A DNA stretch of 64,000 nucleotides, taken from assembly GCA_034189135.1 (NCBI GenBank), contig JAXHVO010000115.1, positions 1 through 64,000 of the forward strand, in the 5' to 3' direction. The translations under genes and the position numbers were made by a program. Source of the DNA: Thermodesulfobacteriota bacterium. Lineage in GTDB: Bacteria; Desulfobacterota; Desulfobacteria; Desulfobacterales; JAUWMJ01. This document shows positions 1-64,000 of the stretch, piece after piece. Positions within the stretch are counted from its first letter, which is position 1, and every line of letters starts with the position of its first letter. The notes below the pieces were generated by a model. It searched no databases, was not told the DNA's origin, and saw only the letters and a program-made list of their open reading frames with translations.

Positions 1-203
1 GGTAGCCAAGATTTGATTTACTACTGGCTGCCATCATTTTGAACGGTAGTAATTTAATGAACGAACATAACCAACCGGCTGGCTCGTAAAACCATGACTT
101 TTCGTTCAGGCACTAGTTAGTAAACAATGTTCATAGCTTTATAAATGCGGTAACAATTAGTTCTAAAGTAACGAGCATTGAATTGATGGAGCAATGAAAT
201 GCT
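1..203. other. Leading intergenic region, no gene seen
   Basis: There is no convincing coding frame here. The first 32 bases form a weak imperfect inverted repeat (GGTAGCCA paired with TGGCTGCC). The region is AT-rich and should hold the promoter of the dehydrogenase gene that follows, but I could not pick a good -35/-10 pair. Confidence 0.4.
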
Positions 204-1589
204 TTGCCGCTTATTGGCAAACATGCTCCAAACAGGAGAAAGGAATTTTCAAAGGTGGAAAGAAGCCTGTTTTTGCCTCTTAAGAAGGAAAACCTTACCA
301 CCCTGGGGGTTTATTATAATTTTAAGAGTGGTCTGGTTACCTTTCGGGCGGCCAGGGAGTGGGATAAACAAATAGACTGGTCCGGATACAGCCGAGATTT
401 TACTGCTGAACATCCGCTTACCAGCCATACTGTCTATCTCGGTCACCAGGAAACCATTGATTTGTTTGAGAAATACAACCTGAAAGGTTACCTGGAAGAC
501 GTGGTGGAATTGATCAAAAAAGGGAAACATCAGGGGATCGAATGTTTTTTTGATCACAAACAAGATATCCACTTTATAAGCAACATGCACAGCAATACCC
601 TGGGCATAAATAATGGTTATCATGCCATCCGCAGTGGGGGGATACGCCGTCATGATACTGATAGCCCGGAAGTTGAGGTGATCATAGACGGGCTTAATCT
701 GAGCCGGGCCATGTCCTTTAAAAATGCCGGCGCCCAGATACCCTTCGGAGGCAGCAAAATTACAGTGCAGTGTGAGCCGGTGGATCTTAGCGATCATTAC
801 AGTATTGGTTTTCTTGCCTATGCCCTGAGCAGGACCCGGTCCTTTACCGGTCCTGACATGGGATTTTCTCCTGAATTGGCAGATGTGATGAGACGTGAGG
901 GATATTCGGTGAATATCGCGGGCGGTTTTGACAGCAAAATTGGTCCCACCGGAGGTCCCACGGCTTACGGAATCTATCTGGCATTAAAAGAGGCTGCCAC
1001 GTTCAAGTATGGAACCGACCGCCTGGCAGATAAAACCATCGTGGTGCAGGGCGTCGGGGCCGTTGGCTATCCCCTGGTGGAACAGTATCTTAGCAAAGAG
1101 GATGCGACCATTTATATTACTGACATTTCTCCCGATCCGGTGGAGAAATTGGTGACCCGATTTCCGGACCGCTTAAAAAAGATAGCTCCTGATGATGTCC
1201 TCACTGCGGAGGCAGACATCTTTGTTCCCTGTGCCATGGGGGGCATCCTGGATGAGTCGACCATTAAATCGGTCAAATTTTCGATTATTCTTGGCGCGGC
1301 CAACAACCAGCTCAGGGCTTCCAGCCAGGAAGAAGAAGCTAGGCTTGCAAGGCTCTTGGAAAAACAGGGCATTCTTTTTCAGGTAGACTGGATGCACAAT
1401 ACCGGCGGGGTCATTGCGGGGATGGAAGAATATATACGCCGGGAAAAAGCAAGCATGAAAAATATCCGGGAACATACCAATAAGGTTTGCAAGTATGGAA
1501 CCCGCCAAAATTTTAACGCGGCAAAAACAGAAGGCATCACTCCGACGGAGATGGCCTACAAATACTACAGCTCAAAAATTTACCAGTAA
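204..1589 (+). CDS. Glu/Leu/Phe/Val-family amino acid dehydrogenase
   Basis: This is probably a cytoplasmic NAD(P)-dependent oxidative deaminase of amino acids. Residues about 130-190 match the dehydrogenase dimerisation and catalytic region: an AMSFKNAG stretch followed by FGGSK places Lys173 and Lys185 where leucine dehydrogenase has its two active-site lysines. A Rossmann domain follows with VVQGVGAVG near residue 285. At 461 aa it is about 100 residues longer than typical leucine dehydrogenases, and the first 105 residues match nothing I know. The start is uncertain: TTG at 204 is the longest option, while GTG at 255 follows an AGGAG about 18 bases upstream. The aromatic/branched amino acid importer genes immediately downstream suggest a role in catabolism of an imported amino acid. 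The substrate cannot be read from sequence. Confidence 0.8.
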   Translation: MPLIGKHAPNRRKEFSKVERSLFLPLKKENLTTLGVYYNFKSGLVTFRAAREWDKQIDWSGYSRDFTAEHPLTSHTVYLGHQETIDLFEKYNLKGYLEDVVELIKKGKHQGIECFFDHKQDIHFISNMHSNTLGINNGYHAIRSGGIRRHDTDSPEVEVIIDGLNLSRAMSFKNAGAQIPFGGSKITVQCEPVDLSDHYSIGFLAYALSRTRSFTGPDMGFSPELADVMRREGYSVNIAGGFDSKIGPTGGPTAYGIYLALKEAATFKYGTDRLADKTIVVQGVGAVGYPLVEQYLSKEDATIYITDISPDPVEKLVTRFPDRLKKIAPDDVLTAEADIFVPCAMGGILDESTIKSVKFSIILGAANNQLRASSQEEEARLARLLEKQGILFQVDWMHNTGGVIAGMEEYIRREKASMKNIREHTNKVCKYGTRQNFNAAKTEGITPTEMAYKYYSSKIYQ

Positions 1590-1692
1590 CATGTTTATAT
1601 AGAATGCGGTTATTCGCTGATGGCCGCTGTATCATATAAGAGGTAACGGGAATGGTTTTATGAGTTAAACCTATTAAAAAGGAGGTAGTATT

Positions 1693-2688
1693 ATGAGGAA
1701 AATAACATTTATGCTGATGCTTTTATTAACCCTGGGACTTGTTTTCGGTTCCGGGATTTCAGCCAAGATGATTCGTATCGGTGAAGCTCAGATTGTTGCC
1801 CATCCTGCCCTTGATAACGATTCCAAAGGGTTTAAGGCCGCCCTTGCAGAAGAAGGCTTTATCGAGGGGAAAAATATCATCATTGATCGACAAAATGCAC
1901 AGGGTGACCAGCCTACCTGTGCAATTATTGCCAGAAAATTTGAAGACGATAGAGTGGATCTGGTTCATGCCATCAGCACGCCCAATGCCCAGGCCCAGGT
2001 AAAGGTAAGTAAGACGATACCCATTGTATTTTCTTCTGTGACCGATCCGGTGGCCACAGGTATTGTACCTAAAATGGGCAAGACCGGTACCCACGTCACC
2101 GGTGTAAGCGACAGGTGGCCCATCACCCTGCAGTGTGAAATGTATCAGGATCTGGTTCCTAATGTAAAGAAATGGGGGACGATATACAATCCTGGAGATA
2201 TTAATACCGCACCACATATCAAAGAGATGAAAAAAGCAGTAGGAGATATGGGCGGTAAGCTCATTGAGGCCCATGTTTCTACCAGCGCTGAAGTCATGCA
2301 GGCTATGCAAGGTCTGGTCGGCCGGGTGGACGCTATCCACATTACTTCCGACAATACCTGTGTTTCCGCATTTGAGTCTATTGTTAAAGTTTGCAACGCC
2401 AACGATATTGCCCTGTTTGCCGGTGATCGGGATAGTACTCCCAGGGGAGCGGTTGCCGCATATGGACCGGACTACTTTCTGGTGGGATACACTGCCGGGA
2501 AAAAGGCCGCAAGGATACTCAAAGGCGAAAAGCCGGGCAAAATTCCTGCAGGTCTTGCGTCCGAATATAGTCTCTGGGTCAGCTTGAAAAATGCCAAGGC
2601 ACAGGGAGTAAAACTGCCCAAAACATTGGTAAGAAAAGCAGCGGACAAGTTGTGGGACGAAAAAGGAAAAGTGATAAAAGGTAAATAA
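1693..2688 (+). CDS. ABC transporter substrate-binding protein, TrpX-like
   Basis: This is the periplasmic solute-binding subunit of the ABC importer encoded by this gene and the next two. Residues 1-24 are a clear signal peptide ending SGISA. The mature part follows the ABC_sub_bind family fold: IRIGEAQIVAHPALD at the start, DRQNAQGD near residue 66, and SVTDPVATGIV near 117. At 331 aa it has the usual length. The family is known for aromatic amino acids (TrpX in streptococci), but related proteins bind other ligands, so the substrate is an inference. A strong ribosome-binding site (AAGGAGGT) ends 7 bases before the ATG. A perfect hairpin separates it from the permease gene, which would favour excess binding protein. 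Confidence 0.85.
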   Translation: MRKITFMLMLLLTLGLVFGSGISAKMIRIGEAQIVAHPALDNDSKGFKAALAEEGFIEGKNIIIDRQNAQGDQPTCAIIARKFEDDRVDLVHAISTPNAQAQVKVSKTIPIVFSSVTDPVATGIVPKMGKTGTHVTGVSDRWPITLQCEMYQDLVPNVKKWGTIYNPGDINTAPHIKEMKKAVGDMGGKLIEAHVSTSAEVMQAMQGLVGRVDAIHITSDNTCVSAFESIVKVCNANDIALFAGDRDSTPRGAVAAYGPDYFLVGYTAGKKAARILKGEKPGKIPAGLASEYSLWVSLKNAKAQGVKLPKTLVRKAADKLWDEKGKVIKGK

Positions 2689-2705
2689 ATATTCAAGGTG
2701 AAAAT

Positions 2706-2732
2706 AGAGGGGAGGGGTTTCCTCCCCTCTTT
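2706..2732 (+). terminator. Hairpin between binding-protein and permease genes
   Basis: A perfect 10-bp stem (AGAGGGGAGG with CCTCCCCTCT) encloses a 5-base loop. Only about three T residues follow, so it is more likely a partial terminator or an mRNA-stabilising 3' structure than a full stop. Such hairpins after binding-protein genes commonly set subunit ratios in ABC operons. Confidence 0.6.
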
Positions 2733-2746
2733 AAAATGGTGAACAA

Positions 2747-3649
2747 ATGATATCGATGGGTTTATTCAGGACGATTCCTATATCCCTTGAACAGGGCCTG
2801 GCCTATGGTCTGGTGGCCCTGGGGATCGTCATTACTTTCCGGATTCTGGCATTCCCCGACCTTACCGTGGACGGCAGTTTTCCTCTGGGTGCGGCAGTCG
2901 TTTCGCGACTCATTATAGAGGGAGTATCACCGATCTTTGGTATATTTATGGCCATTATCTGCGGATTTGTGGCCAGTTGTTGTACCGGGTTTCTAAATAC
3001 AAAACTAAAGATCAACAGCCTTTTGGCCGGAATTTTGATGATGACCATGCTATATTCGGTAAACTTGCGTATAATGGGAAGATCGAATATTCAGTTACTT
3101 ACAGTAAACACACTGTTAACCCCTTTGGAAAACCTCGATATTAACCGGTTTATTCCTATCATCATTTTCTTCTTTATTGCCGTATTTGCCATCAAATTTC
3201 TTACGGATATGTTTTTTAATACCCAGATCGGCTTTGCCATGCGAGCGACAGGGGATAATGAGCAAATGATCCGTACCCTCGGAGTAAATACCGATCATAT
3301 GACTATTCTGGGGATCGGAATCTCAAATGCCTTTGTGGCCCTCTCAGGTGCGCTTGTTGCCCAGGATCAGGGTTTTTCTGATGTGGGAATGGGAATCGGC
3401 ATGATAGTTGCCGGGTTGGCTTCCATCATAATCGGGGAGGCGCTCTTCGGCAAAAAAACGGTCCAGCGAATGACTTTAGCGGCCATAGTCGGATCTATCA
3501 TTTACAAGCTTATCATCTCCTTAGGGCTCAGGCTGGGACTGGCCCCTACTGATTTGAAGATGGCCACCGGTGTAATGGTGATTTTAGCACTCGGCATTCC
3601 GGCCTTAAGAAAGGAAAAAGAAGGAAAGCTCCACCTGAGGGGGGTTTAG
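2747..3649 (+). CDS. ABC transporter permease, TrpY-like
   Basis: This is the inner-membrane permease of the importer. The 300-residue protein is strongly hydrophobic with about eight or nine membrane segments and belongs to the BPD_transp_2 (LivH/LivM/RbsC) superfamily. It shows the family features GIVITFRILAFPDLTVDGSF near the N terminus and GFAMRATGDNEQMIRTLG in the cytoplasmic coupling loop near residue 165. The ATG lies 14 bases after a weak GGTGA. The gene is followed 10 bases later by its ATPase gene. The charged C terminus (RKEKEGK) is cytoplasmic. Confidence 0.88.
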   Translation: MISMGLFRTIPISLEQGLAYGLVALGIVITFRILAFPDLTVDGSFPLGAAVVSRLIIEGVSPIFGIFMAIICGFVASCCTGFLNTKLKINSLLAGILMMTMLYSVNLRIMGRSNIQLLTVNTLLTPLENLDINRFIPIIIFFFIAVFAIKFLTDMFFNTQIGFAMRATGDNEQMIRTLGVNTDHMTILGIGISNAFVALSGALVAQDQGFSDVGMGIGMIVAGLASIIIGEALFGKKTVQRMTLAAIVGSIIYKLIISLGLRLGLAPTDLKMATGVMVILALGIPALRKEKEGKLHLRGV

Positions 3650-3659
3650 AAAAAAAGCA

Positions 3660-4439
3660 ATGATAAGACTTGAAAAGGTAACCAAAACTTTCTCAAAAGG
3701 CACCATAGACGAAAAGGTGGCCATCAATGGATTAAGCCTTCACGTTCAAAAGGGGGATTTTGTAACTGTCATCGGAAGTAACGGAGCAGGGAAGACCACT
3801 TTTTTAAATCTTACTTCCGGTACTTTTAGGCCTGATGAGGGCGAGATTTTTATCGATGGGTCCAATGTCACCCATTTGCCTGAACATCGGCGTGCAAAAT
3901 ATCTCGGCAGAATATTTCAGGACCCCTTAATGGGAACAGCGGCATCCATGACCATCGAAGAAAACCTTGCCATGGCCGATCTGCGCGGAAAACCAAGAGG
4001 CCTCCGCTGGGGAGTCACCAAATCATTGAGAGAACACTACCGCCATATACTCAGCGTGTTGGAGCTTGGGCTCGAAACCAGATTGAAAGACACCGTCAGT
4101 CTCCTCTCCGGAGGCCAGCGCCAATCAATGACGCTGCTTATGGTCACTCTGTCTTTGCCAAAACTGCTTCTCCTGGATGAACATACCGCAGCGCTTGATC
4201 CCAAAACGGCCCAGCGTGTAATGGACCTTACCAAAAAAATTGTCGAGAAAAACAACCTGACCACCATTATGGTGACCCACAATATGCAGCAGGCCATCAA
4301 ATACGGGAACCGTATGATCATGCTCCACGAGGGAAAAATCCAATTTGATATCCAGGGAAAAGAAAAAGCGGCTCTCACGGTTGAGGAGGTGGTCAGAAGA
4401 TTCGGAGCCGAACTCAAGGATGAAGCCTTGCTGGCTTAG
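3660..4439 (+). CDS. ABC transporter ATP-binding protein, TrpZ-like
   Basis: This is the nucleotide-binding subunit that powers the importer. The Walker A motif is GSNGAGKTT (about residue 40), the signature is LLSGGQRQ (about 149), and Walker B is LLLLDEHTAALD (about 173), followed by the switch histidine in MVTHNM. The length of 259 aa is normal. It starts 10 bases after the permease stop, so the genes at 1693-4439 form one operon, and the dehydrogenase upstream may be co-transcribed. Confidence 0.9.
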   Translation: MIRLEKVTKTFSKGTIDEKVAINGLSLHVQKGDFVTVIGSNGAGKTTFLNLTSGTFRPDEGEIFIDGSNVTHLPEHRRAKYLGRIFQDPLMGTAASMTIEENLAMADLRGKPRGLRWGVTKSLREHYRHILSVLELGLETRLKDTVSLLSGGQRQSMTLLMVTLSLPKLLLLDEHTAALDPKTAQRVMDLTKKIVEKNNLTTIMVTHNMQQAIKYGNRMIMLHEGKIQFDIQGKEKAALTVEEVVRRFGAELKDEALLA

Positions 4440-4817
4440 GCTGAAGAAAGATATGATCCTAGCTTCACCAATCTGTTACTGCTTCAATATCACACCGATG
4501 TGTAAAAGAGAAAAACGGCACCATTCCTGACTACAAAATCACCTTAATACAGACTTCGGTATTCGCCTGAAGGCCCTTAACCCACAACGACATTTATTGA
4601 TATCCATAATACATCTTTTTAACTTGTTTGAAAATAGCGATAAAATTTGGGGTGTTGTAAGTTTGTTTGCTAAACCTGGCAAAAAATCGAAAAGCAAATC
4701 GATAGTTACTTTTGGCGATATAAGCTATTGACGGTTTTGCAAAAATCAATGAAAGCTTCTCAAGAATAAAGATAAAAATATGTTGATTTATCTCTTAAAA
4801 AGAGATAGAGTGGCAGA
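4440..4817. other. Intergenic region before accessory patch
   Basis: This 378-base AT-rich stretch has no convincing gene; the short open frame running out of the ATPase gene has no family resemblance. Just before the next gene lies a small hairpin (ATCTCTT, 4-base loop, AAGAGAT at about 4790-4807). Base composition becomes AT-richer here and stays so to about 8.5 kb. Confidence 0.4.
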
Positions 4818-6113
4818 ATGAAAAATATTCTAGATATATTAATCGATGACTTTCATGAACGCGCTCTGCCTGAGCTAATGTTGCGCCATCAGTCAATGGT
4901 ATGGGTGCCGCGCAAAGCCAACGTTGTAGTCGGCATGAGGCGGTCCGGCAAGACATGGTTCTGTTATCAGCAAATGCGGGAGTTGCTGGAAAAAGGGCTG
5001 GAGAAGGAGCGTTTGCTCTACTTGAACTTCGAAGATGAGCGTCTGCTTCCATTTTCTGCTAATGACTTTCAACTGATATTAGAAACATATTATCGCAAGT
5101 TTCCTGCGTTTAAAAGTAAGCAGTGTTATTTGTTCCTTGATGAGGTCCAGCGAATCGAAGGTTGGGACAAGTTTGTCCGCCGGGTGCTTGACACCGAGAA
5201 ATTGTCGGTCTGTGTGACCGGTTCATCGTCAAAGCTCCTCAGCACAGAAATAGCTACCAGTTTGCGGGGCAGGTCGCTTACTACAGAAATATTCCCTTTT
5301 AGTTTCAGGGAATTTTTGAGCTTTAAAAAAGTTATTTTGAAATCAGGCCAGCGGTTTGGTTCCAAAACAAGGGCGATGCTGCAAAACCTGATTAGTCAGT
5401 ATATCAAGACAGGTGGATTCCCTGAAGTTCAAAATTTTGACGATGGGTTAAGGCGCGATGTGCTGCGAAACTATCTGGATGTGGTGATCCTTCGTGATGT
5501 TATAGAGCGGCATTCGATCACCAACACATTGGCCCTGAGATCTCTTATAAAGCATGTTATGAGCGCCCCGGCAACGCGCTTTAGCGTAAACAAGTTCTAC
5601 AATTCTTTAAGGAGCCAAGGTATTGCCTGCACAAAAAACAGTCTATATGATTACATAGATCATCTCGCAGACACCTTTCTTTTCTACCAGGTGCCGATAC
5701 ACTCGCGCTCGGAAAGAGCCCGCCGGGTGAATCCGAAAAAGATCTATGTTATTGATTCAGGGCTTCAGGAAGCCATGTCTCTTCGTATGATAGGAGATCG
5801 GGGAGCTCTGCTTGAGAATCTTGTTTACATGCATTTTCGCAGACAGGGACTTGCGCCTGAGTATTACGTTACAAAAAACGGAGTCGAGGTTGATTATGTA
5901 CTGTCTGCGAAAGATGGAGATGAATATCGGCTTATCCAGGTCTGCTGGGATATTCACGATCCGAATACGCAAAAACGGGAAGTCGGCGCATTGTTGTCGG
6001 CTATGGGTGAACTTGGTCTGAAACGTGGTACCATCGTAACCTGGCTGGATGAAGATCTATCCGATAAGCGCCTCGAAATCGTACCGGCCTGGAAGTGGCT
6101 GTTGGCCGAATAA
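4818..6113 (+). CDS. AAA ATPase with DUF4143 C-terminal domain
   Basis: This is a P-loop ATPase of the AAA_14/DUF4143 type, a family widespread in bacteria and archaea with no settled function. Walker A is GMRRSGKTW (about residue 38) and Walker B is CYLFLDEVQRIEGW (about 98). The family-typical GSSSKLLS (sensor-like) is at about 136. The C-terminal part contains the YYVTKNGVEVDYVL segment expected of the nuclease-like DUF4143 fold. At 431 aa it is full length. It stands alone, flanked by intergenic regions of more than 300 bases, at the edge of an AT-rich patch with toxin-antitoxin genes and gene remnants. This is consistent with horizontal acquisition, which is inference. Confidence 0.85.
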   Translation: MKNILDILIDDFHERALPELMLRHQSMVWVPRKANVVVGMRRSGKTWFCYQQMRELLEKGLEKERLLYLNFEDERLLPFSANDFQLILETYYRKFPAFKSKQCYLFLDEVQRIEGWDKFVRRVLDTEKLSVCVTGSSSKLLSTEIATSLRGRSLTTEIFPFSFREFLSFKKVILKSGQRFGSKTRAMLQNLISQYIKTGGFPEVQNFDDGLRRDVLRNYLDVVILRDVIERHSITNTLALRSLIKHVMSAPATRFSVNKFYNSLRSQGIACTKNSLYDYIDHLADTFLFYQVPIHSRSERARRVNPKKIYVIDSGLQEAMSLRMIGDRGALLENLVYMHFRRQGLAPEYYVTKNGVEVDYVLSAKDGDEYRLIQVCWDIHDPNTQKREVGALLSAMGELGLKRGTIVTWLDEDLSDKRLEIVPAWKWLLAE

Positions 6114-6430
6114 GATACGTCTGAATCGATAAGAGAATTTGGCACAATGAAAAGACGTACATTCAACTCGCTTTTTCTCCTACATTCGCAGCTCCAATAT
6201 TTCCGCTTCTCCCTATCTTGCTTAGGATTATATAATTCTTGTCTTTTCATTAAAAACAATGTAATATTAATATATTAGTAACTACTCACGTAGTCAGGCT
6301 TCAGCCTATCTACCTGAGTTACAAATACTGTTCACAAATTTCAGATATCAATAACATATTTTGAAATCAGTGTCATTTGTGATAAGCTATCACATGGCGT
6401 TTAAAAATACCATTATGCAAATTAAGAAAG
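6114..6430. other. Intergenic region with a small palindromic repeat
   Basis: No gene is seen. Positions 6282-6320 hold a hairpin-prone sequence beginning CTACTCACGTAGTCAG. A close relative, CTACTTACGTAGTTAG, occurs at 28184-28199 between the P-II gene and glnA, so this is a dispersed repeat. The rest is AT-rich and presumably carries the promoter of the downstream gene. Confidence 0.5.
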
Positions 6431-7362
6431 ATGACTGATATAAACCAATTAATTGAAGCTGATGAGGAAAATAGCAAACAATCGCAAAAACTTTTCAATC
6501 AGTTTGATCCCTTATTAATTACATCATTCGATGACGCATCAAATTTGTTCAATACTTTCTTCCGCTCTTTTAGTCATGGAGCAAGAGATGATGATACTCA
6601 GGGTTCAATTTCGGAATTAGCCAAAAAAGGGGGTCTTACAGAGTCAGAATTTAAAGAAGTCTTGGATGGGAATAAACCATCTAAATTAGCTGATGATCTG
6701 TTTAATGAAATAATCTCAAATAGAAACGACTTTTATAGTCGTCGGGCTCGTGCCCTTCTTCTATTGCATGCTTACCGTTCTTACATGTATGCCGCCACCG
6801 ATATTCGTCGATTAAGGGTAGGAACAGCATTAGGGTTTATGCGTTTAGAAATTGAATCTATAGCTTTAATGTCTTTATTTCAAGTTAATAACGAGCTTCC
6901 GTATAGATGGGTTAATTTAAAAGGCGATCAGCAGGGGAAGGCTTTTTTTAATAAAACCAAAAATAATGTTTCGGAATTCAGCATACAGTTTGACCTAACA
7001 GTTGAATGGAATCTAGCTTCATCGGCTGCTCAGCATTCTCGATTTATCGGATTAGTAGATGGCTTATCCATATCAAGGACTTCGCAATCCGATAGGTATG
7101 CCGATAATTTTAGTGTGGCTTTTCAAGATTTTGATCCAGAAAAACCTGAGCAAATGATTGTAAGGGCGCTTTACATATTACGGACTCAGGTCAAGTTACT
7201 AATCCCCTTCAGTTGGTACTTCCAGAGGTCTCAGATCCGCTGCTTTTAGAAACACGAATACCTAAGTTCATAAATAATATTGGCTTACTTTACAAAAAGT
7301 TCCAAAGGGAGTGTTCAGAGTTTCTTGAATCAATCGGCATTGAGTCTAAAACGAATGCATAA
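6431..7362 (+). pseudogene. Unknown protein gene with a frameshift near its 3' end
   Basis: The frame from 6431 encodes 272 residues and ends at 7249 after an unnatural tail (PFSWYFQRSQIRCF). From about 7190 another frame (register +2) continues with plausible coding sequence, reading QVTNPLQLVLPEVSDPLL and ending in LESIGIESKTNA at 7362. Joining the two frames gives a protein of about 309 residues. I recognise no domain. The protein is mostly helical and polar, with Arg-rich RRARALLLLHAYRSYM near residue 112. No homopolymer explains the shift, so it is either a real mutation or a sequencing error. The AT-rich context beside other gene remnants favours decay. Confidence 0.6.
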
Positions 7363-7491
7363 CATCAATTTTCACGCAGACATTTACCAAATGGGTCGAT
7401 TTGGGATGGTTAAGCTGGGAGTCCGGCACTTACTGCATTGAACAAAATTGATGAGAAGAAAAAGAAAAGAAGAAACTGAAAAGGTAACCAG

Positions 7492-7825
7492 ATGAAACTG
7501 ACCGATAATGAGATAAGGGATATTAATCGTTATTTGGAAGAAGGTAAACCGCTGCCGGAGAAGTATCGGTTTTTGCTGTTTGAGGATAAGCGAGAGGATA
7601 GAACTTGCAAGGAGTGTTGAAACGGGAAAATTGACAGAAGTCAGGATCGAAGGTTCTGTGCTTGAAAACGAGAGGTAGTCCTTTTGTACTAAAAAATACC
7701 GTATTTTGGAATTAAAAAGCGTGTTCCGGGAATGTCCGCCCGGTCGGCATAAAATAGCGGTAAAGATGGAGGGCATCTTCGGCAATAACACCGTGAAGAT
7801 AGTGGAAGTGATCTTAGGAGAATGA
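7492..7825 (+). pseudogene. Remnant, probably of a DNA methyltransferase gene
   Basis: From the ATG at 7492 a frame reads MKLTDNEIRDINRYLEEGK then PLPEKYRFLLFEDKRE, which resembles the N terminus of long site-specific DNA methyltransferases from memory. It stops at 7620. In the next register (from 7592) coding-like sequence continues, interrupted by TAG at 7676, and ends with GRHKIAVKMEGIFGNNTVKI and a stop at 7823-7825, which resembles the C terminus of the same kind of protein. The middle of the gene is missing. I see one frameshift, one in-frame stop and a large internal deletion. The family assignment is from recall and needs a search. Confidence 0.5.
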
Positions 7826-7830
7826 GAGTA

Positions 7831-8121
7831 ATGGAAAGAAATGAAATAATACATACTTTGCGAGGCTTTATGGCGATGAACAAAGATAGATACGAAATCT
7901 TACGGATCGGTGTTTTCGGTTCAGCGGCCAGAGACGATATGAATGAGCAAAGCGATATTGACGTTGTGGTTGAGCTTGACAAACCGGATTTGTTCTACCT
8001 CATCGGTATTAAACAAGATCTGGAGGAGAAGTTTCACAGGTCTGTAGATATTGTACGATACAGGGATAAAATGAATGCGTTCTTAAAGAAGAGAATAGAC
8101 AAGGAAGCTGTATATGTATGA
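7831..8121 (+). CDS. mntA: MntA-like nucleotidyltransferase antitoxin
   Basis: This is a minimal nucleotidyltransferase of about 96 residues. It carries the exact GS-x10-D-x-D motif (FGSAARDDMNEQSDIDVVVE) that binds metal and nucleotide. In the type VII toxin-antitoxin family such proteins neutralise HepT by AMPylating a tyrosine near its active site. The next gene overlaps it by 8 bases and encodes HepT, so the pairing is clear. The ATG at 7831 is preferred because TTAGGAG lies about 11 bases upstream; the ATG at 7822 sits too close to that site. Confidence 0.88.
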   Translation: MERNEIIHTLRGFMAMNKDRYEILRIGVFGSAARDDMNEQSDIDVVVELDKPDLFYLIGIKQDLEEKFHRSVDIVRYRDKMNAFLKKRIDKEAVYV

Positions 8122-8485
8122 CAAAGAGCTTGTTTTAGAAATACTGAGGCAAATTTATCAAGCAGCGCAAACAATCCTAATACGTTTTGGGCCTGTAAAA
8201 ACAGTGGGCGATTTTACAGACACGTCGGTGGGAATGGAAAAACTCGATAGCATTTGCATGCTGCTGATTGCAATTGGTGAAGCATTAAAGAACCTGGACA
8301 AGGTAACCCACCACACCCTTTTGCCTCTGTACCCTCAAGTTGACTGGAAAAAAGCCAAGGGCATGAGAGATATTATCAGTCATCATTATTTTGAAACAGA
8401 TGCGGATGTAATATACGACGTATGCAAAAATCATATTCCCGAACTGGCAAAAACCATCAGCAAAATGATTAGAAAATTTTCATAA
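8114..8485 (+). CDS. hepT: HepT-like HEPN ribonuclease toxin
   Basis: This is a HEPN-domain (DUF86) protein of 123 aa, the toxin of the MntA/HepT pair. The catalytic R-x4-H-x-Y motif is intact: RDIISHHY gives Arg85, His90 and Tyr92. The tyrosine is the residue AMPylated by MntA in characterised pairs. It overlaps the antitoxin gene by 8 bases, as expected for translational coupling. Both genes look intact, unlike the two remnants directly upstream. Confidence 0.88.
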   Translation: MYDKELVLEILRQIYQAAQTILIRFGPVKTVGDFTDTSVGMEKLDSICMLLIAIGEALKNLDKVTHHTLLPLYPQVDWKKAKGMRDIISHHYFETDADVIYDVCKNHIPELAKTISKMIRKFS

Positions 8486-8546
8486 ATAAAAGCATTTTTA
8501 AAACGCCTCATTTGGATTTGATAAATATGGAAGAGGTAGGATAGAG

Positions 8547-8936
8547 ATGAATACAAGGCCGGCTGGCAAAAAAGGCTTAATCCGAATTTGGCATGCATTA
8601 TTATACTCCTTAAACGGCCTGCGTCTTGCCATTACCCAGGAAACATCGTTTAAACAGGAGTTAGCTATTTATATTGTTCTTCTGTTGGTGCTTTTGTTTT
8701 TGCCGCTGTCCTTGCACTTCAAATGCTTATTGTTTTTTGCCAATACAATGGTGCTAATTGTTGAAATCATCAATTCAGCCATTGAATCGATTGTGGATAT
8801 GGCATCTCCGGATTATCATGACCTTGCCGAAAAGGGAAAGGATCTTGGGAGCGCAGCTGTGTTTATCAGTATGGTTTTGGTCATCATATTGTGGCTGTGT
8901 GCCATATATGTGATGCTTAGTGGCGGGGGTGTATAA
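8547..8936 (+). CDS. dgkA: Diacylglycerol kinase, DgkA type
   Basis: This small integral membrane kinase phosphorylates diacylglycerol to phosphatidic acid and so recycles lipid released during envelope modification. The 129-residue protein has the family length and three membrane segments. It carries the signature VEIINSAIESIVDMASPDYH (residues about 72-91) followed by LAEKGKDLGSAAVF, which includes the catalytic Glu. The ATG follows GAGGTAGGATAG, a reasonable ribosome-binding site. It converges on the minus-strand gene downstream. Confidence 0.92.
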   Translation: MNTRPAGKKGLIRIWHALLYSLNGLRLAITQETSFKQELAIYIVLLLVLLFLPLSLHFKCLLFFANTMVLIVEIINSAIESIVDMASPDYHDLAEKGKDLGSAAVFISMVLVIILWLCAIYVMLSGGGV

Positions 8937-9010
8937 CCATAAGCGTTAAGTTATTTTTGCGCTGGCTGGACTGCGGAAGGTTTACTGAAAAAATAAACAT
9001 CGAACATCAA

Positions 9011-9156
9011 ACGTTCAACATCGAATGTTGAATGAAAAAAGATGAAGAAACACAAACAGGTGTTAAATATTCGGCATTGGTTTTGATTCGATTTTAAAAT
9101 AATTTGAAGAGCGAAGCGACATCATTATTCGACATTAGACGTTCGATGTTGGACGT
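9011..9156. repeat. Imperfect inverted repeat between convergent genes
   Basis: The arms at 9011-9034 and 9133-9156 pair over about 24 bases with around five mismatches. They are made of alternating words such as ACGTTC, CATCGA and TGTTGAA. The right arm runs up to the stop codon of the minus-strand gene. A hairpin here could terminate transcription from both sides. Confidence 0.6.
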
Positions 9157-10245
9157 TCATTCTGTTTCCTTGGATTCTTCGTCAATTCTCCTCAAACCGT
9201 CAATTAAAAGACCCATAAAATACCCCAAAACCGGGGCTTTCATTTCATCCGAAGGTAAACCGGGAACAAATTTGAATCTGCCCTTTTTTTCTTTGAGAAC
9301 TTCAAAAAAGGCTTCCTTGCCCTTAACGTTATCGTATTCAGCGCTGATCAAATTTCCATCCATGAAAGACAGTTTTGCTTCCCCTCTGGATAAGGATAAG
9401 TTTAACAGACCCGTTTTCTCGGTGACATTAAGACTCTGAAATAGTTCGGGAGGTGGAATTTCAGAGAGCTGTCCGCTCATTCCGGATGCGAGTTCTTCGG
9501 ACATAAAAACATTCGATTCGGCAAGTCTTCGAGTCAAAAGACGATTGAAATACATTTGGAGTGATGAGGATTTCTTTAAAACTTTTAAAAAATCCTTTCC
9601 CCGAATCGACAAAACGGTTGCTGGAGACAAAACTTTTATGGTGGCTCCAACAGGATTACCGCTTATCAAGCTCATTTCACCAAAAACTTCACCTTTTTCC
9701 AGGACGGACATACTGATTCCATCTTCGTTCAGCACTTCAACTCTTCCGGAGACAATGATGAATAAATAATTACCGGTGTCGCCTTTTTTGATGATTTGAT
9801 CATTGGCAGCGAACTTTCTAAGCTTTAAAAAAGGGATAAGATCTTTAAGGTCATGTTCATCAATGGACTGAAAAATAGAAAATTTGCTCAACAAATTTGC
9901 AATCACGCCTATATTACTTTGGTTTTTATCCGTTTCGGCGGGTGGTTTAATTTTTCCATTTTTCCGGTATTCGAGCGTAATTGAGCCGGTGCACCCGCTG
10001 CAATTGATGACACATTGGGGAATTTTATCCATGCTTTCATGTTTTATTAAAATCTTGGTAAGATCTCCTATCAGCTTGCGACATGAAGGTTGCTCAAAAG
10101 GCATTTTAATCACAGCCGTAGTGATAAATTCCTTTGTTTTTTTATACTCCAGTAGGATGGCATTGCCGGTTAATTTAAATTCATCACCCTTTTGGTAATA
10201 TGGGCAGTCTCTTTCTTCAATGATGGTGAAAACAGAATTTTTCAT
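9157..10245 (-). CDS. Cyclic-nucleotide-binding-like and DUF4388 protein
   Basis: Three parts are visible in 362 aa. Residues 1-110 form an N-terminal domain with a CINCSGCTG cysteine cluster near 80-90. Residues about 118-240 have the CRP-type cyclic-nucleotide-binding fold, with the phosphate cassette FGEMSLISGNPVGATI. The C-terminal part from about 255 (GQLSEIPPPELFQSLNVTEK) is a DUF4388/PATAN-like module common in deltaproteobacterial signalling. The cassette has Val where cAMP receptors have the phosphate-binding Arg, so cAMP binding is doubtful. There is no DNA-binding domain. The adenylate cyclase gene lies 12 bases upstream in the same orientation, so the two genes are probably one operon. 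Confidence 0.78.
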   Translation of the reverse strand: MKNSVFTIIEERDCPYYQKGDEFKLTGNAILLEYKKTKEFITTAVIKMPFEQPSCRKLIGDLTKILIKHESMDKIPQCVINCSGCTGSITLEYRKNGKIKPPAETDKNQSNIGVIANLLSKFSIFQSIDEHDLKDLIPFLKLRKFAANDQIIKKGDTGNYLFIIVSGRVEVLNEDGISMSVLEKGEVFGEMSLISGNPVGATIKVLSPATVLSIRGKDFLKVLKKSSSLQMYFNRLLTRRLAESNVFMSEELASGMSGQLSEIPPPELFQSLNVTEKTGLLNLSLSRGEAKLSFMDGNLISAEYDNVKGKEAFFEVLKEKKGRFKFVPGLPSDEMKAPVLGYFMGLLIDGLRRIDEESKETE

Positions 10246-10257
10246 TTTTTAGCACCG

Positions 10258-11571
10258 TTACACCGGGAGAAGCCTGAAATTTAAAAATCCCCAGATAAAA
10301 CCGATAGCACCGATAAATAGAGCAAACAGATCAATATACTTAAAATAGAACTTGTAAGTGATGGCCACCCGTTTTTCCGGCACACCGATTTTAGCAGGAG
10401 TAATTCGCAAAATCCAGCCGTAATGCTTCTTACCGATTAAAACCTTATTCCAGGTCAGCCGGTCAATTTTTTTTACATCCGTAAGTAGCAGTAACTCGCC
10501 CTTATCAACTTTTTTTAGCGATTTTGCGTGAATGCTTGGGTTTTCCCTGATATTTGTATCCTTTGATTTGACTTCGACAAATAAATGACTGGATTGAAAG
10601 ATTTCTTGGTTCAGTAGGATTCCAATTTTTGATGGCATATATTCCAGTGGGATAAAAGTGGCCGGAAGATAAAACAGGAAAAACCCGATACAAAAACCAA
10701 AACTTCCTTTGAGCATCATGAAAACAAAGTGAGGGACCGTCGTCATTCTTACCAGCAGTATGGTGGCTAAAAAGGCAATGGCTCCAAGGATCACAGGCAC
10801 AATCGGGGGAACACTAATAAAATGCTGCGGATTTAAATAAAAAAGCGCCAGGGACTCGGAATCAGCAAGGATATAGCGGATATATTTGATATAGAGAAAA
10901 TATAAGATACCGATACATGAAAGCGCATATATTAAGATTTCAATTTTTTGTCTCAGTTTCATGGCAAGAAAAGGGTCGATCTGAATCCCATCAATCAACT
11001 GGTTAAGGGATTCCCATTCACAACGGTAAAGCTTGATTTTCCTTTTTTTCCCTTTGGGTGTAAAACTGATAGACTTAACCAGGCCGAACGCTTTTTTGTT
11101 AATTTTATCGGCGGTATTTTCTGAAAGAAAAATTTCATTGCCCTCCCCGATTTGCTCTATCCTGGAGGCCACGTTCACCACATCGCCAAAAACATCACTG
11201 TGCTCAACAATCGCTTTTCCTGTATGTATTCCTATTCTCACCTTAAGACCGAAGTTTTTATCCTGTCTGCGGGTTTTTTGCAAAATTTGTTGAATGCCGA
11301 TGGCGGCTTTTACAGCCTGCTCGGGTCTGCTGAATGAAGCCATAATGGCATCGCCAATGGTTTTGATGATTTTGCCCTTAAATTTTTTTATTACCGGAAA
11401 AATCAAACGATTATGGTAATCGACCATGAGACGGCCGTCAATATCACCCCGGGTATCCCAGTAGCGGGTGGAGTCTTCGATATCAGTAAACAGAATGGTA
11501 ATCTGCTTTCTGGTGGATTTAATCTGGCGGGTAATCCTGCCACCAAACTGTTTACGCTTTTCTGCGGTCAT
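10258..11571 (-). CDS. Class III adenylate cyclase with membrane and SH3 domains
   Basis: This enzyme should make cAMP from ATP. The catalytic domain is N-terminal (residues about 20-200) with both metal-binding aspartates (FTDIEDS and TIGDAIMASF), the adenine-selecting Lys (GKIIKTIGD) and Asp (VFGDVVN), and the transition-state Asn/Arg pair (VNVASRIE). Three or four membrane segments follow (about 210-315), then a bacterial SH3 domain (NIRENPSIHAKSLKKVDKGE to HYGWILRI), then a last membrane segment. Cyclase first and sensor last is the reverse of the usual order. GGAG lies 8 bases before the ATG. An SH3 domain outside the cytoplasm would suggest cell-wall sensing, which is inference. Confidence 0.85.
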   Translation of the reverse strand: MTAEKRKQFGGRITRQIKSTRKQITILFTDIEDSTRYWDTRGDIDGRLMVDYHNRLIFPVIKKFKGKIIKTIGDAIMASFSRPEQAVKAAIGIQQILQKTRRQDKNFGLKVRIGIHTGKAIVEHSDVFGDVVNVASRIEQIGEGNEIFLSENTADKINKKAFGLVKSISFTPKGKKRKIKLYRCEWESLNQLIDGIQIDPFLAMKLRQKIEILIYALSCIGILYFLYIKYIRYILADSESLALFYLNPQHFISVPPIVPVILGAIAFLATILLVRMTTVPHFVFMMLKGSFGFCIGFFLFYLPATFIPLEYMPSKIGILLNQEIFQSSHLFVEVKSKDTNIRENPSIHAKSLKKVDKGELLLLTDVKKIDRLTWNKVLIGKKHYGWILRITPAKIGVPEKRVAITYKFYFKYIDLFALFIGAIGFIWGFLNFRLLPV

Positions 11572-11694
11572 GCATATTCTCCAGAGGTATATGTTACGAT
11601 AATGTCAAAATTGAAATTTTTCAAGTATATCTAATCCAGTCGAGTATAAATTATAAGCCGCATGTGTCAAGAGGGAAAGCATAAAATAGCACCA

Positions 11695-13263
11695 TCATAT
11701 TTTAACTGAAGGGAAAAGAGACAGGTCGGTATGGGGAAGGAATTTTGCTGCGGAAAACCGGTTCATGAATTCCTGATTTACATTTAACTCGAGATAGGTG
11801 ATACGATCCCTTATTTTGGCAATTTTTTCACAAGAATTATTCGAAGTCAGCAAAAGTGTTGCGCCGCCAAGGGAGCTGTTTCCCAAGGATTTATAAGCGT
11901 TTGCAGGCAAATCAGGTAACATTCCGATGGATATGGCTGAAACAGGATTGATAAATGAACCAAAGGTTCCAGCCACGAAAAAAGTTGAAAGATCACCCGG
12001 TGACATTCCCACAGAAGATGTGATGGTTTCAAGTATGGTGTACATGGCCGCCTTTGATCTTATGAGGCTGTCAAGATCTGCCTGGCTGATGGTAAGATCA
12101 GACCCGGTGGAAGATTTTTCTGCAGGAACCACCACCAAGTGCAAAATGCCGTCGATGTTTTTTATTCTGTCTTTGCACACTTCGGGGAGTAATCTCCCCC
12201 TGATATCGATCATCCCTGAAAGGAACAGGTGAGCCGCAAGGTCGATCACTCCTGACCCGCATATGCCTTTCGGCGGTTGGTTATCTATGGTATTAATTTC
12301 AAAATTTAATGTTTTCGGTTCAATACTGATTTGATCTATTACACCGGGGCCTGCCATCATTCCCATCTTCGATACGCCTCCTTCCAGCGCAGGGCCTGCT
12401 GCCCCGGCACAACCGACCAGCCAGTTTTTATTCCCCAGCACCACTTCTGCGTTTGTCCCCACGTCAACCAGAATAGCCGTATTTTCCATTTGGAACATTT
12501 CGGAAAACAGAATGCCGGCGATAAGGTCCCCTCCGAAATAGCTGCCGATATTTGGAAAAATGAAGACTCCGGCACCAGGATTCACCCTGATACCCAAATC
12601 TTTTGCCCGGAGTAGACCCGGTCTGTTGATTACCGGTATATACGGCTCACGTATTATCCAATGAGGGTTAAGACCCATAAACAGATGGGTCATGGCAGTA
12701 TTGCCGGCTACTGAAATCAGGTTCACGTTATCCGGATCAAGGTTGCAGGATGCGCACAGGCTTTCGATCATGTGATTCAAACCGCTGATAATCAACTTAT
12801 TAAGCTTTTCGAGACCTTCGTCATGATCGGCAAAGTGTATTCTTTCGAGTATATCAGGTCCAATGACCACCTGGGGATTTTCAAAGGAGGATTCAGCCAA
12901 CACCTTTTCTGTGGCCAGGTCCAAAAGGCGCAATGAAACCCTGGAAGTGCCCAAGTCAACTGCCATTCCCGCAAAGGGTGTGGTATCCTGTAAGGATTTG
13001 ATGCCGGTTAAAACCCATCTTTTTCTGTCTTTGCAAAGAACACAGCTTAAATGATACCCCCAATTTCTCAAACAGTCCGGCAATTTTTTCAATACGGCAG
13101 GGTCTATATCTATGGCATCCGTTTTTAGCTGTTCTTGCAAAACACCAAGGAGACGATCAGCATCGGCTGTATTATTTTGCAATGTCGGGGGAGGGACTGA
13201 AACGGTTTTTACCCATAGGTTGTTTTTGTTATTTGTTTCTACCCTATTCATATCAAACAACAT
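11695..13263 (-). CDS. ASKHA-domain protein, corrinoid-activator-like (DUF4445)
   Basis: This belongs to the family of ATP-dependent reductive activators of corrinoid proteins (RACo/RamA relatives). Actin-like ATPase motifs are visible: GMAVDLGTSRVSLRLLDLAT (about residue 98), SVAGNTAMTHLFMG (about 185) and ILVDVGTNAEVVLG (about 263). The N-terminal 2Fe-2S ferredoxin domain usual in RACo is absent; only about 95 residues precede the ATPase core, including CVLCKD. No corrinoid or methyltransferase gene lies nearby, so its partner is unknown. The start ATG has no strong ribosome-binding site, and a second ATG lies four codons later. Confidence 0.8.
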   Translation of the reverse strand: MLFDMNRVETNNKNNLWVKTVSVPPPTLQNNTADADRLLGVLQEQLKTDAIDIDPAVLKKLPDCLRNWGYHLSCVLCKDRKRWVLTGIKSLQDTTPFAGMAVDLGTSRVSLRLLDLATEKVLAESSFENPQVVIGPDILERIHFADHDEGLEKLNKLIISGLNHMIESLCASCNLDPDNVNLISVAGNTAMTHLFMGLNPHWIIREPYIPVINRPGLLRAKDLGIRVNPGAGVFIFPNIGSYFGGDLIAGILFSEMFQMENTAILVDVGTNAEVVLGNKNWLVGCAGAAGPALEGGVSKMGMMAGPGVIDQISIEPKTLNFEINTIDNQPPKGICGSGVIDLAAHLFLSGMIDIRGRLLPEVCKDRIKNIDGILHLVVVPAEKSSTGSDLTISQADLDSLIRSKAAMYTILETITSSVGMSPGDLSTFFVAGTFGSFINPVSAISIGMLPDLPANAYKSLGNSSLGGATLLLTSNNSCEKIAKIRDRITYLELNVNQEFMNRFSAAKFLPHTDLSLFPSVKI

Positions 13264-13478
13264 CTATCATATCCACTTTTTATAGGCAAATACAATTCCA
13301 GTAAGATGAAATTTACTTTTTTGTTTGGCCATCGGGTCTCTGGCCCGTTTCCTGCTTCGGCAGAGTTAAAGACAAACACAGGTGTCTTCTATCATGTGGT
13401 TTTTTTGAGAGGTGAATCAATGTCATGTTGTCCTTTTAGCGCAGATTCATTTCGCTATTGGGGTTACCCGAATATTGC

Positions 13479-13507
13479 TTGACATATAATCGCAATTTTA
13501 ATACAAT
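13479..13507 (+). promoter_or_regulatory. Sigma-70-type promoter for the LysM/FecR gene
   Basis: A consensus -35 (TTGACA, 13479-13484) is separated by 17 bases from a -10 TACAAT (13502-13507). It lies about 50 bases before the ATG of the exported LysM/FecR protein. It is one of the best promoter matches in the window. Confidence 0.75.
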
Positions 13508-13556
13508 GAAACGTTGTGAAAACAAGTATTTATAAATTTACCAGCTTATCTTTCAT

Positions 13557-15911
13557 ATGAAATCCATTGATTACGGGCCAGCCTTAGTATGTTTTATAGC
13601 CTACATTCTTTTTACCGGCTATAGCTTTGTAACTCCTACCGATTGCACGGGAAAAAGCATCGTTACTATAAGAGTAAAAGAAAATCAGGGAATTCGGGAT
13701 ATTTCGGAAAAATACTTAGACGACCCTGATCGTTGGGAAGATGTACTGCGTGCCAACAAAATTCAATCTCCTGACGAGGTTAAGCCCGGAATGCTGCTTC
13801 ACATTCCAACAGGAAAAGTTTTTCAGGCAAAACGCGAGTTGGAGATCTCAGGAAAGCTCATGCAACAGGCCACCGTGGCAGGTGCAAAGATCTTTGCTCC
13901 AAAAATCATAGCCAAAGCGATACAACTAAGAGATGATGCTCTTTTAAAACAGAAGTCTGGTGATCTGCATGAATGCATTACACTTGCAAGCGCTGCAGCG
14001 ACCGAGGGTAAAAAAGCACTGAAAATTTGCCTTTCGAATCAAAATGTTCCTGCACAGGCCGTTGTTCACGACCGTAAAGGCTATGTTCACAGCCGGAAAC
14101 CGTCAGACAACCTGTGGAAAGATGTTTTCCGCTACGATATCCTGCACGAGGGTGAGAGAGTGCGAACGTTGTCTGAATCCTCTTGCGACATTCTTTTCAG
14201 AAACGACAGCAGGCTGCGGCTTAAAGAAAATTCCCAGGCGCTGATTCGAAAAATGCGGGCAAACCTGCTGGAGGATACAGGGGTGGCAAAGGTCAGCCTG
14301 GTTAAGGGCGATGTTTTTGCGTTGCTAGCCGCCGGTCAAAAAAAAGAAAAGTTTCAGCTGGATATACCTGGAGTAAAAACCAAAGTAGATTCCAAATATT
14401 TCTGGGTTGGTCGCGACAGGCAGGGGACCCGCTTTGCCAACTATGACGGAAAGCTGGAAATTTCATCAGCGGGAAGCAAAGTGGTACTGAAAAAAAACCA
14501 GGGATCCGTTGTGATGCATAATAAAAAACCGACATCCCCTCAGGAGCTTCTGTCAAGTCCCAGATTACTCAGTCCTGAAAGTGGTGTTAAAGTGGTTAAT
14601 GCCAACATCTCTTTAACCTGGGAAAAGGTTAGCGGGGCTTATTTTTATTTACTTGAAATATCAAACAGTGTTTCATTTTCATCAATCATTTACAGCAAAG
14701 AGATTCAGTCGCCAATGGCCACGTTTCCCAAAAATCTTTCTAACGGATCTTTGCAAAACCTGTTTTACTGGCGTGTGACAGCTGTCTCTTCAGACAAACT
14801 GAGAGGCCAGCCCAGCCAGACACGGTTCATTCATATCCTGTATGACGATAAGCCGCCATTTCTTGTCATTCAATCTCCGGAAGAGGGTCTGCTTCTTTCC
14901 AACAACATGGTGGAAATACTGGGGATGACTGAAAATGATATTTTGGTCAGTATACAGGATCAGCCGGTTAAAATTGGGGCGAACGGGAAGTTTCGATTCA
15001 GGCAAAAATTGTCTGAAGGGGTCAACCACATCGTTGTCAAAGCAGAGGATCGTGCAGGGAATATCACCAGGCTTAAACGAAGTGTGACTTTTCTGCCGGG
15101 CCACAAGATCGATTTAACTTTTGATCCATCTTTGCAGGAGACAACGCCAGGACATTTTATCGTATCTCAACCAACAATTTCCCTGGCTGGAAAAACAAAT
15201 CCGGATTGCGCCATTACAGTTACTTCGCCTGGGACTGCGGTTCCGGCAAGGGCCACTGCGGATAGTAATGGTCGGTTTCAGGTAAATCTCAAATTGACCG
15301 GCCGTCGCCAGATGTTCAACGTTAAGATAGTCTCGCCTTCCGGTGTGGAGAGGCATGCCGGTATTCACATTGAAATCGACGATAAAGCTCCGATCATACA
15401 TTTTGCTGAAAAAATTCCCTCCGCTACCCGGGAAAAAAGATTGTTAGTAAAAGGGAAGGCCGGAGATGCCCAAAGATTCAATTTGAACAAACGTCCTGTT
15501 CCAATGGAGGATGGCCAATTTAACATGACGATTGAGCTGGAACCGGGCACAAACAGGTTTTCGTTTACAGCCGTCGATTTGGTTGGCAACCTATCCAGGA
15601 TTGAAAAAGATGTTCTGTTTGATCCCGATCCACCCAGATTGCTGAACTATAAAATTTCTCTGGGCAAAGGCGAAGATAAAAACCAGGCAAGTGTCATGGT
15701 AAATGCTCAGGATTCAACCGGGTTTAAAAAGACAGCACCCTTTGTCGTGCAAATTGGAAAACAAAGTTACACCGGGCACATGATACTTTCAGATTCCACA
15801 GGGAGGTATATTGGGTCATTTGTGATCCCGGGAAGTGGCGGGCATGTAATAAAGTTTAAAAGCGTCACGCTGTCGGACTACCTTGGCAACAGCAGGGAAT
15901 ACAGGTTTTAG
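13557..15911 (+). CDS. Exported LysM and FecR domain protein
   Basis: This is an envelope protein of 784 aa with no enzymatic motif. An N-terminal hydrophobic segment (residues 8-25) is a signal peptide or anchor. A LysM-like domain follows (about 36-88, IRDISEKYLDDPDRWEDVLR to PGMLLHIPTGK), then a helical stretch, a FecR-like beta domain (about 180-325), a fibronectin-like segment, and several Ig/Big-type repeats to the end with repeated AVDLVGN/AEDRAGN motifs. LysM suggests peptidoglycan contact. The architecture is common in Deltaproteobacteria, often near cyclase genes, but its role is not established. The adjacent large PKD protein suggests a shared surface function. Confidence 0.75.
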   Translation: MKSIDYGPALVCFIAYILFTGYSFVTPTDCTGKSIVTIRVKENQGIRDISEKYLDDPDRWEDVLRANKIQSPDEVKPGMLLHIPTGKVFQAKRELEISGKLMQQATVAGAKIFAPKIIAKAIQLRDDALLKQKSGDLHECITLASAAATEGKKALKICLSNQNVPAQAVVHDRKGYVHSRKPSDNLWKDVFRYDILHEGERVRTLSESSCDILFRNDSRLRLKENSQALIRKMRANLLEDTGVAKVSLVKGDVFALLAAGQKKEKFQLDIPGVKTKVDSKYFWVGRDRQGTRFANYDGKLEISSAGSKVVLKKNQGSVVMHNKKPTSPQELLSSPRLLSPESGVKVVNANISLTWEKVSGAYFYLLEISNSVSFSSIIYSKEIQSPMATFPKNLSNGSLQNLFYWRVTAVSSDKLRGQPSQTRFIHILYDDKPPFLVIQSPEEGLLLSNNMVEILGMTENDILVSIQDQPVKIGANGKFRFRQKLSEGVNHIVVKAEDRAGNITRLKRSVTFLPGHKIDLTFDPSLQETTPGHFIVSQPTISLAGKTNPDCAITVTSPGTAVPARATADSNGRFQVNLKLTGRRQMFNVKIVSPSGVERHAGIHIEIDDKAPIIHFAEKIPSATREKRLLVKGKAGDAQRFNLNKRPVPMEDGQFNMTIELEPGTNRFSFTAVDLVGNLSRIEKDVLFDPDPPRLLNYKISLGKGEDKNQASVMVNAQDSTGFKKTAPFVVQIGKQSYTGHMILSDSTGRYIGSFVIPGSGGHVIKFKSVTLSDYLGNSREYRF

Positions 15912-15924
15912 GGATCGGGTGACG

Positions 15925-16098
15925 AATTTCAGGTTACGAGTTGCGAGGTATGGGCTGCGGGGAGCGTGTTTCGAGTTATGGATAAAAAAAGATAATTTAT
16001 ATTTAACAACTTGCAACTCAATACCAATGATTGCTCGAGAATTTGCCTAATTTAATGACACTAACTCATAACCCGAAACCCGTAACCCGAAACGCGTG
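15925..16098. repeat. Inverted word repeat between two exported-protein genes
   Basis: The left part (about 15925-15980) contains GGTTACGAGTTGCGAGG and GTGTTTCGAGTTATGG. The right part (about 16062-16098) contains CATAACCCGAAACCCGTAAC. The complements match in register over GTTTCG-GGTTATG. The same vocabulary recurs at 61974-62054, so this is a dispersed family in this genome. Confidence 0.6.
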
Positions 16099-16188
16099 GC
16101 GATTACGATGGAACCCCATACAGGCGTAGTCAATGCCACGTCTTTGGGGTGCGAATTCTTTACTAATATTTATTGGAAGGTCTATCAA

Positions 16189-19100
16189 ATGAACCAAAAC
16201 AATTTTAATATTTCCCCATACTATGGGAAAATGACATTGATATTTGTCGTTTTATTATGGATTTTTTCATCACCGGCCTTTGGAGCTGAACCGGCATACC
16301 TGATTACTTATGGTCATGGCGCTGGTACGGTTGAAGGGGATGATGACTTTTTCCAGGTTGTTTTCATCCGGATGCCTGAGAAAATGCGAGATGCCGTATA
16401 TGTTCGCATTTTTGACGCCGACTGCGGGGGTGAAGTGGATGCCAGATATCGCAAGAAATTCGATACCCGAACCGGGTTTAAGCTATTCGGGGGGAAAGGG
16501 GCATATTCAATTCCCGGAATACAAAAGCCTACACCCGCCAAACCGGATTTGTATGCAGGTTTTATGCTTGCAGATGAGGAGTTTGGTGAGGACCCTCTTT
16601 GGGACAATAGGTGGTATACTTTGGCAAAAGTTACACCTGAAGACGGTGAAAAAGTCGGTCAGTTTCGCTATTTTAAAGTTGTTATTGAAGGAAAAGAAGG
16701 TGATGACGGCAATGCTTTTCTTATTACGGTATCGAGCGAAGAGCACAGCATCACCCCTCCTGATGAAGTCGAGATTTTTACCTTTGCACCGACTATTCGC
16801 CTGCCGAGACCGGGTGTATTTTCCGAAATGCGGTTTTTCGTTCCCGAAGATGTGCACCAGATCGTGGTGCATAACTTTGATCTTTCCGGTGCAAAAATTG
16901 GTGTGGACACTGCTTTTCGTTCCAATCTGAAAGTTGGCTCTTCCGGTCAGAATGAATGGATGAAAGGAACTGTTCAACTCAAGGAAATTGAAGTCGGCCG
17001 TATGTGTGCCCTTAGGTTTGAAGGAGGGCGGGAAATGCCCAACGACGGAACATTTTATGTGACCGATAAAAACGGCAAGCTAATGCCAATGCTGGTTTCC
17101 ATATATCTTCATGAACCGAATGCACGGCCCAGACCGCAAATTGATCTTGAACCGATCGATGATTGCCATACATTTGTCTTTAACGGGCTTCGTACGCTTG
17201 ATCCGGAGGGAGATGCATTAAAATTTATGTGGGATTTTGGCGATGGAACCAGCGAAAAGGGCGCGCCGAGCGTCCACAGGTATGAATCGCCGGGGCGATA
17301 CCAGGCAACTGTTATTGTGGAAAGTGATTCAGGTCTGATTAATAACAGTGCAATAAAACACTTTACCGTCACGGTGAACCATCCTCCCATTGCCAATGCA
17401 GGATCCGATCTGGTGGTGGCTCCGGGTGAGACATTTTCCTTGGATGCTTCTAAATCGACCGATGCTGATGGAAAGGTGGTACGTCACTACTGGGATCTTG
17501 GCGACGGTCGTAAAGCCAGAGGCAGAAAAGTCAGCCATGTTTACCGCAAACCAGGCTTGTACACCGCCAGTCTGCGGGTGGAAGATAACTCCGGCAGTTT
17601 GTGCAACTTTGCCACAGACCAGTGCAAGGTTTTTGTCAATGCTTCTCCGGAAAGCAATGCCGGTGAGGATCGGGTCGCTTCAGTGGCTGAACCGGTCCAC
17701 TTCAGCGGTGTGGACAGCAGAGATACAGATGGCAAAATTGTTTCATATGATTGGAATTTAGGCGATGGGACTAAAAAAAGTGGTGTTAATATCACCCATG
17801 CGTTTCTAAAACCAGGCCTTTACAGGGTGAGACTCACTGTCACGGATGATTCAAATGCTAAAAATAAAACAGCAACAGACACCTTAACGGTTAGGGTAAA
17901 CGATCCACCAATTGCCCGCGCAGGAAAGGACCGTAACGCTTCTGCTGGAGAAACCATTCGTTTTAATGCATCAGAGTCGGTGGATAAGGACGGCAAGTTA
18001 ATCGAATTTTTATGGGATTTTGGTGATGGTACCAAGCAAAAAACAGATGGCAAAATAAAAACCATCACGCACAGCTATTTAGGCCCCGGGAAATACATGG
18101 TCACATTAACCGTGAGGGACGATTCCGGGTCCAGGGCTGATACCGGTCAGGATACCGTTTTGGTTAATATTAACCATCCACCCGTGGCTGTGGCCGGTCC
18201 TGATCAGCAGGTTAAAGCCAGAGAAGTGACGTTCGATGCTTCCGGCTCCCATGATCCTGATGGTGAACTTATTAAATATTTATGGGATTTTGGAGACGGA
18301 AAGACAGGAAAAGGCGTTTCAGTTCGCCATACGTATCGAAATCCAGGCAAATACGCCGTGGGGCTGACCGTGGTAGACGATTCGAAGACATCCACCAGCC
18401 GAGCCTCTGACGAAATGACAGTCACAGTAAATCATCTGCCAATAGCCGATGCCGGCAGAGATCGGGTGGGTATGACCGGACAGGTGTTTACATTCGACGG
18501 CAGCGCTTCGGTGGATCCGGATGGTGCGGTTATTAAATATGTATGGGACTTCGGCGATGGTGCCATTAATGAAGGCATCCAAGTCACTCACAGCTACTCT
18601 AGCCCGGGGAAATACAACGTACTATTGACCGTTTACGATAATTTTAAAAAAGAGGGCGGGGTCGGATTTGATGAAACCGTGATAACCATAAACCGGCCCC
18701 CTGTGGCGGTTGCCGGCGATGATCTTCACATCGCACCTGGTGAAAAAGTTTTGTTTGATGGAAGCCGGTCATACGATCCCGACGGAAAAATTGTTTCTTA
18801 TCAATGGGACTTCAGCGATAAAATAGAGACTGGTAAATCAACCAAAGCATTTCAGTCCGCCAAAGTTCGGCGCAGTTTTGATACATCAGGGACATACAGT
18901 GCCATTTTAACGGTCGTTGATAATTGCCGTGTGGAAAATTCGACCTCACAGGATAAAGTATCTATAAAGATCAACCACCGTCCCCGGGCAAATGCCGGGA
19001 AAAACATTCATACGCCTGAAAGAACCGTTTTACTGGACGGATCAGCCTCCAGTGATGCAGATGGTGATCCTTTGACTTATATCTGGAATTTTGGCGATGG

Positions 19101-21111
19101 AACACCGTTGCGGGAAGGTGCAAGGATTTTTCATACTTTTGCCAAGGGAGGAAATTATCCGGTTATTCTGACTGTTGACGACGGAACCGGATTGTCTAAC
19201 GCTCGATCCACCTCCTCTATTTCTGTTAAAGTGAACGACGCGCCTGTGGCAAACGCAGGTGAAAACAGGAAGGCATGCGCCGGAAAAGTCGTCATTTTTG
19301 ATGGTAGTTCTTCAATAGATCCTGAAGGCGGTCTTATGAAATACCACTGGGACTTTGGAGACGGATCGACCGCCGAAGGGGTTAATCCAACCAAGACATA
19401 CGATAGGGGCGGAGTTTATCTGGTCACCCTGACAGTCACAGATGATTCCGGATTGAAAGAGGGGAGTACAGGCAGAGATCAAATAGTGGTTACGGTGGTT
19501 GAATCACCGGTGGCCGAAGCAGGACCCGATCAAACCGCATGTGCTGGCTTTCCCATTCGATTTAACGGTACTAAATCAAAGGATGTTGATGGCCTGGTAA
19601 ACAGTTTTCTATGGGATTTCGGCGACGGCGCTGTGGGCGGCGGTGCCAATCCGACCCATGTTTATGCCGAGGCAGGTACATACAAGGTGAGGCTGACCAT
19701 CACCGGCGATCGCATAGGTGATTGCAATAATACGGATAGCGATGAGATGATGGTGGTGATTCATGAAGCCCCGGTGGCTGAATTTACATGCCCGGCATCT
19801 GCCCCGGTGGGAAGGCCGATAACCCTTGATGCCCAGCAGTCAACAGTCCGCAGCGGAAATGTTATACAATACCACTGGGATTTTGGAGATAGAACTCACG
19901 GGGAAGGCGAGAAGGCAGAACATATCTATACGGAATACGGGTACTATGTTGTCAAACTAACGGTAACTGCCGATACTGAAACGGATTGTAACCAAACGAC
20001 CAAACAAAAAACAATAAGCATTAATGCACCACCGGTTGCAGAGGCGATTTCGGACGGGTTGGAACGACCGGAAAAAAATGACCGTTTGGTAGGGGTGAAT
20101 CAAATTGTCACTTTTAACGGTTCTTCCTCTCGCGATCCCGACGGTGTCATCGCTGATTTTGATTGGGATTTCGGTGATGGGAATAGGGACAGAGGCGTGC
20201 TGGTCAGACATCAATATAAAAAGGGAGGCAGCTATAAAGTGGTTTTACGCGTTACCGACAATACCAAGATGCCCAATAAAAGCTCAACCGACACTCTGAC
20301 TATCTCTGTAAATGAGACACCCCTGCCGGTTATAAAAACAAAAAAAATGCTTTGTGCGGGGGAAGAGGTATTGCTGAGTGCAAGTGGTTCTTATGATCCT
20401 GACGGTGAGATTGCCGGCTACACCTGGCATTTTGGTGATATGAGTCCTCCTCAACCGGGAAAAGAAGTCAGGCACACTTACCCTCTTCCGGGAAATTATA
20501 CGGCAACCTTGGAGGTGGATGACGGCAGCTCCGTGAGAAACAGTCTGGCACAAACATCGGTGATTATTAAGGTCAATGAGCCTCCGGTTGCCAATGCTGG
20601 ATTAGACCAAATCGTGTCGCCCGGTGAAAAGGTCTTATTTAACGGATCAGCAACCAAGGACCGTGACGGCTACATCAAGTCGTATCGCTGGGATTTTGGT
20701 GACGGAAGCACAGCCAAAGGGGCAAAACCAACCCATAGGTATAAAAATCCTGGTAAATACCGGGTAAAACTTGTTGCCATGGATAATTCCGAAACCAATT
20801 GCAACACGTCTGAAGATATCGTAAATATTCGGGTAAACGCTCCGCCAGTGGCTGTCATTAAGAGCGGGCTTGAAAAAGTTTCCCATGGAGTATATAATGC
20901 AATTGTTTTTGATGCCACCGGATCATACGATCTGGATAACGATCCGTTAACTTATTCCTGGAAATTCGGCGATGGTCAGAGCGCTCAAGGGCCAAAGGTC
21001 ACCCATCGTTTTAAAAAACCAGGGAAATACACGGTTAAATTAAGCGTTGATGACGGTTCAAGACTCAAATCAAGTGTGAATCATGATGAAGTTGTCATTA
21101 AAGTTAAATAA
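16189..21111 (+). CDS. Large exported PKD-repeat protein
   Basis: This is a secreted or surface protein of about 1640 aa. The start at 16189 is chosen because TGGAAGG lies 8 bases upstream and the product then begins with a normal signal peptide (about 38 residues, ending SSPAFGA); the frame is open back to a GTG at 16096. An N-terminal region of about 270 residues with no family I recognise is followed by an array of 15 PKD domains to the C terminus. I counted 15 WDFGDG-type motifs (variants WDLGDG, WNLGDG, WDFSD, WNFGDG, WHFGD, WKFGDG), spaced about 80-95 residues apart. There is no sorting signal or membrane anchor at the C terminus. PKD arrays usually mediate adhesion or protein contacts, so adhesin or matrix protein is inferred. 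Confidence 0.85.
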   Translation: MNQNNFNISPYYGKMTLIFVVLLWIFSSPAFGAEPAYLITYGHGAGTVEGDDDFFQVVFIRMPEKMRDAVYVRIFDADCGGEVDARYRKKFDTRTGFKLFGGKGAYSIPGIQKPTPAKPDLYAGFMLADEEFGEDPLWDNRWYTLAKVTPEDGEKVGQFRYFKVVIEGKEGDDGNAFLITVSSEEHSITPPDEVEIFTFAPTIRLPRPGVFSEMRFFVPEDVHQIVVHNFDLSGAKIGVDTAFRSNLKVGSSGQNEWMKGTVQLKEIEVGRMCALRFEGGREMPNDGTFYVTDKNGKLMPMLVSIYLHEPNARPRPQIDLEPIDDCHTFVFNGLRTLDPEGDALKFMWDFGDGTSEKGAPSVHRYESPGRYQATVIVESDSGLINNSAIKHFTVTVNHPPIANAGSDLVVAPGETFSLDASKSTDADGKVVRHYWDLGDGRKARGRKVSHVYRKPGLYTASLRVEDNSGSLCNFATDQCKVFVNASPESNAGEDRVASVAEPVHFSGVDSRDTDGKIVSYDWNLGDGTKKSGVNITHAFLKPGLYRVRLTVTDDSNAKNKTATDTLTVRVNDPPIARAGKDRNASAGETIRFNASESVDKDGKLIEFLWDFGDGTKQKTDGKIKTITHSYLGPGKYMVTLTVRDDSGSRADTGQDTVLVNINHPPVAVAGPDQQVKAREVTFDASGSHDPDGELIKYLWDFGDGKTGKGVSVRHTYRNPGKYAVGLTVVDDSKTSTSRASDEMTVTVNHLPIADAGRDRVGMTGQVFTFDGSASVDPDGAVIKYVWDFGDGAINEGIQVTHSYSSPGKYNVLLTVYDNFKKEGGVGFDETVITINRPPVAVAGDDLHIAPGEKVLFDGSRSYDPDGKIVSYQWDFSDKIETGKSTKAFQSAKVRRSFDTSGTYSAILTVVDNCRVENSTSQDKVSIKINHRPRANAGKNIHTPERTVLLDGSASSDADGDPLTYIWNFGDGTPLREGARIFHTFAKGGNYPVILTVDDGTGLSNARSTSSISVKVNDAPVANAGENRKACAGKVVIFDGSSSIDPEGGLMKYHWDFGDGSTAEGVNPTKTYDRGGVYLVTLTVTDDSGLKEGSTGRDQIVVTVVESPVAEAGPDQTACAGFPIRFNGTKSKDVDGLVNSFLWDFGDGAVGGGANPTHVYAEAGTYKVRLTITGDRIGDCNNTDSDEMMVVIHEAPVAEFTCPASAPVGRPITLDAQQSTVRSGNVIQYHWDFGDRTHGEGEKAEHIYTEYGYYVVKLTVTADTETDCNQTTKQKTISINAPPVAEAISDGLERPEKNDRLVGVNQIVTFNGSSSRDPDGVIADFDWDFGDGNRDRGVLVRHQYKKGGSYKVVLRVTDNTKMPNKSSTDTLTISVNETPLPVIKTKKMLCAGEEVLLSASGSYDPDGEIAGYTWHFGDMSPPQPGKEVRHTYPLPGNYTATLEVDDGSSVRNSLAQTSVIIKVNEPPVANAGLDQIVSPGEKVLFNGSATKDRDGYIKSYRWDFGDGSTAKGAKPTHRYKNPGKYRVKLVAMDNSETNCNTSEDIVNIRVNAPPVAVIKSGLEKVSHGVYNAIVFDATGSYDLDNDPLTYSWKFGDGQSAQGPKVTHRFKKPGKYTVKLSVDDGSRLKSSVNHDEVVIKVK

Positions 21112-21286
21112 GGGGAGTCAGCGAGCCGTTGGCGACTTGTAAATAGAAAACAGAAATCCGTAGTGAATGAAACGGGATTACAACTTGAGTGTATAGCAAA
21201 ATGTTCGATTCAGTTTCACCAAAACGATACCTAGACAAATGTTCGACGTTTAATGAACGCGTTACTCCATAGTATGAAAGGATATC

Positions 21287-22225
21287 ATGTATATACGATT
21301 CTGGGGAGTACGAGGGTCCATAGCAACTCCCCTTACAAACGCCGAGCTGGAAAAAAAAATTAAAACAGCGGTGAAACTGGCCATAAAAGCAGGTATTACT
21401 GACACCGTGCAAGTGCCAGATTTTTTACAAAAATTGCCCCTGCATATCCGCAGGACAGTTGGAGGGGACACGGCCTGTGTGGAGATACAGGCTGGAGGTA
21501 AAATCCTTATTCTTGATGCGGGCACAGGCTTTCGTCGTCTGGGTTTGGACCTGATCAAAAGATCCGGGGGAAATCCAATTGAAGCTCATATTTTAATGAC
21601 ACACACTCACTGGGATCATATCAGTGGAATTCCTTTCTTTGTTCCGGCTTTTTCCGCTAAAAATAATCTTACTTTTTACAGTCCGTTTCCAGGACTTAAA
21701 GAGCGCCTTGCAAGGCAGCAAAATTTTGAGTACTTTCCAGCACCATTATCGCAAACTTTTCAATTCGTTCGCTTGAATGAGAATGCGTCATTTCATATAG
21801 GTGATATTAAAATTGAAAATATCCCCCTTATCCATCCCGGAGGAATTTACAGCTATCGAATTACTCATGGTAATAAAACGATCGTATACGCCACAGATTC
21901 CGAGTATAAAAAACTATCCCCCAATGCACTTAAACCTTTTACTGATTTTTTCCATGGTACAGACATACTGATATTTGATGCCCAGTATACAATGCTGGAA
22001 AATGTTGAAAAGGAAGACTGGGGCCACAGTAATGTATTTACAGGGATAGACATGGCTATTGAAGCTGAAGTGAAAAAACTTGTATTCATCCACCATGAAC
22101 CCGGCTATAATGATGAGAAATTATATAAAATATTTTTAAAAGCAAAAGAGTATGTTGATATTAATCAGCCCAAAGTACCTCTTAAGCTCATACTCGCCTC
22201 CGAAGGGCTAAGCATGACTGTATAG
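21287..22225 (+). CDS. Metallo-beta-lactamase-fold hydrolase
   Basis: This is a cytoplasmic metal-dependent hydrolase of 312 aa. The metal motif is HxHxDH (LMTHTHWDHISG, about residue 106), and the N terminus MYIRFWGVRGSIATP is typical of the PhnP/ribonuclease Z-like branch. Further histidines lie near GGIYSYRITHGN and FIHHEPGYND. The substrate is unknown; relatives act on cyclic phosphodiesters or in signalling. GAAAGG precedes the ATG. It sits 140 bases before a STAS/RsbW pair in the same orientation, which suggests a joint regulatory unit. Confidence 0.82.
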   Translation: MYIRFWGVRGSIATPLTNAELEKKIKTAVKLAIKAGITDTVQVPDFLQKLPLHIRRTVGGDTACVEIQAGGKILILDAGTGFRRLGLDLIKRSGGNPIEAHILMTHTHWDHISGIPFFVPAFSAKNNLTFYSPFPGLKERLARQQNFEYFPAPLSQTFQFVRLNENASFHIGDIKIENIPLIHPGGIYSYRITHGNKTIVYATDSEYKKLSPNALKPFTDFFHGTDILIFDAQYTMLENVEKEDWGHSNVFTGIDMAIEAEVKKLVFIHHEPGYNDEKLYKIFLKAKEYVDINQPKVPLKLILASEGLSMTV

Positions 22226-22365
22226 GGATTCGAGCCAAAATAAATACACCAGTTTATTTGACCAATTGGGATCAATGGCTAAAATGCTTCAGTCGTTACA
22301 TGGTTCATTGAGAAAAATGTAAACGGTTACCGGGCTTTTGACTTTTGGGTGACGAAAGGAAAAAG

Positions 22366-22707
22366 ATGAAAATAGAAGAGACCTTACAACAGGATGTATC
22401 GTGCATTAACCTTAATGGACGATTTGATGCCAACACCAGCGATGCGGTGGAAAATTTTATACGGGAAAGAATCGAAAAAGGTCGCAGCCAGTTTGTATTG
22501 AATATGAAAAATGTATCGTTTATATCCAGTGCCGGTTTACGCGTTGTTATTATCATTGCTAGGGAACTGAGAAATGAATATCAGGGAGATTTGCATATCG
22601 CAGCGCTTCAGCCTTCTGTGAACAGAGTGTTTGAGATATCCGGGCTAAATAATATCCTTAAAATGTTTGACGATGAACAGGCAGCGGGCGAAGCTTTTTC
22701 CAAATAG
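22366..22707 (+). CDS. STAS-domain anti-sigma factor antagonist
   Basis: A single STAS domain of 113 aa resembles SpoIIAA/RsbV. The phosphorylatable-serine loop reads FISSAGLRVVII (about residue 57). Such proteins capture an RsbW-type kinase when unphosphorylated. The ATG at 22366 follows GAAAGGA by about six bases and is preferred over a TTG seven codons upstream. The next gene encodes the probable kinase partner. Confidence 0.85.
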   Translation: MKIEETLQQDVSCINLNGRFDANTSDAVENFIRERIEKGRSQFVLNMKNVSFISSAGLRVVIIIARELRNEYQGDLHIAALQPSVNRVFEISGLNNILKMFDDEQAAGEAFSK

Positions 22708-22746
22708 ACCGGGCGTTAATAAACATAAGCGATTTTGTGAGGAAAC

Positions 22747-23181
22747 ATGAAACAGACATATGACTTTCCGGCTGATACTGCTGTTTTGGAAAAAATAGGC
22801 AAGCTGGCAACCGATGCGGGAGGTAATGCCGGGTTTGATGATATTGAAATCGGAGATATCCAGCTTGCTCTTGATGAAGTTTGTACCAATACGATTATTC
22901 ACGGACTTAAAAGCGATCCATCCAGAACCTTCCAAATGGTACTTCAGTGGGATCCCGGTGCAATCGAGATCCAGATTCATGAATCCGGGGAGCCTTTTGA
23001 TCCACTGGATTTTGACGATCCGAATCTGGAAAATATTATGGAACAGCAGACCGAGGGTGGCCTGGGACTCTATTTCCTGCGGGAACTTATGGATGAAGCG
23101 GACTTTCGGGTTGGACAGGATGGAACAAAAACATGGCGCATTGTAAAAAAGAAAGCTTCTCCGAAAAATCAAATACTGTAG
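22747..23181 (+). CDS. RsbW-like anti-sigma/serine kinase
   Basis: This is a GHKL-type ATP-binding protein of 144 aa, the expected partner of the STAS protein encoded 40 bases upstream. The N box is IQLALDEVCTNTIIHG (about residue 38), the G1-like box IHESGEPFDP (about 79), and the glycine-rich lid TEGGLGLYFLRELMDE (about 98). No sigma factor or PP2C phosphatase is encoded in the window, so the third partner must lie elsewhere. The targets could include the surface proteins upstream, which is inference. Confidence 0.83.
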   Translation: MKQTYDFPADTAVLEKIGKLATDAGGNAGFDDIEIGDIQLALDEVCTNTIIHGLKSDPSRTFQMVLQWDPGAIEIQIHESGEPFDPLDFDDPNLENIMEQQTEGGLGLYFLRELMDEADFRVGQDGTKTWRIVKKKASPKNQIL

Positions 23182-23308
23182 CCTAGAAATATTTAGTTGC
23201 ACTCCTCATCAAACATCCCCACATGACCTGACGATTATTATTCCAAGCGGATCCGAAGATGAAATGCTTTCTGGTCGGTTAATTAAAACAGATACTCAAG
23301 ATTGGTAG

Positions 23309-23530
23309 TTTATACTGTTTCTAAAAATATATTCCGTTTTTAACGATGAAAAACTCGTATATAAGAAATCGTAAAGAAAGAACCAGATATCTTTATTATA
23401 ATTAATTTCGGTATGACAACGACTACAATCAATTAGCCATATTGCGCTTAAGTTCTTTCTTAACGATTTCTAATACACTCAGACAGTTTCCTCATTTAAA
23501 ACGGAACATATTTTTGAGAATTACTATAAA
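23309..23530. repeat. Long imperfect inverted repeat, about 222 bp
   Basis: The left arm (23321-23383, extendable to 23309) and right arm (23452-23518, extendable to 23530) pair over about 65 bases with scattered mismatches and small gaps. The outer part pairs CTAAAAATATATTCCGTTTT with its complement, and the inner part pairs AGAAATCGTAAAGAAAGAAC with one mismatch. The loop is about 68 bases and noncoding. This fits a MITE-like element or a long RNA hairpin; no target duplication is evident. Confidence 0.65.
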
Positions 23531-23565
23531 GACGAATGCACTCCGAATTTTAGGCATGTTTAATC

Positions 23566-23610
23566 TTACATTAATGTAATTAATTGGGTAAAAAAATTAC
23601 ATTAATGTAA
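23566..23610. promoter_or_regulatory. Two identical 14-bp palindromes, enhancer-like
   Basis: TTACATTAATGTAA occurs at 23566-23579 and again at 23597-23610, each a perfect palindrome. Their centres are 31 bp apart, close to three helical turns. They lie about 140 and 110 bp upstream of the start predicted from the sigma-54 promoter at 23687. This matches the geometry of enhancer sites for sigma-54 activators. The sequence is not the NtrC consensus, so the binding protein is unknown. Confidence 0.7.
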
Positions 23611-23686
23611 GACAGCAACATTATTCCCAACCTGCATGATTATCATATCCTATTGCTTTAATTAATAAATATTTTTTTTCCCGGTT

Positions 23687-23703
23687 TTGGCATATCCATT
23701 GCA
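23687..23703 (+). promoter_or_regulatory. Sigma-54 promoter upstream of glnD
   Basis: TTGGCATATCCATTGCA carries the -24 GG (23689-23690) and -12 GC (23701-23702) with the required 10 bases between them, inside a close match to TGGCAC-N5-TTGCA. The predicted start is near 23714, about 40 bases before the glnD ATG. Sigma-54 control fits a nitrogen gene. Confidence 0.8.
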
Positions 23704-23753
23704 GATAGATACTACATTAAAATATTTTAAAAGGAAAAATTGCATAACAGCAA

Positions 23754-26360
23754 ATGCATTACAAAGCCTCAGTCATATTGAAAGAAAAAATCGGGCAGTT
23801 AATCTCAGATCTTAGGGAAGAAAATACCCTTTCTTTTCTAAAAGGGCATTCGCAAATTTTGGACGAATACTTGCAAACCGGTTTTGCCACAAGCATGGTC
23901 GGCCCAAGCATTGACCTGGCAAAAAATCCGTATGCATTCATTGCTCTTGGAGGATATGGCCGTCAGGAGCAATGTGTTTATTCCGATGTCGATCTTCTTT
24001 TTCTTTTTAAAGAAAGTGTACCGGTGGAAGCCGAGAGTCTTATCCGTGAAATCGTTTATCCACTGTGGGATATCGGTCTGGATGTCGGTTATGCCACCCG
24101 TTCAATAAAGGAGTGTTTAACCCTTGCTCGAAATGATTTTGCAGTTTTGACATCTTTATTGGATGCGCGTTTTATTTGCGGAATGTCTCCTTTATATTCA
24201 AAGCTAATGCAGCAGCTGAGGAAAAAAATCATCAAAAAAGATCATCAAAAAATCATTGACCGGCTGGTGGAAAGCAGCAATGAACGCCATATTCGTTTCG
24301 GAGACTCTACCTATCGCCTCGAGCCCAACCTGAAGGAAGGACAAGGAGGCTTGAGAGATTATCATACCATACTGTGGCTATCCAGGGTAGAATTTCAACT
24401 CAAACAGCCGAGAGATCTTGAGTATGATGGCCGACTCTCCCATGAAGAGTTTAAGGAGCTCACCGAAGCTCTTTCATTTATCTGGAATGTGCGAAATCGG
24501 CTCCACTTGTTGGCAGGCAGGAAATGCGATCAACTTCATTTCGAAAATCAGATTTCGCTGGCCGAAAAACTTAAATATAAAATATCAAACGGGCAGCAAC
24601 CGGTTGAAAGACTTCTGGGCCGGCTTCATCGCATGATGGATTTTATAAAACAGCAACACCTGATGTTTCTTTACGAACTCGGATATAGGGCCGGTAGAAA
24701 AACCAGAAAGCGACTAGCAAAGGAGTCTAAGGTAAATGGAATAGAAGTTATAAGGGATATGCTGAACTATACTTCCTCAGAAAAAATCTTAAGCTCACCT
24801 AATCTACTGCTTTTCATATTCGAAGAAAGTATGCGGTTGGAAATCCCTCTGAGTCATGAAGCCAAACGAATGGTAAAGGAATTCGGCTATCTTGTCGACA
24901 CCGACTTCAGAACTTCGGTTTTCAATGTTAAAATTTTTGAACGTATTTTATTAACGCCTGCTCCTGCTTTCAATGTTCTAAAAGAAATGCTCAGCACCGG
25001 CTTTTTGGTCCGCTTTATTCCTGAATTTGATCGGATTGTTAACCGGATCCAGTATGATGAGTATCACCTCTTTCCTGTGGATAAGCATTTACTTCGGACC
25101 GTGCAGATAGTTAAAAATTTTGCCGCCGGTGGTGATGCCACAGATCCTTTATGTATCGATTTGTATAAAGAACTTAAAAGCAAAAGGCTTTTGCTGTGGG
25201 CGGCTTTGCTTCACGATATCGGAAAGGGGGACCTGACAGCCGATCATTCCAAAAGCGGAGCTGGAATTGCTAAAAAAATACTTTCGGAGAAAGGATTTAA
25301 ATCAAAGGACATTGAAACAGTATCCTTTTTAATTGAAAGGCACCTGTTTTTAATTAAAACAGCCACAAGAAGAGATATCCACGACGAGGAGACATCCATT
25401 TTTTGCGCAACAACGGTAAAGGAGATTGATCGCCTGAAAATGCTATATCTTTTGACTGTTGCCGATTCCATGGCAACAGGACCCAAAGCGTGGAATGACT
25501 GGACGCAAACCTTGCTCAGGGATTTTTTTCTTAAGGTGTTAAATGTCCTTGAAAAAGGAGAGTTGGCAAGCCGAAAAGCGGTTAAAGTCATGGAAATGAA
25601 GAAATCTCAGCTTCTCAGTGAGGAATCGCTACCGGAAAGCAAAAAGGATTTGGAAGAACTCTTTAACGTCTTTTCGCCGAGATATCTTTTGTACGCTGAT
25701 ACAGGGCAGATCACGGAAGATATAAGGCTTTATAAAAGTCTTGGGGAGAAAGAGTTTGTCTGGGACATAACAAAATCAGCCGATGCAAACACACGGGTGG
25801 TCAAAATTTGCGCCAAAGACCGGCCAGGAATCTTTTCAAAGATTTCAGGTGTGTTCACTTTAAACAGCATCGATATTATTGATGCACAAATTTTCACCTG
25901 GAGAAACCGGATTGCACTGGATATCTTCACTGTCAAACCACCTTTGGAGCAGCTTTTTGAAGATGAACGCTGGAAGCGGGTGGGAAAAAATCTTCAATCA
26001 GCATTGTCAGAAGATCTCGATCTTACAAAGTCCCTTAGCGAAAAAATGGCGGCATACAAATCTTTGAAAACCTTGGGATTTATAAGGCCGCATCGAATCG
26101 TCGTTGATAATGACAGTTCCAGCTTTTTTACCATTGTTGAGGTGTTTGCATATGACTTTCCCGGACTCCTTTTCACTATTACGGATGCCCTTTTCAGCTG
26201 CAAGCTCGATATCTGGGTGGCAAAAATAGCCACCAAGGTGGACCAGGTAGTAGATGTTTTTTATGTCAGGGATTTTGACGGTCAGAAGGTCGATTCGTCT
26301 GACCATGTGGATGAAATAAAAGCAGCCATAGAAAAAAGACTTCCGCCAATAGCTTCATAA
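23754..26360 (+). CDS. glnD: P-II uridylyltransferase/uridylyl-removing enzyme
   Basis: This bifunctional nitrogen sensor uridylylates P-II when glutamine is low and removes UMP when it is high. At 868 aa it has the full GlnD length. The nucleotidyltransferase motif GGYGRQEQCVYSDVDLLF is at residues about 66-83. The HD domain for UMP removal contains LLWAALLHDIGKGD (about 481-494). Two C-terminal ACT domains (about 683-760 and 787-868) should bind glutamine. Its substrate P-II is encoded at 27841 and retains the target tyrosine. The gene follows a sigma-54 promoter and precedes amt-glnK-glnA on the same strand. Confidence 0.95.
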   Translation: MHYKASVILKEKIGQLISDLREENTLSFLKGHSQILDEYLQTGFATSMVGPSIDLAKNPYAFIALGGYGRQEQCVYSDVDLLFLFKESVPVEAESLIREIVYPLWDIGLDVGYATRSIKECLTLARNDFAVLTSLLDARFICGMSPLYSKLMQQLRKKIIKKDHQKIIDRLVESSNERHIRFGDSTYRLEPNLKEGQGGLRDYHTILWLSRVEFQLKQPRDLEYDGRLSHEEFKELTEALSFIWNVRNRLHLLAGRKCDQLHFENQISLAEKLKYKISNGQQPVERLLGRLHRMMDFIKQQHLMFLYELGYRAGRKTRKRLAKESKVNGIEVIRDMLNYTSSEKILSSPNLLLFIFEESMRLEIPLSHEAKRMVKEFGYLVDTDFRTSVFNVKIFERILLTPAPAFNVLKEMLSTGFLVRFIPEFDRIVNRIQYDEYHLFPVDKHLLRTVQIVKNFAAGGDATDPLCIDLYKELKSKRLLLWAALLHDIGKGDLTADHSKSGAGIAKKILSEKGFKSKDIETVSFLIERHLFLIKTATRRDIHDEETSIFCATTVKEIDRLKMLYLLTVADSMATGPKAWNDWTQTLLRDFFLKVLNVLEKGELASRKAVKVMEMKKSQLLSEESLPESKKDLEELFNVFSPRYLLYADTGQITEDIRLYKSLGEKEFVWDITKSADANTRVVKICAKDRPGIFSKISGVFTLNSIDIIDAQIFTWRNRIALDIFTVKPPLEQLFEDERWKRVGKNLQSALSEDLDLTKSLSEKMAAYKSLKTLGFIRPHRIVVDNDSSSFFTIVEVFAYDFPGLLFTITDALFSCKLDIWVAKIATKVDQVVDVFYVRDFDGQKVDSSDHVDEIKAAIEKRLPPIAS

Positions 26361-26424
26361 CAGAAGGCTTACGGAGCACATTCATGAAAGTAGGGAGAGG
26401 GTGGATTGAAGGATAATGTTATTT

Positions 26425-26453
26425 TTGACACGATGTAAGCGGTAAAATCTATT
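26425..26453 (+). promoter_or_regulatory. Possible sigma-70 promoter for amt
   Basis: TTGACA at 26425-26430 is followed after 17 bases by TCTATT (26448-26453), a four-of-six -10 match. It lies 35 bases before the ammonium transporter ATG. No sigma-54 motif was found in this gap. Confidence 0.5.
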
Positions 26454-26487
26454 AAACCTAACAATAAATACGGGAGAAATATCTAAC

Positions 26488-27786
26488 ATGAAATTTAAAA
26501 AAATTATTTTAACGGTGAATATCTTATTGGCACCTTTTTCATCAGCCTTTGCGGCTGATATGTTAAATTCAGGTGACACTGCATGGATTATCGTGGCCAC
26601 AGCTCTGGTTATGGTGATGACACCGGCGGGTCTGGCGCTCTTCTATGGCGGAATGTCACGGTACAAAAACCTTCTCAATACAATTGCAATGACTTTTGTT
26701 GCCTATTGTCTCGCGAGTGTGATCTGGATGATGTGGGGCTATACCCTGGCATTTGGCTCTGATAAAGGAGGGGTAATAGGTGGTCTGGAAAATCTGTTTT
26801 TAGCCGGAGTCGGTGTGAACAGCCTTACCGGTTCTATTCCGACATATGTCTTTTTACTTTTTCAGATGACGTTTGCCTGTATTACTGTGGCCCTTGTTCT
26901 TGGTTCTATTGTTGACAGAATGAAATTTTCTTCGTGGATTGTTTTCACTGTTTTGTGGATCACCTTCATTTATTGCCCCATTGCCCACTGGGTGTGGGGT
27001 GGCGGCTGGATGGGGAAAATGGGCGCGCTTGATTTTGCCGGCGGGACGGTGGTGCATATCAATGCCGGTGTGGCCGGCCTCGTTCTTTCCTTAGTTGTAG
27101 GCAAGCGGATCGGATATGGTAAAGAAGCAATGTTTCCCTCTAGTATCGTGTTCACCGGTTTGGGTGCGGCGCTTCTCTGGTTTGGATGGTTCGGCTTTAA
27201 TGCTGGCAGTCAGCTTGCCGCGGACGGCGTTGCCGGGTCCGCTTTCTTGGTTACCAACACTTCTGCTTCCATGGCCGCCCTGTCCTGGATGTTTACAGAA
27301 TGGCTGGTAAATAAAAAACCGACCGTACTTGGAATGGCATCCGGAGTGGTTGCCGGGCTGGTTGCAATCACACCTGCAGCAGGGTTTGTCAACTTGTCCG
27401 CATCGATTGTTATCGGACTCGTTGCTGGAGTTCTTGGTTTTTATTCTGTTGCGGTACTCAAGCAAAAAATGGGTTATGATGATTCTTTAGATGCATTCGG
27501 CGTTCACGGCGTATGTGGTATTTGGGGTGCTCTTGCAACCGGAATTTTTGCCAATCCGGCAATAACCGAAGGAGCAAAGGGTCTGATTTATGGGAACCCG
27601 AAACAGCTTTGGATCCAGTTTGTTTCCATAGTTGCCACAGCGGTTTTCACAGCTGTCGGAACCATCATTGTAATATATGTGACAAAATTAATCACCAGCG
27701 GCTTAAGAGTAGAAGAGGAAAGCGAAATAATGGGTTTGGACAGCTCCATACATGGTGAGAGAGGGTTTGAAATACAGGAAGTATAA
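26488..27786 (+). CDS. amt: Ammonium transporter
   Basis: This inner-membrane Amt/MEP/Rh channel for ammonium has 432 aa with a cleavable-looking leader (to about residue 23) and about eleven membrane segments. Family features are PAGLALFYGGMSRYKN (about 46), the pore histidine in CPIAHWVWGGG (about 167) and the second in AFGVHGVCGIWGALATG (about 340). It lies 54 bases before the P-II gene, the conserved amt-glnK arrangement in which uridylylation-sensitive P-II plugs the channel. Confidence 0.95.
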   Translation: MKFKKIILTVNILLAPFSSAFAADMLNSGDTAWIIVATALVMVMTPAGLALFYGGMSRYKNLLNTIAMTFVAYCLASVIWMMWGYTLAFGSDKGGVIGGLENLFLAGVGVNSLTGSIPTYVFLLFQMTFACITVALVLGSIVDRMKFSSWIVFTVLWITFIYCPIAHWVWGGGWMGKMGALDFAGGTVVHINAGVAGLVLSLVVGKRIGYGKEAMFPSSIVFTGLGAALLWFGWFGFNAGSQLAADGVAGSAFLVTNTSASMAALSWMFTEWLVNKKPTVLGMASGVVAGLVAITPAAGFVNLSASIVIGLVAGVLGFYSVAVLKQKMGYDDSLDAFGVHGVCGIWGALATGIFANPAITEGAKGLIYGNPKQLWIQFVSIVATAVFTAVGTIIVIYVTKLITSGLRVEEESEIMGLDSSIHGERGFEIQEV

Positions 27787-27810
27787 AAGCTCATTATATA
27801 GATAGATTAA

Positions 27811-28179
<369 letters not shown>

Positions 28180-28206
28180 TTTACTACTTACGTAGTTAGT
28201 CTGAAG

Positions 28207-28325
28207 CTGTTTAGGTTGAAGGGGTCAGTAAAGCACGATTGCAGTACTTTAACAGAATGTGATTCTTACATGAAACATGTCTTTAAAATGTGCTTTTTCT
28301 ACCAGTCTTCAGCCTTCAACCTAAA
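28207..28325. repeat. Inverted repeat between P-II gene and glnA
   Basis: The core arms TTTAGGTTGAAGG (28210-28222) and CCTTCAACCTAAA (28313-28325) are perfectly complementary, with further gapped pairing inward around AAGCAC/GTGCTT. It fills most of the 189-base gap and is preceded at 28184 by a copy of the repeat seen at 6282. It could separate the expression of glnA from amt-glnK. Confidence 0.65.
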
Positions 28326-28368
28326 TGCCTATGCAATTACAATAATTTATTAAAGGAGAAATATTATT

Positions 28369-29781
28369 ATGACAGCAAAACAAGTATTAGACATGGTTAA
28401 AGAAAAGGATATCAGGGTTGTTGATATCCGCTTTATGGATTTTCCGGGTGTATGGCAGCATTTTACAGTTCCTGTCAGCGAACTGGAAGAGGCGAGTTTT
28501 GAAGACGGATTCGGTTTTGACGGGTCGAGTATCCGTGGGTGGCAGCCGATTCACGCCAGTGATATGCTGGTAGTTCCTGATGCTTCTACTGCACAAATAG
28601 ATCCTTTTTTCAAAGAGCAGACTCTCGTGCTGATAGGCAATATTGTTGATCCGGTGACGAGAGAGTCATACTCTCGTGATCCACGGTACATTACCCAAAA
28701 GGCCGAAACCTATCTGAAGAGCACCGGAATTGGTGACACCGCATATTTTGGTCCTGAAGCGGAGTTTTTTATCTTTGATAATATCCGGTTCGAGTCATCA
28801 AGCAACAGTTCTTTTTATGAAATTGATTCCATCGAAGGGGTCTGGAATACAGGCAGAGATGAAGATCCCAACCTGGGTTACAAGCCCAGGCACAAAGAAG
28901 GCTATTTCCCGGTTCCTCCCATGGATAAATTTCAGGATCTGAGAACAGAGATGGTGCTGGTTTTAGAGAGCCTGGGCATCGATGTTGAATGCCAGCACCA
29001 CGAGGTTGCTACCGCCGGCCAGGCGGAAATTGATATGCGCTTTAAGCCGTTACTTCAGATGGCGGATCAGCTGATGTGGTTCAAATATGTTTTGAAAAAC
29101 GTTGCCCATCGTCACAATCGTACCGTTACTTTCATGCCGAAACCGTTGTTTGAAGACAACGGAACAGGTATGCATACACATATAAGCATTTGGAATTCAG
29201 ATAAACCGCTTTTCGCCGGAGATCAATATGCCGGAGTATCTCAGGAAGCTTTATACGCCATTGGTGGAATTTTAAAGCACTGCAAGGCCCTTTGTGCCTT
29301 TACAAATCCCACCACCAACTCATACAAGAGGCTTGTTCCCGGTTTTGAAGCACCGGTAAATCTGGCCTATTCAAGTCGCAATCGAAGTGCGGCAATCCGA
29401 ATTCCCATGTATTCAGCGTCCCCCAAGGCAAAACGGATAGAGTTCAGAACGCCGGATCCCTCCTGTAATGGCTACCTGGCATTTTCCGCTATGCTTATGG
29501 CTGTTATAGACGGTATTCAGAACAAGATGGATCCCGGTGAGCCTCTTGATAAAAACATATACGATCTTCCACCTGAAGAGCTGGCTGAAGTCGAATCCGC
29601 TCCCGGCTCACTGGACGAATCGCTTAATGCATTAAAAGAAGACCACCAGTTTCTGTTAAAAGGGGATGTTTTCACTCAGGATGCTATCGACATGTGGATT
29701 GAATACAAAACGGAAAACGAAGTCAATCCGGTGAAACTCAGACCTCATCCCCACGAGTTTTTCCTCTATTTTGATATATAG
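28369..29781 (+). CDS. glnA: Glutamine synthetase type I
   Basis: This enzyme makes glutamine from glutamate, ammonium and ATP. At 470 aa it has the standard GSI length. Motifs include [13 protein letters not shown] (about residue 45), the catalytic [11 protein letters not shown] (about 127), the ATP region [14 protein letters not shown] (about 260) and [17 protein letters not shown] (about 357). Tyr398 in [10 protein letters not shown] matches the adenylylation site of GSI-beta enzymes, though no adenylyltransferase gene is in the window. AAAGGAG precedes the ATG. Confidence 0.96.
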
Positions 29782-29799
29782 TTTGTCATCAAAGGGTTT

Positions 29800-29830
29800 A
29801 GCCCTCCGTAATTTCGGAGGGCTGATTGCT
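29800..29830 (+). terminator. Hairpin terminator after glnA
   Basis: A perfect 9-bp stem (AGCCCTCCG at 29800-29808 with CGGAGGGCT at 29815-29823) has a 6-base loop. It is followed by a short T-rich stretch (GATTGCTTTT). The position 19 bases after the glnA stop supports a terminator. Confidence 0.75.
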
Positions 29831-30001
29831 TTTGACAACATGATTTGTTATCAATTTATAGTAAGGGTTTTTATTCATATCACTTTTTCTATTATACCAT
29901 TGATTCAAATGACTCTATTGAGAATCGAGGCTTTTTAACCATAACGTTAAACCAAAAGCCAGCTATATAGAAGTGGAAAATAGCTTTCAAACCTATTTGC
30001 T

Positions 30002-31993
30002 ATGTGCGGAATAGCGGGAATAATTAATTTTAGCTCTAAAGAAGACATGCAGGATTTACTCAGGCGCATGATCGGTCTTCTCCACCACCGGGGTCCGGAT
30101 GCTTCCGGCATATATGTCGACAGTAACGCCGGGTTGGCCCATGCAAGATTGAGTATCATAGATCTTAGCGGCGGTGTTCAGCCGATTTATAATGAAGATC
30201 AATCTGTGTGGATCGTGTTTAACGGTGAAATATTCAACTACCCTGAACTCCGTGAAGGTTTAATTTTACGGGGTCATCGGTTTTACACTCAAACCGATAC
30301 TGAAGTCATGGTGCACCTGTACGAAGAACAGGGCCCGGAAATGATTAAGAATCTGAATGGCCAGTTTGCCTTTGCTCTGTGGGACCAAAAAAAGAAAAAC
30401 CTGATGCTGGGGCGTGACCGCATGGGCATTCGGCCTCTTTTCTATCATCAAAGAAATGGCCGGCTGGTATTCGGTTCTGAAATAAAGGCATTGTTTGCAG
30501 ATCCGTTGATTCCTCGAAAGCTTGATACCCAAACGCTTTCAGATATATTTACCTGCTGGACGCCGGTGAATTTTTCCACCCCCTTTGAGGATATTAAACA
30601 GGTTCCCCCCGGCCATTATGCCATGTTCGGCAAAAAGGGTTTCAACATCCATCGCTATTGGAAATTATCTTTCAACAGTCAAAATGACGAGAACCCTGAT
30701 AAGCGGTCCCTTTCAGAATGGACTGAAGAATTAAAAGATCTGCTTCGTGATTCTGCCCGTATCAGGCTGCGCGCAGATGTTCCTGTGGGAGCTTATCTAA
30801 GCGGCGGGCTTGACAGCACCTATACCAGTGCGCTGGTAAAGCAAAATTTCAATAATTTGCTTCGGACTTTCTCAGTAAGCTTTACGGACAGCCGTTTTGA
30901 TGAAACCTCTTTTCAGAAAACTGCGGTTAAAGCTCTCAAAACCGAACACCGGGATATCAGGTGTTCAGAAAAAGATATCGGAGATGTGTTCCCTCAGGTG
31001 ATCTGGCATACGGAAGCCCCGATATTAAGGACGGCTCCGGCGCCGCTTTATCATCTTTCAAAACTGGTAAGGGAAAACAACTTCAAGGTAGTACTAACAG
31101 GTGAAGGGGCTGATGAAATATTTGCCGGTTATAATATCTTTAAAGAAGACAGGGTGCGCAGGTTTTGGGCGCGAAATCCTGATTCCGTCATGCGGCCAAT
31201 GCTCCTTGAAAGGCTTTATCCTTATATTTTTGCCCGACAAAAAGAAAAGGCAAAAGCATTCTTGGAAGGATTCTTCAAAAGGGGTCTTTTAGAAACCGAC
31301 TCGCCCGCTTATTCGCACTTGCTCAGGTGGGAAAATACTTCCAGACTTAAAAATTTTTTTTCTGCTGAGTTACAAAAGGAAACAGATAGTCTCAACAGTT
31401 TTTTTGATCGGTTTGTTTCAACGTTGCCCTCGGGTTTTATGTCATGGCATCCTTTATCAAGAGCGCAGTACACGGAGGTCAGTCTTTTCCTTTCAAACTA
31501 TCTTTTGTCTTCCCAGGGAGATCGCATGGCCATGGCAAATTCTGTTGAAGGGCGCTATCCGTTTCTCGACCATCGCGTGGTAGAGTTTGCCACACGGGTG
31601 CCGCCAGCTTACAGAATGAACGGGCTCAAAGAAAAATTCATTTTAAAACAGGCAGCTCGCGGGATTATACCCACTGAATTAATTGACAGACCAAAACAGC
31701 CGTATCGTGCCCCCATAAGCAAGTGCTTTTTTCAGGATCAGCCTGTAGATTATGTAGAGGACTTGCTTTGTGAAAGCGCCATCAGGAAAAACGGCTACTT
31801 CGACCCTAAAAAAGTATCACACCTAACAGCGAAATGCCGAGATAAGGACGGGCAGATTTTAAGTGAACGAGAGAATATGGCGCTGGTAGGAATTCTTTCA
31901 ACACAGCTTTTAGATCACCAGTTTATAGGAAGCTTTCAGGCTTTTCCGGTTCAAAAGTTGCAGGATGTTAAAATCTTTAACCTTTCAGATTAA
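30002..31993 (+). CDS. asnB: Asparagine synthetase, glutamine-hydrolysing
   Basis: This class B asparagine synthetase has 663 aa. The N-terminal Ntn-type glutaminase begins MCGIAGIINF, with Cys2 as nucleophile, and contains LLHHRGPDASG (about 23). The synthetase domain carries the ATP pyrophosphatase loop AYLSGGLDSTYTS (about 263) and a later VLTGEGADEIFAGYN. Some proteins of this length amidate peptidoglycan or other carboxylates instead of aspartate, so the substrate is not fully certain. It follows glnA on the same strand but behind a terminator. Confidence 0.88.
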   Translation: MCGIAGIINFSSKEDMQDLLRRMIGLLHHRGPDASGIYVDSNAGLAHARLSIIDLSGGVQPIYNEDQSVWIVFNGEIFNYPELREGLILRGHRFYTQTDTEVMVHLYEEQGPEMIKNLNGQFAFALWDQKKKNLMLGRDRMGIRPLFYHQRNGRLVFGSEIKALFADPLIPRKLDTQTLSDIFTCWTPVNFSTPFEDIKQVPPGHYAMFGKKGFNIHRYWKLSFNSQNDENPDKRSLSEWTEELKDLLRDSARIRLRADVPVGAYLSGGLDSTYTSALVKQNFNNLLRTFSVSFTDSRFDETSFQKTAVKALKTEHRDIRCSEKDIGDVFPQVIWHTEAPILRTAPAPLYHLSKLVRENNFKVVLTGEGADEIFAGYNIFKEDRVRRFWARNPDSVMRPMLLERLYPYIFARQKEKAKAFLEGFFKRGLLETDSPAYSHLLRWENTSRLKNFFSAELQKETDSLNSFFDRFVSTLPSGFMSWHPLSRAQYTEVSLFLSNYLLSSQGDRMAMANSVEGRYPFLDHRVVEFATRVPPAYRMNGLKEKFILKQAARGIIPTELIDRPKQPYRAPISKCFFQDQPVDYVEDLLCESAIRKNGYFDPKKVSHLTAKCRDKDGQILSERENMALVGILSTQLLDHQFIGSFQAFPVQKLQDVKIFNLSD

Positions 31994-32060
31994 TGACGTT
32001 AAAAATTATCAATCGAAATGATTTTTACTTCTTATCGCAGGCTTACTCGTTGCGCATGGT

Positions 32061-33314
32061 TTAACCACTCTCAATTTTACTTTTTTTTATTATTAAGAAA
32101 AAGCAAAATCCGAGTGCGGCCATGACTGCATTGATGCTGAATGCAATGCTGTAGCTTCCGGTGATATCTCGCAGCATACCGCATGCCCAGTGCGCCAGTA
32201 TTGCACCCATTCCGTAAAAAGGGGTCCAGGCACCGATAACGGTTCCCATGAGGTCTCTGGGAAAATAGTCACCGGCACATGCCCCGTAAATGGGAAATGT
32301 GACCCCATAGAAAACCGCTAAAATGCCCACTAGAATATACAGAATAATCCAGGATTGACTGACAAACAAAATTCCGGTCAATGCAATGGTTATGACAAAA
32401 TTGGAAATGAGAATGGTTTTTTTTCGCCCCAGATAATCCGAAAGAGGCAGAATGGTCAATACTCCTATAATTTGACAAACACCATGAATGGTGGCTAGAA
32501 AACTGGCCTTGGAAAGGGGCAACCCCATTTCATATTTGGCAAAGTCCACCATGAAAGTGGTAATGCCGTAGAGGCTGTAAGCGATGCAAAAATAAGACAA
32601 GCCGATCATCCAAAACGGTTTTTGCTTTAATACCTTTTCTATAAATGAGACTTTTTCTGTTCGCACGACTTTTGCTGAATCAACTCTTTTCGTCTGCCCC
32701 CAAGGTTCAAAGCCGGCGGACTCGGGGTTGCTTCTTAGCAACAAGCTGTTAAAGAGGAACATCACCAGGGCGGCTGCTCCGAGAAAATACCAGGCAAAGC
32801 GCCAGTTAAACTGCTGGACAATCCAGGGGAATGCGGCTCCCATGGTTCCGAATCCCAATCCGTATCCGGTAGAAATGATTCCCAGCGCGAGTCCCCTTTT
32901 TTTAGGGCTGAACCAGCGCTGAACAACGGTAATCACGGGTGTCCACATACCGGTGGCACCAAGACCCACGATAGCGTAAAAAATACAGGCATCAGGCAGG
33001 CTGCGGACGGTACCCATCAGTAATACTCCTGTTCCCAGAATCAGTGAGCAAACGGCAATCACCCGGCGGGCTCCCATCTTGTCGGTGAGAAACCCGGTGA
33101 AAGGCGTCAATGCAAGGTACACAAAAAGATAGGCATTGTAAATGGAACCGCCTGCCGTGCGGCTGAATTCGAGATCACGAATCATCTCCGGCAGGACCAC
33201 TCCATAACCGAGCCGAATGGAATAATTAATGAACAGGTTGCAAAAACAGACGGCCAGAATCAACCAGGCCCAGTGTATTCGATAGGTTTTTTCTGTTTCA
33301 GTCAGATTTGACAA
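32061..33314 (-). CDS. Major facilitator superfamily transporter
   Basis: This is an inner-membrane transporter of 417 aa with 12 predicted membrane segments in two halves. The family loop GFLTDKMGARRVI lies near residue 78 and the second-half counterpart LSDYLGRKKTILIS near 290. It looks like the oxalate/formate or monocarboxylate antiporter branch, but the substrate is not readable. It begins with TTG, preceded by AAAGGA at a suitable distance. A consensus promoter just upstream suggests it is transcribed on its own. Confidence 0.8.
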   Translation of the reverse strand: MSNLTETEKTYRIHWAWLILAVCFCNLFINYSIRLGYGVVLPEMIRDLEFSRTAGGSIYNAYLFVYLALTPFTGFLTDKMGARRVIAVCSLILGTGVLLMGTVRSLPDACIFYAIVGLGATGMWTPVITVVQRWFSPKKRGLALGIISTGYGLGFGTMGAAFPWIVQQFNWRFAWYFLGAAALVMFLFNSLLLRSNPESAGFEPWGQTKRVDSAKVVRTEKVSFIEKVLKQKPFWMIGLSYFCIAYSLYGITTFMVDFAKYEMGLPLSKASFLATIHGVCQIIGVLTILPLSDYLGRKKTILISNFVITIALTGILFVSQSWIILYILVGILAVFYGVTFPIYGACAGDYFPRDLMGTVIGAWTPFYGMGAILAHWACGMLRDITGSYSIAFSINAVMAALGFCFFLIIKKSKIESG

Positions 33315-33438
33315 AAAGGTGAGTCCTTTCTAAATGGTTTAGCAACGGAAACATATTTATCACAACTACTATAATGGATTCGTAACCACACGCGGTTTTC
33401 CATACAGAATATACGCCGCGTTAACATAGTAATACAGG

Positions 33439-33467
33439 TTTATATTTCAAGGGTTAGCGGGTGTCAA
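33439..33467 (-). promoter_or_regulatory. Sigma-70-type promoter for the MFS gene
   Basis: Read on the minus strand, TTGACA (33467-33462) is followed after exactly 17 bases by TATAAA (33444-33439), close to consensus. It lies about 125 bases upstream of the TTG start at 33314. Confidence 0.75.
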
Positions 33468-33495
33468 TTAGAAACAAGACCTAAATAAGCTCTAG

Positions 33496-34248
33496 TTACA
33501 TGAATGCCCGGTGAAGAAGCTTTGCGCTAAATAGCAGGAGCACAACTCCGAAGATGATGCGAATGGTTCTGCCTTTAAGTTTTTCCGACATAATGCGTGA
33601 GCCGATCTGGCCTCCGGCAAAAGAAAATAGCGCTGCCAGTAAAACAAATTTCCAGTCGATTTCTCCTATGGACACATGGGTGACAAACCCGGTGAAAGAA
33701 GAAAAACAAACGATAAACATAGATGTTGCAGCCGCACTCTTGGTAGGAATGCCGAGAAAGTAGATAAGGAGGGGTACTATAAATACGCCGCCGCCAATTC
33801 CAAACAGTCCTGCCATAACACCGATCACCAGTCCGATGAGGCCTCCACCAATAATTTTTCTAAGCCGACTCACGCCTTGGTGACGGCTTTTCACCTGTTT
33901 GGAAAAAAGCATCCTTAATGCAGCGAGAAAAATCACTATAGCCATTATCCCCAGGAAAAGCCTTAAATTAATGTGGTGGGTGGTTAACGCTCCAAGTGGT
34001 GCGCCCAAAGACGAGGTGATGATCAAAGGAAGGGAAACCGGAAAATCGACCATCTTTTTTTGGATGTAGACATAGGTGGCCGAAGCTGCGGCAATTCCGT
34101 TTAAGAAAAGGGAGGCCGAAACAGCCATGGTTTTGGGGAAATCGAGCAATATAAAAAGGGGAGAGAATATCAGCCCTCCTCCCAGACCCACCATGGTCAG
34201 GATAAAGGAAGAGAGGAAAATAACAAAAAGTAAAACAACAAAATTCAT
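33496..34248 (-). CDS. TauE/SafE-family anion permease
   Basis: This integral membrane protein of about 250 aa has two repeats of the TauE/SafE family, each with a Gly-rich turn (LTMVGLGGGLIFSPLFI near the start, GLFGIGGGVFIVPLLIY near residue 145). Members export sulfite, sulfoacetate or other organic anions, or import sulfate-like anions. The ATG at 34248 is preferred because AGGAA, overlapping the TrmO stop codon, lies 8 bases before it. It is the last gene of a run extending down from 38479 with gaps of only a few bases. Confidence 0.83.
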   Translation of the reverse strand: MNFVVLLFVIFLSSFILTMVGLGGGLIFSPLFILLDFPKTMAVSASLFLNGIAAASATYVYIQKKMVDFPVSLPLIITSSLGAPLGALTTHHINLRLFLGIMAIVIFLAALRMLFSKQVKSRHQGVSRLRKIIGGGLIGLVIGVMAGLFGIGGGVFIVPLLIYFLGIPTKSAAATSMFIVCFSSFTGFVTHVSIGEIDWKFVLLAALFSFAGGQIGSRIMSEKLKGRTIRIIFGVVLLLFSAKLLHRAFM

Positions 34249-34258
34249 CAATCAGTTC

Positions 34259-34744
34259 CTAGGTGGCAAACCTGCCGTCATCTTGAGTATTTTTGACTTT
34301 ATTCGCTTTTTTCTCAATCCATCCAATCCGGTCCGCTTTTCTTATATCAAACTCAGGGATATACGGTTTGATATCCAACAGGGGAGTCTGGTCCACCACA
34401 TCGATATCTTCTATATGAAGCACCGCGTCGTTTATCCTGACAAGACGTACAACCGATACTCCTATGGGATTGGGTCGTGCCGGGGCTCTGGTGGCAAACA
34501 GGCCGTGAAGCTGATTATCTAAAAAGGGCTTTACTTTTAACTTATACTCTTTTGCCAGATGAAAAAGGTAAATTAGTATGATATGGGAAAACCCTTCAAG
34601 ATCTGCAAGACCTTCAGCATACTCTGAAAATACTTCAACTTCAGCCTTCATCCCGCCAGACCCGGCCGGCTGGATCGGCGTTCCCGCAGGTGTTTTAAAG
34701 GGAGTGCGTATTCTTCCGATCGGTGTATATTCTATTTTTTTCAA
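34259..34744 (-). CDS. trmO: tRNA (adenine37-N6)-methyltransferase TrmO
   Basis: TrmO (formerly TsaA/YaeB) uses SAM to methylate t6A37 in threonine tRNA. The 161-residue protein starts YTPIGRIRTPFKTPAGTPIQ and carries the family motifs GLADLEGFSHIILIYLFH and ATRAPARPNPIGVSVVRL. It is shorter than the E. coli protein and lacks its C-terminal domain, as many bacterial homologues do. The TTG start follows AGGAA with 7 bases spacing. Its place between a response regulator and a transporter looks incidental. Confidence 0.9.
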   Translation of the reverse strand: MKKIEYTPIGRIRTPFKTPAGTPIQPAGSGGMKAEVEVFSEYAEGLADLEGFSHIILIYLFHLAKEYKLKVKPFLDNQLHGLFATRAPARPNPIGVSVVRLVRINDAVLHIEDIDVVDQTPLLDIKPYIPEFDIRKADRIGWIEKKANKVKNTQDDGRFAT

Positions 34745-34747
34745 CGT

Positions 34748-36151
34748 TTATTTCCTGAAAGGTTCGGCTTTCATCCCGTAACGACGCATAATTTGTTGAA
34801 GTGCCTGACGTTCAAGTCCGCAAAGTCGTGCAGCCTGTGTCACATTTCCTTTGCTGGTTGTCAAAAGGTTGCCGATAAAATCGGCGTTAAACTGCTTTAA
34901 CACCTGTTCTTTTGCATCTTTATATGAGACATCTTGAAAGGTTCTTCCGGTGAAAGCGTTGTTTTTGGTAATCTTTGTAAAGCCAACATCACGGGGTGTA
35001 ATTTCGTCGGTGCTGGAAAATAATATGCCTTGCATAATAAGATTTTCCATTTCTCTGACATTCCCCTCCCAGGTCTGCTGCATAAAAATCTCCATGAGTT
35101 CCGTGGATATTTTATTCACCGATTTTTCCATTTTTTTGCTGTGCTTTTCCAGCAGGTGATTGGCGATAAGGGGGATATCCTCTCGATGTTTTCTGAGCGG
35201 AGGCAACTCCAAAGGAAGTACATTCAGTCTATAAAAAAAATCCTGCCTGAACTCGGTATTTTTTATCTTTTTCTCAAGATTCCGGTTGGTAGAAGAGATG
35301 ATGCGCACATCCACCTCAAAGGTTCTGGTATCGCCTAAAGGTTTAATCTCTTTTTCCTGCAAGACCCGAAGCAGTTTAGTTTGGATGGTGGGGCTGATAT
35401 CCCCAATTTCATCAAGGAATATGGTTCCCCTGTGGGCCGCCTGGAAAAGACCTGTTTTATTATGGGTGGCATGGGTGAACGCTCCCTTTTTATAGCCAAA
35501 AAGCTCACTTTCAAGTATGTTTTCCGGTACCGTTGGGCAATTAACCGCAATAAAAGGTCCTGATCGGCGATTACTTAATGAGTGTATGGCTCTGGCGGAA
35601 AGGTCTTTTCCTGTCCCTGATTCACCGGTGATAAGAACCGTCAGATCTGTTTTTGCCACCATCCGAATGGTCTCATACACCCGTTGCATTTTTGTACTCT
35701 TACCTACCAGATTTTGAAACACATCACCTTCGCGGCATTCTTTCTGGAGTCTGATGTTTTCCATAAGCAGGCTGCTTCTTTCCAGAGCTTTTTCCAGCCG
35801 CAGCACAAGCGCATCATGATCAAAGGGCTTGGTAATAAAATCATAAGCACTTCTTTTCATGGCCTTGACAGCCATTTCTATATCGCCGTGGCCGGTCATC
35901 ATTACCACCGTAAGATCAGGATTTTCTCTTTTTATCAACTCAAGAAGTTCCAGACCGTTCATACCCGGCATTTTTATATCGGCTAAAACCAGGTCAAACA
36001 TTTTTCTTTCAAGTAACTGCAGAGCCTCTTCTCCTGATAGCGCTGTTTCAACCGTGCAGTTTAAATCCGGCTCCAGACTTCGCTTTAAAAGCTGGAGCAT
36101 GTCCATCTCGTCATCAACTATTAAAATAGATCGTTTCATATATAGATTCAC
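34748..36151 (-). CDS. NtrC-family sigma-54-dependent response regulator
   Basis: This transcription activator works with sigma-54 polymerase. The receiver (residues 8-125) has phospho-acceptor Asp58 in VLADIKMPG. The AAA+ domain (about 147-380) has Walker A GESGTGKDLSA and Walker B GTIFLDEIGD. The sigma-54 contact loop reads GAFTHA (223-228) instead of the near-universal GAFTGA. A Fis-type helix-turn-helix ends the protein (GNVTQAARLCGLERQALQQI). It overlaps the kinase gene by 4 bases. Translation may start at GTG 36151 or at ATG 36139, which gives the more usual MKRSILIVDDE. A sigma-54 promoter at 41138 is a candidate target. Confidence 0.9.
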   Translation of the reverse strand: MNLYMKRSILIVDDEMDMLQLLKRSLEPDLNCTVETALSGEEALQLLERKMFDLVLADIKMPGMNGLELLELIKRENPDLTVVMMTGHGDIEMAVKAMKRSAYDFITKPFDHDALVLRLEKALERSSLLMENIRLQKECREGDVFQNLVGKSTKMQRVYETIRMVAKTDLTVLITGESGTGKDLSARAIHSLSNRRSGPFIAVNCPTVPENILESELFGYKKGAFTHATHNKTGLFQAAHRGTIFLDEIGDISPTIQTKLLRVLQEKEIKPLGDTRTFEVDVRIISSTNRNLEKKIKNTEFRQDFFYRLNVLPLELPPLRKHREDIPLIANHLLEKHSKKMEKSVNKISTELMEIFMQQTWEGNVREMENLIMQGILFSSTDEITPRDVGFTKITKNNAFTGRTFQDVSYKDAKEQVLKQFNADFIGNLLTTSKGNVTQAARLCGLERQALQQIMRRYGMKAEPFRK

Positions 36152-37320
36152 TTTTGTCTCAAGTTAACTGGAAGAAAAATGGTAAAGGTGGAGCCTTTTC
36201 CCCGCTTGCTTTCCACCAGGATTTCACCGTGGTGATTTTTTATTATTCCGTAACTCACCGACAGGCCCAGGCCGGTCCCTTCCCCTGTGGGTTTGGTTGT
36301 AAAAAAAGGATCGAAAATCCGGGATAAATTCTTTCTTTCAATGCCGTAGCCTGTATCAATTACTTTTATACAGGCCTGGCTTTTCGCTGGAACCAACTTG
36401 GTGGCTACTTTTATGGTTCCGGTATTGCCGACCGCGTGTTTTGCATTCATGAGAAGGTTCATGAACACCTGTTTTATTTTTCTTTCATTGATGAGTATCG
36501 GGGGAATAGTTATATCATAATCTCTGATAATTGCTACTTTATCAAGATCTGCATGATGCACGATAAAATTTAGCACATCATCTATTGCTTCATGAATGTT
36601 AATTACTTCCCATTCCGGGTTTGAGCTCCTGGAAAAACTGAGCAGATCTTCGACAATGGATTTGCAGTTTTTTACGTGTTTTTCAATGGTTTTAAGATCT
36701 TTGTACCGCTCAGTTTCAGAGTCTTCATCCCTTAAAAGAAGTTGAGTATAGCCCAGAATAATCCCTAAGGGATTATTCATTTCGTGGGCCACCCCTGCTG
36801 AAAGCTGTCCGATGGAGGCAAGTTTATCGGCCTGGGCCATCTGGTTTTCCATTAACTTTTTTTGTTTTTTATCACCAACAGGGTAATTAATGGCGCTGTC
36901 AAAATCCGAGGAATCCTTATTCGCACTTTCATTCACCGGGAATATTGAATCAGCGTTGTTTTTCTCTGTTTCTGTTATCATATTCGGGGTAAATTTCCAT
37001 ACTCGTGAAAAAAAAAAGGCAACCACCGCTGCAACTATAAGCATGAATGAATTAACAGCCCCTGTATATGGGATTATCAAATTCGATATCCATTCATTGC
37101 CTGACAGTAAAAGGCTATATGTTGCAATATGACCAACAGATCTAAAAACTGCAAAAAGGGCGAGGGAGAAGCAAAGCCAGAAAAAGTATTCCCAGATGAT
37201 CTTACCCGGATGTTTATTCATCAGTTTGCGGACAATATTCAGGCAAAAAAGAGATAAGACGGCCACTAAGATCGAGCCTGCAAGATCCACAATCGATATG
37301 GGTAACGAAGAAATAATCAT
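36148..37320 (-). CDS. Membrane sensor histidine kinase
   Basis: This is a kinase of 390 aa, partner of the overlapping sigma-54 regulator. Three membrane segments (about 10-30, 43-68, 83-105) form the input region with no sizeable periplasmic domain. The HisKA domain has His179 in LSAGVAHEMNNPLGIILG, and the ATPase domain has N, G1 (VIDTGYGIE) and G2 (GEGTGLGLSVSYGI) boxes. With no extracytoplasmic sensor of its own, it may be driven by the small membrane proteins encoded directly upstream; this is inference from overlaps of 4 bases on both sides. Confidence 0.9.
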   Translation of the reverse strand: MIISSLPISIVDLAGSILVAVLSLFCLNIVRKLMNKHPGKIIWEYFFWLCFSLALFAVFRSVGHIATYSLLLSGNEWISNLIIPYTGAVNSFMLIVAAVVAFFFSRVWKFTPNMITETEKNNADSIFPVNESANKDSSDFDSAINYPVGDKKQKKLMENQMAQADKLASIGQLSAGVAHEMNNPLGIILGYTQLLLRDEDSETERYKDLKTIEKHVKNCKSIVEDLLSFSRSSNPEWEVINIHEAIDDVLNFIVHHADLDKVAIIRDYDITIPPILINERKIKQVFMNLLMNAKHAVGNTGTIKVATKLVPAKSQACIKVIDTGYGIERKNLSRIFDPFFTTKPTGEGTGLGLSVSYGIIKNHHGEILVESKRGKGSTFTIFLPVNLRQK

Positions 37321-37820
37321 GCCTGCTCCTTTTTCAAACCATCAGGCATTGAATCATTTAGCGGCTTTTCATTTAAAAGGCGTATTAAGCCATAATATAA
37401 AAAGATAAACCCGGGCAGCAGAAGCAGATAGTCCATTCGGGCAAGATAGTAAAAAAATTTTAGAAGATTGTTATCAAAATAATCATTGATCTTAACTTGC
37501 CAGAGTCCAATTGTTTTTATCTGGATAATATTGAGCTGTTCATCCAGAAAATGAACTGCAGATGCATCCAGGCTCCACAGGATAAAAAAAAAGGCTGAAT
37601 ACTGGATGAATTTCCAGCCTGGTGACCGGAGGCATTGTTTATTCTTCAGCCGGTAAATCAGAATTCCCATGGAAATGATAAAAAAGATATGAGCGAGCTG
37701 ATGGATATGGACACCCTCCGGGCGGCCATAATCACAGGTGGATAGAGCCGGGTCCGGGCTTAAAATTGTCCACAAAAAAGCGGCAACAAAAAAAACAACG
37801 GTGTAGACTCTGTTTTTCAT
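37317..37820 (-). CDS. Small multi-spanning membrane protein, unknown
   Basis: I do not recognise this family. The product of about 167 aa has an N-terminal hydrophobic segment, a short loop with CDYGRPEGVHIHQLAH (note the His and Cys residues), then three more hydrophobic stretches. The stop overlaps the start of the kinase gene by 4 bases, so the two are translationally coupled. The ATG at 37820 is chosen because the product then begins with a natural membrane leader; a GTG at 37871 would add 17 residues. The His/Cys-containing loop could bind a metal or heme, but no CxxCH motif is present. Confidence 0.65.
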   Translation of the reverse strand: MKNRVYTVVFFVAAFLWTILSPDPALSTCDYGRPEGVHIHQLAHIFFIISMGILIYRLKNKQCLRSPGWKFIQYSAFFFILWSLDASAVHFLDEQLNIIQIKTIGLWQVKINDYFDNNLLKFFYYLARMDYLLLLPGFIFLYYGLIRLLNEKPLNDSMPDGLKKEQA

Positions 37821-37882
37821 AATTAAGATTTCTTTGCTTAACTGAATGTTGCATGAAAATTGATGAGGCACTGTGTCAAATT

Positions 37883-38479
37883 TCAGGCTTTAGCCGACTG
37901 GTTTCTTTTTAACATGACTTTCTGATACTTTTTTTTAATAAAAAACCAGCATAGGTAAATAACAAGGATTGACACGATAAACCAGAAGACACCTCCCACC
38001 AGAACAGGATTTGGTCCGGAACCGGCGAATTTGAATACATACTCACGCCCAAAAACCTTAATCAAATTTTCAGTTCTGTACGCTTCATTAACATAAGCGG
38101 CAAAGATTAAAATGGGAAGATACTTTGTCACAATGCTGAGCATAAATCCTTCAAAAAAGAAATCATAATAAACCTTGTTCAGTTTTGCCTGATCAATATT
38201 TTTTGCCAGGAGTCTGGCCTTTTCTGAATCTTCACATTTCATGGCCTCTTGGCGAATATTGTACCAGTGCTTGAACTCTTTTGTCAGTGCTTCGTATCGT
38301 TTGGTTTTAATCAGTTTGGTCAGAATTTTTGTTATTACAACTGTAAGGAGAGCAATGACTGATATGGCAAAGGCCGGCCCGAAAAAGTTTAACGGAGCGA
38401 AAACAAAATCAAAAAAACTTTCAAAAAAATCGATTAAATCTAAAATCTTAAACCACAGACTGTCTAATAATTGTTCCAT
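37883..38479 (-). CDS. Membrane protein, possibly EMC3/DUF106-like
   Basis: This protein of 198 aa has membrane segments near residues 30-52, 112-130 and 157-180. Between the first two lies a charged cytoplasmic helical hairpin (KRYEALTKEFKHWYNIRQEA and onward). This pattern resembles EMC3/DUF106 and other members of the YidC-like insertase superfamily, but the match is by eye and weak. It is the first gene of the run leading through the membrane protein, kinase and sigma-54 regulator. Confidence 0.6.
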   Translation of the reverse strand: MEQLLDSLWFKILDLIDFFESFFDFVFAPLNFFGPAFAISVIALLTVVITKILTKLIKTKRYEALTKEFKHWYNIRQEAMKCEDSEKARLLAKNIDQAKLNKVYYDFFFEGFMLSIVTKYLPILIFAAYVNEAYRTENLIKVFGREYVFKFAGSGPNPVLVGGVFWFIVSILVIYLCWFFIKKKYQKVMLKRNQSAKA

Positions 38480-38755
38480 TTAAGTAAGATCCCAATTAAG
38501 CGAAAGATGCTCAATTTTCAGTTCGTTGTGGTCAGTAATCCGTCGTTATAACAGGAATGTTTCATTGCTCGGCATTACTATCATAAGTGAAAGGTACATC
38601 TTTGCTATCTGTAACAGATCAACCCTTAACGGACAACCCTAAAATTGATAGAATAACTTGGTCATATATTCTGCGGTTCAGATTTTCAATTATGCGCTAT
38701 TTTAAATTTTACTGCAGTCAAAAGCACGGGTTCTATTTTAAACGCCCCAAAAAAT
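38480..38755. other. Intergenic region, minus-strand operon leader
   Basis: No gene is visible. It should contain the promoter for the 38479-to-33496 gene run. I searched it for a GG-N10-GC sigma-54 element on the minus strand and found none. Confidence 0.4.
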
Positions 38756-38788
38756 GAAAAAAGGGAAGGAAGTTTTCCCTTCCTCCCC
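38756..38788 (-). terminator. Intrinsic terminator after the TauE fusion gene
   Basis: On the minus strand a stem GGGGAGGAAG / CTTCCTTCCC with one bulge and a 6-base loop is followed directly by six T residues. It lies about 25 bases past the stop codon at 38814. Confidence 0.75.
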
Positions 38789-38813
38789 TTTTATTTATCG
38801 TTCCAGTTACCGC

Positions 38814-40517
38814 TTATATCCAGATTTCAATTTTAAAGAATCTGAAGAACAGGAAGAACAGGGTAATGGCCAGAACGACCTTCAGAGTTTTTTCACTGAA
38901 CAACTTCTGGACCCGGCTGCCCAGCATCCCGCCGGCAAATCCACCGATGATAATGGCAATCATCAGCCACATGTCCGGAAAGTAACCGGTCATCAGGTAT
39001 CCGATGAATGCGCCGACACTGGAAAAACAGGTGCCGATGAGTGAAATCGGAACCGCCACGTACATGGGGAGTGCACCAAGCGTGGTCATGGCAGGCACCA
39101 GCAAAAATCCTCCACCGATTCCGAAAGATCTTGACACCACACCAATGGCAAGACCCAAAATGGCAAAAAGCAGGGGATTGATTTTGAACTCTTCGCCCCA
39201 GAACTTAAACCGGTAATCCGTAATGCCTGATTTTACCGGTTCAATCTTGCCCATCTCGACAGAAGTACCTTCAGCCTTGGCTTTGGCGACGGCTTCATTG
39301 AACTTCTTAACCATGGCTTTGATGTTTTTTCGTTTCTCCATGACCTTGGGCATCATTTCCCTCAAGGTCTGAATACCCATGAGGACCACCAGGACGGCCA
39401 GCCATTCCTTATACGCTTTCATGGGCAGGACTGCGGAAACATATTTTCCCAGCCAGATGGAGCCGATGAAAATGCCGACCCCAAAGGAGATCCCCACCGG
39501 CCAGGCCACTCGCCTTTCCTTTACGGCATATCGATAGAAAGACCCCAGGGGTGAGAACAGGGTTAAAGCCATGTTGGAGGGTTTCAGCACGTTAGCGGCA
39601 TTGATGCCCACCGGACCGGCGGTATGGACAATCAATATCTGGAATGCTGCCATGAGCATGCCGCCTGCTGCTCCGATCATGGAAAAGTATGTTCCTACCA
39701 GTATCGCCCCGATGATAATCCAGATGGGGTTCATATAGCGAAATCCCTTGGTCAGCCAGAATCCGTTTTTGGCCACATTATAGGAACCGCTTTTTTCACC
39801 GTTGACATAAACGTCAAAAGCAGTGTCCGGTGGTGTATGGCGAAAAGTTTTAAATGAAGCGGTAAATTTGCCCGTGGCTTTATCCAACTTGATTGACGTG
39901 TTTTTATCCCAGTATTTGCCGCTTCCTTCGTCAGTGATGACGGTACGGGAAAAAATCGTTACCTTGCCCACCTTGCTGCTCTCTTTAACGATGGTGTTGA
40001 TACCGTAATTAGACTCGTTGGCGTATTTAAGAAAATTCCACTGGTCTTCTGAATTGATGGGGCCCAACATGGATTTGGCTTCAGCATCCACATCGCCAAA
40101 CTTCTTTTTCAGTTTGTACATGGTGGTGGAGTAAATTCCTCTACCCTTACCCAGGAGAACCGATGGGCCACCGAATCTCTTTTTGCCCTCTTTACCAAAG
40201 GCGTCCGGATTGGTAGTGAGCATATAATAAAGCGGTGGAATTTTTGTATCATTGTTAAACTTTTTTTTCTTCCCATCTTTTTTCAGCCTTTTGACTTCAT
40301 GGGTACCGTTTGTATCCGCCGGCGAAAACATCTTCGATTGTGCAATGGCGATATACAGATCCTTGCCCGGTTCGATAGCCCCCTCTATGGTCACTTTGTC
40401 GCCGGCTTTGTATTCAGCAGCAGATATTGTCGTTCCCGCCAGTGTGGTGCCCGGAATTGCTATGACAATAGCAGCCGCGAAAAGTAACACGCTGAACAAC
40501 GGTAAAAATTTTTTCAT
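38814..40517 (-). CDS. TauE/SafE permease with large N-terminal exported domain
   Basis: This 567-residue protein has a signal peptide (to about 27, ending TTLAGT) and then an extracytoplasmic region of about 230 residues that matches no family I know (beta-rich, many Lys). The C-terminal 300 residues are TauE/SafE, with the two Gly-rich repeats SMIGAAGGMLMAAF and SRSFGIGGGFLLVPAM. A charged loop of about 60 residues (KVMEKRKNIKAMVKKF and onward) splits the two halves. AAGGAGGAACC gives a strong ribosome-binding site, and a terminator follows. The periplasmic domain could capture an anion such as sulfite or a sulfonate for the channel. This is inference. Confidence 0.8.
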   Translation of the reverse strand: MKKFLPLFSVLLFAAAIVIAIPGTTLAGTTISAAEYKAGDKVTIEGAIEPGKDLYIAIAQSKMFSPADTNGTHEVKRLKKDGKKKKFNNDTKIPPLYYMLTTNPDAFGKEGKKRFGGPSVLLGKGRGIYSTTMYKLKKKFGDVDAEAKSMLGPINSEDQWNFLKYANESNYGINTIVKESSKVGKVTIFSRTVITDEGSGKYWDKNTSIKLDKATGKFTASFKTFRHTPPDTAFDVYVNGEKSGSYNVAKNGFWLTKGFRYMNPIWIIIGAILVGTYFSMIGAAGGMLMAAFQILIVHTAGPVGINAANVLKPSNMALTLFSPLGSFYRYAVKERRVAWPVGISFGVGIFIGSIWLGKYVSAVLPMKAYKEWLAVLVVLMGIQTLREMMPKVMEKRKNIKAMVKKFNEAVAKAKAEGTSVEMGKIEPVKSGITDYRFKFWGEEFKINPLLFAILGLAIGVVSRSFGIGGGFLLVPAMTTLGALPMYVAVPISLIGTCFSSVGAFIGYLMTGYFPDMWLMIAIIIGGFAGGMLGSRVQKLFSEKTLKVVLAITLFFLFFRFFKIEIWI

Positions 40518-40689
40518 TGGTTCCTCCTTTTAAGGTTAATAAAATCATCTCCTAATTTGTAAAAACGACCCCCCTTTCTTTGGAAAATTTCTAAAAAAGT
40601 AACATTAACTTTAAGCGATTTAAGTTTTAACCAATTGATAAAATTTTATCTGCAATGGGCTTTAACCAAAAACTTAAACCCTGATGAAT

Positions 40690-41097
40690 TCATTTGCTTA
40701 ATTTAAAATATTTTATTGCCAGCAGTGCACCCAGTTCACTGCAAATAATACCGATTACCACAAAAAGAACAAAATCCGACTTGGTAAACAGATTTTCGTC
40801 AAACAAATAAAAAGAAGTGATACTTAAAATAATATAAGTGATGATAACGTTTAAAAAACCAGCGCCAATGGAGGATATTTGTTTATACTTTATGGCTTCC
40901 CTGGTTTTATCTACCAGGGAATATCCGGTCATTGCCGTATTAAATGCAATTATCCACGGTATAAACGGCACCACACGGTATGGCTCCAGGAAAACAGCCA
41001 AAAAGATTGTAAGGACTGCCGTGCCAAATATACCCGATAGTGTGCAATAAGCAAACTTACCCAGCAAAGGGGCCTTTCCCTTTAGGTCAATCATCAT
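40690..41097 (-). CDS. Small four-helix membrane protein, unknown
   Basis: This 135-aa protein has four hydrophobic segments (about 17-35, 38-55, 77-97, 108-128) and a short cytoplasmic loop (DKTREAIKYKQISSIG). I recognise no family. Two consecutive ATG codons start it (41097 and 41094), and GGAG immediately upstream fits the second better. A sigma-54 promoter lies 41 bases upstream, so it heads a transcript that may continue 170 bases later into the TauE fusion gene. Confidence 0.7.
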   Translation of the reverse strand: MMIDLKGKAPLLGKFAYCTLSGIFGTAVLTIFLAVFLEPYRVVPFIPWIIAFNTAMTGYSLVDKTREAIKYKQISSIGAGFLNVIITYIILSITSFYLFDENLFTKSDFVLFVVIGIICSELGALLAIKYFKLSK

Positions 41098-41137
41098 GCT
41101 CCGGATATAACCATATCACTTTAAATTATGGAGAAAT

Positions 41138-41154
41138 AAGCAAGCTGTATGCCA
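41138..41154 (-). promoter_or_regulatory. Sigma-54 promoter for the minus-strand membrane genes
   Basis: On the minus strand TGGCATACAGCTTGCTT matches TGGCAC-N5-TTGCW with exactly 10 bases between the -24 GG and -12 GC. Transcription would begin near 41128, about 30 bases before the ATG of the small membrane protein. The same cluster encodes a sigma-54 activator. Confidence 0.75.
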
Positions 41155-41218
41155 TTAACTGTTAAAAACAATCAATAAATTAATAATTTTTATAGATAAA
41201 GCGAATTAATAGTTTAAA

Positions 41219-41249
41219 ATCAGTGTGATACAGAATTATCGATACTGAT
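41219..41249. promoter_or_regulatory. Possible activator site upstream of sigma-54 promoter
   Basis: An interrupted palindrome has outer arms ATCAGT (41219-41224) and ACTGAT (41244-41249), with the word TGATAC repeated at 41226 and 41246. Its centre is about 106 bp upstream of the predicted sigma-54 start, a typical enhancer distance. The arms are short, so this is tentative. Confidence 0.35.
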
Positions 41250-41571
41250 ACATTAAGGCCAAAAAAAAATATTTGACCATTGGAGGAAGTTTAAATGTGA
41301 ATAAATAATTTTGCACCCACCCATGATTTTTAAAATTAGGTTTAAATCGAATATGATATATTGGTGCAATTTTTTTTTATCAATGCATGAATTATATTGC
41401 GATTTCCTTCCAATATTTATTTTCAGCTCGGATTTGATACGGCAAAAAATAACGCGAAATGAACTCATCTTATTGAATTTAAATATTTTTTTAACATCCA
41501 TGGCTGAATTGGAAGTATTTAAGTTTAACTTTTCTGCTGGTATGAATATTGCTTGTAATAGATGGACTATA

Positions 41572-41843
41572 TGATGAACTCGTAAAAAATTTTTCTGGCC
41601 ATTATTACGAGGAGTAATGCGGCGAAGCAGTCTTTTGATTTAAAATAGATGCAGTCAATGAGATTGTTTCGTTACTCTCACCATGACACGTGGCAAGACC
41701 CAGGGAAGTTATTTTGCCGAAACATTCATATTGAATTGATATTATTAGTATTTATCGATTAACAGCGGTCATGTAGACACAGTGGACTTCCTTCCCCCTG
41801 GGATGTCACTATCGGCGCACTTGGTTTTTTTACGAGTTCATCA
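41572..41843. repeat. MITE-like element with 18-bp perfect inverted ends
   Basis: TGATGAACTCGTAAAAAA (41572-41589) is repeated as its exact complement at 41826-41843, giving a 272-bp noncoding element. Inside, a second inverted pair (41601-41634 against 41648-41687) resembles the widespread ATTGCGAGGAGCGAAGCGA-type bacterial repeat, and a third (CCCAGGG near 41700, CCCTGGG near 41792) lies further in. No transposase frame and no clear target duplication are seen. The remainder of the gap 41098-41935 is AT-rich with no gene. Confidence 0.7.
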
Positions 41844-41935
41844 ATTTTACTACTTTTCTGCTTTTCACCGCACAATCTAGTTGTGAGTTATTTGGTTTTA
41901 ATAAACTTCAAAAATATTATTAAGGAGGAGATTTT

Positions 41936-44728
41936 ATGGATGTAGAGTATATGAATTCACGTGCAAAGAGATACCAGTTTCTTTCCACCCTTTTTCGTGA
42001 CGAGATCTCTTTGGAGCTCATTAAGGCAATGCAACAGGATGAGTTTCTGGATGGGTTCAACGAGTCCGTCACCGGTTGCGGGTTTCTGGACTTGATAAAT
42101 GGTGCGGAGGTGATAACCAGGTGTTTAAAAGACAATGATGCAGAAAAGCTTCAGAAAGAGCTTAGCTACGATTACGCGGATATCTTTCTGAACGCCGGTG
42201 TCAATCCTGTCTTTCCGTATGAATCCTGTCATGTGACCGGAGACCCGGTGGTGATGCAGAAACCTGTTTTTGAGCTGAGAGAATATTTCCATAAAGCAGG
42301 TGTTTCTAAGAATCCTGATTACAAAGATCTGGAGGAACACATTGCCGTGCAGATGGAGCTTCTCCGTTATCTCCTGGAAAATGGGAATGAAGATCTATAC
42401 AGAGATTTTTTTAAAAACAAGTATACAAAATGGGTCTCTTCATTTTGCGACCAGCTTGTCGGATCCACCAAGACCGATTTTTATCAGGGTCTGGCCCACT
42501 TTACCCGGGGCGCCATGATGTGTGAGAGTATGAGGCTGGAGGGTTTTACCAGGGGCGAAGAGGTTACCAGAAAAATGGTTCCGGCCTGTGAATCACTTAA
42601 CCTGGATCCTGCTTATTTTACCCTGGTTGAAGGCGCTATAGAACCGGAACCGGAAAAGAAAGTCCCCACTCACTGTTATACCTGTGGGGCACTCTGTGGC
42701 ATGACGGCCAAGGTTAAGGACGGTATACTTATGAGTACTGGCGGTCTGCAGGGAGATCCGAAGGGGGGCGGCAGGCTTTGCCCCAAAGGTGCGGCAGCGG
42801 CCAAACATGTCTATTCGGCATACAGGCTTAAAACGCCTCTTATTAAAGAGGATGGCCGTTTCCGGAAGGCCACATGGGATGAGGCCTTAGATCGAGTGGT
42901 TGAAGGAATAAAGAGTATTGAGCAGGGTAAGCTAGGATATATGAGAGGCAATGATTTTGCCAACTCGATTCACGAGGCCCTGTTTGATCATTTGGGTTGC
43001 CCCAAGACCACCCACCGACCCATGTGCGACAATGCCAACCGCATGGCCAATGAGAAAAACCTGAATGACAAGAGACCCTGGATTAACTATCAGGAGTCTG
43101 ATTATATTCTTCATTTCGGAATGAATGAGCTGGCTAGCTCCTACAGTCAACGCAAGACGGCGCAACTTCGTGCAGCCCTAAAACGGGGTGCCAAATTAGT
43201 GGTCTTTGACCCACGCCGCTCTGATACCGCGAAGGCGGCTACCGAATGGATTCCGATTAAATCGGCCACAGATGCTGCCGTTGCTTTGGGTATGGCCTAT
43301 GTGATCATTAAAGAAGAAATTTATGACAAGGAATTCGTTGAAAGCTGGACTCACGGTTTTGAGGAGTTTAAGAAAAGGGTAATGGGTGATGAGGATGGTA
43401 TTGCCCGCAATCCGGAGTGGGCAGGTAAGATAAGCGGGGTGCCGCCTGAAACTATTGAACGTATTGCCAGGGAATTCGCCATGGCCAAGAATAAGGGGTG
43501 TATCTCCTGGACCGGCCTGGCACAGGTCCCGAATGGAATGTATGGTACTGCGGCTATCCAGGCACTCAACGGTCTTTGTGGCACTTTTGATGCACCCGGT
43601 GGGCCGGCTCTGCCTTTCAAGCGCAAGCTGAAACCGGTCTGGGGAAATGGGCAGAAAAAACCTGCCGCCACAGATGCTCCCAAACTAAATAAGTTCGGCA
43701 TCTGGACCGGTTGGGCGCCGGCGTATCTTCTAGAGGATGTTGAGGCCGGAAAGCTTAAAGGTATGATCAATTATTTCGGTGATCCGGTGCTTTCATGGGG
43801 GAACCAGGAGGCCATAACCAAGGCCATTGAAATGATGGATTTCAAGGCTTCGATTGAGGCATTTATGTGCAACACAGCGCTGCTTTGTGATGTGATACTG
43901 CCCGACACATCCTGGTTGGAGCAGAGCCAGGTAAAGGCTGACTGGCTCTATGAGGCCTTCATCGCCTATTATGCCGAGGTGGTAAAGCCTATGTATGATT
44001 CAAAACCCATGTGGCTGATAACAAAGGAACTGGCCAACAGGCTTGGTCTTGGCAAACACTTCCCATGGGACGACATTGAAGAAGCAGAGCGCAATCAACT
44101 TGCCGGGACTCCCTGGTCTTACGACGAGCTCAAGGACAAAGGATTTATCATCACCGACGAATCTGAGTACTATAAGTATAAGAAGTGGGGTTCCTTTAAT
44201 ACACCGGATGGCTATGGGTCTTCAGGTAAGACTTCTACGGGGAAGTACAATTTTTTAAATACCGTGGCTGAGGAAAAAGGCATAGACCCGCTTCCCGACT
44301 ATAAAGAGCCTGATCCAGAGCTGGCACCGGATGATGAGTATCCTTTTATCTTTGGAAATTTTAGGTTTTTCGAGCATGAACACTCATCTACTTTCAACAA
44401 CATTCAGCTTATGAAGATAAATAGCAGCAATCCTTTGTGGATCAACACGCTGGATGCCCAGGAACTGGGAATAGAAGAGGGTGACAAAGTTAGAGTAAAA
44501 TCGCCATGGGGAGAGGTGGAAATAAAAGCCAAGCCTACATGGGGAATTATGCAGGGTGTCGTTGCTTCGGGCGGTGGTTTCGGACACATTCGCGGTCTGG
44601 AAGGCGATCCTAAATTTCCCCAGTTCGGCGGGGTAAATACGCCTGGGATTATGAAACCCAATTACACCGAAAAGGTGGGCGGCACGCCGTTGCTCAAGTA
44701 TATAAAAACCAGGGTAGAAAAGATATAA
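41936..44728 (+). CDS. TorD chaperone fused to a molybdopterin oxidoreductase
   Basis: This protein of 930 aa has two parts. Residues 1-215 are a TorD/DmsD-type chaperone domain (SYDYADIFLNAGVNPVFPYES near 77, then EEHIAVQMELLRYLLENG near 133). Residues from 243 are a DMSO-reductase-family catalytic subunit: Cys247, Cys250, Cys254 and Cys282 (HCYTCGALC to RLCPKG) fit a 4Fe-4S site, and Cys364 in RPMCDNANRM sits where the metal ligand is expected. The C-terminal domain binding molybdopterin begins near 795. There is no Tat signal and no neighbouring Fe-S or membrane subunit, so it is probably a cytoplasmic single-subunit enzyme. Substrate unknown. AAGGAGGAG precedes the ATG. Confidence 0.85.
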   Translation: MDVEYMNSRAKRYQFLSTLFRDEISLELIKAMQQDEFLDGFNESVTGCGFLDLINGAEVITRCLKDNDAEKLQKELSYDYADIFLNAGVNPVFPYESCHVTGDPVVMQKPVFELREYFHKAGVSKNPDYKDLEEHIAVQMELLRYLLENGNEDLYRDFFKNKYTKWVSSFCDQLVGSTKTDFYQGLAHFTRGAMMCESMRLEGFTRGEEVTRKMVPACESLNLDPAYFTLVEGAIEPEPEKKVPTHCYTCGALCGMTAKVKDGILMSTGGLQGDPKGGGRLCPKGAAAAKHVYSAYRLKTPLIKEDGRFRKATWDEALDRVVEGIKSIEQGKLGYMRGNDFANSIHEALFDHLGCPKTTHRPMCDNANRMANEKNLNDKRPWINYQESDYILHFGMNELASSYSQRKTAQLRAALKRGAKLVVFDPRRSDTAKAATEWIPIKSATDAAVALGMAYVIIKEEIYDKEFVESWTHGFEEFKKRVMGDEDGIARNPEWAGKISGVPPETIERIAREFAMAKNKGCISWTGLAQVPNGMYGTAAIQALNGLCGTFDAPGGPALPFKRKLKPVWGNGQKKPAATDAPKLNKFGIWTGWAPAYLLEDVEAGKLKGMINYFGDPVLSWGNQEAITKAIEMMDFKASIEAFMCNTALLCDVILPDTSWLEQSQVKADWLYEAFIAYYAEVVKPMYDSKPMWLITKELANRLGLGKHFPWDDIEEAERNQLAGTPWSYDELKDKGFIITDESEYYKYKKWGSFNTPDGYGSSGKTSTGKYNFLNTVAEEKGIDPLPDYKEPDPELAPDDEYPFIFGNFRFFEHEHSSTFNNIQLMKINSSNPLWINTLDAQELGIEEGDKVRVKSPWGEVEIKAKPTWGIMQGVVASGGGFGHIRGLEGDPKFPQFGGVNTPGIMKPNYTEKVGGTPLLKYIKTRVEKI

Positions 44729-44751
44729 CTTGAAAAATTCAGTTTGCTTAA

Positions 44752-44779
44752 ACGGCCGGGACAACTTTGCCCCGGCCGT
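44752..44779 (+). terminator. GC-rich hairpin after the molybdoenzyme gene
   Basis: A perfect 9-bp stem (ACGGCCGGG with CCCGGCCGT) has a 10-base loop, 24 bases after the stop. It lacks a T-tract, so it may act as a 3' stabiliser or a factor-assisted terminator. A smaller hairpin (GAACC/GGGTTC) lies near 44825. The rest of the gap to 45037 holds no gene. Confidence 0.55.
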
Positions 44780-45037
44780 TGAGTTAAAAAAAGAAAAGGC
44801 TATCTGCTGACAAAACAAAACGGACGAACCTGTAAGCGGGTTCATCTTAAATTACCTGATTTTTTCCTCTCTGAAGCCAGCTTTACCTATAAACAATTAT
44901 CATAACGGCATCATCAGGATCAAAATGAGACGAAACATCAAAAACAGTAGGATATTGAGGATGAGGATAGCAAACACGCGGTTTTTATGATACGCATGTT
45001 TTATCGAAAGATAGAGAAATAAATGAGGAGTTAATAG

Positions 45038-45415
45038 ATGGCCAAAATATTGGTATTAGATGATGTATTGGATGCAGGTAATCTGGTAAAAAGGATTTTG
45101 CAAAAAAAAGGCCACGAAGTATTTACCTTTACAGAAGAGGAAGATGCGCTGGATTTTACCAGATCCAATGAGATAGACCTGGCCATTCTGGATATCAAAT
45201 TAAAAAAGATGAGCGGTATTGAGGTGTTGAATGAACTAATAAAAATAACTCCTTCAATACGTGCCATTATGCTTACCGGTTACCCCACCGTAGAGACGGC
45301 GCTGGAATCCCTGAAGCTGGGAGCAACCGAATACTGTGTTAAGCCGTTGGATAAGGAAGAGTTGGAGAAAAAAGTGGAAAAGGTATTAAAAAGCGAAAAA
45401 CCGGTTTTCAAGTGA
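45038..45415 (+). CDS. Single-domain response regulator
   Basis: This CheY-like receiver of 125 aa has no output domain. Asp8/Asp9 (LVLDDV), phospho-acceptor Asp52 (LAILDIKL), Thr80 (MLTGYP) and Lys102 (VKPLDKEE) are all present, so phosphorylation should work. GAGGAG lies just before the ATG. It is followed by a PhnD-like lipoprotein and a large histidine kinase on the same strand and is the most likely partner of that kinase, passing the phosphate on or acting by protein contact. Confidence 0.88.
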   Translation: MAKILVLDDVLDAGNLVKRILQKKGHEVFTFTEEEDALDFTRSNEIDLAILDIKLKKMSGIEVLNELIKITPSIRAIMLTGYPTVETALESLKLGATEYCVKPLDKEELEKKVEKVLKSEKPVFK

Positions 45416-45694
45416 AAAGACTCGGTTTAAGGGTCACGATCAAGGATGCGATTTTTCATAATGCTCGGATAGATAACCCCCGCAAACTGTAAATCAAACA
45501 CCTGAAGCAACCTTCAGACCAACCCAACCCATTTTCAGCTAACAAAAGGTCATCCATAGACCTGCCTTTTGGTATGATTTGCCCAAAAGGACCCACCCTG
45601 CCAATCTCAAAATAACCTTGCCAAATTGCTTTATTAATGCAATGATATTAATCCGGTATCCAAGGATAATCTGCGGTTTTGGGACATGTAATCG

Positions 45695-46615
45695 ATGAAG
45701 AAAAGATTGTTCAGCCCGATATTAATCTTGATTTTATTGCTGGCAGGATGCGGTCAGGAGCAACCTGCCCAAAGGATAGACCTGAGCAAAAGAGAGAAGG
45801 TTATTTTAAGGGAAGATGAAAATATCATCACCTATGCGTATCTCCCCCAATATTCACACACTGTCTCTTATCACCGGCATCATTTATTGGTTGAGTACCT
45901 GAGAAAAGAAACAGGACTGATCATAAAGCAGATATTTCCCGATACGTTTAACGAGCATGTCAAAATGGTGGGGCAGGGAAGAATTGACATTTCCTACTCA
46001 AACCCGTTTATCTATATAAAAATAGCAAATACATACGGTGCCCATGCCTTTTCCCGTGTGGTTGAAATGAATAACAGGAAAAACTTTCGCGGGCAGATTA
46101 TTTGTCGCGCTGATAACAGGAGCATTAAAAGCATTGCCGATTGCCGGGGAAAACGATGGATTGCTGTTGATCGAACTTCTGCAGGCGGTTATCTCTATGC
46201 CCTGGGACATTTTTTTGAACATGGCTTAACGAAAGCGGATTTCAGTGAAATTGCCTTTTCTCCCGGTCCGGGTGGCAAGCAGGAAAAGGTGGTTCTGGCC
46301 GTTTATGCCGGGAAATACGATATCGGTACCATACGGGAAGGAACCTTGAACGTGGTTTCGGACAAAATTGACATCAACGAAATAAGAGTGGTGGCCAACT
46401 CTCGATGGTATCCCGGCTGGGTCTATGCAGCGCGAAAAGATCTGTCGCCTGAAATAGTGAAAAAGATCAAACGGGCCCTGTTGAAACTCAATTATAACGC
46501 CAAAGAACACCGAAAAATACTGCAGACAGCCAAAATCATGGGGGTCATATCTTCCGTGGACCAGGATTTTAATCCGGTTAGAAAATTGGCAGCCAACTTG
46601 GGTATGGGCTTTTAG
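45695..46615 (+). CDS. PhnD-like phosphate/phosphonate-family binding lipoprotein
   Basis: This is a periplasmic lipoprotein of 306 aa. The lipobox LLLAGC places the lipidated Cys at 19. The mature part is a PhnD/AioX-type binding protein: QYSHTVSYHRHHLLVEYLRK (about 50), MVGQGRIDISYSNPFIYIKI (about 90), and DRTSAGGYLYALGHFFEHG (about 152). No ABC permease or ATPase is nearby; a kinase gene follows 123 bases later, so it more likely serves as a ligand sensor for that kinase than in uptake. AioX, which senses arsenite for the AioSR system, belongs to this family. Confidence 0.83.
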   Translation: MKKRLFSPILILILLLAGCGQEQPAQRIDLSKREKVILREDENIITYAYLPQYSHTVSYHRHHLLVEYLRKETGLIIKQIFPDTFNEHVKMVGQGRIDISYSNPFIYIKIANTYGAHAFSRVVEMNNRKNFRGQIICRADNRSIKSIADCRGKRWIAVDRTSAGGYLYALGHFFEHGLTKADFSEIAFSPGPGGKQEKVVLAVYAGKYDIGTIREGTLNVVSDKIDINEIRVVANSRWYPGWVYAARKDLSPEIVKKIKRALLKLNYNAKEHRKILQTAKIMGVISSVDQDFNPVRKLAANLGMGF

Positions 46616-46738
46616 CAGCTTATAAGACTTATTTTAGTGTTTATTGGTGGAAAAATAAGTCATTGCGATTCCTGAACGGTTAAAGAACTGGAATAGCCTT
46701 TGCTGGCGGCAGAAAAATTCATATTCGAGTAATATGTT

Positions 46739-48790
46739 ATGAAACTCGGTTTTCAGAGCAAAATTTATTTAGGTCTTTTTTCCCTGCTTTTGCTTCTTGG
46801 AATGGTCATCCTGTTTGTCGTCAGCATGATTATGAAAGAAGCGCTGCTGGAGGAAAATCGAAATCGTGGAATTTCCATCGGGAGTATTCTGGCAGCCCGT
46901 ATGGCAGAACCTGTGTTGGCGGTGGACTTTTTGCGCATGAAAACGCTGGTGGATGAAACCGTCCAGTTGAGTGATGATATCTTCTATACCTTCGTTCTGA
47001 ATGACATGGACAAACCCCTTGTGCATACTTTTAAGGGAGGTTTTCCTGTTGAACTGAGAGAAGCAAATACGGTTTCCAACACTCAGAAATACAGTGCCCG
47101 CCTGCTGGATACAGGCAAACAGCTTATTTACGACTACGCCTTTCCCATTATCATTGACGAAGATCGTTTTGGAACTGTTCGGATCGGTTTACTTAGGACC
47201 AAAATCCAGGAAGCGATCTATCGCCTGTGGTGGAGTACCTTCCTGTCAACAGGAATCGTCATTATTATTGCTATTTTCGTAGGCACAGCTGTGGCTGTCT
47301 CTGTCACCCGCCGCGTCAAAATCCTTCATAAATCTTCGGAACAGGCCCTTATGGGAAACCTTGATATTCAGACCGCTCCGTTACTCAAAAAAAATTGCTG
47401 GGAGATTATGAAGTGCAATAAAAAAGAATGTCCGGCATACGGAGAAGTTTATAATCGCTGCTGGTACCTGGCAGGGACTTTATGCCCTGACTGCATAGGG
47501 GGTGATTATGCCCAAAAAATAGAAAGCTGTAAAAACTGTCAAGTTTACCATGAGTGCGCCGGTGATGAAATCCAGAGCCTGGCAGAAAGTTTCGATACCA
47601 TGGCCCTGTCTTTAAAAACGCATCTGTCCGAACTGCAAAATTCTGAAAAAATATTGAAAGAACAGCGCCAGCTTCTCAAGACTGTACTGGATGCCACACC
47701 CGACTTCGTTTCATTGCAGGACATCAATTCGATTTACCTGGCGGCAAACAAGTCTTTTTGTGATCTGGTCAGTAGAGGGGAGCAAGAAATTATCGGCAGA
47801 ACCGATTACGATCTCTTTCCTAAAGAACAGGCGGAAAAATACTTGAAGGAAGACCGCAGGATTCTGAAATCGGGCAAACCAATGGTTAAAGAAAACAGTA
47901 TTACCGGCCCCAAGGGCAGCAGATGGCTTCACATGGTTAAAATTCCAGTTTATGAGGCTGACGGGAAAATTGGGGGACTTTTATGCAGCGGTCGTGATAT
48001 TACAGAATTCAAACGGATTCAGGAACAGCTTTCCCATGCCCAAAAAATGGAATCCATCGGCCAACTCATCGCCGGTATCGCGCATGAGATCAATACCCCG
48101 ATGGGTATCATTTTAGGATATGTGCAGCTTTTGCTCGAGGAAGGAGATTCTAACAGTCAGGCTTATAATGATCTAAAGATAGTCGAAAAACAAACCAGGA
48201 TTTGCAAAAAGATTGTATCAGACCTGTTAAGATTTTCCCGTCGCACCAAAAGCACCATGAGTCCAATAAATATAAACGATACCATAGAAGACGTCCTTTC
48301 TGTGGTGGAACACACGTTCAGTCTTGACCGGGTTTCCCTTGTCCGACGGCTGGATCCTGATTTGCCGACTATGATAGGAGATAAGGAAAAGATTAAACAG
48401 GCAATTATCAACCTGGTAAATAATGCGTTTGATGCCATTCGTGGTGATGGTATGATCACCATCTCAACACACTATAATGTTCAGCTTGATGAGATAATTA
48501 TAAGCGTTCTCGATACAGGAGAAGGCATTCAGCCTGAAGAAATTGACAAAATATTTGATCCTTTTTATACCACCAAGCCTGTAGGAAAGGGGACCGGTCT
48601 CGGTCTGGCGGTTACTTTCGGTATCGTTCAAGAGCACAACGGAAAGATAGAGGTCGAGAGTCCGCCTTCGTCTGAAATAAACAAAGAAGGAAAAATTACC
48701 TCAGGTACACTTTTTATTATACATTTGCCGGTATCGAATAAAAAACAAAAAATAGAGTTCGATCATGTCGAACATATTGGTGTTGAATGA
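46739..48790 (+). CDS. Membrane PAS histidine kinase with two-CW segment
   Basis: This is a sensor kinase of 683 aa. Order: membrane segment (about 9-31), periplasmic domain (about 32-160), second membrane segment (about 163-188), HAMP, a Cys-rich two-CW segment (about 218-275, NCWEIMKCNKKECPAYG then YNRCWYLAGTLCPDC and CKNCQVYHEC), PAS (about 310-430), HisKA with His near 449 (GQLIAGIAHEINTPMG) and a full ATPase domain (GKGTGLGLAVTFGIV). About ten cysteines just inside the membrane suggest metal or redox sensing, which is inference. With the PhnD-like lipoprotein and lone receiver upstream it forms a probable three-component system. Confidence 0.9.
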   Translation: MKLGFQSKIYLGLFSLLLLLGMVILFVVSMIMKEALLEENRNRGISIGSILAARMAEPVLAVDFLRMKTLVDETVQLSDDIFYTFVLNDMDKPLVHTFKGGFPVELREANTVSNTQKYSARLLDTGKQLIYDYAFPIIIDEDRFGTVRIGLLRTKIQEAIYRLWWSTFLSTGIVIIIAIFVGTAVAVSVTRRVKILHKSSEQALMGNLDIQTAPLLKKNCWEIMKCNKKECPAYGEVYNRCWYLAGTLCPDCIGGDYAQKIESCKNCQVYHECAGDEIQSLAESFDTMALSLKTHLSELQNSEKILKEQRQLLKTVLDATPDFVSLQDINSIYLAANKSFCDLVSRGEQEIIGRTDYDLFPKEQAEKYLKEDRRILKSGKPMVKENSITGPKGSRWLHMVKIPVYEADGKIGGLLCSGRDITEFKRIQEQLSHAQKMESIGQLIAGIAHEINTPMGIILGYVQLLLEEGDSNSQAYNDLKIVEKQTRICKKIVSDLLRFSRRTKSTMSPININDTIEDVLSVVEHTFSLDRVSLVRRLDPDLPTMIGDKEKIKQAIINLVNNAFDAIRGDGMITISTHYNVQLDEIIISVLDTGEGIQPEEIDKIFDPFYTTKPVGKGTGLGLAVTFGIVQEHNGKIEVESPPSSEINKEGKITSGTLFIIHLPVSNKKQKIEFDHVEHIGVE

Positions 48791-48861
48791 TATATCAGGT
48801 GATGTAACTTGAACCAGGCGCATGCTGAAACAAACATACGTTTTTCCATTTTATTTAGCTC

Positions 48862-49102
48862 GGTTCGACCGGGGAATCGCCTATGGGCCTGTCACCATAC
48901 TTATCAATCCTGTCTGGAAATAAACGTACGGCAGCTATCTCGCTTCAATTGGTTTTGAGCCAGCCCCAGGGGACTGAATCCCACGGCGGCGTTGATCGTC
49001 TCTGCCTGTATCGGTTAAACTGAGAAGATAGGGGGCGTGTAAGACATTGATCTTATTTATTAAGTATTGCAACAGGCCCATAGGCGATTCCCCGGTCGAA
49101 CC
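48862..49102. mobile_element. Noncoding element with 31-bp perfect inverted ends
   Basis: The 31 bases at 48862-48892 (starting GGTTCGACCGGGGAATCG) are the exact complement of 49072-49102. The 179-base interior has no gene and no internal symmetry with the ends. Perfect pairing over 31 bp implies recent insertion or selection for the structure. No flanking target duplication is visible. It lies in a 527-base gap after the kinase gene. A MITE or the remnant of an insertion sequence is the simplest reading. Confidence 0.65.
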
Positions 49103-49235
49103 TTATGTTCCATGCTTCGTTGTGCCCAGTCAGATATGAAAATTTATGAGAATTATTTTAATCAGCTTCATTTTATTCAAAGCCAAGACTGAAGAATTAC
49201 CGATGAGGCGTTGCGATGGGGCTCATTATTTTTTC

Positions 49236-49265
49236 TTGACACAGAAGCACTTTTACCGCTAATAT
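49236..49265 (+). promoter_or_regulatory. Sigma-70-type promoter
   Basis: TTGACA (49236-49241) and TAATAT (49260-49265) are 18 bases apart, 53 bases before the ATG at 49318. It should drive the two-gene unit that follows. Confidence 0.65.
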
Positions 49266-49317
49266 AGAAGACACTATTTAGTAATAATTTTAAGTATTTT
49301 AACCATACAGGTGTTCA

Positions 49318-49788
49318 ATGGATATCGCTTCTACCGACCTGGCAAAGATGTTTTTTAGAAAAGTTACTCCGGCAAATAGCAATGAAATTCGGATTAATGC
49401 AGATATGATTCGTCTGCTTATGGTCATTGATGAAAACAAGGACCTTCTTCAAATATCCAGAGAGGTTGGCATGGATATCGCCATGTTGAACCAGATACTG
49501 TCAAAACTGCTTAAGCTAAAACTTATTGAACCGGTTGATAAAAAGAATCGATTTCTCAGCAAAAAATTTCTTGAGGATTTACGATTAAATCTGTCGAAGG
49601 CAATTGGGCCCATGGCCCAGATTTTAATTGAGGATACAGTTAATGAAATGGAATTAAAAATGTCTGAAATACCCGGGCACCAGGCTGCAGAGCTGGTTAG
49701 CAATATAGCACGTGAGGTCCCGGAAGAAAATGAGCAAATCGAGTTTAAAAAAACCATGATCGAGATAATGAGAAAAAATCGATTGTAG
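49318..49788 (+). CDS. Small protein with winged-helix-like N terminus, unknown
   Basis: This 156-aa protein has an N-terminal part (about 25-75, MIRLLMVIDENKDLLQISRE to LLKLKLIEPVDKKNRFLS) that reads like a winged helix-turn-helix. The C-terminal part (GPMAQILIEDTVNEMELKMS to FKKTMIEIMRK) resembles a module found next to DUF4388-type signalling proteins in Deltaproteobacteria. I assign no function. It is 17 bases upstream of a transmembrane sensor gene and probably co-transcribed, so the two may work together. Confidence 0.65.
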   Translation: MDIASTDLAKMFFRKVTPANSNEIRINADMIRLLMVIDENKDLLQISREVGMDIAMLNQILSKLLKLKLIEPVDKKNRFLSKKFLEDLRLNLSKAIGPMAQILIEDTVNEMELKMSEIPGHQAAELVSNIAREVPEENEQIEFKKTMIEIMRKNRL

Positions 49789-49805
49789 GGCAGAGGGATC
49801 GAAAT

Positions 49806-51083
49806 ATGATAGAAGTGACCTGTGATCAGTGCGGGAAAACATATAGAATAAATGAAAATAAAATCAAAGAGGAGACGGTCCGATTAAAATGTAATGCATG
49901 CGAAAATATACTAACGGTATCCAAATCAAAGCCTGAAGCCTATGTGGAATCTTACCAAAGTTTTGCTGAACCATCCCGGGAAGAAGAAAGATCACCGACT
50001 TCTGCTAAGAAAAAAATTTATTTTAGTTTTTTTGCAAAAATCATTATTGTAATGCTGCTGGTCAGCCTGATCCCCATGGCAGTTTTCTGGGGAGTCACCT
50101 TTAAAGAAACCAGCGTTAGAATAAAAAATGACACGCAGCTTCTCATGTCCCTGACCACGCAGGTCCTGGAAAACCAAGTAAATAGTTGGATTGATAATAA
50201 TATATGGGTGCTTAAATCTGCAGCAAAGCTCCCATCCGTTATTTCCATGGATCGTCAAAAACAGGAACCTGTTTTACAACAAATCCAAAAAAAATACCCA
50301 TATATATATTTGGCCTTCACTGTGGGTCCGGATGGAAGCAATGTGGCCAGAGGTGATGACGGACCCTTGAAGTATTATGGGGACAGGCAGTATTACCAGG
50401 AAATCATTGACGGGAAAAAACTTAGCTGGCAGACCTTAATCGGTAAAACCTCCCAAAAGCCGGCTCTGGTCCTGGCAGTTCCCATTATGTCCCAAGATAA
50501 ACTGGTCGGTGTGATGGCCGCCGCAATGACCGTTGACGAAATATCGAAGTATATCGCGAGGTGGAAAAAGGGGAAGACCGGTTTTGCCTTTTTAGTGGAT
50601 AATAAGGACAAAGTGGTGGCTCACCAGATTAAGCAGTATGCTTCAAAATTAAAAAAAATAAGCTCCCATCCCTTGGTGGCAGCTTTTCGAGAAGAAGGCT
50701 GGACAACCAAAACATTCGGATTTAAAGATGAAAATAAAAAGGAGTATGTCGGGCACATCAGGGGAATTAATTATGGCTGGGCAATTGCAATTCAGCAGGA
50801 AGAACAGGAAGTTTTTGCCGATTTAAGGCGAATGCAGAGGTTTGCCCTTATTTTACTGTTCACCACTGTGGTGATCGTGTTGTTAATTGCATGGATCTCA
50901 GCCAGAGCCGTTGCCACACCCATCAAAAAATTAACCGAGGTGGCTGAGCGCATGAGCTTGGGAGATCTGAATATGAAGATCAACATTTCGTCTAAGGACG
51001 AAATCGGCTTGCTGGCACAGGCAATCAAGCTGATGCAAACCAGCCTGCGCCTTGCGATGGAGCGGCTGAGGCAAAAGCGATAA
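49806..51083 (+). CDS. Zinc-ribbon, dCache and HAMP membrane sensor without output domain
   Basis: This protein of 425 aa starts with an MJ0042-type zinc ribbon (VTCDQCGKTYRIN and RLKCNACENILTVSK, four Cys within 36 residues). Then come a membrane segment (about 73-95), a dCache-type extracytoplasmic domain (about 96-335, with GDDGPLKYYGDRQYYQEIID), a second membrane segment (about 345-368), and a HAMP domain that ends the protein. No kinase, methyl-accepting, cyclase or GGDEF part follows. The zinc ribbon sits on the cytoplasmic side and may be the output or a docking site for the small protein encoded just upstream. Confidence 0.82.
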   Translation: MIEVTCDQCGKTYRINENKIKEETVRLKCNACENILTVSKSKPEAYVESYQSFAEPSREEERSPTSAKKKIYFSFFAKIIIVMLLVSLIPMAVFWGVTFKETSVRIKNDTQLLMSLTTQVLENQVNSWIDNNIWVLKSAAKLPSVISMDRQKQEPVLQQIQKKYPYIYLAFTVGPDGSNVARGDDGPLKYYGDRQYYQEIIDGKKLSWQTLIGKTSQKPALVLAVPIMSQDKLVGVMAAAMTVDEISKYIARWKKGKTGFAFLVDNKDKVVAHQIKQYASKLKKISSHPLVAAFREEGWTTKTFGFKDENKKEYVGHIRGINYGWAIAIQQEEQEVFADLRRMQRFALILLFTTVVIVLLIAWISARAVATPIKKLTEVAERMSLGDLNMKINISSKDEIGLLAQAIKLMQTSLRLAMERLRQKR

Positions 51084-51113
51084 AGAAAAAACGCTTTCTT
51101 CCTTTCTTTGGAT

Positions 51114-53144
51114 TTACCGAAGTCCCAAATCCCAGTTCCACATCCCCGGTCTTTCTTTTAATTTGATCCCTTTAGGCAGGGGTTCATGCAGGTGCACAAA
51201 AAGACGATATCCTGCTTTTTTAAGTGCATCCTTTTTTTTGCTGATATCGAGTTTCCAGTTGGGATAGACCCAGAAATCGGGGCCATAGCTTCTGCCCCAG
51301 GCCTGCTCTCCTCTGGGGCTGGTAAAAAGTTCCTTTTCCCTTATATTCTTTGACATGATCCTTGAAATACAGAGGGGCCAGTGGCCTGACAAAACGATAC
51401 CTAAAGGAAGTGGGCTTTGTTGGGGCAGCGTTAAGTAGTCCTTACCACTCAGCTCAGGACTGACAATGGCTCCTGAAAACCCGAGAGATATCAGAGCACC
51501 TATGGACAGGGGGTTGGTCAGGTTGCAAAAGGGGCCGGCCCACAGGCTAAGACGGTTGCCTGATTTGCTGTTTTTAGCCATTCCGCTAAAAAAGGCCTTC
51601 TGCCAAGGGGCGTTTAGTATAAAGTTCCGCCCTCCCCTTTTAAGAGCAAGGGTAACCAGAGATTTTAAGTCATTTTCTCCTTCCGGCCAGACTGTCGGCG
51701 GAAGGAACCACCAGGTTTTTGGATAAAGACGGACAGACATCCCCCTATGGGACTGATCAGAAATCCAGCAACCCGTTTCCTGGCCTTTGGGCCTATGCTT
51801 TACAGGTACTCTGTATATGTTTATTTCACATAAGGGTGTTTTTTTAAACGATTTACGGGGGAGTCCGGCTTTTGTTTCGCTGAGATTTACCTGAGATGCC
51901 GGTATATCAGCGAGTTTTTTTTCAAGTCCGGCCAATAGCTCTTTGAGTGGGTTCTCTTTCCTGTCTGTAAGAAAAACCGGGGTGGCTTTGGCCGGCCTTT
52001 TTTTCCTATTAAATTTCAGATAAAGCCGTCCCCTGGTGGGGACATATTTACTTACGGTCTGGACGGCGTGCCAGGGCTCATCTTCATAACCCAAACGCAG
52101 GGTATCTCCCTGAAAAAGTTCCACTTTTGGAATAAGATAAGGCCTCTTGTCGCCCCCCTGAAGTTTGCCTAACAGAAGCCCAGATCCGGTCTGTTCTCCC
52201 ACCTTAACCGGATTTTGGGGTCTTTGAGGCAAAAAATTATAATGGGTGCCTGTTCTTCCCAGTGAAAGCTGAAGAAGACCTAAGGCAAATTTCTTTTTTT
52301 CAGGATTGCTGCCGAAATCTCTCATAATTCTGTATGCCCTAGCTGTGTGATAAACATAATGGGGGCCTTTTTTCCGGCCTTCAATTTTCCATGCCCGCAC
52401 TTGGGGAATTGATAAAAGAACCTTGGATAGAACATCAAGAGAAAGATCCTGACAGGAAAAAGATCTTTGTTTTTGGCCCCTCTGGGTATAGATCCTCCTG
52501 CAGGGCTGGACACATCTGCCCCTGAGACCGCTCTTCCCTCCCAAAAAACTGCTCCAATAGCACCTTCCTGAAACGCCGTAACAAAGTGCTCCATGGACGA
52601 ATACTTCAAGCCCAAGGCCATCCGGGCAAGCCTTGGCAAGAGCTTTAATTTCATCAATATTAAGCTCTCTGGGGACGACCACCCTGTCGATTCCGAATTT
52701 TTTTCGTACAAGATTTAAGGCGGTCGGAAAGCTCACATGGGCCAGCGTGGACAGGTGAATCTCACCGGTAAAACCGGCCTGTCTTGCCAAGGACACCAGT
52801 GAGAGGTCCTGAATGATCAGGCCGTCAGGTTTAATCCACTGGCTGAGAACATTCAAAAAATCCGCAGCCCTGTTCAAATCAACAGTCTTTAACAGGGAGT
52901 TGAAAGCAATATACACCTTAACTCTTCTGACATGGGCCAGTTTAGTAAGACGGTCAAGTTCCTCAAGGCCAAAATTTTTAGCCTCCATTCGGGCTGAAAA
53001 CTGTTTCATTCCACAATAAACAGAATCAGCCCCTGCCGCCAGCGCGGCCAGAAAAGAGGCTTTGCTTCCTGCAGGGGCAAGAATTTCGGGGACCGGATGA
53101 CCGGTATCCGCTTTTTGATTCCGGATAATGGGTAAATAGTTCAT
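51114..53144 (-). CDS. U32 peptidase-family protein, RlhA-like
   Basis: This 676-residue protein belongs to the U32 family, many members of which are now known as hydroxylases acting on rRNA or tRNA, or in ubiquinone synthesis. The N-terminal domain starts VPEILAPAGSKASFLAALAA with GADSVYCGMKQFSARMEAKN. The Cys-rich core is GALCYGVSGRCYWSS and GRCVQPCRR (about 190-220), likely holding an Fe-S cluster. The length matches E. coli RlhA, which modifies C2501 of 23S rRNA, but assignment to that activity is not certain. It converges with the sensor gene, leaving 30 bases between them. Confidence 0.82.
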   Translation of the reverse strand: MNYLPIIRNQKADTGHPVPEILAPAGSKASFLAALAAGADSVYCGMKQFSARMEAKNFGLEELDRLTKLAHVRRVKVYIAFNSLLKTVDLNRAADFLNVLSQWIKPDGLIIQDLSLVSLARQAGFTGEIHLSTLAHVSFPTALNLVRKKFGIDRVVVPRELNIDEIKALAKACPDGLGLEVFVHGALCYGVSGRCYWSSFLGGKSGLRGRCVQPCRRIYTQRGQKQRSFSCQDLSLDVLSKVLLSIPQVRAWKIEGRKKGPHYVYHTARAYRIMRDFGSNPEKKKFALGLLQLSLGRTGTHYNFLPQRPQNPVKVGEQTGSGLLLGKLQGGDKRPYLIPKVELFQGDTLRLGYEDEPWHAVQTVSKYVPTRGRLYLKFNRKKRPAKATPVFLTDRKENPLKELLAGLEKKLADIPASQVNLSETKAGLPRKSFKKTPLCEINIYRVPVKHRPKGQETGCWISDQSHRGMSVRLYPKTWWFLPPTVWPEGENDLKSLVTLALKRGGRNFILNAPWQKAFFSGMAKNSKSGNRLSLWAGPFCNLTNPLSIGALISLGFSGAIVSPELSGKDYLTLPQQSPLPLGIVLSGHWPLCISRIMSKNIREKELFTSPRGEQAWGRSYGPDFWVYPNWKLDISKKKDALKKAGYRLFVHLHEPLPKGIKLKERPGMWNWDLGLR

Positions 53145-53613
53145 AGGTTACTTTGTTGACGTTTACCAGACGTTGAAATTAGAAATCAGAAATTTAAAAG
53201 CCCTGAGAGTACTCCCTGACGGCGCTTCCAACAAAGAGAGATGTAACGGAATTTTCTTGACCGGTTTCTCTCGGTTTTTGAAAATGTCGTGGGTTATGAG
53301 TTATAGTTGTTGACAAATTGTATTAATTATGTGTTAATTAATGTATTTACTGGACACCGGATTGAAAATCATCTGGGTTAATTTTGATGAACCAATTTCA
53401 AAATGCCCCCTTTTGGTCGATAGTTGCATCAGACTAAAATTTTATATCTCAAAATAATGATTAAATTCATATGGTTAAAACGCCTCCGGTGGGTCGTTTT
53501 CCTTGATCTCGTATAGATAAGCGCAGAATACGAAATTGAGCATATTGAAACTGCCTGATGATTCCCAGTGAAAAGCCTTATTTTCCCATGCTAGCATAAA
53601 ATGGAGAACAGCC
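53145..53613. other. Promoter region of the pilus operon
   Basis: No supported gene lies in this 469-base gap. A candidate promoter is TTGACA at 53310-53315 followed after 18 bases by TTAATT (53334-53339), in an AT-rich partly palindromic stretch (TAATTA/TTAATTAA). It is about 280 bases upstream of the first pilus gene, leaving a long leader. Confidence 0.45.
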
Positions 53614-55500
53614 TTGGCAAGAGATGAAATATCTTCGACTGAAAGATTGCTTGACCTGATTAGAAGCAGCACCAAAACAGGCAATGAATTTCCCCCTAAT
53701 AAGCCATCGCGTTCATTTTCGCAACGTCTAAGCTCATATTTCAATAATTTGTTTTCTTTCAAAAAGTCAATCACAGTCGGCGTTGACATCGGTTATAATG
53801 AACTGAAACTGGTGAAAACCAGACGTTCTTCCTCTCAGCAACAACAGCTCCTTGATTATGTGAAGGTCCCTTATTTACCGAACGTTTCGGTGGGTCATGC
53901 TGAATTCAGCCCTTATTTAAAATCGGTTCTTACTCGTTTTTGCGGATCGGCCAAAAGTGCTGAAATCTGGGCCAACATCTCTTCAGCCCGGGTGGAAATG
54001 CGTTATCTTAAAATACCCAAAGTGCCTCAAAAGCAGATTGCCAACGCTGTATACTGGTCATTTAAGAAAATAACAAGCTTTAATGAAAAAGATACCACCT
54101 TTGATTTCGAGATTTTGGGCGATATTCAGGAAGGCAGTGCTCAGAAGATAGAGGTGATGGCCTATAGCGTCCCCACTCATGAAATCAAGAAACTCAAAGA
54201 TATTTTTGCCAAAAGCGGCTTCCCTTTAACGGGGATATCAATTGTTCCTTTTGCTTTGCAGAATTTACTGTTGAACAATTGTGTGAGAACCGACGCCAAG
54301 ACCGTATCGAGTCTTTATATCGGGAGAGACTGGTCGCGCATTGACATCTTTTCAAACGGATATCTTGTTTTGTCACGCGGTATCAAAGCCGGTATAAAAA
54401 CAATGAAAGCCACCATAACCGGGGAAAATGATGAAAACCGGACGGATTTATCTTTAAAACCTGTCGATGTTGATGAGGCCCAAAGGACAGAAATAGATGC
54501 TGACAGAGCTCAGGAAATATTTTTTGGTTTTACCCAGGATTCTTTTCCTTCGGATTTCCGTCCGCCCGAGCTTAAAGCTGAAGAGAAAGCCATTTTCAAA
54601 ATGATACTGCCTGCCCTAAAGCGCCTGGTCAGACAGGTGGAGCTTACATTTGAGCATTTCTCGGCAAATTTTGAAAATGAAAGTGTGGAAAGAATCTATA
54701 TATCAAGTGGTGCGAGCCCTCACCAATTGATTGTTGATTATATAGGAAATGAGCTTGGTATTCCCAAAGAAAACTTTAACCCTTTTTCTGCTGATTCAGA
54801 TTTTTCCCGCGGAGTATCGGGCCCCGAAACAGCACTTGAAAAGGAAGCATTTGCACCTGCAGCAGGAATAGCTGTTTCCGACAATTCTATTACACCCAAT
54901 TTTTTGTTTACTTATAAGGATAAAAAGAAAGTTGCCGACATTAAGTTTATCAATAAAATATTGTATGCTGTGTTTGCATTGGTAATGATCCTGTGTGTCG
55001 GATTTTATTTTTATCAGGGACAAATAATACAAGAGAAAAAAGATCAACTGGCAATGATGAAACTGGAGATGTCCGGCTTTGTTTCCCAGGTGGATCAGGT
55101 GTCAATACTTAAGCTGGTTGAAGAGGCAAAAAGTAATAATGAGGCATTTAAGGAATATGGACGAAAATATCTGGCTATTGCGGCATTGAGTGAAATTGCC
55201 GAATTAACCCCCACCAATATTCGTCTGTTAAATATTTCCGCTCAACTGGAAACACCCCCCGGCGCCAAGGAAGAAAATGTGGAAAAGTCGATTGTCATTG
55301 GGGGGATTGTATTGGGGGACAAAATGGCGTTGGAATCCATCCTGGCCAGGTATCTGATTGCACTTAAAGGTTCGCCCATATTTGATCAACCGGTCATCAG
55401 CGAAAAAACGCTGGGTATGTTTAATAACAATGAAGTATTGCAGTTTACAACCCATTTAAAATTAATTCCTAAGACAAATGGCAAAAATAAAACTAGCTAA
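53614..55500 (+). CDS. mshI: MSHA-like PilM/PilN fusion protein (MshI)
   Basis: This is the cytoplasmic actin-like and inner-membrane component of a type IV pilus platform. The PilM-type ATPase fold begins SITVGVDIGYNELKLVKTRR (about residue 50) and runs to about 430. One membrane segment follows (about 450-468, ILYAVFALVMILCVGFYFYQ) and then a PilN-like coiled-coil periplasmic part to residue 628. PilM and PilN are separate proteins in most type IVa systems; here they are one chain, as in GspL-like proteins. The TTG start at 53614 has GGAG 8 bases upstream. The 3' end overlaps the next gene by 23 bases. Confidence 0.8.
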   Translation: MARDEISSTERLLDLIRSSTKTGNEFPPNKPSRSFSQRLSSYFNNLFSFKKSITVGVDIGYNELKLVKTRRSSSQQQQLLDYVKVPYLPNVSVGHAEFSPYLKSVLTRFCGSAKSAEIWANISSARVEMRYLKIPKVPQKQIANAVYWSFKKITSFNEKDTTFDFEILGDIQEGSAQKIEVMAYSVPTHEIKKLKDIFAKSGFPLTGISIVPFALQNLLLNNCVRTDAKTVSSLYIGRDWSRIDIFSNGYLVLSRGIKAGIKTMKATITGENDENRTDLSLKPVDVDEAQRTEIDADRAQEIFFGFTQDSFPSDFRPPELKAEEKAIFKMILPALKRLVRQVELTFEHFSANFENESVERIYISSGASPHQLIVDYIGNELGIPKENFNPFSADSDFSRGVSGPETALEKEAFAPAAGIAVSDNSITPNFLFTYKDKKKVADIKFINKILYAVFALVMILCVGFYFYQGQIIQEKKDQLAMMKLEMSGFVSQVDQVSILKLVEEAKSNNEAFKEYGRKYLAIAALSEIAELTPTNIRLLNISAQLETPPGAKEENVEKSIVIGGIVLGDKMALESILARYLIALKGSPIFDQPVISEKTLGMFNNNEVLQFTTHLKLIPKTNGKNKTS

Positions 55501-56014
55501 TTTCCCCACGAAAAGTCTGGCTTATTTTTTGGTATTGGGGGGAGGAATCCTGGTATTCATTGTTCTTACCATTCTTCCTGCCATGCAAAGGTCGAGCGGG
55601 TTGGACATGGAAATTAAAAAAATAAAAGGATCCATGGATGAACAAAAGATCCTCACTCCGGTTTATAACAACCTTTTAAAAAAGACCAAGTTTAAGAAAA
55701 CAAAAGGCATTGCAGCTGCCAAGAAAAAAAAGTTGGCACAGGGTGATACGCGGAGAATCGTACAGCGGTTAAACAATATTGCCAAAGACAGCAATATTGC
55801 ACTGGTAGACGTTACCCCGGATGTAGACACATTAATCGGAGGGTCGGGACACCTGCTGATAAAAATCGTCGCCCAAGGGGAGTTTATTAATTTGCACCAA
55901 TTTTTATTCCAGTTATGCGAATTGCCCTTTGTTGAATTTATTGAACAGATAAAAATTACTTCTATCCGAAAAACAAAAGAATTCAGGCTCAAAGTCTGGA
56001 TGGCTCAGGAATAA
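55478..56014 (+). CDS. mshJ: PilO/GspM-like pilus assembly protein (MshJ)
   Basis: This single-pass inner-membrane protein has 178 aa. The membrane segment is at about 13-33 (YFLVLGGGILVFIVLTILPA). A coiled-coil and then a ferredoxin-like fold follow (IKIVAQGEFINLHQFLFQLC to FRLKVWMA), typical of PilO, which pairs with PilN in the periplasm. It overlaps the upstream fusion gene by 23 bases and precedes the next gene by 2 bases. Confidence 0.75.
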   Translation: MAKIKLANFPTKSLAYFLVLGGGILVFIVLTILPAMQRSSGLDMEIKKIKGSMDEQKILTPVYNNLLKKTKFKKTKGIAAAKKKKLAQGDTRRIVQRLNNIAKDSNIALVDVTPDVDTLIGGSGHLLIKIVAQGEFINLHQFLFQLCELPFVEFIEQIKITSIRKTKEFRLKVWMAQE

Positions 56015-56016
56015 GA

Positions 56017-56508
56017 ATGTCTAAGCGAGAAAAAATAATTCTCTGTTTAATGGCCTTATCCATTGTATATGGCTTTTATGTTTTTTTTATTGAGGCTCCC
56101 GGCAAAAAAGGAGCGGTGGGTCAAAACAGCAAGCTGGAATCTTTAAACAAGTTTATTACCCATGTTGCCGAACTTACCAAAGAGAGCCTTTCGGAAATAG
56201 ATTCCTATATTATTGAAAAAGCACCCCAACAATGGGCCAAGGATCCTTTGCTGAGTTCTGATTCGGAATTTCAATTCAAAGCGGAAAACACCGAAGCCGA
56301 TGTATCGGCTTTGAGGGTGAATATCAAATATACAGGCTTTTTAAGTATGGGCGCCAAAAATTTCGCTATTCTAAACGGGTTGGAATATGAAGAAGGGGAG
56401 GAACTGAAAAAAGGCGGATTTATTGTGCATAAAATTTATCCGGAACGGGTCATCATAATAACAAAAGGGAAACAAGAAGAAATTACGATTCCCCTGGAAG
56501 AAATTTGA
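56017..56508 (+). CDS. mshK: PilP/MshK-like pilus assembly protein
   Basis: This 163-aa protein has an N-terminal membrane segment (about 6-26). Its C-terminal beta domain reads NGLEYEEGEELKKGGFIVHK then IYPERVIIITKGKQEEITIP, the pattern of PilP/GspC-like proteins that link the inner-membrane platform to the secretin. Position between the PilO-like gene and the secretin gene supports this. Confidence 0.72.
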   Translation: MSKREKIILCLMALSIVYGFYVFFIEAPGKKGAVGQNSKLESLNKFITHVAELTKESLSEIDSYIIEKAPQQWAKDPLLSSDSEFQFKAENTEADVSALRVNIKYTGFLSMGAKNFAILNGLEYEEGEELKKGGFIVHKIYPERVIIITKGKQEEITIPLEEI

Positions 56509-56682
56509 TTCCCAGTGACCAGGCGTTTTGCTTGAGGGGTGCTTCGTTCAATGGGTGCTGCGGTTTAGAATTTAAGTTCTTTGCAGGTGAGCCATTCAAG
56601 TTCTCGGGACTTTGTGGCTGAACTATTGTCAATTAGACTATTTTTGGTGAAAATTGAATCATTCAAGCAGTGAGCAAATCTT

Positions 56683-58227
56683 ATGAAAAAAATAAATCGT
56701 TTTAAAACAATGACCGGCTGGTTTGTTTTTTCTATCTTTTTTACTGCACTTGTCACCGGTTGTGCGACTCAAAAGAAGGAAAAATCGAATCTTTTCTTTG
56801 ACGACTGGAAAGTAAAAGCACAGGAATCAAAAGGTTTTTCTCCTTCCGCCAGAAAATTTGATAAAGTTGTCGCCCCCAAAAGGACCAGATCAGCTTTCGC
56901 CACCGGCTTATTGGCCGGATATCAAAAGCCTCTTCCCAAAAAAAAGATTACCATGAAAATGAACGATATCGAGGTAAGTGTTCTTCTTCGTGCGCTTTCC
57001 CGAGTTGCCAACCAGAATATCATGCTCAGTGAAAAGATAAAGGGTAAGATTAATATTAATATAACCAAAGCGCCCTGGGATCAGGTGTTTAAAAGCATTC
57101 TACGAACACACGGACTGGCTTATGCCTGGGAAGGGGATATTATCCGTATCATGACCAACGAAGATATGGAAAACGAGTTGAAAAGAGAGTCCCAGAAAAG
57201 AGATTTGAAGATTATTGAGCCTTTTATTACCCGAATCGTCCATATTAATTATTCGGAAGCGGCAAAGCTCAGGCAAAACCTGGAAAAATTTCTCACACTC
57301 ACTAAAGACGGAAAGCCCCTTGGATCGGTTTTGGTGGATGAACACACCAATTCTCTTATTATCCAGGCCATCGAAAACGATCTAAGCAGGATACTGTCCG
57401 TAGTGGAAAAGCTGGACCGACCCACCGCGCAAATTCTTTTAGAAGCCCATATCGTTGAAACAACCAGTGATACTGCCCGACAGCTTGGTATTCAGTGGGG
57501 CGGCCTGGCTTACGGCACCTCCAATGGCGATCATCACTGGCTGGGGCCGGGCGGAGAAACATATGACGGATCACTGTTTACCGATAGAACCGATGCAAAT
57601 CCAGGAACCCCCATCTGGCACCTTCCGGGAATCGGGAATATGTTCAATTTTCCCGCTGCCCTCGAAGGTGGTGCAGGGATGACCTTAGGGTATCTGTTTG
57701 AAAACGTTGGCCGAAACCTTCTGTCAGTCCAGCTAACTGCGCTCCAGGAAGAAGGCAAGCTCAATATTCTGTCAAGCCCGTCGATTACCACGCTTGAGAA
57801 TCAGTCGGCATTTATCGAAAGTGGGGCAAAGGTGCCTATCCAGACCGTTGAGGATGGAGAGGTGAATATCAAATATGAAGATGCGGTGCTCAGGTTGGAG
57901 GTAACCCCGCATGTGATCGATAAAAATTTTCTTAAATTGAAAATTCTTACCAATAAAGACGAACTGGATTTTACCAGAACGGTGGCAGGGAACCCGACCA
58001 TTATTACCAAAAAGGCGGAAACAAACGTGATGCTCTCCAATGGCGAGACAACCGTTATCGGAGGTTTGAGCAAAGAAACAGCCAGTGAATCGGAATCCGG
58101 GGTACCTTTATTAAAAGATATTCCAGGATTAGGTTTTCTTTTTAGAAGCAGGGGAAAATCCAACAGTATGGAGGAAGTACTTATATTCATTACTCCGTAT
58201 ATTCTGGAGGAAAGGCAGGGAGGATAA
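56683..58227 (+). CDS. mshL: Secretin lipoprotein, MshL-like
   Basis: This outer-membrane pore of the pilus system has 514 aa. The lipobox LVTGC puts the lipidated Cys at 27. An STN-like domain (about 90-165, MKMNDIEVSVLLRALSRVAN) precedes N-domains, and the secretin domain includes LLEAHIVETTSDTARQLGIQ (about 251), SSPSITTLENQSAFIESGAK (about 364) and the final VPLLKDIPGLGFLFRSRGKS. The size matches MshL rather than the longer PilQ. A 174-base gap precedes it. Confidence 0.9.
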   Translation: MKKINRFKTMTGWFVFSIFFTALVTGCATQKKEKSNLFFDDWKVKAQESKGFSPSARKFDKVVAPKRTRSAFATGLLAGYQKPLPKKKITMKMNDIEVSVLLRALSRVANQNIMLSEKIKGKININITKAPWDQVFKSILRTHGLAYAWEGDIIRIMTNEDMENELKRESQKRDLKIIEPFITRIVHINYSEAAKLRQNLEKFLTLTKDGKPLGSVLVDEHTNSLIIQAIENDLSRILSVVEKLDRPTAQILLEAHIVETTSDTARQLGIQWGGLAYGTSNGDHHWLGPGGETYDGSLFTDRTDANPGTPIWHLPGIGNMFNFPAALEGGAGMTLGYLFENVGRNLLSVQLTALQEEGKLNILSSPSITTLENQSAFIESGAKVPIQTVEDGEVNIKYEDAVLRLEVTPHVIDKNFLKLKILTNKDELDFTRTVAGNPTIITKKAETNVMLSNGETTVIGGLSKETASESESGVPLLKDIPGLGFLFRSRGKSNSMEEVLIFITPYILEERQGG

Positions 58228-58325
58228 ACAAGGGAAAGGTACGAAAGGTACCCATTTTCGTTTTTAACCTCAGTCTGTGTCCAGCTTCCAGGGAGGCTGT
58301 GCTGCGACAAGACGCTGGGGCAGGG

Positions 58326-58407
58326 AAAGGCACAAAGGCCCAAAGGCAGAAGTAGAAAAATAGATAACTGTAATTAATCTACGTGCCTGTTCGCCCATGT
58401 GCCTTTG
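58326..58407. repeat. Inverted word repeat between secretin and ATPase genes
   Basis: The left arm (58326-58349, AAAGGCACAAAGGCCCAAAG) and right arm (58387-58407, containing CCCATGTGCCTTTG) are complementary over most of their length with a 37-base loop. The AAAGGCAC word is repeated. It is noncoding and within the pilus operon. Confidence 0.55.
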
Positions 58408-58464
58408 CAACTTTATGCTCAGTAATCTCTGTGGTGAATCTTATTTAAAAAACCGTTTTGAAAA

Positions 58465-60135
58465 ATGGATTACTTTAATATTCTCAACCTTAAAAAAGAA
58501 CCTTTTTCCAATTCACCGGATCCGAAATTTTTTTTTCAATCCAGGCAACACTTGGGCTGCCTGCAAAAACTGGAACTTGCCCTCAGGCTACGCAGAGGTT
58601 TGAATGTCATCATCGGGGAAGTCGGTACCGGAAAGACCACCCTTTGTCGACAGCTCATTCGCAGGTTTACCGGAAACGAGGAGATTGAAACCCATCTGAT
58701 ACTCGATCCTTTTTTTTCCGATACGTTAGAATTTCTTTCAACTGTCCATAAAATGCTTAAGGGATATAAACCTGTCAAGGATTCAAATGAATGGCAAATC
58801 AAAGAAAATATAAAACAGTATCTGTTTCGTAAAGGGGTCGATGAGAATAAAACAATCATTTTAATTATTGACGAAGGTCAAAAGATCCCTGATTTTTGCC
58901 TGGAAATCCTGCGGGAATTTCTTAACTATGAAACCAATGAGTATAAACTTCTCCAAATAGTTATTTTTGCTCAAAAAGAATTTGAAAAGACCATTGGCTT
59001 GCATGACAATTTTGCCGACAGGATCAATTTATTTCACTTTTTAAAGCCTCTCGGCTTTCGTGATACCCGACTGATGATTAAATTCAGACTGGAGCAGTCG
59101 ATTGAACAGAACAGGACCTACACTTTTTTTACCCAACCGGCTCTTTGGGCAATTTATTGGACAACAGGCGGATATCCCAGGAAAATAATCAACCTGTGCC
59201 ATAGATGTATTATGACCATGATCATTCAAAATAGATCTGTGGTTAATTTTTTCCTGGTTCGTTCATGTATCCAGCGAGTATTCCCCGATCGGGTAAGAAA
59301 AATAAAAATGGCTGTGGCCAGCATAGGCACCGTGATGATCATGGTGGCAGTGCTGTTTTCATTTACTGAGCTGAGTTTAGTTAAATTTCCGGTGGTTTTA
59401 AAAAATAAAGCTGAGGAAAACCGGGCGGCTTTGTCCGGGAAAAACCGGATTTCAGGTCTGGCAAACCCCGCACGTTTTGCCGGTTTTGAAAATAGAACGG
59501 GAGCTGCAGATTCAGCCAAAGCGATTAAAGACAACCGGGCAAAACCATCTGATGGGGATACGGCAGCCTTGATGGAAAAACGAACGCCTGCCGACCCTCT
59601 AAATAAAAAATCGAATTCTGTATCAATTGATCACAATTTTCCTGAAATTCTGGGTAAAATAAAACTACGGTCCAATCAAACCCTTTCGGGTTTAATTCAA
59701 ACGGTTTATGGCAGCTATAATTCCAGACACTTTAAGTCTCTGATTCTGGCAAATCCGCATATTGATGACCCTGATATTGTTGATATCGGTCAGACAGTGG
59801 CCTTACCGGCAATTCCTGCAAATTTGAAACCACTGCCGCAAAAAGTGTGGTGGATTAAAATTGCCGATAAAAATAATCTTGAAGACGCCTTTAAAATATT
59901 AGAGACTTTTTCACATGATGGGCTGGCGGTACGGCTGATCCCCTACTGGAACAGCCGAAGAGGTGTAAATTTTACGGTGGTTCTTAAAAAGTATTTTTTA
60001 GAAGAAAATACTGCTTGGTTGCAACTAGACAGACTTCCGGTTTCCAATTTATCAAAAGGAAAAATAATATCATCGTGGGATGCGGATAATGTTTTTTTTG
60101 CCGATCCATTTCTGGCAAGCGCATCGCAGAGGTAA
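58465..60135 (+). CDS. mshM: ExeA/MshM-like AAA ATPase with periplasmic C-terminal part
   Basis: This inner-membrane ATPase of 556 aa is of the GspA/ExeA/MshM type. Walker A GEVGTGKTTL (about residue 52) and Walker B IILIIDEGQKI (about 131) lie in the cytoplasmic part. A membrane segment is at about 283-303. The periplasmic part contains a LysM-like stretch (NQTLSGLIQTVYGSYN to IDIGQTVALP, about 398-450) and a final domain of SPOR/LysM character. This would let it bind peptidoglycan and make room for the secretin. MshM in Vibrio is shorter, so the extension is notable. Confidence 0.82.
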   Translation: MDYFNILNLKKEPFSNSPDPKFFFQSRQHLGCLQKLELALRLRRGLNVIIGEVGTGKTTLCRQLIRRFTGNEEIETHLILDPFFSDTLEFLSTVHKMLKGYKPVKDSNEWQIKENIKQYLFRKGVDENKTIILIIDEGQKIPDFCLEILREFLNYETNEYKLLQIVIFAQKEFEKTIGLHDNFADRINLFHFLKPLGFRDTRLMIKFRLEQSIEQNRTYTFFTQPALWAIYWTTGGYPRKIINLCHRCIMTMIIQNRSVVNFFLVRSCIQRVFPDRVRKIKMAVASIGTVMIMVAVLFSFTELSLVKFPVVLKNKAEENRAALSGKNRISGLANPARFAGFENRTGAADSAKAIKDNRAKPSDGDTAALMEKRTPADPLNKKSNSVSIDHNFPEILGKIKLRSNQTLSGLIQTVYGSYNSRHFKSLILANPHIDDPDIVDIGQTVALPAIPANLKPLPQKVWWIKIADKNNLEDAFKILETFSHDGLAVRLIPYWNSRRGVNFTVVLKKYFLEENTAWLQLDRLPVSNLSKGKIISSWDADNVFFADPFLASASQR

Positions 60136-60196
60136 AGAGGACTTTTGCGTCACAGTGGCATATGGGGATGAACGATTAACATATGGTGAGAAGTAA

Positions 60197-61900
60197 ATGA
60201 GAGTAAAAAAAAGACTTGGAGAAATTCTTGTTGAAGGTGGACTGATAACGGAAAAACAACTTGAATCAGCGCTGCCTCAACAGAAAAAAAGAAAGGTAAA
60301 ACTCGGGCAGTTCTTTGTTCAACAGGGGATTCTCACCGAAACACAAATTGTTAAAGTGGTTTCCAGCCAGTTAAAAATTGAGGAATATTCCGCATTAAAA
60401 TATACCTTAGATCCTGAATTGGCACATATCATTCCGGCAGACATGGCCTATAAATACCAGATCGCACCGTTGAAAAAGACCGGATTGCTGTTGACAATTG
60501 CCATGCTTGATCCCATGGATATCAATTCCATTGATGCCATGGAAGTCTATACCAATAGTGAAATTGAAACGGTTATTTGTACAGAACAGGATCTCAATCA
60601 GCTCCATTCGGGGCTTTACGGTTCTTACTCCGGTATCGGCGGTGTTCTTGATGATATGGAAGACATGCAATATGATAAGGAAACCGACAAAACAGAAATT
60701 ACCGAAGATGTAGAGGTCAGTTCACTTCAGGGTATGGCCGAGGAAGCACCTGTGATTCGACTGGTAAATTCAATTCTTTCCCAGGGTGTGCGTGAAGGCG
60801 CCAGTGACTTACATATCAGTCCTGAAAAGAACTACGTTCAGGTCCGGTTCCGAGTAGATGGAAAGCTGCATGAGGTGCCGGCACCACCAAAATCAATGTT
60901 CCTTCCGATCATATCCAGGCTCAAGATTCTGGCAAATATGGATATTTCAATATCCAGAATCCCCCAGGACGGTAGATTTACCGTTAAGATGAAAAATAAG
61001 GAAATAAATATCAGAACGTCCACCATGCCTTCAATTTATGGCGAAAATATGGTTCTTCGTCTTCTGGATACGAGCGGTGGTATTTTGTCACTGGAAAGAC
61101 TGGGTATGTCTGAAGATGACAGAAAAAAGATCGAAAAAATGATCCGAAAGCCATACGGGATGATTCTAAGCACCGGCCCCACCGGAAGCGGGAAAAGCAC
61201 CAGTCTGTATTCAATTTTAAAAAATATCAACAAACCGGATATAAACATCATTACCGTGGAGGACCCGGTCGAATACAGAATTGAAAAAATACGGCAGATC
61301 CAGCTGAACCGGAAAGCAGGGATGACCTTTGCCGATGGTCTCAGATCCATTCTTCGACAGGATCCCGATGTCATCATGGTTGGTGAAATTCGTGACGCCG
61401 AAACCGCCACTATCGCGGTTCAAGCCGCATTAACCGGACACAGGGTTTTTAGCACTCTGCATACGAATGATGCTGCCGGTGCAATTACAAGATTTGTTGA
61501 TATGGGGGTAGAGCCCTTTCTGGTGTCCTCGGTTATGATCGCTTCATTTGCCCAGCGCCTGGTTCGAACCGTATGTCCGCAGTGTAAGAAGCCTTTTAAA
61601 CCACCTGAGAAAATGCTTGAATTCTGGGGGTTGGAAAACGCAGAGAATACAAATTTCGTGAAAGGAAAGGGATGCTTTAACTGCCTGAACACCGGATATA
61701 AGGGACGAACCGGTATATATGAGGTGCTGGTGATTGATGATATGATACAAAAACTGATATTAAAAAACAGCACTTCGCAGGAAATTACTCGCGCGGCCAT
61801 TGAGGCCGGAACGCTGAATACGCTTAAGAAAAATGCAGCAGAAAAAGTAAGACAGGGGATCACCACCTTTGAAGAGGCAAGCTCTGCGGTGCTTGTTTAG
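60197..61900 (+). CDS. mshE: Pilus extension ATPase, MshE/GspE-like
   Basis: This hexameric assembly ATPase has 567 aa. The N-terminal MshEN domain carries two copies of the cyclic-di-GMP-binding pattern (KRLGEILVEGGLITEKQLES at about 5 and VKLGQFFVQQGILTETQIVK at about 34), so extension may respond to cyclic-di-GMP. Walker A is GPTGSGKSTS (about 328), Walker B DPDVIMVGEIRDAET (about 390), and zinc cysteines are in CPQCKKPF and CFNC (about 458 and 494). Confidence 0.92.
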   Translation: MRVKKRLGEILVEGGLITEKQLESALPQQKKRKVKLGQFFVQQGILTETQIVKVVSSQLKIEEYSALKYTLDPELAHIIPADMAYKYQIAPLKKTGLLLTIAMLDPMDINSIDAMEVYTNSEIETVICTEQDLNQLHSGLYGSYSGIGGVLDDMEDMQYDKETDKTEITEDVEVSSLQGMAEEAPVIRLVNSILSQGVREGASDLHISPEKNYVQVRFRVDGKLHEVPAPPKSMFLPIISRLKILANMDISISRIPQDGRFTVKMKNKEINIRTSTMPSIYGENMVLRLLDTSGGILSLERLGMSEDDRKKIEKMIRKPYGMILSTGPTGSGKSTSLYSILKNINKPDINIITVEDPVEYRIEKIRQIQLNRKAGMTFADGLRSILRQDPDVIMVGEIRDAETATIAVQAALTGHRVFSTLHTNDAAGAITRFVDMGVEPFLVSSVMIASFAQRLVRTVCPQCKKPFKPPEKMLEFWGLENAENTNFVKGKGCFNCLNTGYKGRTGIYEVLVIDDMIQKLILKNSTSQEITRAAIEAGTLNTLKKNAAEKVRQGITTFEEASSAVLV

Positions 61901-61973
61901 CGTGGTGGCAACATCATGACGATTATTTATTGTCGAGCCTGGCCGGCATGTTGTTTTTGCGATTAAAGATAAT

Positions 61974-62054
61974 GTTACGAGTTTCGAGTTTCGGGTTACA
62001 ATGTATGAGGATTATTTCCGTTTTTTTTACACGCAACCTGCAACCCGTAAAACG
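61974..62054. repeat. Inverted word repeat upstream of the platform gene
   Basis: The left arm (61974-61999, GTTACGAGTTTCGAGTTTCG and onward) is partly complementary to 62033-62054 (GCAACCTGCAACCCGTAAAAC). Both share vocabulary with the repeat at 15925-16098. It ends 35 bases before the next ATG. Confidence 0.55.
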
Positions 62055-62089
62055 CTTATTTTCAGGCACTTTTATTTTCGAGGGAAAAA

Positions 62090-63310
62090 ATGCCGATTTT
62101 TTCATATAATGCCCTGGCAGAAGACGGCAGGGCGCAAAAAGGTTCCATCGAGGCGGAGTCACTTGAAGCGGCAAACAGCCTGCTTTCTTCCAGAGGGTTA
62201 ATGCCCACCACAGTCAAAGAAGAAGCAGGTGCTGCGATCGGCTTTACCTGGAAGTCTATTCAGGAGCAAATGACACCCATAAAGGCCCCTGACCTTATTC
62301 TTTTTACCAAACAGTTTCGTACCATGATACGTGCAGGTGTGTCGATGATGCAAATATTGCATATTTTGCAGCAGCAAACCGAAAACATGAAACTTAAAAA
62401 AATATTGGGTAAAATGCAGAAGGATGTCAATGAGGGTTTGAGCCTTCATGAGGCCTTTGAAAAACACCCCAAGGTGTTTTCCGTGCTGTACTGCAGTATG
62501 GTGGAAGCCGGTGAAGCCAGTGGCGCTCTTCCGGAAATCCTCGACCGCCTGACCTATATCATCGAACACGAATATAAGGTCAAGTCAGATATTAAATCGG
62601 CCCTTCAGTATCCGATTGTGGTGGTTTCTTTTCTGGTTATTGCCTTTATTGTCCTGTTAACCTTTGTTATCCCAAAATTCGTGAATATTTTTGCCAATGC
62701 CGGCTTAAAGCTTCCCCTGCCGACCAAGTTATGCATGGCCTTATACCAGTTTATGAGCCATTACTGGGTCCTTATTATTGGCGGAATATTTATCGGGGTT
62801 GCACTGCTTGTCCTGTTTTTAAGGACCAAGCGGGGACAGTTTATAAAGGATGCTTTATTTTTAAAAGTACCGATTGTCGGGCAGTTATTGCTAAAGGCCG
62901 CTATTTCACGCTTTGCCAGCATATTTGCCATACTGCATTCAAGTGGGGTCGATATCCTTGACTCTATGGACATTCTATCCGGAACCATTGGCAACGCTGC
63001 TGTTGCCCACGAACTGGAAGGGATCAAAAATCGTCTGGAGGAGGGGAGAGGGATTGCCGGGCCTCTGATGGCTGCAAAGTATTTTACCCCCATGATGATT
63101 AATATGGTTGCCATCGGAGAGGAAACAGGAAACCTTCAAGACATGCTTCAAGAAGCATCCGACCATTATGACACCGAGGTCGAATATTCCATGAAGAAGA
63201 TGTCCGAGGCCATCGGGCCCATGCTGACAGTCGGTCTTGCCGCTGTGATCGGTTTTTTTGCCCTGGCCATTTTTCTACCCATGTGGGATTTGACCACAAT
63301 GGTGAAATAG
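62090..63310 (+). CDS. mshG: Pilus inner-membrane platform protein, MshG/PilC-like
   Basis: This polytopic platform protein of 406 aa belongs to the GspF/PilC family. Two T2SSF domains are visible: LILFTKQFRTMIRAGVSMMQ (about 66) with the first membrane segment near 170-190, and SRFASIFAILHSSGVDILDS (about 270) ending in VGLAAVIGFFALAIFLPMWD. The N-terminal YNALAEDGRAQKGSIEAESL is also typical. It should contact the ATPase encoded just upstream. Confidence 0.92.
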   Translation: MPIFSYNALAEDGRAQKGSIEAESLEAANSLLSSRGLMPTTVKEEAGAAIGFTWKSIQEQMTPIKAPDLILFTKQFRTMIRAGVSMMQILHILQQQTENMKLKKILGKMQKDVNEGLSLHEAFEKHPKVFSVLYCSMVEAGEASGALPEILDRLTYIIEHEYKVKSDIKSALQYPIVVVSFLVIAFIVLLTFVIPKFVNIFANAGLKLPLPTKLCMALYQFMSHYWVLIIGGIFIGVALLVLFLRTKRGQFIKDALFLKVPIVGQLLLKAAISRFASIFAILHSSGVDILDSMDILSGTIGNAAVAHELEGIKNRLEEGRGIAGPLMAAKYFTPMMINMVAIGEETGNLQDMLQEASDHYDTEVEYSMKKMSEAIGPMLTVGLAAVIGFFALAIFLPMWDLTTMVK

Positions 63311-63385
63311 TGTCCCAACAAGAAGTACGCTTTATAAATAAAATAGGGATAATATCCGAAAAGAGTTGGCCGGATTATGATGATA

Positions 63386-63597
63386 AGGATTCAGGATTAG
63401 AGGGGTCTGGGATTCGAATGAAATGCTTAAGTAACCGTTGATAGTTATAATAAAGACTCGGATATTATTAAAGAAATGGGTTATGCTGAGCAGGGCAAAT
63501 TAGAAATGCTGCAAGTTGAAAGATGAGGGCTTAGAATGTTCAAAAGACTTATAAAATCGGCAGGAAAAGCACTTGACCCCTTGAATCCTTGAATCCT
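63386..63597. repeat. Inverted word repeat after the platform gene
   Basis: The left arm (63386-63407, AGGATTCAGGATTAGAGGGG and onward) and right arm (63575-63597, CCCCTTGAATCCTTGAATCC) are complementary with two small differences. The word AGGATTC is repeated within each arm. It lies in the 356-base gap before the last gene; no other feature is evident there. Confidence 0.55.
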
Positions 63598-63666
63598 CGA
63601 ACCCTTTTCATTAACCAACCTGAAGGCGAACCTTATTTATTAACCTTATGCGAAATAACTAAATAC

Positions 63667-64000
63667 ATGATCACTCAATACATCAAAAGGCTCCAGAAGC
63701 ATCCGCAATACCACATCAGCCTTTATATTATCATTCCTTTTATATATGCCGGGTTTACCATACTGGCGGCAATTGTGGCTTACAGCCTGACCAGATACGA
63801 CCTTATCCACGGGATTGGCTTTAAAAATGCTGTTTTCTGGGCAACCTCTCTCGTCGGCTTTTTTGCTTCTTTAACCGGGTTTATCCTTGTTCGTTTGATG
63901 CTGAAACCGGTGGAAAAGTTTGTGGAAAAAGCAAAGAACCTTCCCAATATTTCGAACTCCGAAAACCAGAAAGAAAGCGATAAATCACTCGACCAAATTC
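63667..64000 (+). CDS. Membrane protein N terminus, probably sensor kinase (truncated by window)
   Basis: A frame from ATG 63667 stays open to the window edge (111 codons). Two membrane segments are visible (about 18-40, SLYIIIPFIYAGFTILAAIV, and about 58-78, FWATSLVGFFASLTGFILV), followed by a basic stretch resembling the start of a HAMP-like linker (LVRLMLKPVEKFVEKAK). Sensor kinases with a sigma-54 regulator often follow such pilus genes, so a kinase is likely, but the diagnostic domains lie beyond the window. Confidence 0.5.
   Translation, partial: MITQYIKRLQKHPQYHISLYIIIPFIYAGFTILAAIVAYSLTRYDLIHGIGFKNAVFWATSLVGFFASLTGFILVRLMLKPVEKFVEKAKNLPNISNSENQKESDKSLDQI

Follow-up and report, generated by a model that had tools for sequence, protein, structure and literature searches.

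The window analyzed here, meaning the whole stretch of 64,000 nucleotides, carries glnD, amtB, glnK and glnA in this order on one strand, separated by intergenic gaps of 127, 54 and 189 bp (Table 1). No forward sigma-70-type site is listed between position 23150 and the start of glnD, nor is any forward terminator-like site listed in the gaps among the four genes. Since the genes share a strand, these two scans list no such sites, and a strong terminator-like hairpin follows glnA, the sigma-54 promoter ahead of glnD probably serves the entire glnD-amtB-glnK-glnA unit. Upstream of the glnD control region lie a STAS/anti-sigma-factor-antagonist gene (22345-22707), an anti-sigma-kinase-like gene (22747-23181) and a 222-bp repeat (23308-23531) with imperfect inverted arms, whose ends read TTATACTGTTTCT and GAATTACTATAA. 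Dozens of full or partial copies of this element occur in the genome, as befits a non-autonomous, MITE-like repeat. A second perfect sigma-54 promoter in the window, TGGCATACAGCTTGCT, is found on the minus strand at 41139-41154. A small membrane-protein-like ORF (40690-41097) begins about 42 bp after it, with a TauE-like gene and a histidine kinase/response-regulator pair further downstream.

Table 1. Features of the glnD control region and of the unit downstream (window coordinates)
Feature	Position	Strand	Remarks
Enhancer box 1, TTACATTAATGTAA	23566-23579	.	centre at -141.5 from the predicted start
Enhancer box 2, TTACATTAATGTAA	23597-23610	.	centre at -110.5 from the predicted start
Sigma-54 promoter (-24/-12), TGGCATATCCATTGCA	23688-23703	+	0 mismatches to TGGCAYRNNNNTTGCW; GG at 23689-23690, GC at 23701-23702
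Predicted transcription start	23714	+	12 nt past the C of GC; from sigma-54 promoter geometry
glnD, [protein-PII] uridylyltransferase	23754-26360	+	ATG at 23754; TIGR01693, 620.1 bits (cut-off 519.4)
amtB, ammonium transporter	26488-27786	+	TIGR00836 above cut-off; PF00909
glnK/glnB, PII protein	27841-28179	+	PF00543
glnA, type I glutamine synthetase	28369-29781	+	TIGR00653, 668.4 (cut-off 429.15)
Terminator-like hairpin closing the unit	29798-29825	+	11 pairs, 7 of them G-C; consensus match only

The promoter has the complete -24/-12 element TGGCAYR-N4-TTGCW, including GG-N10-GC. The original prediction had placed a near-consensus sigma-54 promoter here; the element is present and even a perfect match, with its first base one position further downstream than proposed (23688, not 23687). 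Two identical perfect palindromes had also been described, 31 bp apart and centred near -141 and -110, and their coordinates are exactly as claimed. Box 1 starts about 121 bp and box 2 about 90 bp ahead of TGGCA, so that both fall within the range of upstream activator sites, some 80-150 bp from the start. The 14-mer has no other perfect copy in the 4.63 Mb host genome, where 0.06 would be expected, and an exact sigma-54 element is likewise expected only 0.06 times per window from base composition. The twin boxes and the promoter are therefore not a product of chance. Together with 2-bp flanks the boxes make an 18-nt perfect inverted repeat, which is not conserved and can be explained as a by-product of the two identical palindromes. 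As for an NtrC-type site (TGCACY-N5-RGTGCA), none is found with up to three mismatches between 23150 and 23754, which bears out the earlier remark that the palindrome is not an NtrC site.

Conservation upstream of glnD had been set in advance as the test on which the palindromes would stand or fall. The exact 14-mer turns out to be local, but the core TTACA-N4-TGTAA is kept at both positions. The two congeneric genomes have the box pairs TTACATTATTGTAA/TTACATTTTTGTAA and TTACATTATTGTAA/TTACATTTCTGTAA, and in both a perfect sigma-54 promoter follows at the spacings seen in the host. Across the order, 70 glnD upstream regions were sampled and a sigma-54 element (up to one mismatch) was recovered in 53. 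A box with up to two mismatches occupies one or both positions at 40 of these 53 promoters (shuffle mean 1.27), and both boxes are present, 30-32 bp apart, at 26 of the 53 (none in the shuffles); about a quarter have no box at either position. A set of 40 exact boxes has TTACA-WWWW-TGTAA as its consensus, the centre being nearly always A/T, and TTACA-N4-TGTAA ahead of a sigma-54 promoter is kept across dozens of families. The glnD promoters of the order also show weak A/T conservation around -42, -31 and -20 from TGGCA, in steps of about 11 bp, equivalent to positions 23646, 23657 and 23668 of the window, between boxes and promoter. Such a periodicity might be produced by a bend site or by A/T tracts in phase.

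Could the palindromes be a hairpin, or a part of the 222-bp repeat, with no regulatory role? The 18-nt perfect inverted repeat would fold well as a single strand, and the repeat element ends only about 32 bp upstream of the boxes. However, the four central bases vary from relative to relative, and also from one box to the other within a relative, and so a large hairpin is not kept. An RNA element is further disfavoured by the lack of any Rfam match, and by centres that are not conserved while half-sites and position are. Matches to the repeat stop short of box 1, leaving both boxes outside it, and boxes occur in relatives throughout the order; an origin of the boxes in the repeat is rejected, the element being separate from them. 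Of all the explanations weighed here, this one is the hardest to credit.

The more relaxed box TACAWWWWTGTA occurs at seven sites in the host genome, where about 12 would be expected by base composition. The count is thus not raised, and it is the locations that matter. Two of the sites are the glnD boxes. Another precedes a second glnK-amtB operon, which also has a perfect sigma-54 promoter, TGGCACACCCTTTGCT, and, 30 bp past the box, a degenerate second copy of it; a further one lies between amtB2 and the next gene (glnK2-amtB2 locus, L425:1440-1760 and L426; boxes at 10820 and 12871 of G000:C72). A fifth, with no sigma-54 promoter beside it, is followed after 45 bp by a sigma-54 activator gene (G000:C85:16711-18240). 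Of the two remaining sites, one falls within a gltX-like gene and the other in a gap close to genes resembling dnaA and yidC; these names were read from sequence without a family search.

The same association holds on a larger scale. When genomes were searched for TACA-N4-TGTA with a perfect sigma-54 element 65-95 bp further on, 76 relatives gave 23 matches, against none for the reversed pattern used as control. Within the order the pattern occurs in 94 of 389 genomes (a single match for the control), and at the level of the phylum in 27 of 395. Among 131 distinct sites, 107 precede glnD (56), amtB (21), glnK (17), the gene for GS III (8) or glnA (5). Six further sites lie ahead of a GOGAT-type class II glutamine amidotransferase, so named from the start of its sequence without a family search (loci L165, L173, L175, L184, L192 and L195), which suggests that glutamate synthase is part of the regulon in one family, and one site precedes a nifV-looking gene. 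The presence of the box before amtB, glnK, glnA, GS III and GOGAT-type genes means that it marks a nitrogen-assimilation regulon. Control at the top of the nitrogen cascade, as first envisaged, is thus only part of the picture: glnD is indeed targeted, but so are the transporter, PII and glutamine synthetase genes and those of GOGAT type. The distance between box and promoter peaks at 88-92 bp, and minor groups near 79 and 101 lie one helical turn to either side of the peak.

These distances bear on the possibility that a conventional repressor or activator uses the boxes as operators, and that their position relative to the sigma-54 promoter is incidental. TTACA-N4-TGTAA is a generic palindrome, and the box at the activator gene has no adjoining sigma-54 promoter, both of which are compatible with a conventional operator. 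However, fixed positions with respect to TGGCA, helical phasing and a twin spacing of 30-32 bp are typical of enhancer sites, and an operator of the conventional kind is very improbable. Judged from its sequence, the control region is conserved and appears to be a genuine sigma-54 enhancer for nitrogen assimilation.

Which protein would act at this enhancer? The activator gene preceded by a box, located outside the window, encodes a one-component protein with GAF, sigma-54 AAA+ and Fis-type HTH domains, and was selected as the best match in five box-bearing loci among the host activators recovered. A domain search finds no receiver domain in it, the GAF domain being there instead. The protein scores 529.1 with the NifA model TIGR01817 (cut-off 528.85) and 331.8 bits with the NtrC model TIGR01818, well below the cut-off of 558.6. 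Four orthologues fall on both sides of the NifA cut-off (527.4, 523.9, 556.8 and 560.4), and the match ends before the C-terminal part of the model in four of the five proteins scanned (one a fragment), the protein from L230 being matched to the end. Orthologues are present in most genomes of the order, mostly 64-94% identical, and the family occurs in 220 of the 395 sampled genomes of the phylum. Cultivable relatives that encode an orthologue include Desulfosarcina alkanivorans, Desulfonema magnum and Desulfatitalea alkaliphila. An exact box lies within 300 bp upstream at 30 of 80 orthologue loci in named genomes (0.28 expected), a figure that rises to 55 of 80 when one mismatch is allowed (8.15 expected) and leaves 25 with none; gln genes are found within the fetched flanks of many of these loci. 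Eight genomes have glnD and no detected orthologue, and six of them also lack a box at glnD; the other two keep their glnD boxes (G020, 79% complete, and G074, 98% complete). The sequence evidence alone points to this protein as the likely activator, and the suggestion that an activator other than NtrC is at work gains a concrete GAF-AAA+-Fis candidate.

An alternative is that the boxes do form a sigma-54 enhancer for nitrogen genes, with a two-component response regulator of the DVU3220 or NtrC type, and not a GAF one-component protein, as the activator. The host genome encodes some 33 activators that have a sigma-54 interaction domain, and in Desulfovibrio vulgaris the response regulator DVU3220 bound the DVU1231-1234 operon (amtB, PII, GlnD) in gel shifts (EMSA; Rajeev et al., 2011, PMC3333781). 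Because of this binding, a second activator may act at glnD here. However, a box is found upstream of none of 27 other host activator genes examined, a small sample in which each gene was taken in its own frame with mechanically assigned starts, whereas the GAF activator gene has one. The orthologues of the GAF activator carry the box and adjoin gln genes, and the glnD promoter has no NtrC-like site nearby. A response regulator in this role is accordingly unlikely, if less so than the other two alternatives.

We favour with considerable confidence a model in which the NifA-like GAF-AAA+-Fis activator would drive glnD-amtB-glnK-glnA through the twin boxes, DNA looping and the sigma-54 promoter when nitrogen is short, and would also regulate its own gene; activator binding, looping, the nitrogen signal and the sign of autoregulation are what we infer. 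The sigma-54 polymerase would be poised at its promoter, and activator dimers on the two TTACA-N4-TGTAA boxes could seed an oligomer of the AAA+ ATPase. Looping of the DNA over about 110-140 bp would then bring the oligomer to the polymerase, leading to promoter opening under shortage of fixed nitrogen. Nitrogen status may reach the activator through its GAF domain, either directly or by way of PII. The box that precedes the gene of the activator itself by 45 bp, with no sigma-54 promoter beside it, suggests autoregulation, which may be negative or indirect.

It is also reasonably probable, at a lower level of confidence, that this arrangement extends to the order as a whole. A single NifA-like GAF one-component activator, and not NtrB/NtrC, would be the master regulator of ammonium assimilation (glnD, amtB, glnK, glnA, GS III and GOGAT), with enhancers that reach the -110/-140 twin geometry of enterobacterial glnA through an unrelated recognition sequence. 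The sensing of nitrogen shortage and the response to it are little documented for the sulfate reducers of this group in the literature searched, and nitrogen regulation is absent from the 2004 delta-proteobacterial reconstruction. A box that marks nitrogen-assimilation operons over dozens of families, together with a candidate activator, makes the regulon testable and its targets predictable throughout the order. The system is moreover a natural example of NtrC-like enhancer geometry paired with a different site and a different likely activator, and is relevant to the question of why looping favours such distances.

The principle itself is already established, and a sister regulon has been predicted. 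According to Kazakov et al. (2015, PMC4641369), DVU1949, a one-component sigma-54 activator of D. vulgaris, is predicted to control DVU1231-1233, other nitrogen operons and its own gene; DVU1231-1233 encode the ammonium transporter, PII and the PII uridylyltransferase (PMC3333781). As described there, that regulon shares with the present one a one-component sigma-54 activator acting on amtB-PII-glnD and on other nitrogen operons, a role for which the GAF protein is the proposed regulator here. It differs in belonging to another lineage of sulfate reducers (Desulfovibrio), and the likeness concerns the description of the regulon. The GAF activator is plausibly the counterpart of DVU1949. The available text of that paper does not describe a twin-box geometry for DVU1949, and the box sequence, under four spellings, was not found in print in the literature searched. 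What appears undescribed in that literature is the box, the twin geometry and the order-wide reach. DVU3220 resembles the regulator sought here in binding the region of the amtB-PII-GlnD operon, but it is a two-component response regulator and has no known motif.

The two remaining comparisons concern geometry and domain architecture. At E. coli glnAp2, NtrC uses a pair of palindromic sites separated by about three helical turns, some 110 and 140 bp upstream of the sigma-54 start (near -108 and -140). NifA recognizes upstream activator sequences of the form TGT-N10-ACA. The candidate shares the GAF-AAA+-Fis architecture of NifA, but the half-sites of the box stand in the opposite order (ACA..TGT), the 40 boxes do not fit the upstream activator sequence, and the targets here are ammonium-assimilation genes. 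With E. coli glnA, where NtrC sites one and two are located between -100 and -151 (PMC5696343), the glnD enhancer has in common the twin-site geometry, at -141 and -110, and the probable control of glutamine synthetase, so that the likeness noted at the outset is upheld. However, its site is TTACA-N4-TGTAA, and its likely activator is a GAF protein without a receiver domain.

Follow-up and report, generated by a model that had tools for sequence, protein, structure and literature searches.

Chaperones of the TorD/DmsD/NarJ family (PF02613), which are normally separate proteins, have two roles in the maturation of molybdoenzymes, the binding of signal peptides and the binding of the catalytic core for insertion of the cluster and Moco (PMC10609526, PMC5123574). 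NarJ assists the insertion of the cluster and then of Moco into the open apo enzyme, whose core carries a second chaperone site (PMC5123574, PMC10609526), and it serves both the cytoplasm-facing NarG and the soluble cytoplasmic NasC (PMC6618116, PMC5123574). The sequence-only reading of the locus described here started from the premise that TorD-family chaperones normally act in trans on Tat-exported clients; a restriction to exported enzymes does not hold. The fusion of such a chaperone with a cytoplasmic enzyme is therefore less paradoxical than it seemed, and the unusual part is the covalent link. NarJ likewise is a TorD-family chaperone of cytoplasmic molybdoenzymes; nevertheless, it acts in trans and on nitrate reductases of a different catalytic clade.

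On the catalytic side, PsrA/PhsA are the best sequence and structure match of the fusion, with the [4Fe-4S] and Mo-ligand cysteines in the same positions, but the Psr/Phs enzymes are Tat-exported and comprise FeS (B) and membrane (C) subunits, all three of which traits are missing from the fusion. Acetylene hydratase (2e7z) is a stand-alone soluble MopB protein with one [4Fe-4S] cluster and a fold close to that of the fusion; it differs in having its catalytic Asp13 in place of a glycine, in the lack of a TorD domain, and in its position on a separate branch. The MOLY cluster of sulfur disproportionators codes for MolyA, MolyB, and a separate TorD-like MolyC, with MolyAB predicted to be extracellular (PMC12998232). 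Compared by description, it resembles the fusion in its phylum, in the combination of MopB with a TorD-type chaperone, and in its sulfur context, but it consists of three separate genes, while the fusion is one apparently cytoplasmic polypeptide. In the Azoarcus pAZKH operon (L079), comprising genes for a kinase, PhnD, FeS, NrfD, MopB, and a free TorD, the PhnD and kinase genes lie beside MopB as in the fusion loci, but TorD is free and partner subunits are present. This plasmid arrangement is a useful unfused comparison for the fused locus.

In the window (the whole stretch of 64,000 nucleotides that was analysed) the chaperone is the N-terminal domain of its client (Table 1). The fusion of TorD and MopB in one protein is real and conserved, and it represents an apparently undescribed enzyme family. 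The genome of the window is a draft in 140 contigs and one homologue (L062) is split into pieces by frameshifts, as would suit an artefact of sequencing or assembly, or an overlooked stop separating two neighbouring genes. However, the same one-piece frame, continuous over the junction, is present in about 35 further, independent genomes (51–94% identity), including archaea and the complete chromosome of Desulfosarcina widdelii; the gene begins at the ATG of the TorD domain with its own ribosome-binding site, aaggaggagattttATG (GGAGGAG), directly 5′ of it; and both halves evolve together under selection. The unbroken frame across genomes and the purifying selection on both halves rule out the artefact, whose probability we consider negligible, and the one-piece gene of the sequence-only reading stands, with no missed stop or frameshift found between its two parts.

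Table 1. Features of the fusion gene and its neighbourhood (window coordinates)
Feature	Position	Strand	Basis and remarks
NtrC-type sigma-54 activator (receiver, AAA+, helix-turn-helix)	34748..36151	-	GESGTGK and ELFGYKKGAFT read in sequence; 11 loci
Membrane histidine kinase	36148..37320	-	HisKA, HATPase_c; overlaps neighbour genes by a few bases
Small membrane protein encoded 5′ of the kinase, perhaps a sensor component	37317..37871	-	no Pfam match; 10 loci
Membrane protein adjoining transporter	37883..38479	-	no Pfam match; conserved in 10 loci
TSUP (TauE/SafE) anion transporter with ~250-aa N-terminal extension	38814..40517	-	PF01925, E 3e-32; divergent from fusion
Small membrane protein between transporter and fusion	40690..41097	-	no Pfam match; conserved in 5 loci
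Sigma-54-like -24/-12 element TGGTATGAATATTGCT	41538..41553	+	upstream of fusion; consensus match only
TorD-MopB fusion gene	41936..44728	+	uninterrupted ORF (ATG start, 930 codons, zero internal stops), 930 aa, with ribosome-binding site
TorD/DmsD-type chaperone domain, residues 1–215	41936..42580	+	PF02613, 1n1c match, fold match
Linker, residues 216–239	42581..42652	+	less constrained than either domain; few conserved columns
Predicted Mo/W-bisPGD catalytic subunit, residues 240–930	42653..44725	+	PF04879, PF00384, PF01568; fold match PsrA 2vpw, E 4e-33
First three [4Fe-4S] ligands, C247-x2-C250-x3-C254	42674..42697	+	invariant in 28 homologues
Fourth [4Fe-4S] ligand, Cys282	42779..42781	+	invariant in 28 homologues
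Signature HRxMCDNxxRM with Cys364 (codon 43025–43027), predicted Mo/W ligand	43013..43045	+	profile alignment
Receiver-only response regulator	45038..45415	+	PF00072; homologues directly upstream of fusion in deep lineages
PhnD-type periplasmic binding lipoprotein	45695..46615	+	PF12974, E 1e-56; near fusion in 6 loci
Cache-PAS histidine kinase	46739..48790	+	HisKA, HATPase_c, PAS; directly after PhnD in L022, L033, L050, L051

The N-terminal domain matches Pfam Nitrate_red_del (PF02613, the TorD/NarJ family) at residues 64–172 (E 1.3e-19 to 2e-18) with 67–72 bits against a curated cut-off of 22.2, as expected of a REMP family domain. The nearest NCBIfam model, and the nearest named member by profile, is TorD, with 77.6 bits, below the equivalog cut-off of 132. 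Shewanella TorD (1n1c) aligns with residues 5–194 (9e-12 in a PDB sequence search, 1e-24 with the family profile). The AlphaFold2 model of the domain alone (pLDDT 90, pTM 0.88) has the all-helical TorD/DmsD fold: its seven best structure matches are all YcdY/DmsD-type chaperone chains with probability 1.00, the next match having 0.12, and TMt is 0.68–0.77 for YcdY and 0.66–0.69 for DmsD. The domain also contains the TorD hallmarks, i.e. the YADxFLNAGxNPxxPYES and LEEHIAVQME stretches. The TorD-like character claimed earlier for residues 1–215 is thus borne out by Pfam, the PDB sequence match, and the fold. The domain departs from the REMP family in not being free-standing and acting in trans, since in all full-length homologues it is part of a single frame of ~930 aa.

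In comparison with two close orthologues, dN/dS is 0.044–0.047 for the TorD domain, 0.046–0.048 for the catalytic part, and 0.12–0.19 for the linker; the equal purifying selection on both domains indicates that the TorD domain is maintained and is not a relic. A PF02613 profile search in the genome of the window (95.5% complete) gives one copy, the fused one, and the same is true of two further genomes (G035 and G006), while other fusion genomes (G024, G052, G348, G349, G350) carry one or two free TorDs besides. The fusion thus appears self-sufficient in some hosts, not always replacing free TorDs.

Residues 240–930 are predicted to be a complete Mo/W-bisPGD catalytic subunit of the DMSO reductase superfamily, with the Pfam domains Molybdop_Fe4S4 (PF04879, 240–294), Molybdopterin (PF00384, 297–702), and Molydop_binding (PF01568, 813–894). 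The four cluster cysteines named in the sequence-only reading (247, 250, 254, and 282) and Cys364, its candidate metal ligand, are all invariant in 28 full-length homologues, so that both the domains and the ligands of the superfamily are present. In a profile alignment Cys364 corresponds to Cys173 of PsrA, the Mo ligand, and this, together with its invariance, supports its proposed role; it also aligns with the ligand Cys141 of acetylene hydratase in the published numbering (position 138 of the chain, the shift of 3 following from the cluster cysteines). The HRxMCDNxxRM signature occurs in every fusion listed (in one with RQ for RM) and is absent from every unfused relative examined. The residue following C250, where acetylene hydratase has its catalytic Asp13, is Gly251 in the window and Gly, Asn, or Leu in other family members. 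The AlphaFold2 model of the whole protein, built with 28 homologues (pLDDT 79, pTM 0.83), has PsrA as its best structure match, and the PDB sequence matches of the catalytic part are PsrA (2vpw), acetylene hydratase, and formate dehydrogenases. No Tat signal or other signal peptide is found in the fusion sequence, and no gene for an FeS, NrfD, or cytochrome subunit lies nearby among the larger ORFs of the window. These two absences, noted earlier and upheld here, make a cytoplasmic stand-alone enzyme, as had been suggested, probable.

Among NCBIfam models the catalytic part is nearest to PhsA, with 267 bits against a cut-off of 694, and since even this best score is below the cut-off, it belongs to no named equivalog. 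Moreover, it differs from the formate dehydrogenase alpha subunit (245 vs 666 bits) in its invariant Cys364-Asp365, with no Sec/Cys-His, and from ArrA (137 vs 1600 bits) in lying apart from the ArrA-like L081–L083 in the tree. TtrA, for which the tree included no row, is set apart by score only (71 vs 1750 bits). In the tree, which had been proposed in the sequence-only reading as a check, the catalytic parts of the fusions form a single clade with 100/100 support, whose stem is long at 1.06 changes per column, separate from PhsA/PsrA and outside Arr, Dms, Fdh, and acetylene hydratase; the last two lie on the same side of the tree as the fusion clade, by long-branch joins that are uncertain. 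No intermediates were seen between the family (at least 51% identity) and its unfused relatives (about 34% or less). It is worth mentioning that a second large family of Phs-like MopB proteins, ~695 aa long, without a signal or a TorD domain and with the motif CFMCSxRCP (L008–L020, L085–L091), is common in the phylum and is apparently also cytoplasmic.

A scan of species-representative genomes gave about 40 relatives with the fusion, whole or as contig-end fragments, at 51–94% identity, each with an ORF continuous across the junction where this is covered, except for L062. The hosts include D. widdelii (complete chromosome, L040), Dethiosulfatarculus sandiegensis, and a Desulfofustis genome, many further ones being sediment and vent MAGs, and deeper members (L069–L071, 53–55% identity) are found elsewhere in the phylum. 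Two Archaeoglobales genomes carry the full-length fusion (L095/L098 and L096/L099) and in a third (L100) it is split over two contig ends; simple mis-binning of the third is unlikely, as its contigs bear genes of archaeal type and show the neighbour order of the others. In a survey, also proposed in the sequence-only reading, that covered 297 genomes from the phylum of the window and 197 from that of the archaea, this family alone gave true TorD-MopB fusions among the matches listed. On plasmids, there was no fusion, only ordinary MopB. The family thus spans Bacteria and Archaea and has a recurrent regulatory and transporter context, both of which the earlier reading overlooked. Four PF02613 matches in ORFs of 450–790 aa (L073–L076) were rejected as fusions, being free TorDs run together with sequence that is unrelated or out of frame. 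In the MAG contig L062 (positions 6304–9137) the frameshifts leave the fusion gene in four pieces, which reflects a sequencing error or a pseudogene.

The sigma-54-like element upstream of the fusion is the single such site in the window, where none was expected; most close orthologues have it conserved 5′ of the gene, and for most of the orthologues its score is 9–10 of 11 (shuffle p 0–0.03). The divergent set composed of the TSUP transporter, the small membrane proteins, the histidine kinase, and the NtrC-type activator is found again in many close orthologues, and genes for a PhnD-type protein, a kinase, and a receiver lie 3′ of the fusion in several loci. A TSUP homologue is found a few genes from the fusion in 13 loci; it adjoins the fusion divergently in three Archaeoglobales genomes, and in L055 it lies 5′ of the fusion on the same strand, with genes for a membrane protein and a receiver-like protein in between. 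This adjacency is absent in D. widdelii and G320, but its repeated occurrence is unlikely to be due to chance, as the genomes hold only about 2–11 TSUP genes. The divergent TSUP-fusion pair in archaea, accompanied in two of the genomes by a small membrane protein, suggests a functional unit transferred between domains of life. Siroheme sulfite/nitrite-reductase-type genes are located near two fusions. Taken together, the neighbours suggest an enzyme that works alongside anion sensing and transport. The small membrane protein beside the archaeal TSUP, in two Archaeoglobales genomes, is similar in size to the 37883–38479 product; the sequence similarity is weak and homology of the two is not claimed (blastp E 2e-4 to the L055/L037 proteins, probability 3% in a profile comparison with the window cluster).

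In several deep lineages (L040–L043, L054, L055, L069, L071) a receiver-only protein is encoded 15–45 bp upstream of the fusion on the same strand (15 bp in D. widdelii). In all of these proteins except that of L069 the phospho-acceptor Asp is missing or replaced, and they have in common a C-terminal tail (K-G/A-S/A-LNV/L and variants) that other receivers lack. The receiver-like protein may bind the enzyme, and it is a candidate pseudo-receiver binding partner, not an electron carrier. Coordinates of the genes are, for instance, 7591–7962 in L040, 7555–7929 in L055, and 283–675 in L071.

On balance, we favour a cytoplasmic single-subunit Mo/W-bisPGD oxidoreductase with one [4Fe-4S] cluster, which carries a dedicated TorD-type maturation chaperone covalently attached at its N terminus and working in cis, and which would act on an anion-type substrate. 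Since the fusion has no signal peptide, only the core-binding role of the chaperone can apply, and with a tether of about 25 residues this binding would be intramolecular. During synthesis of the chain, the attached TorD domain would bind the still-open apo catalytic domain at a second, signal-peptide-independent site like that described for TorD/TorA and NarJ/NarG, keep it open for insertion of the cluster and then of bisPGD, and remain attached 1:1 after maturation, so that no separate TorD would be needed; in the fusion genomes with free TorDs, a free chaperone could serve there. The earlier idea of an enzyme with a loading chaperone of its own agrees with all the observations, while the loading in cis, which is probable, we infer; the soluble electron partner suggested in the same reading stays hypothetical.

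The membrane kinase and the NtrC-type activator would switch the gene on from the sigma-54 promoter upon the appearance of an external anion, and the TSUP transporter, a member of a functionally diverse family (PMC5840216), would move the substrate or product anion. The enzyme would turn over that anion, for which a sulfur oxyanion is the foremost, though tentative, candidate (thiosulfate/polysulfide-type chemistry). The TSUP linkage, the PhnD-type protein, the siroheme genes near two fusions, and the best match to Phs/Psr point to an anion or to sulfur, and it is the hosts and the Phs/Psr resemblance that would make sulfur the likeliest element; as none of the named reductase clades includes the catalytic part, the sulfur substrate is a guess by context. 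It is possible, if speculative, that the fusions form a cross-domain family of self-maturing molybdoenzymes with TorD in cis, paired in some lineages with a receiver-like protein devoid of a phosphorylation site that may control the enzyme directly.

A TorD domain that stays attached after maturation might also have given up cofactor loading and now serve as a permanent structural element or docking site, for instance for the receiver-like protein, the membrane, or an electron carrier. The lower sequence conservation of this domain than of the catalytic part would agree with such a change, as would the receiver-like protein co-encoded directly upstream in several deep lineages, in most without the phospho-acceptor Asp and with the common tail. 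Nevertheless, the YADxFLNAGxNPxxPYES residues are kept in nearly all members, the fused copy is the only TorD-family domain in three genomes, and most close orthologues lack an adjacent receiver, which makes docking a rather unlikely role. Another explanation of the stand-alone enzyme is non-redox catalysis like that of acetylene hydratase or transhydroxylase, which would need no electron partner; acetylene hydratase is among the best structure matches (TMt 0.76) and on the same side of the tree. However, this tree position is a flagged long-branch join, PsrA/PhsA score higher, and Asp13, the catalytic residue of acetylene hydratase, aligns with Gly251, so that we regard non-redox catalysis as improbable. 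An oxidoreductase with its chaperone attached is the reading retained.

No paper describing a TorD-MopB fusion was found in the literature searched, with subscription papers outside the search and a prior mention therefore possible, and the words "fused" or "fusion" are absent from a 2015 survey of the NarJ subfamily. Each half is of a known kind; what appears to be new in that literature is their joining in one chain, the distinct clade, and the occurrence in archaea. The complexes in which TorD-family chaperones keep an apo-molybdoenzyme open and pass on the bulky bisPGD are transient, which is part of the reason why this step is poorly understood; a chaperone and its client joined 1:1 by nature in one covalent chain would provide a stable target for cryo-EM, on which binding independent of the signal peptide could also be tested. 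In sulfate-reducer-related bacteria and Archaeoglobales, the family moreover points to an enzyme activity yet to be assigned, and one of its hosts, D. widdelii, is in culture.

Elsewhere in the window, positions 23754–31990 comprise a nitrogen-assimilation block with genes for a GlnD-type uridylyltransferase, an ammonium transporter, glutamine synthetase, and an asparagine synthase-type protein, and a RACo-type (corrinoid reductive activase) protein is encoded at 11698–13263 on the minus strand, beside nucleotide-cyclase-domain and cNMP-binding genes.
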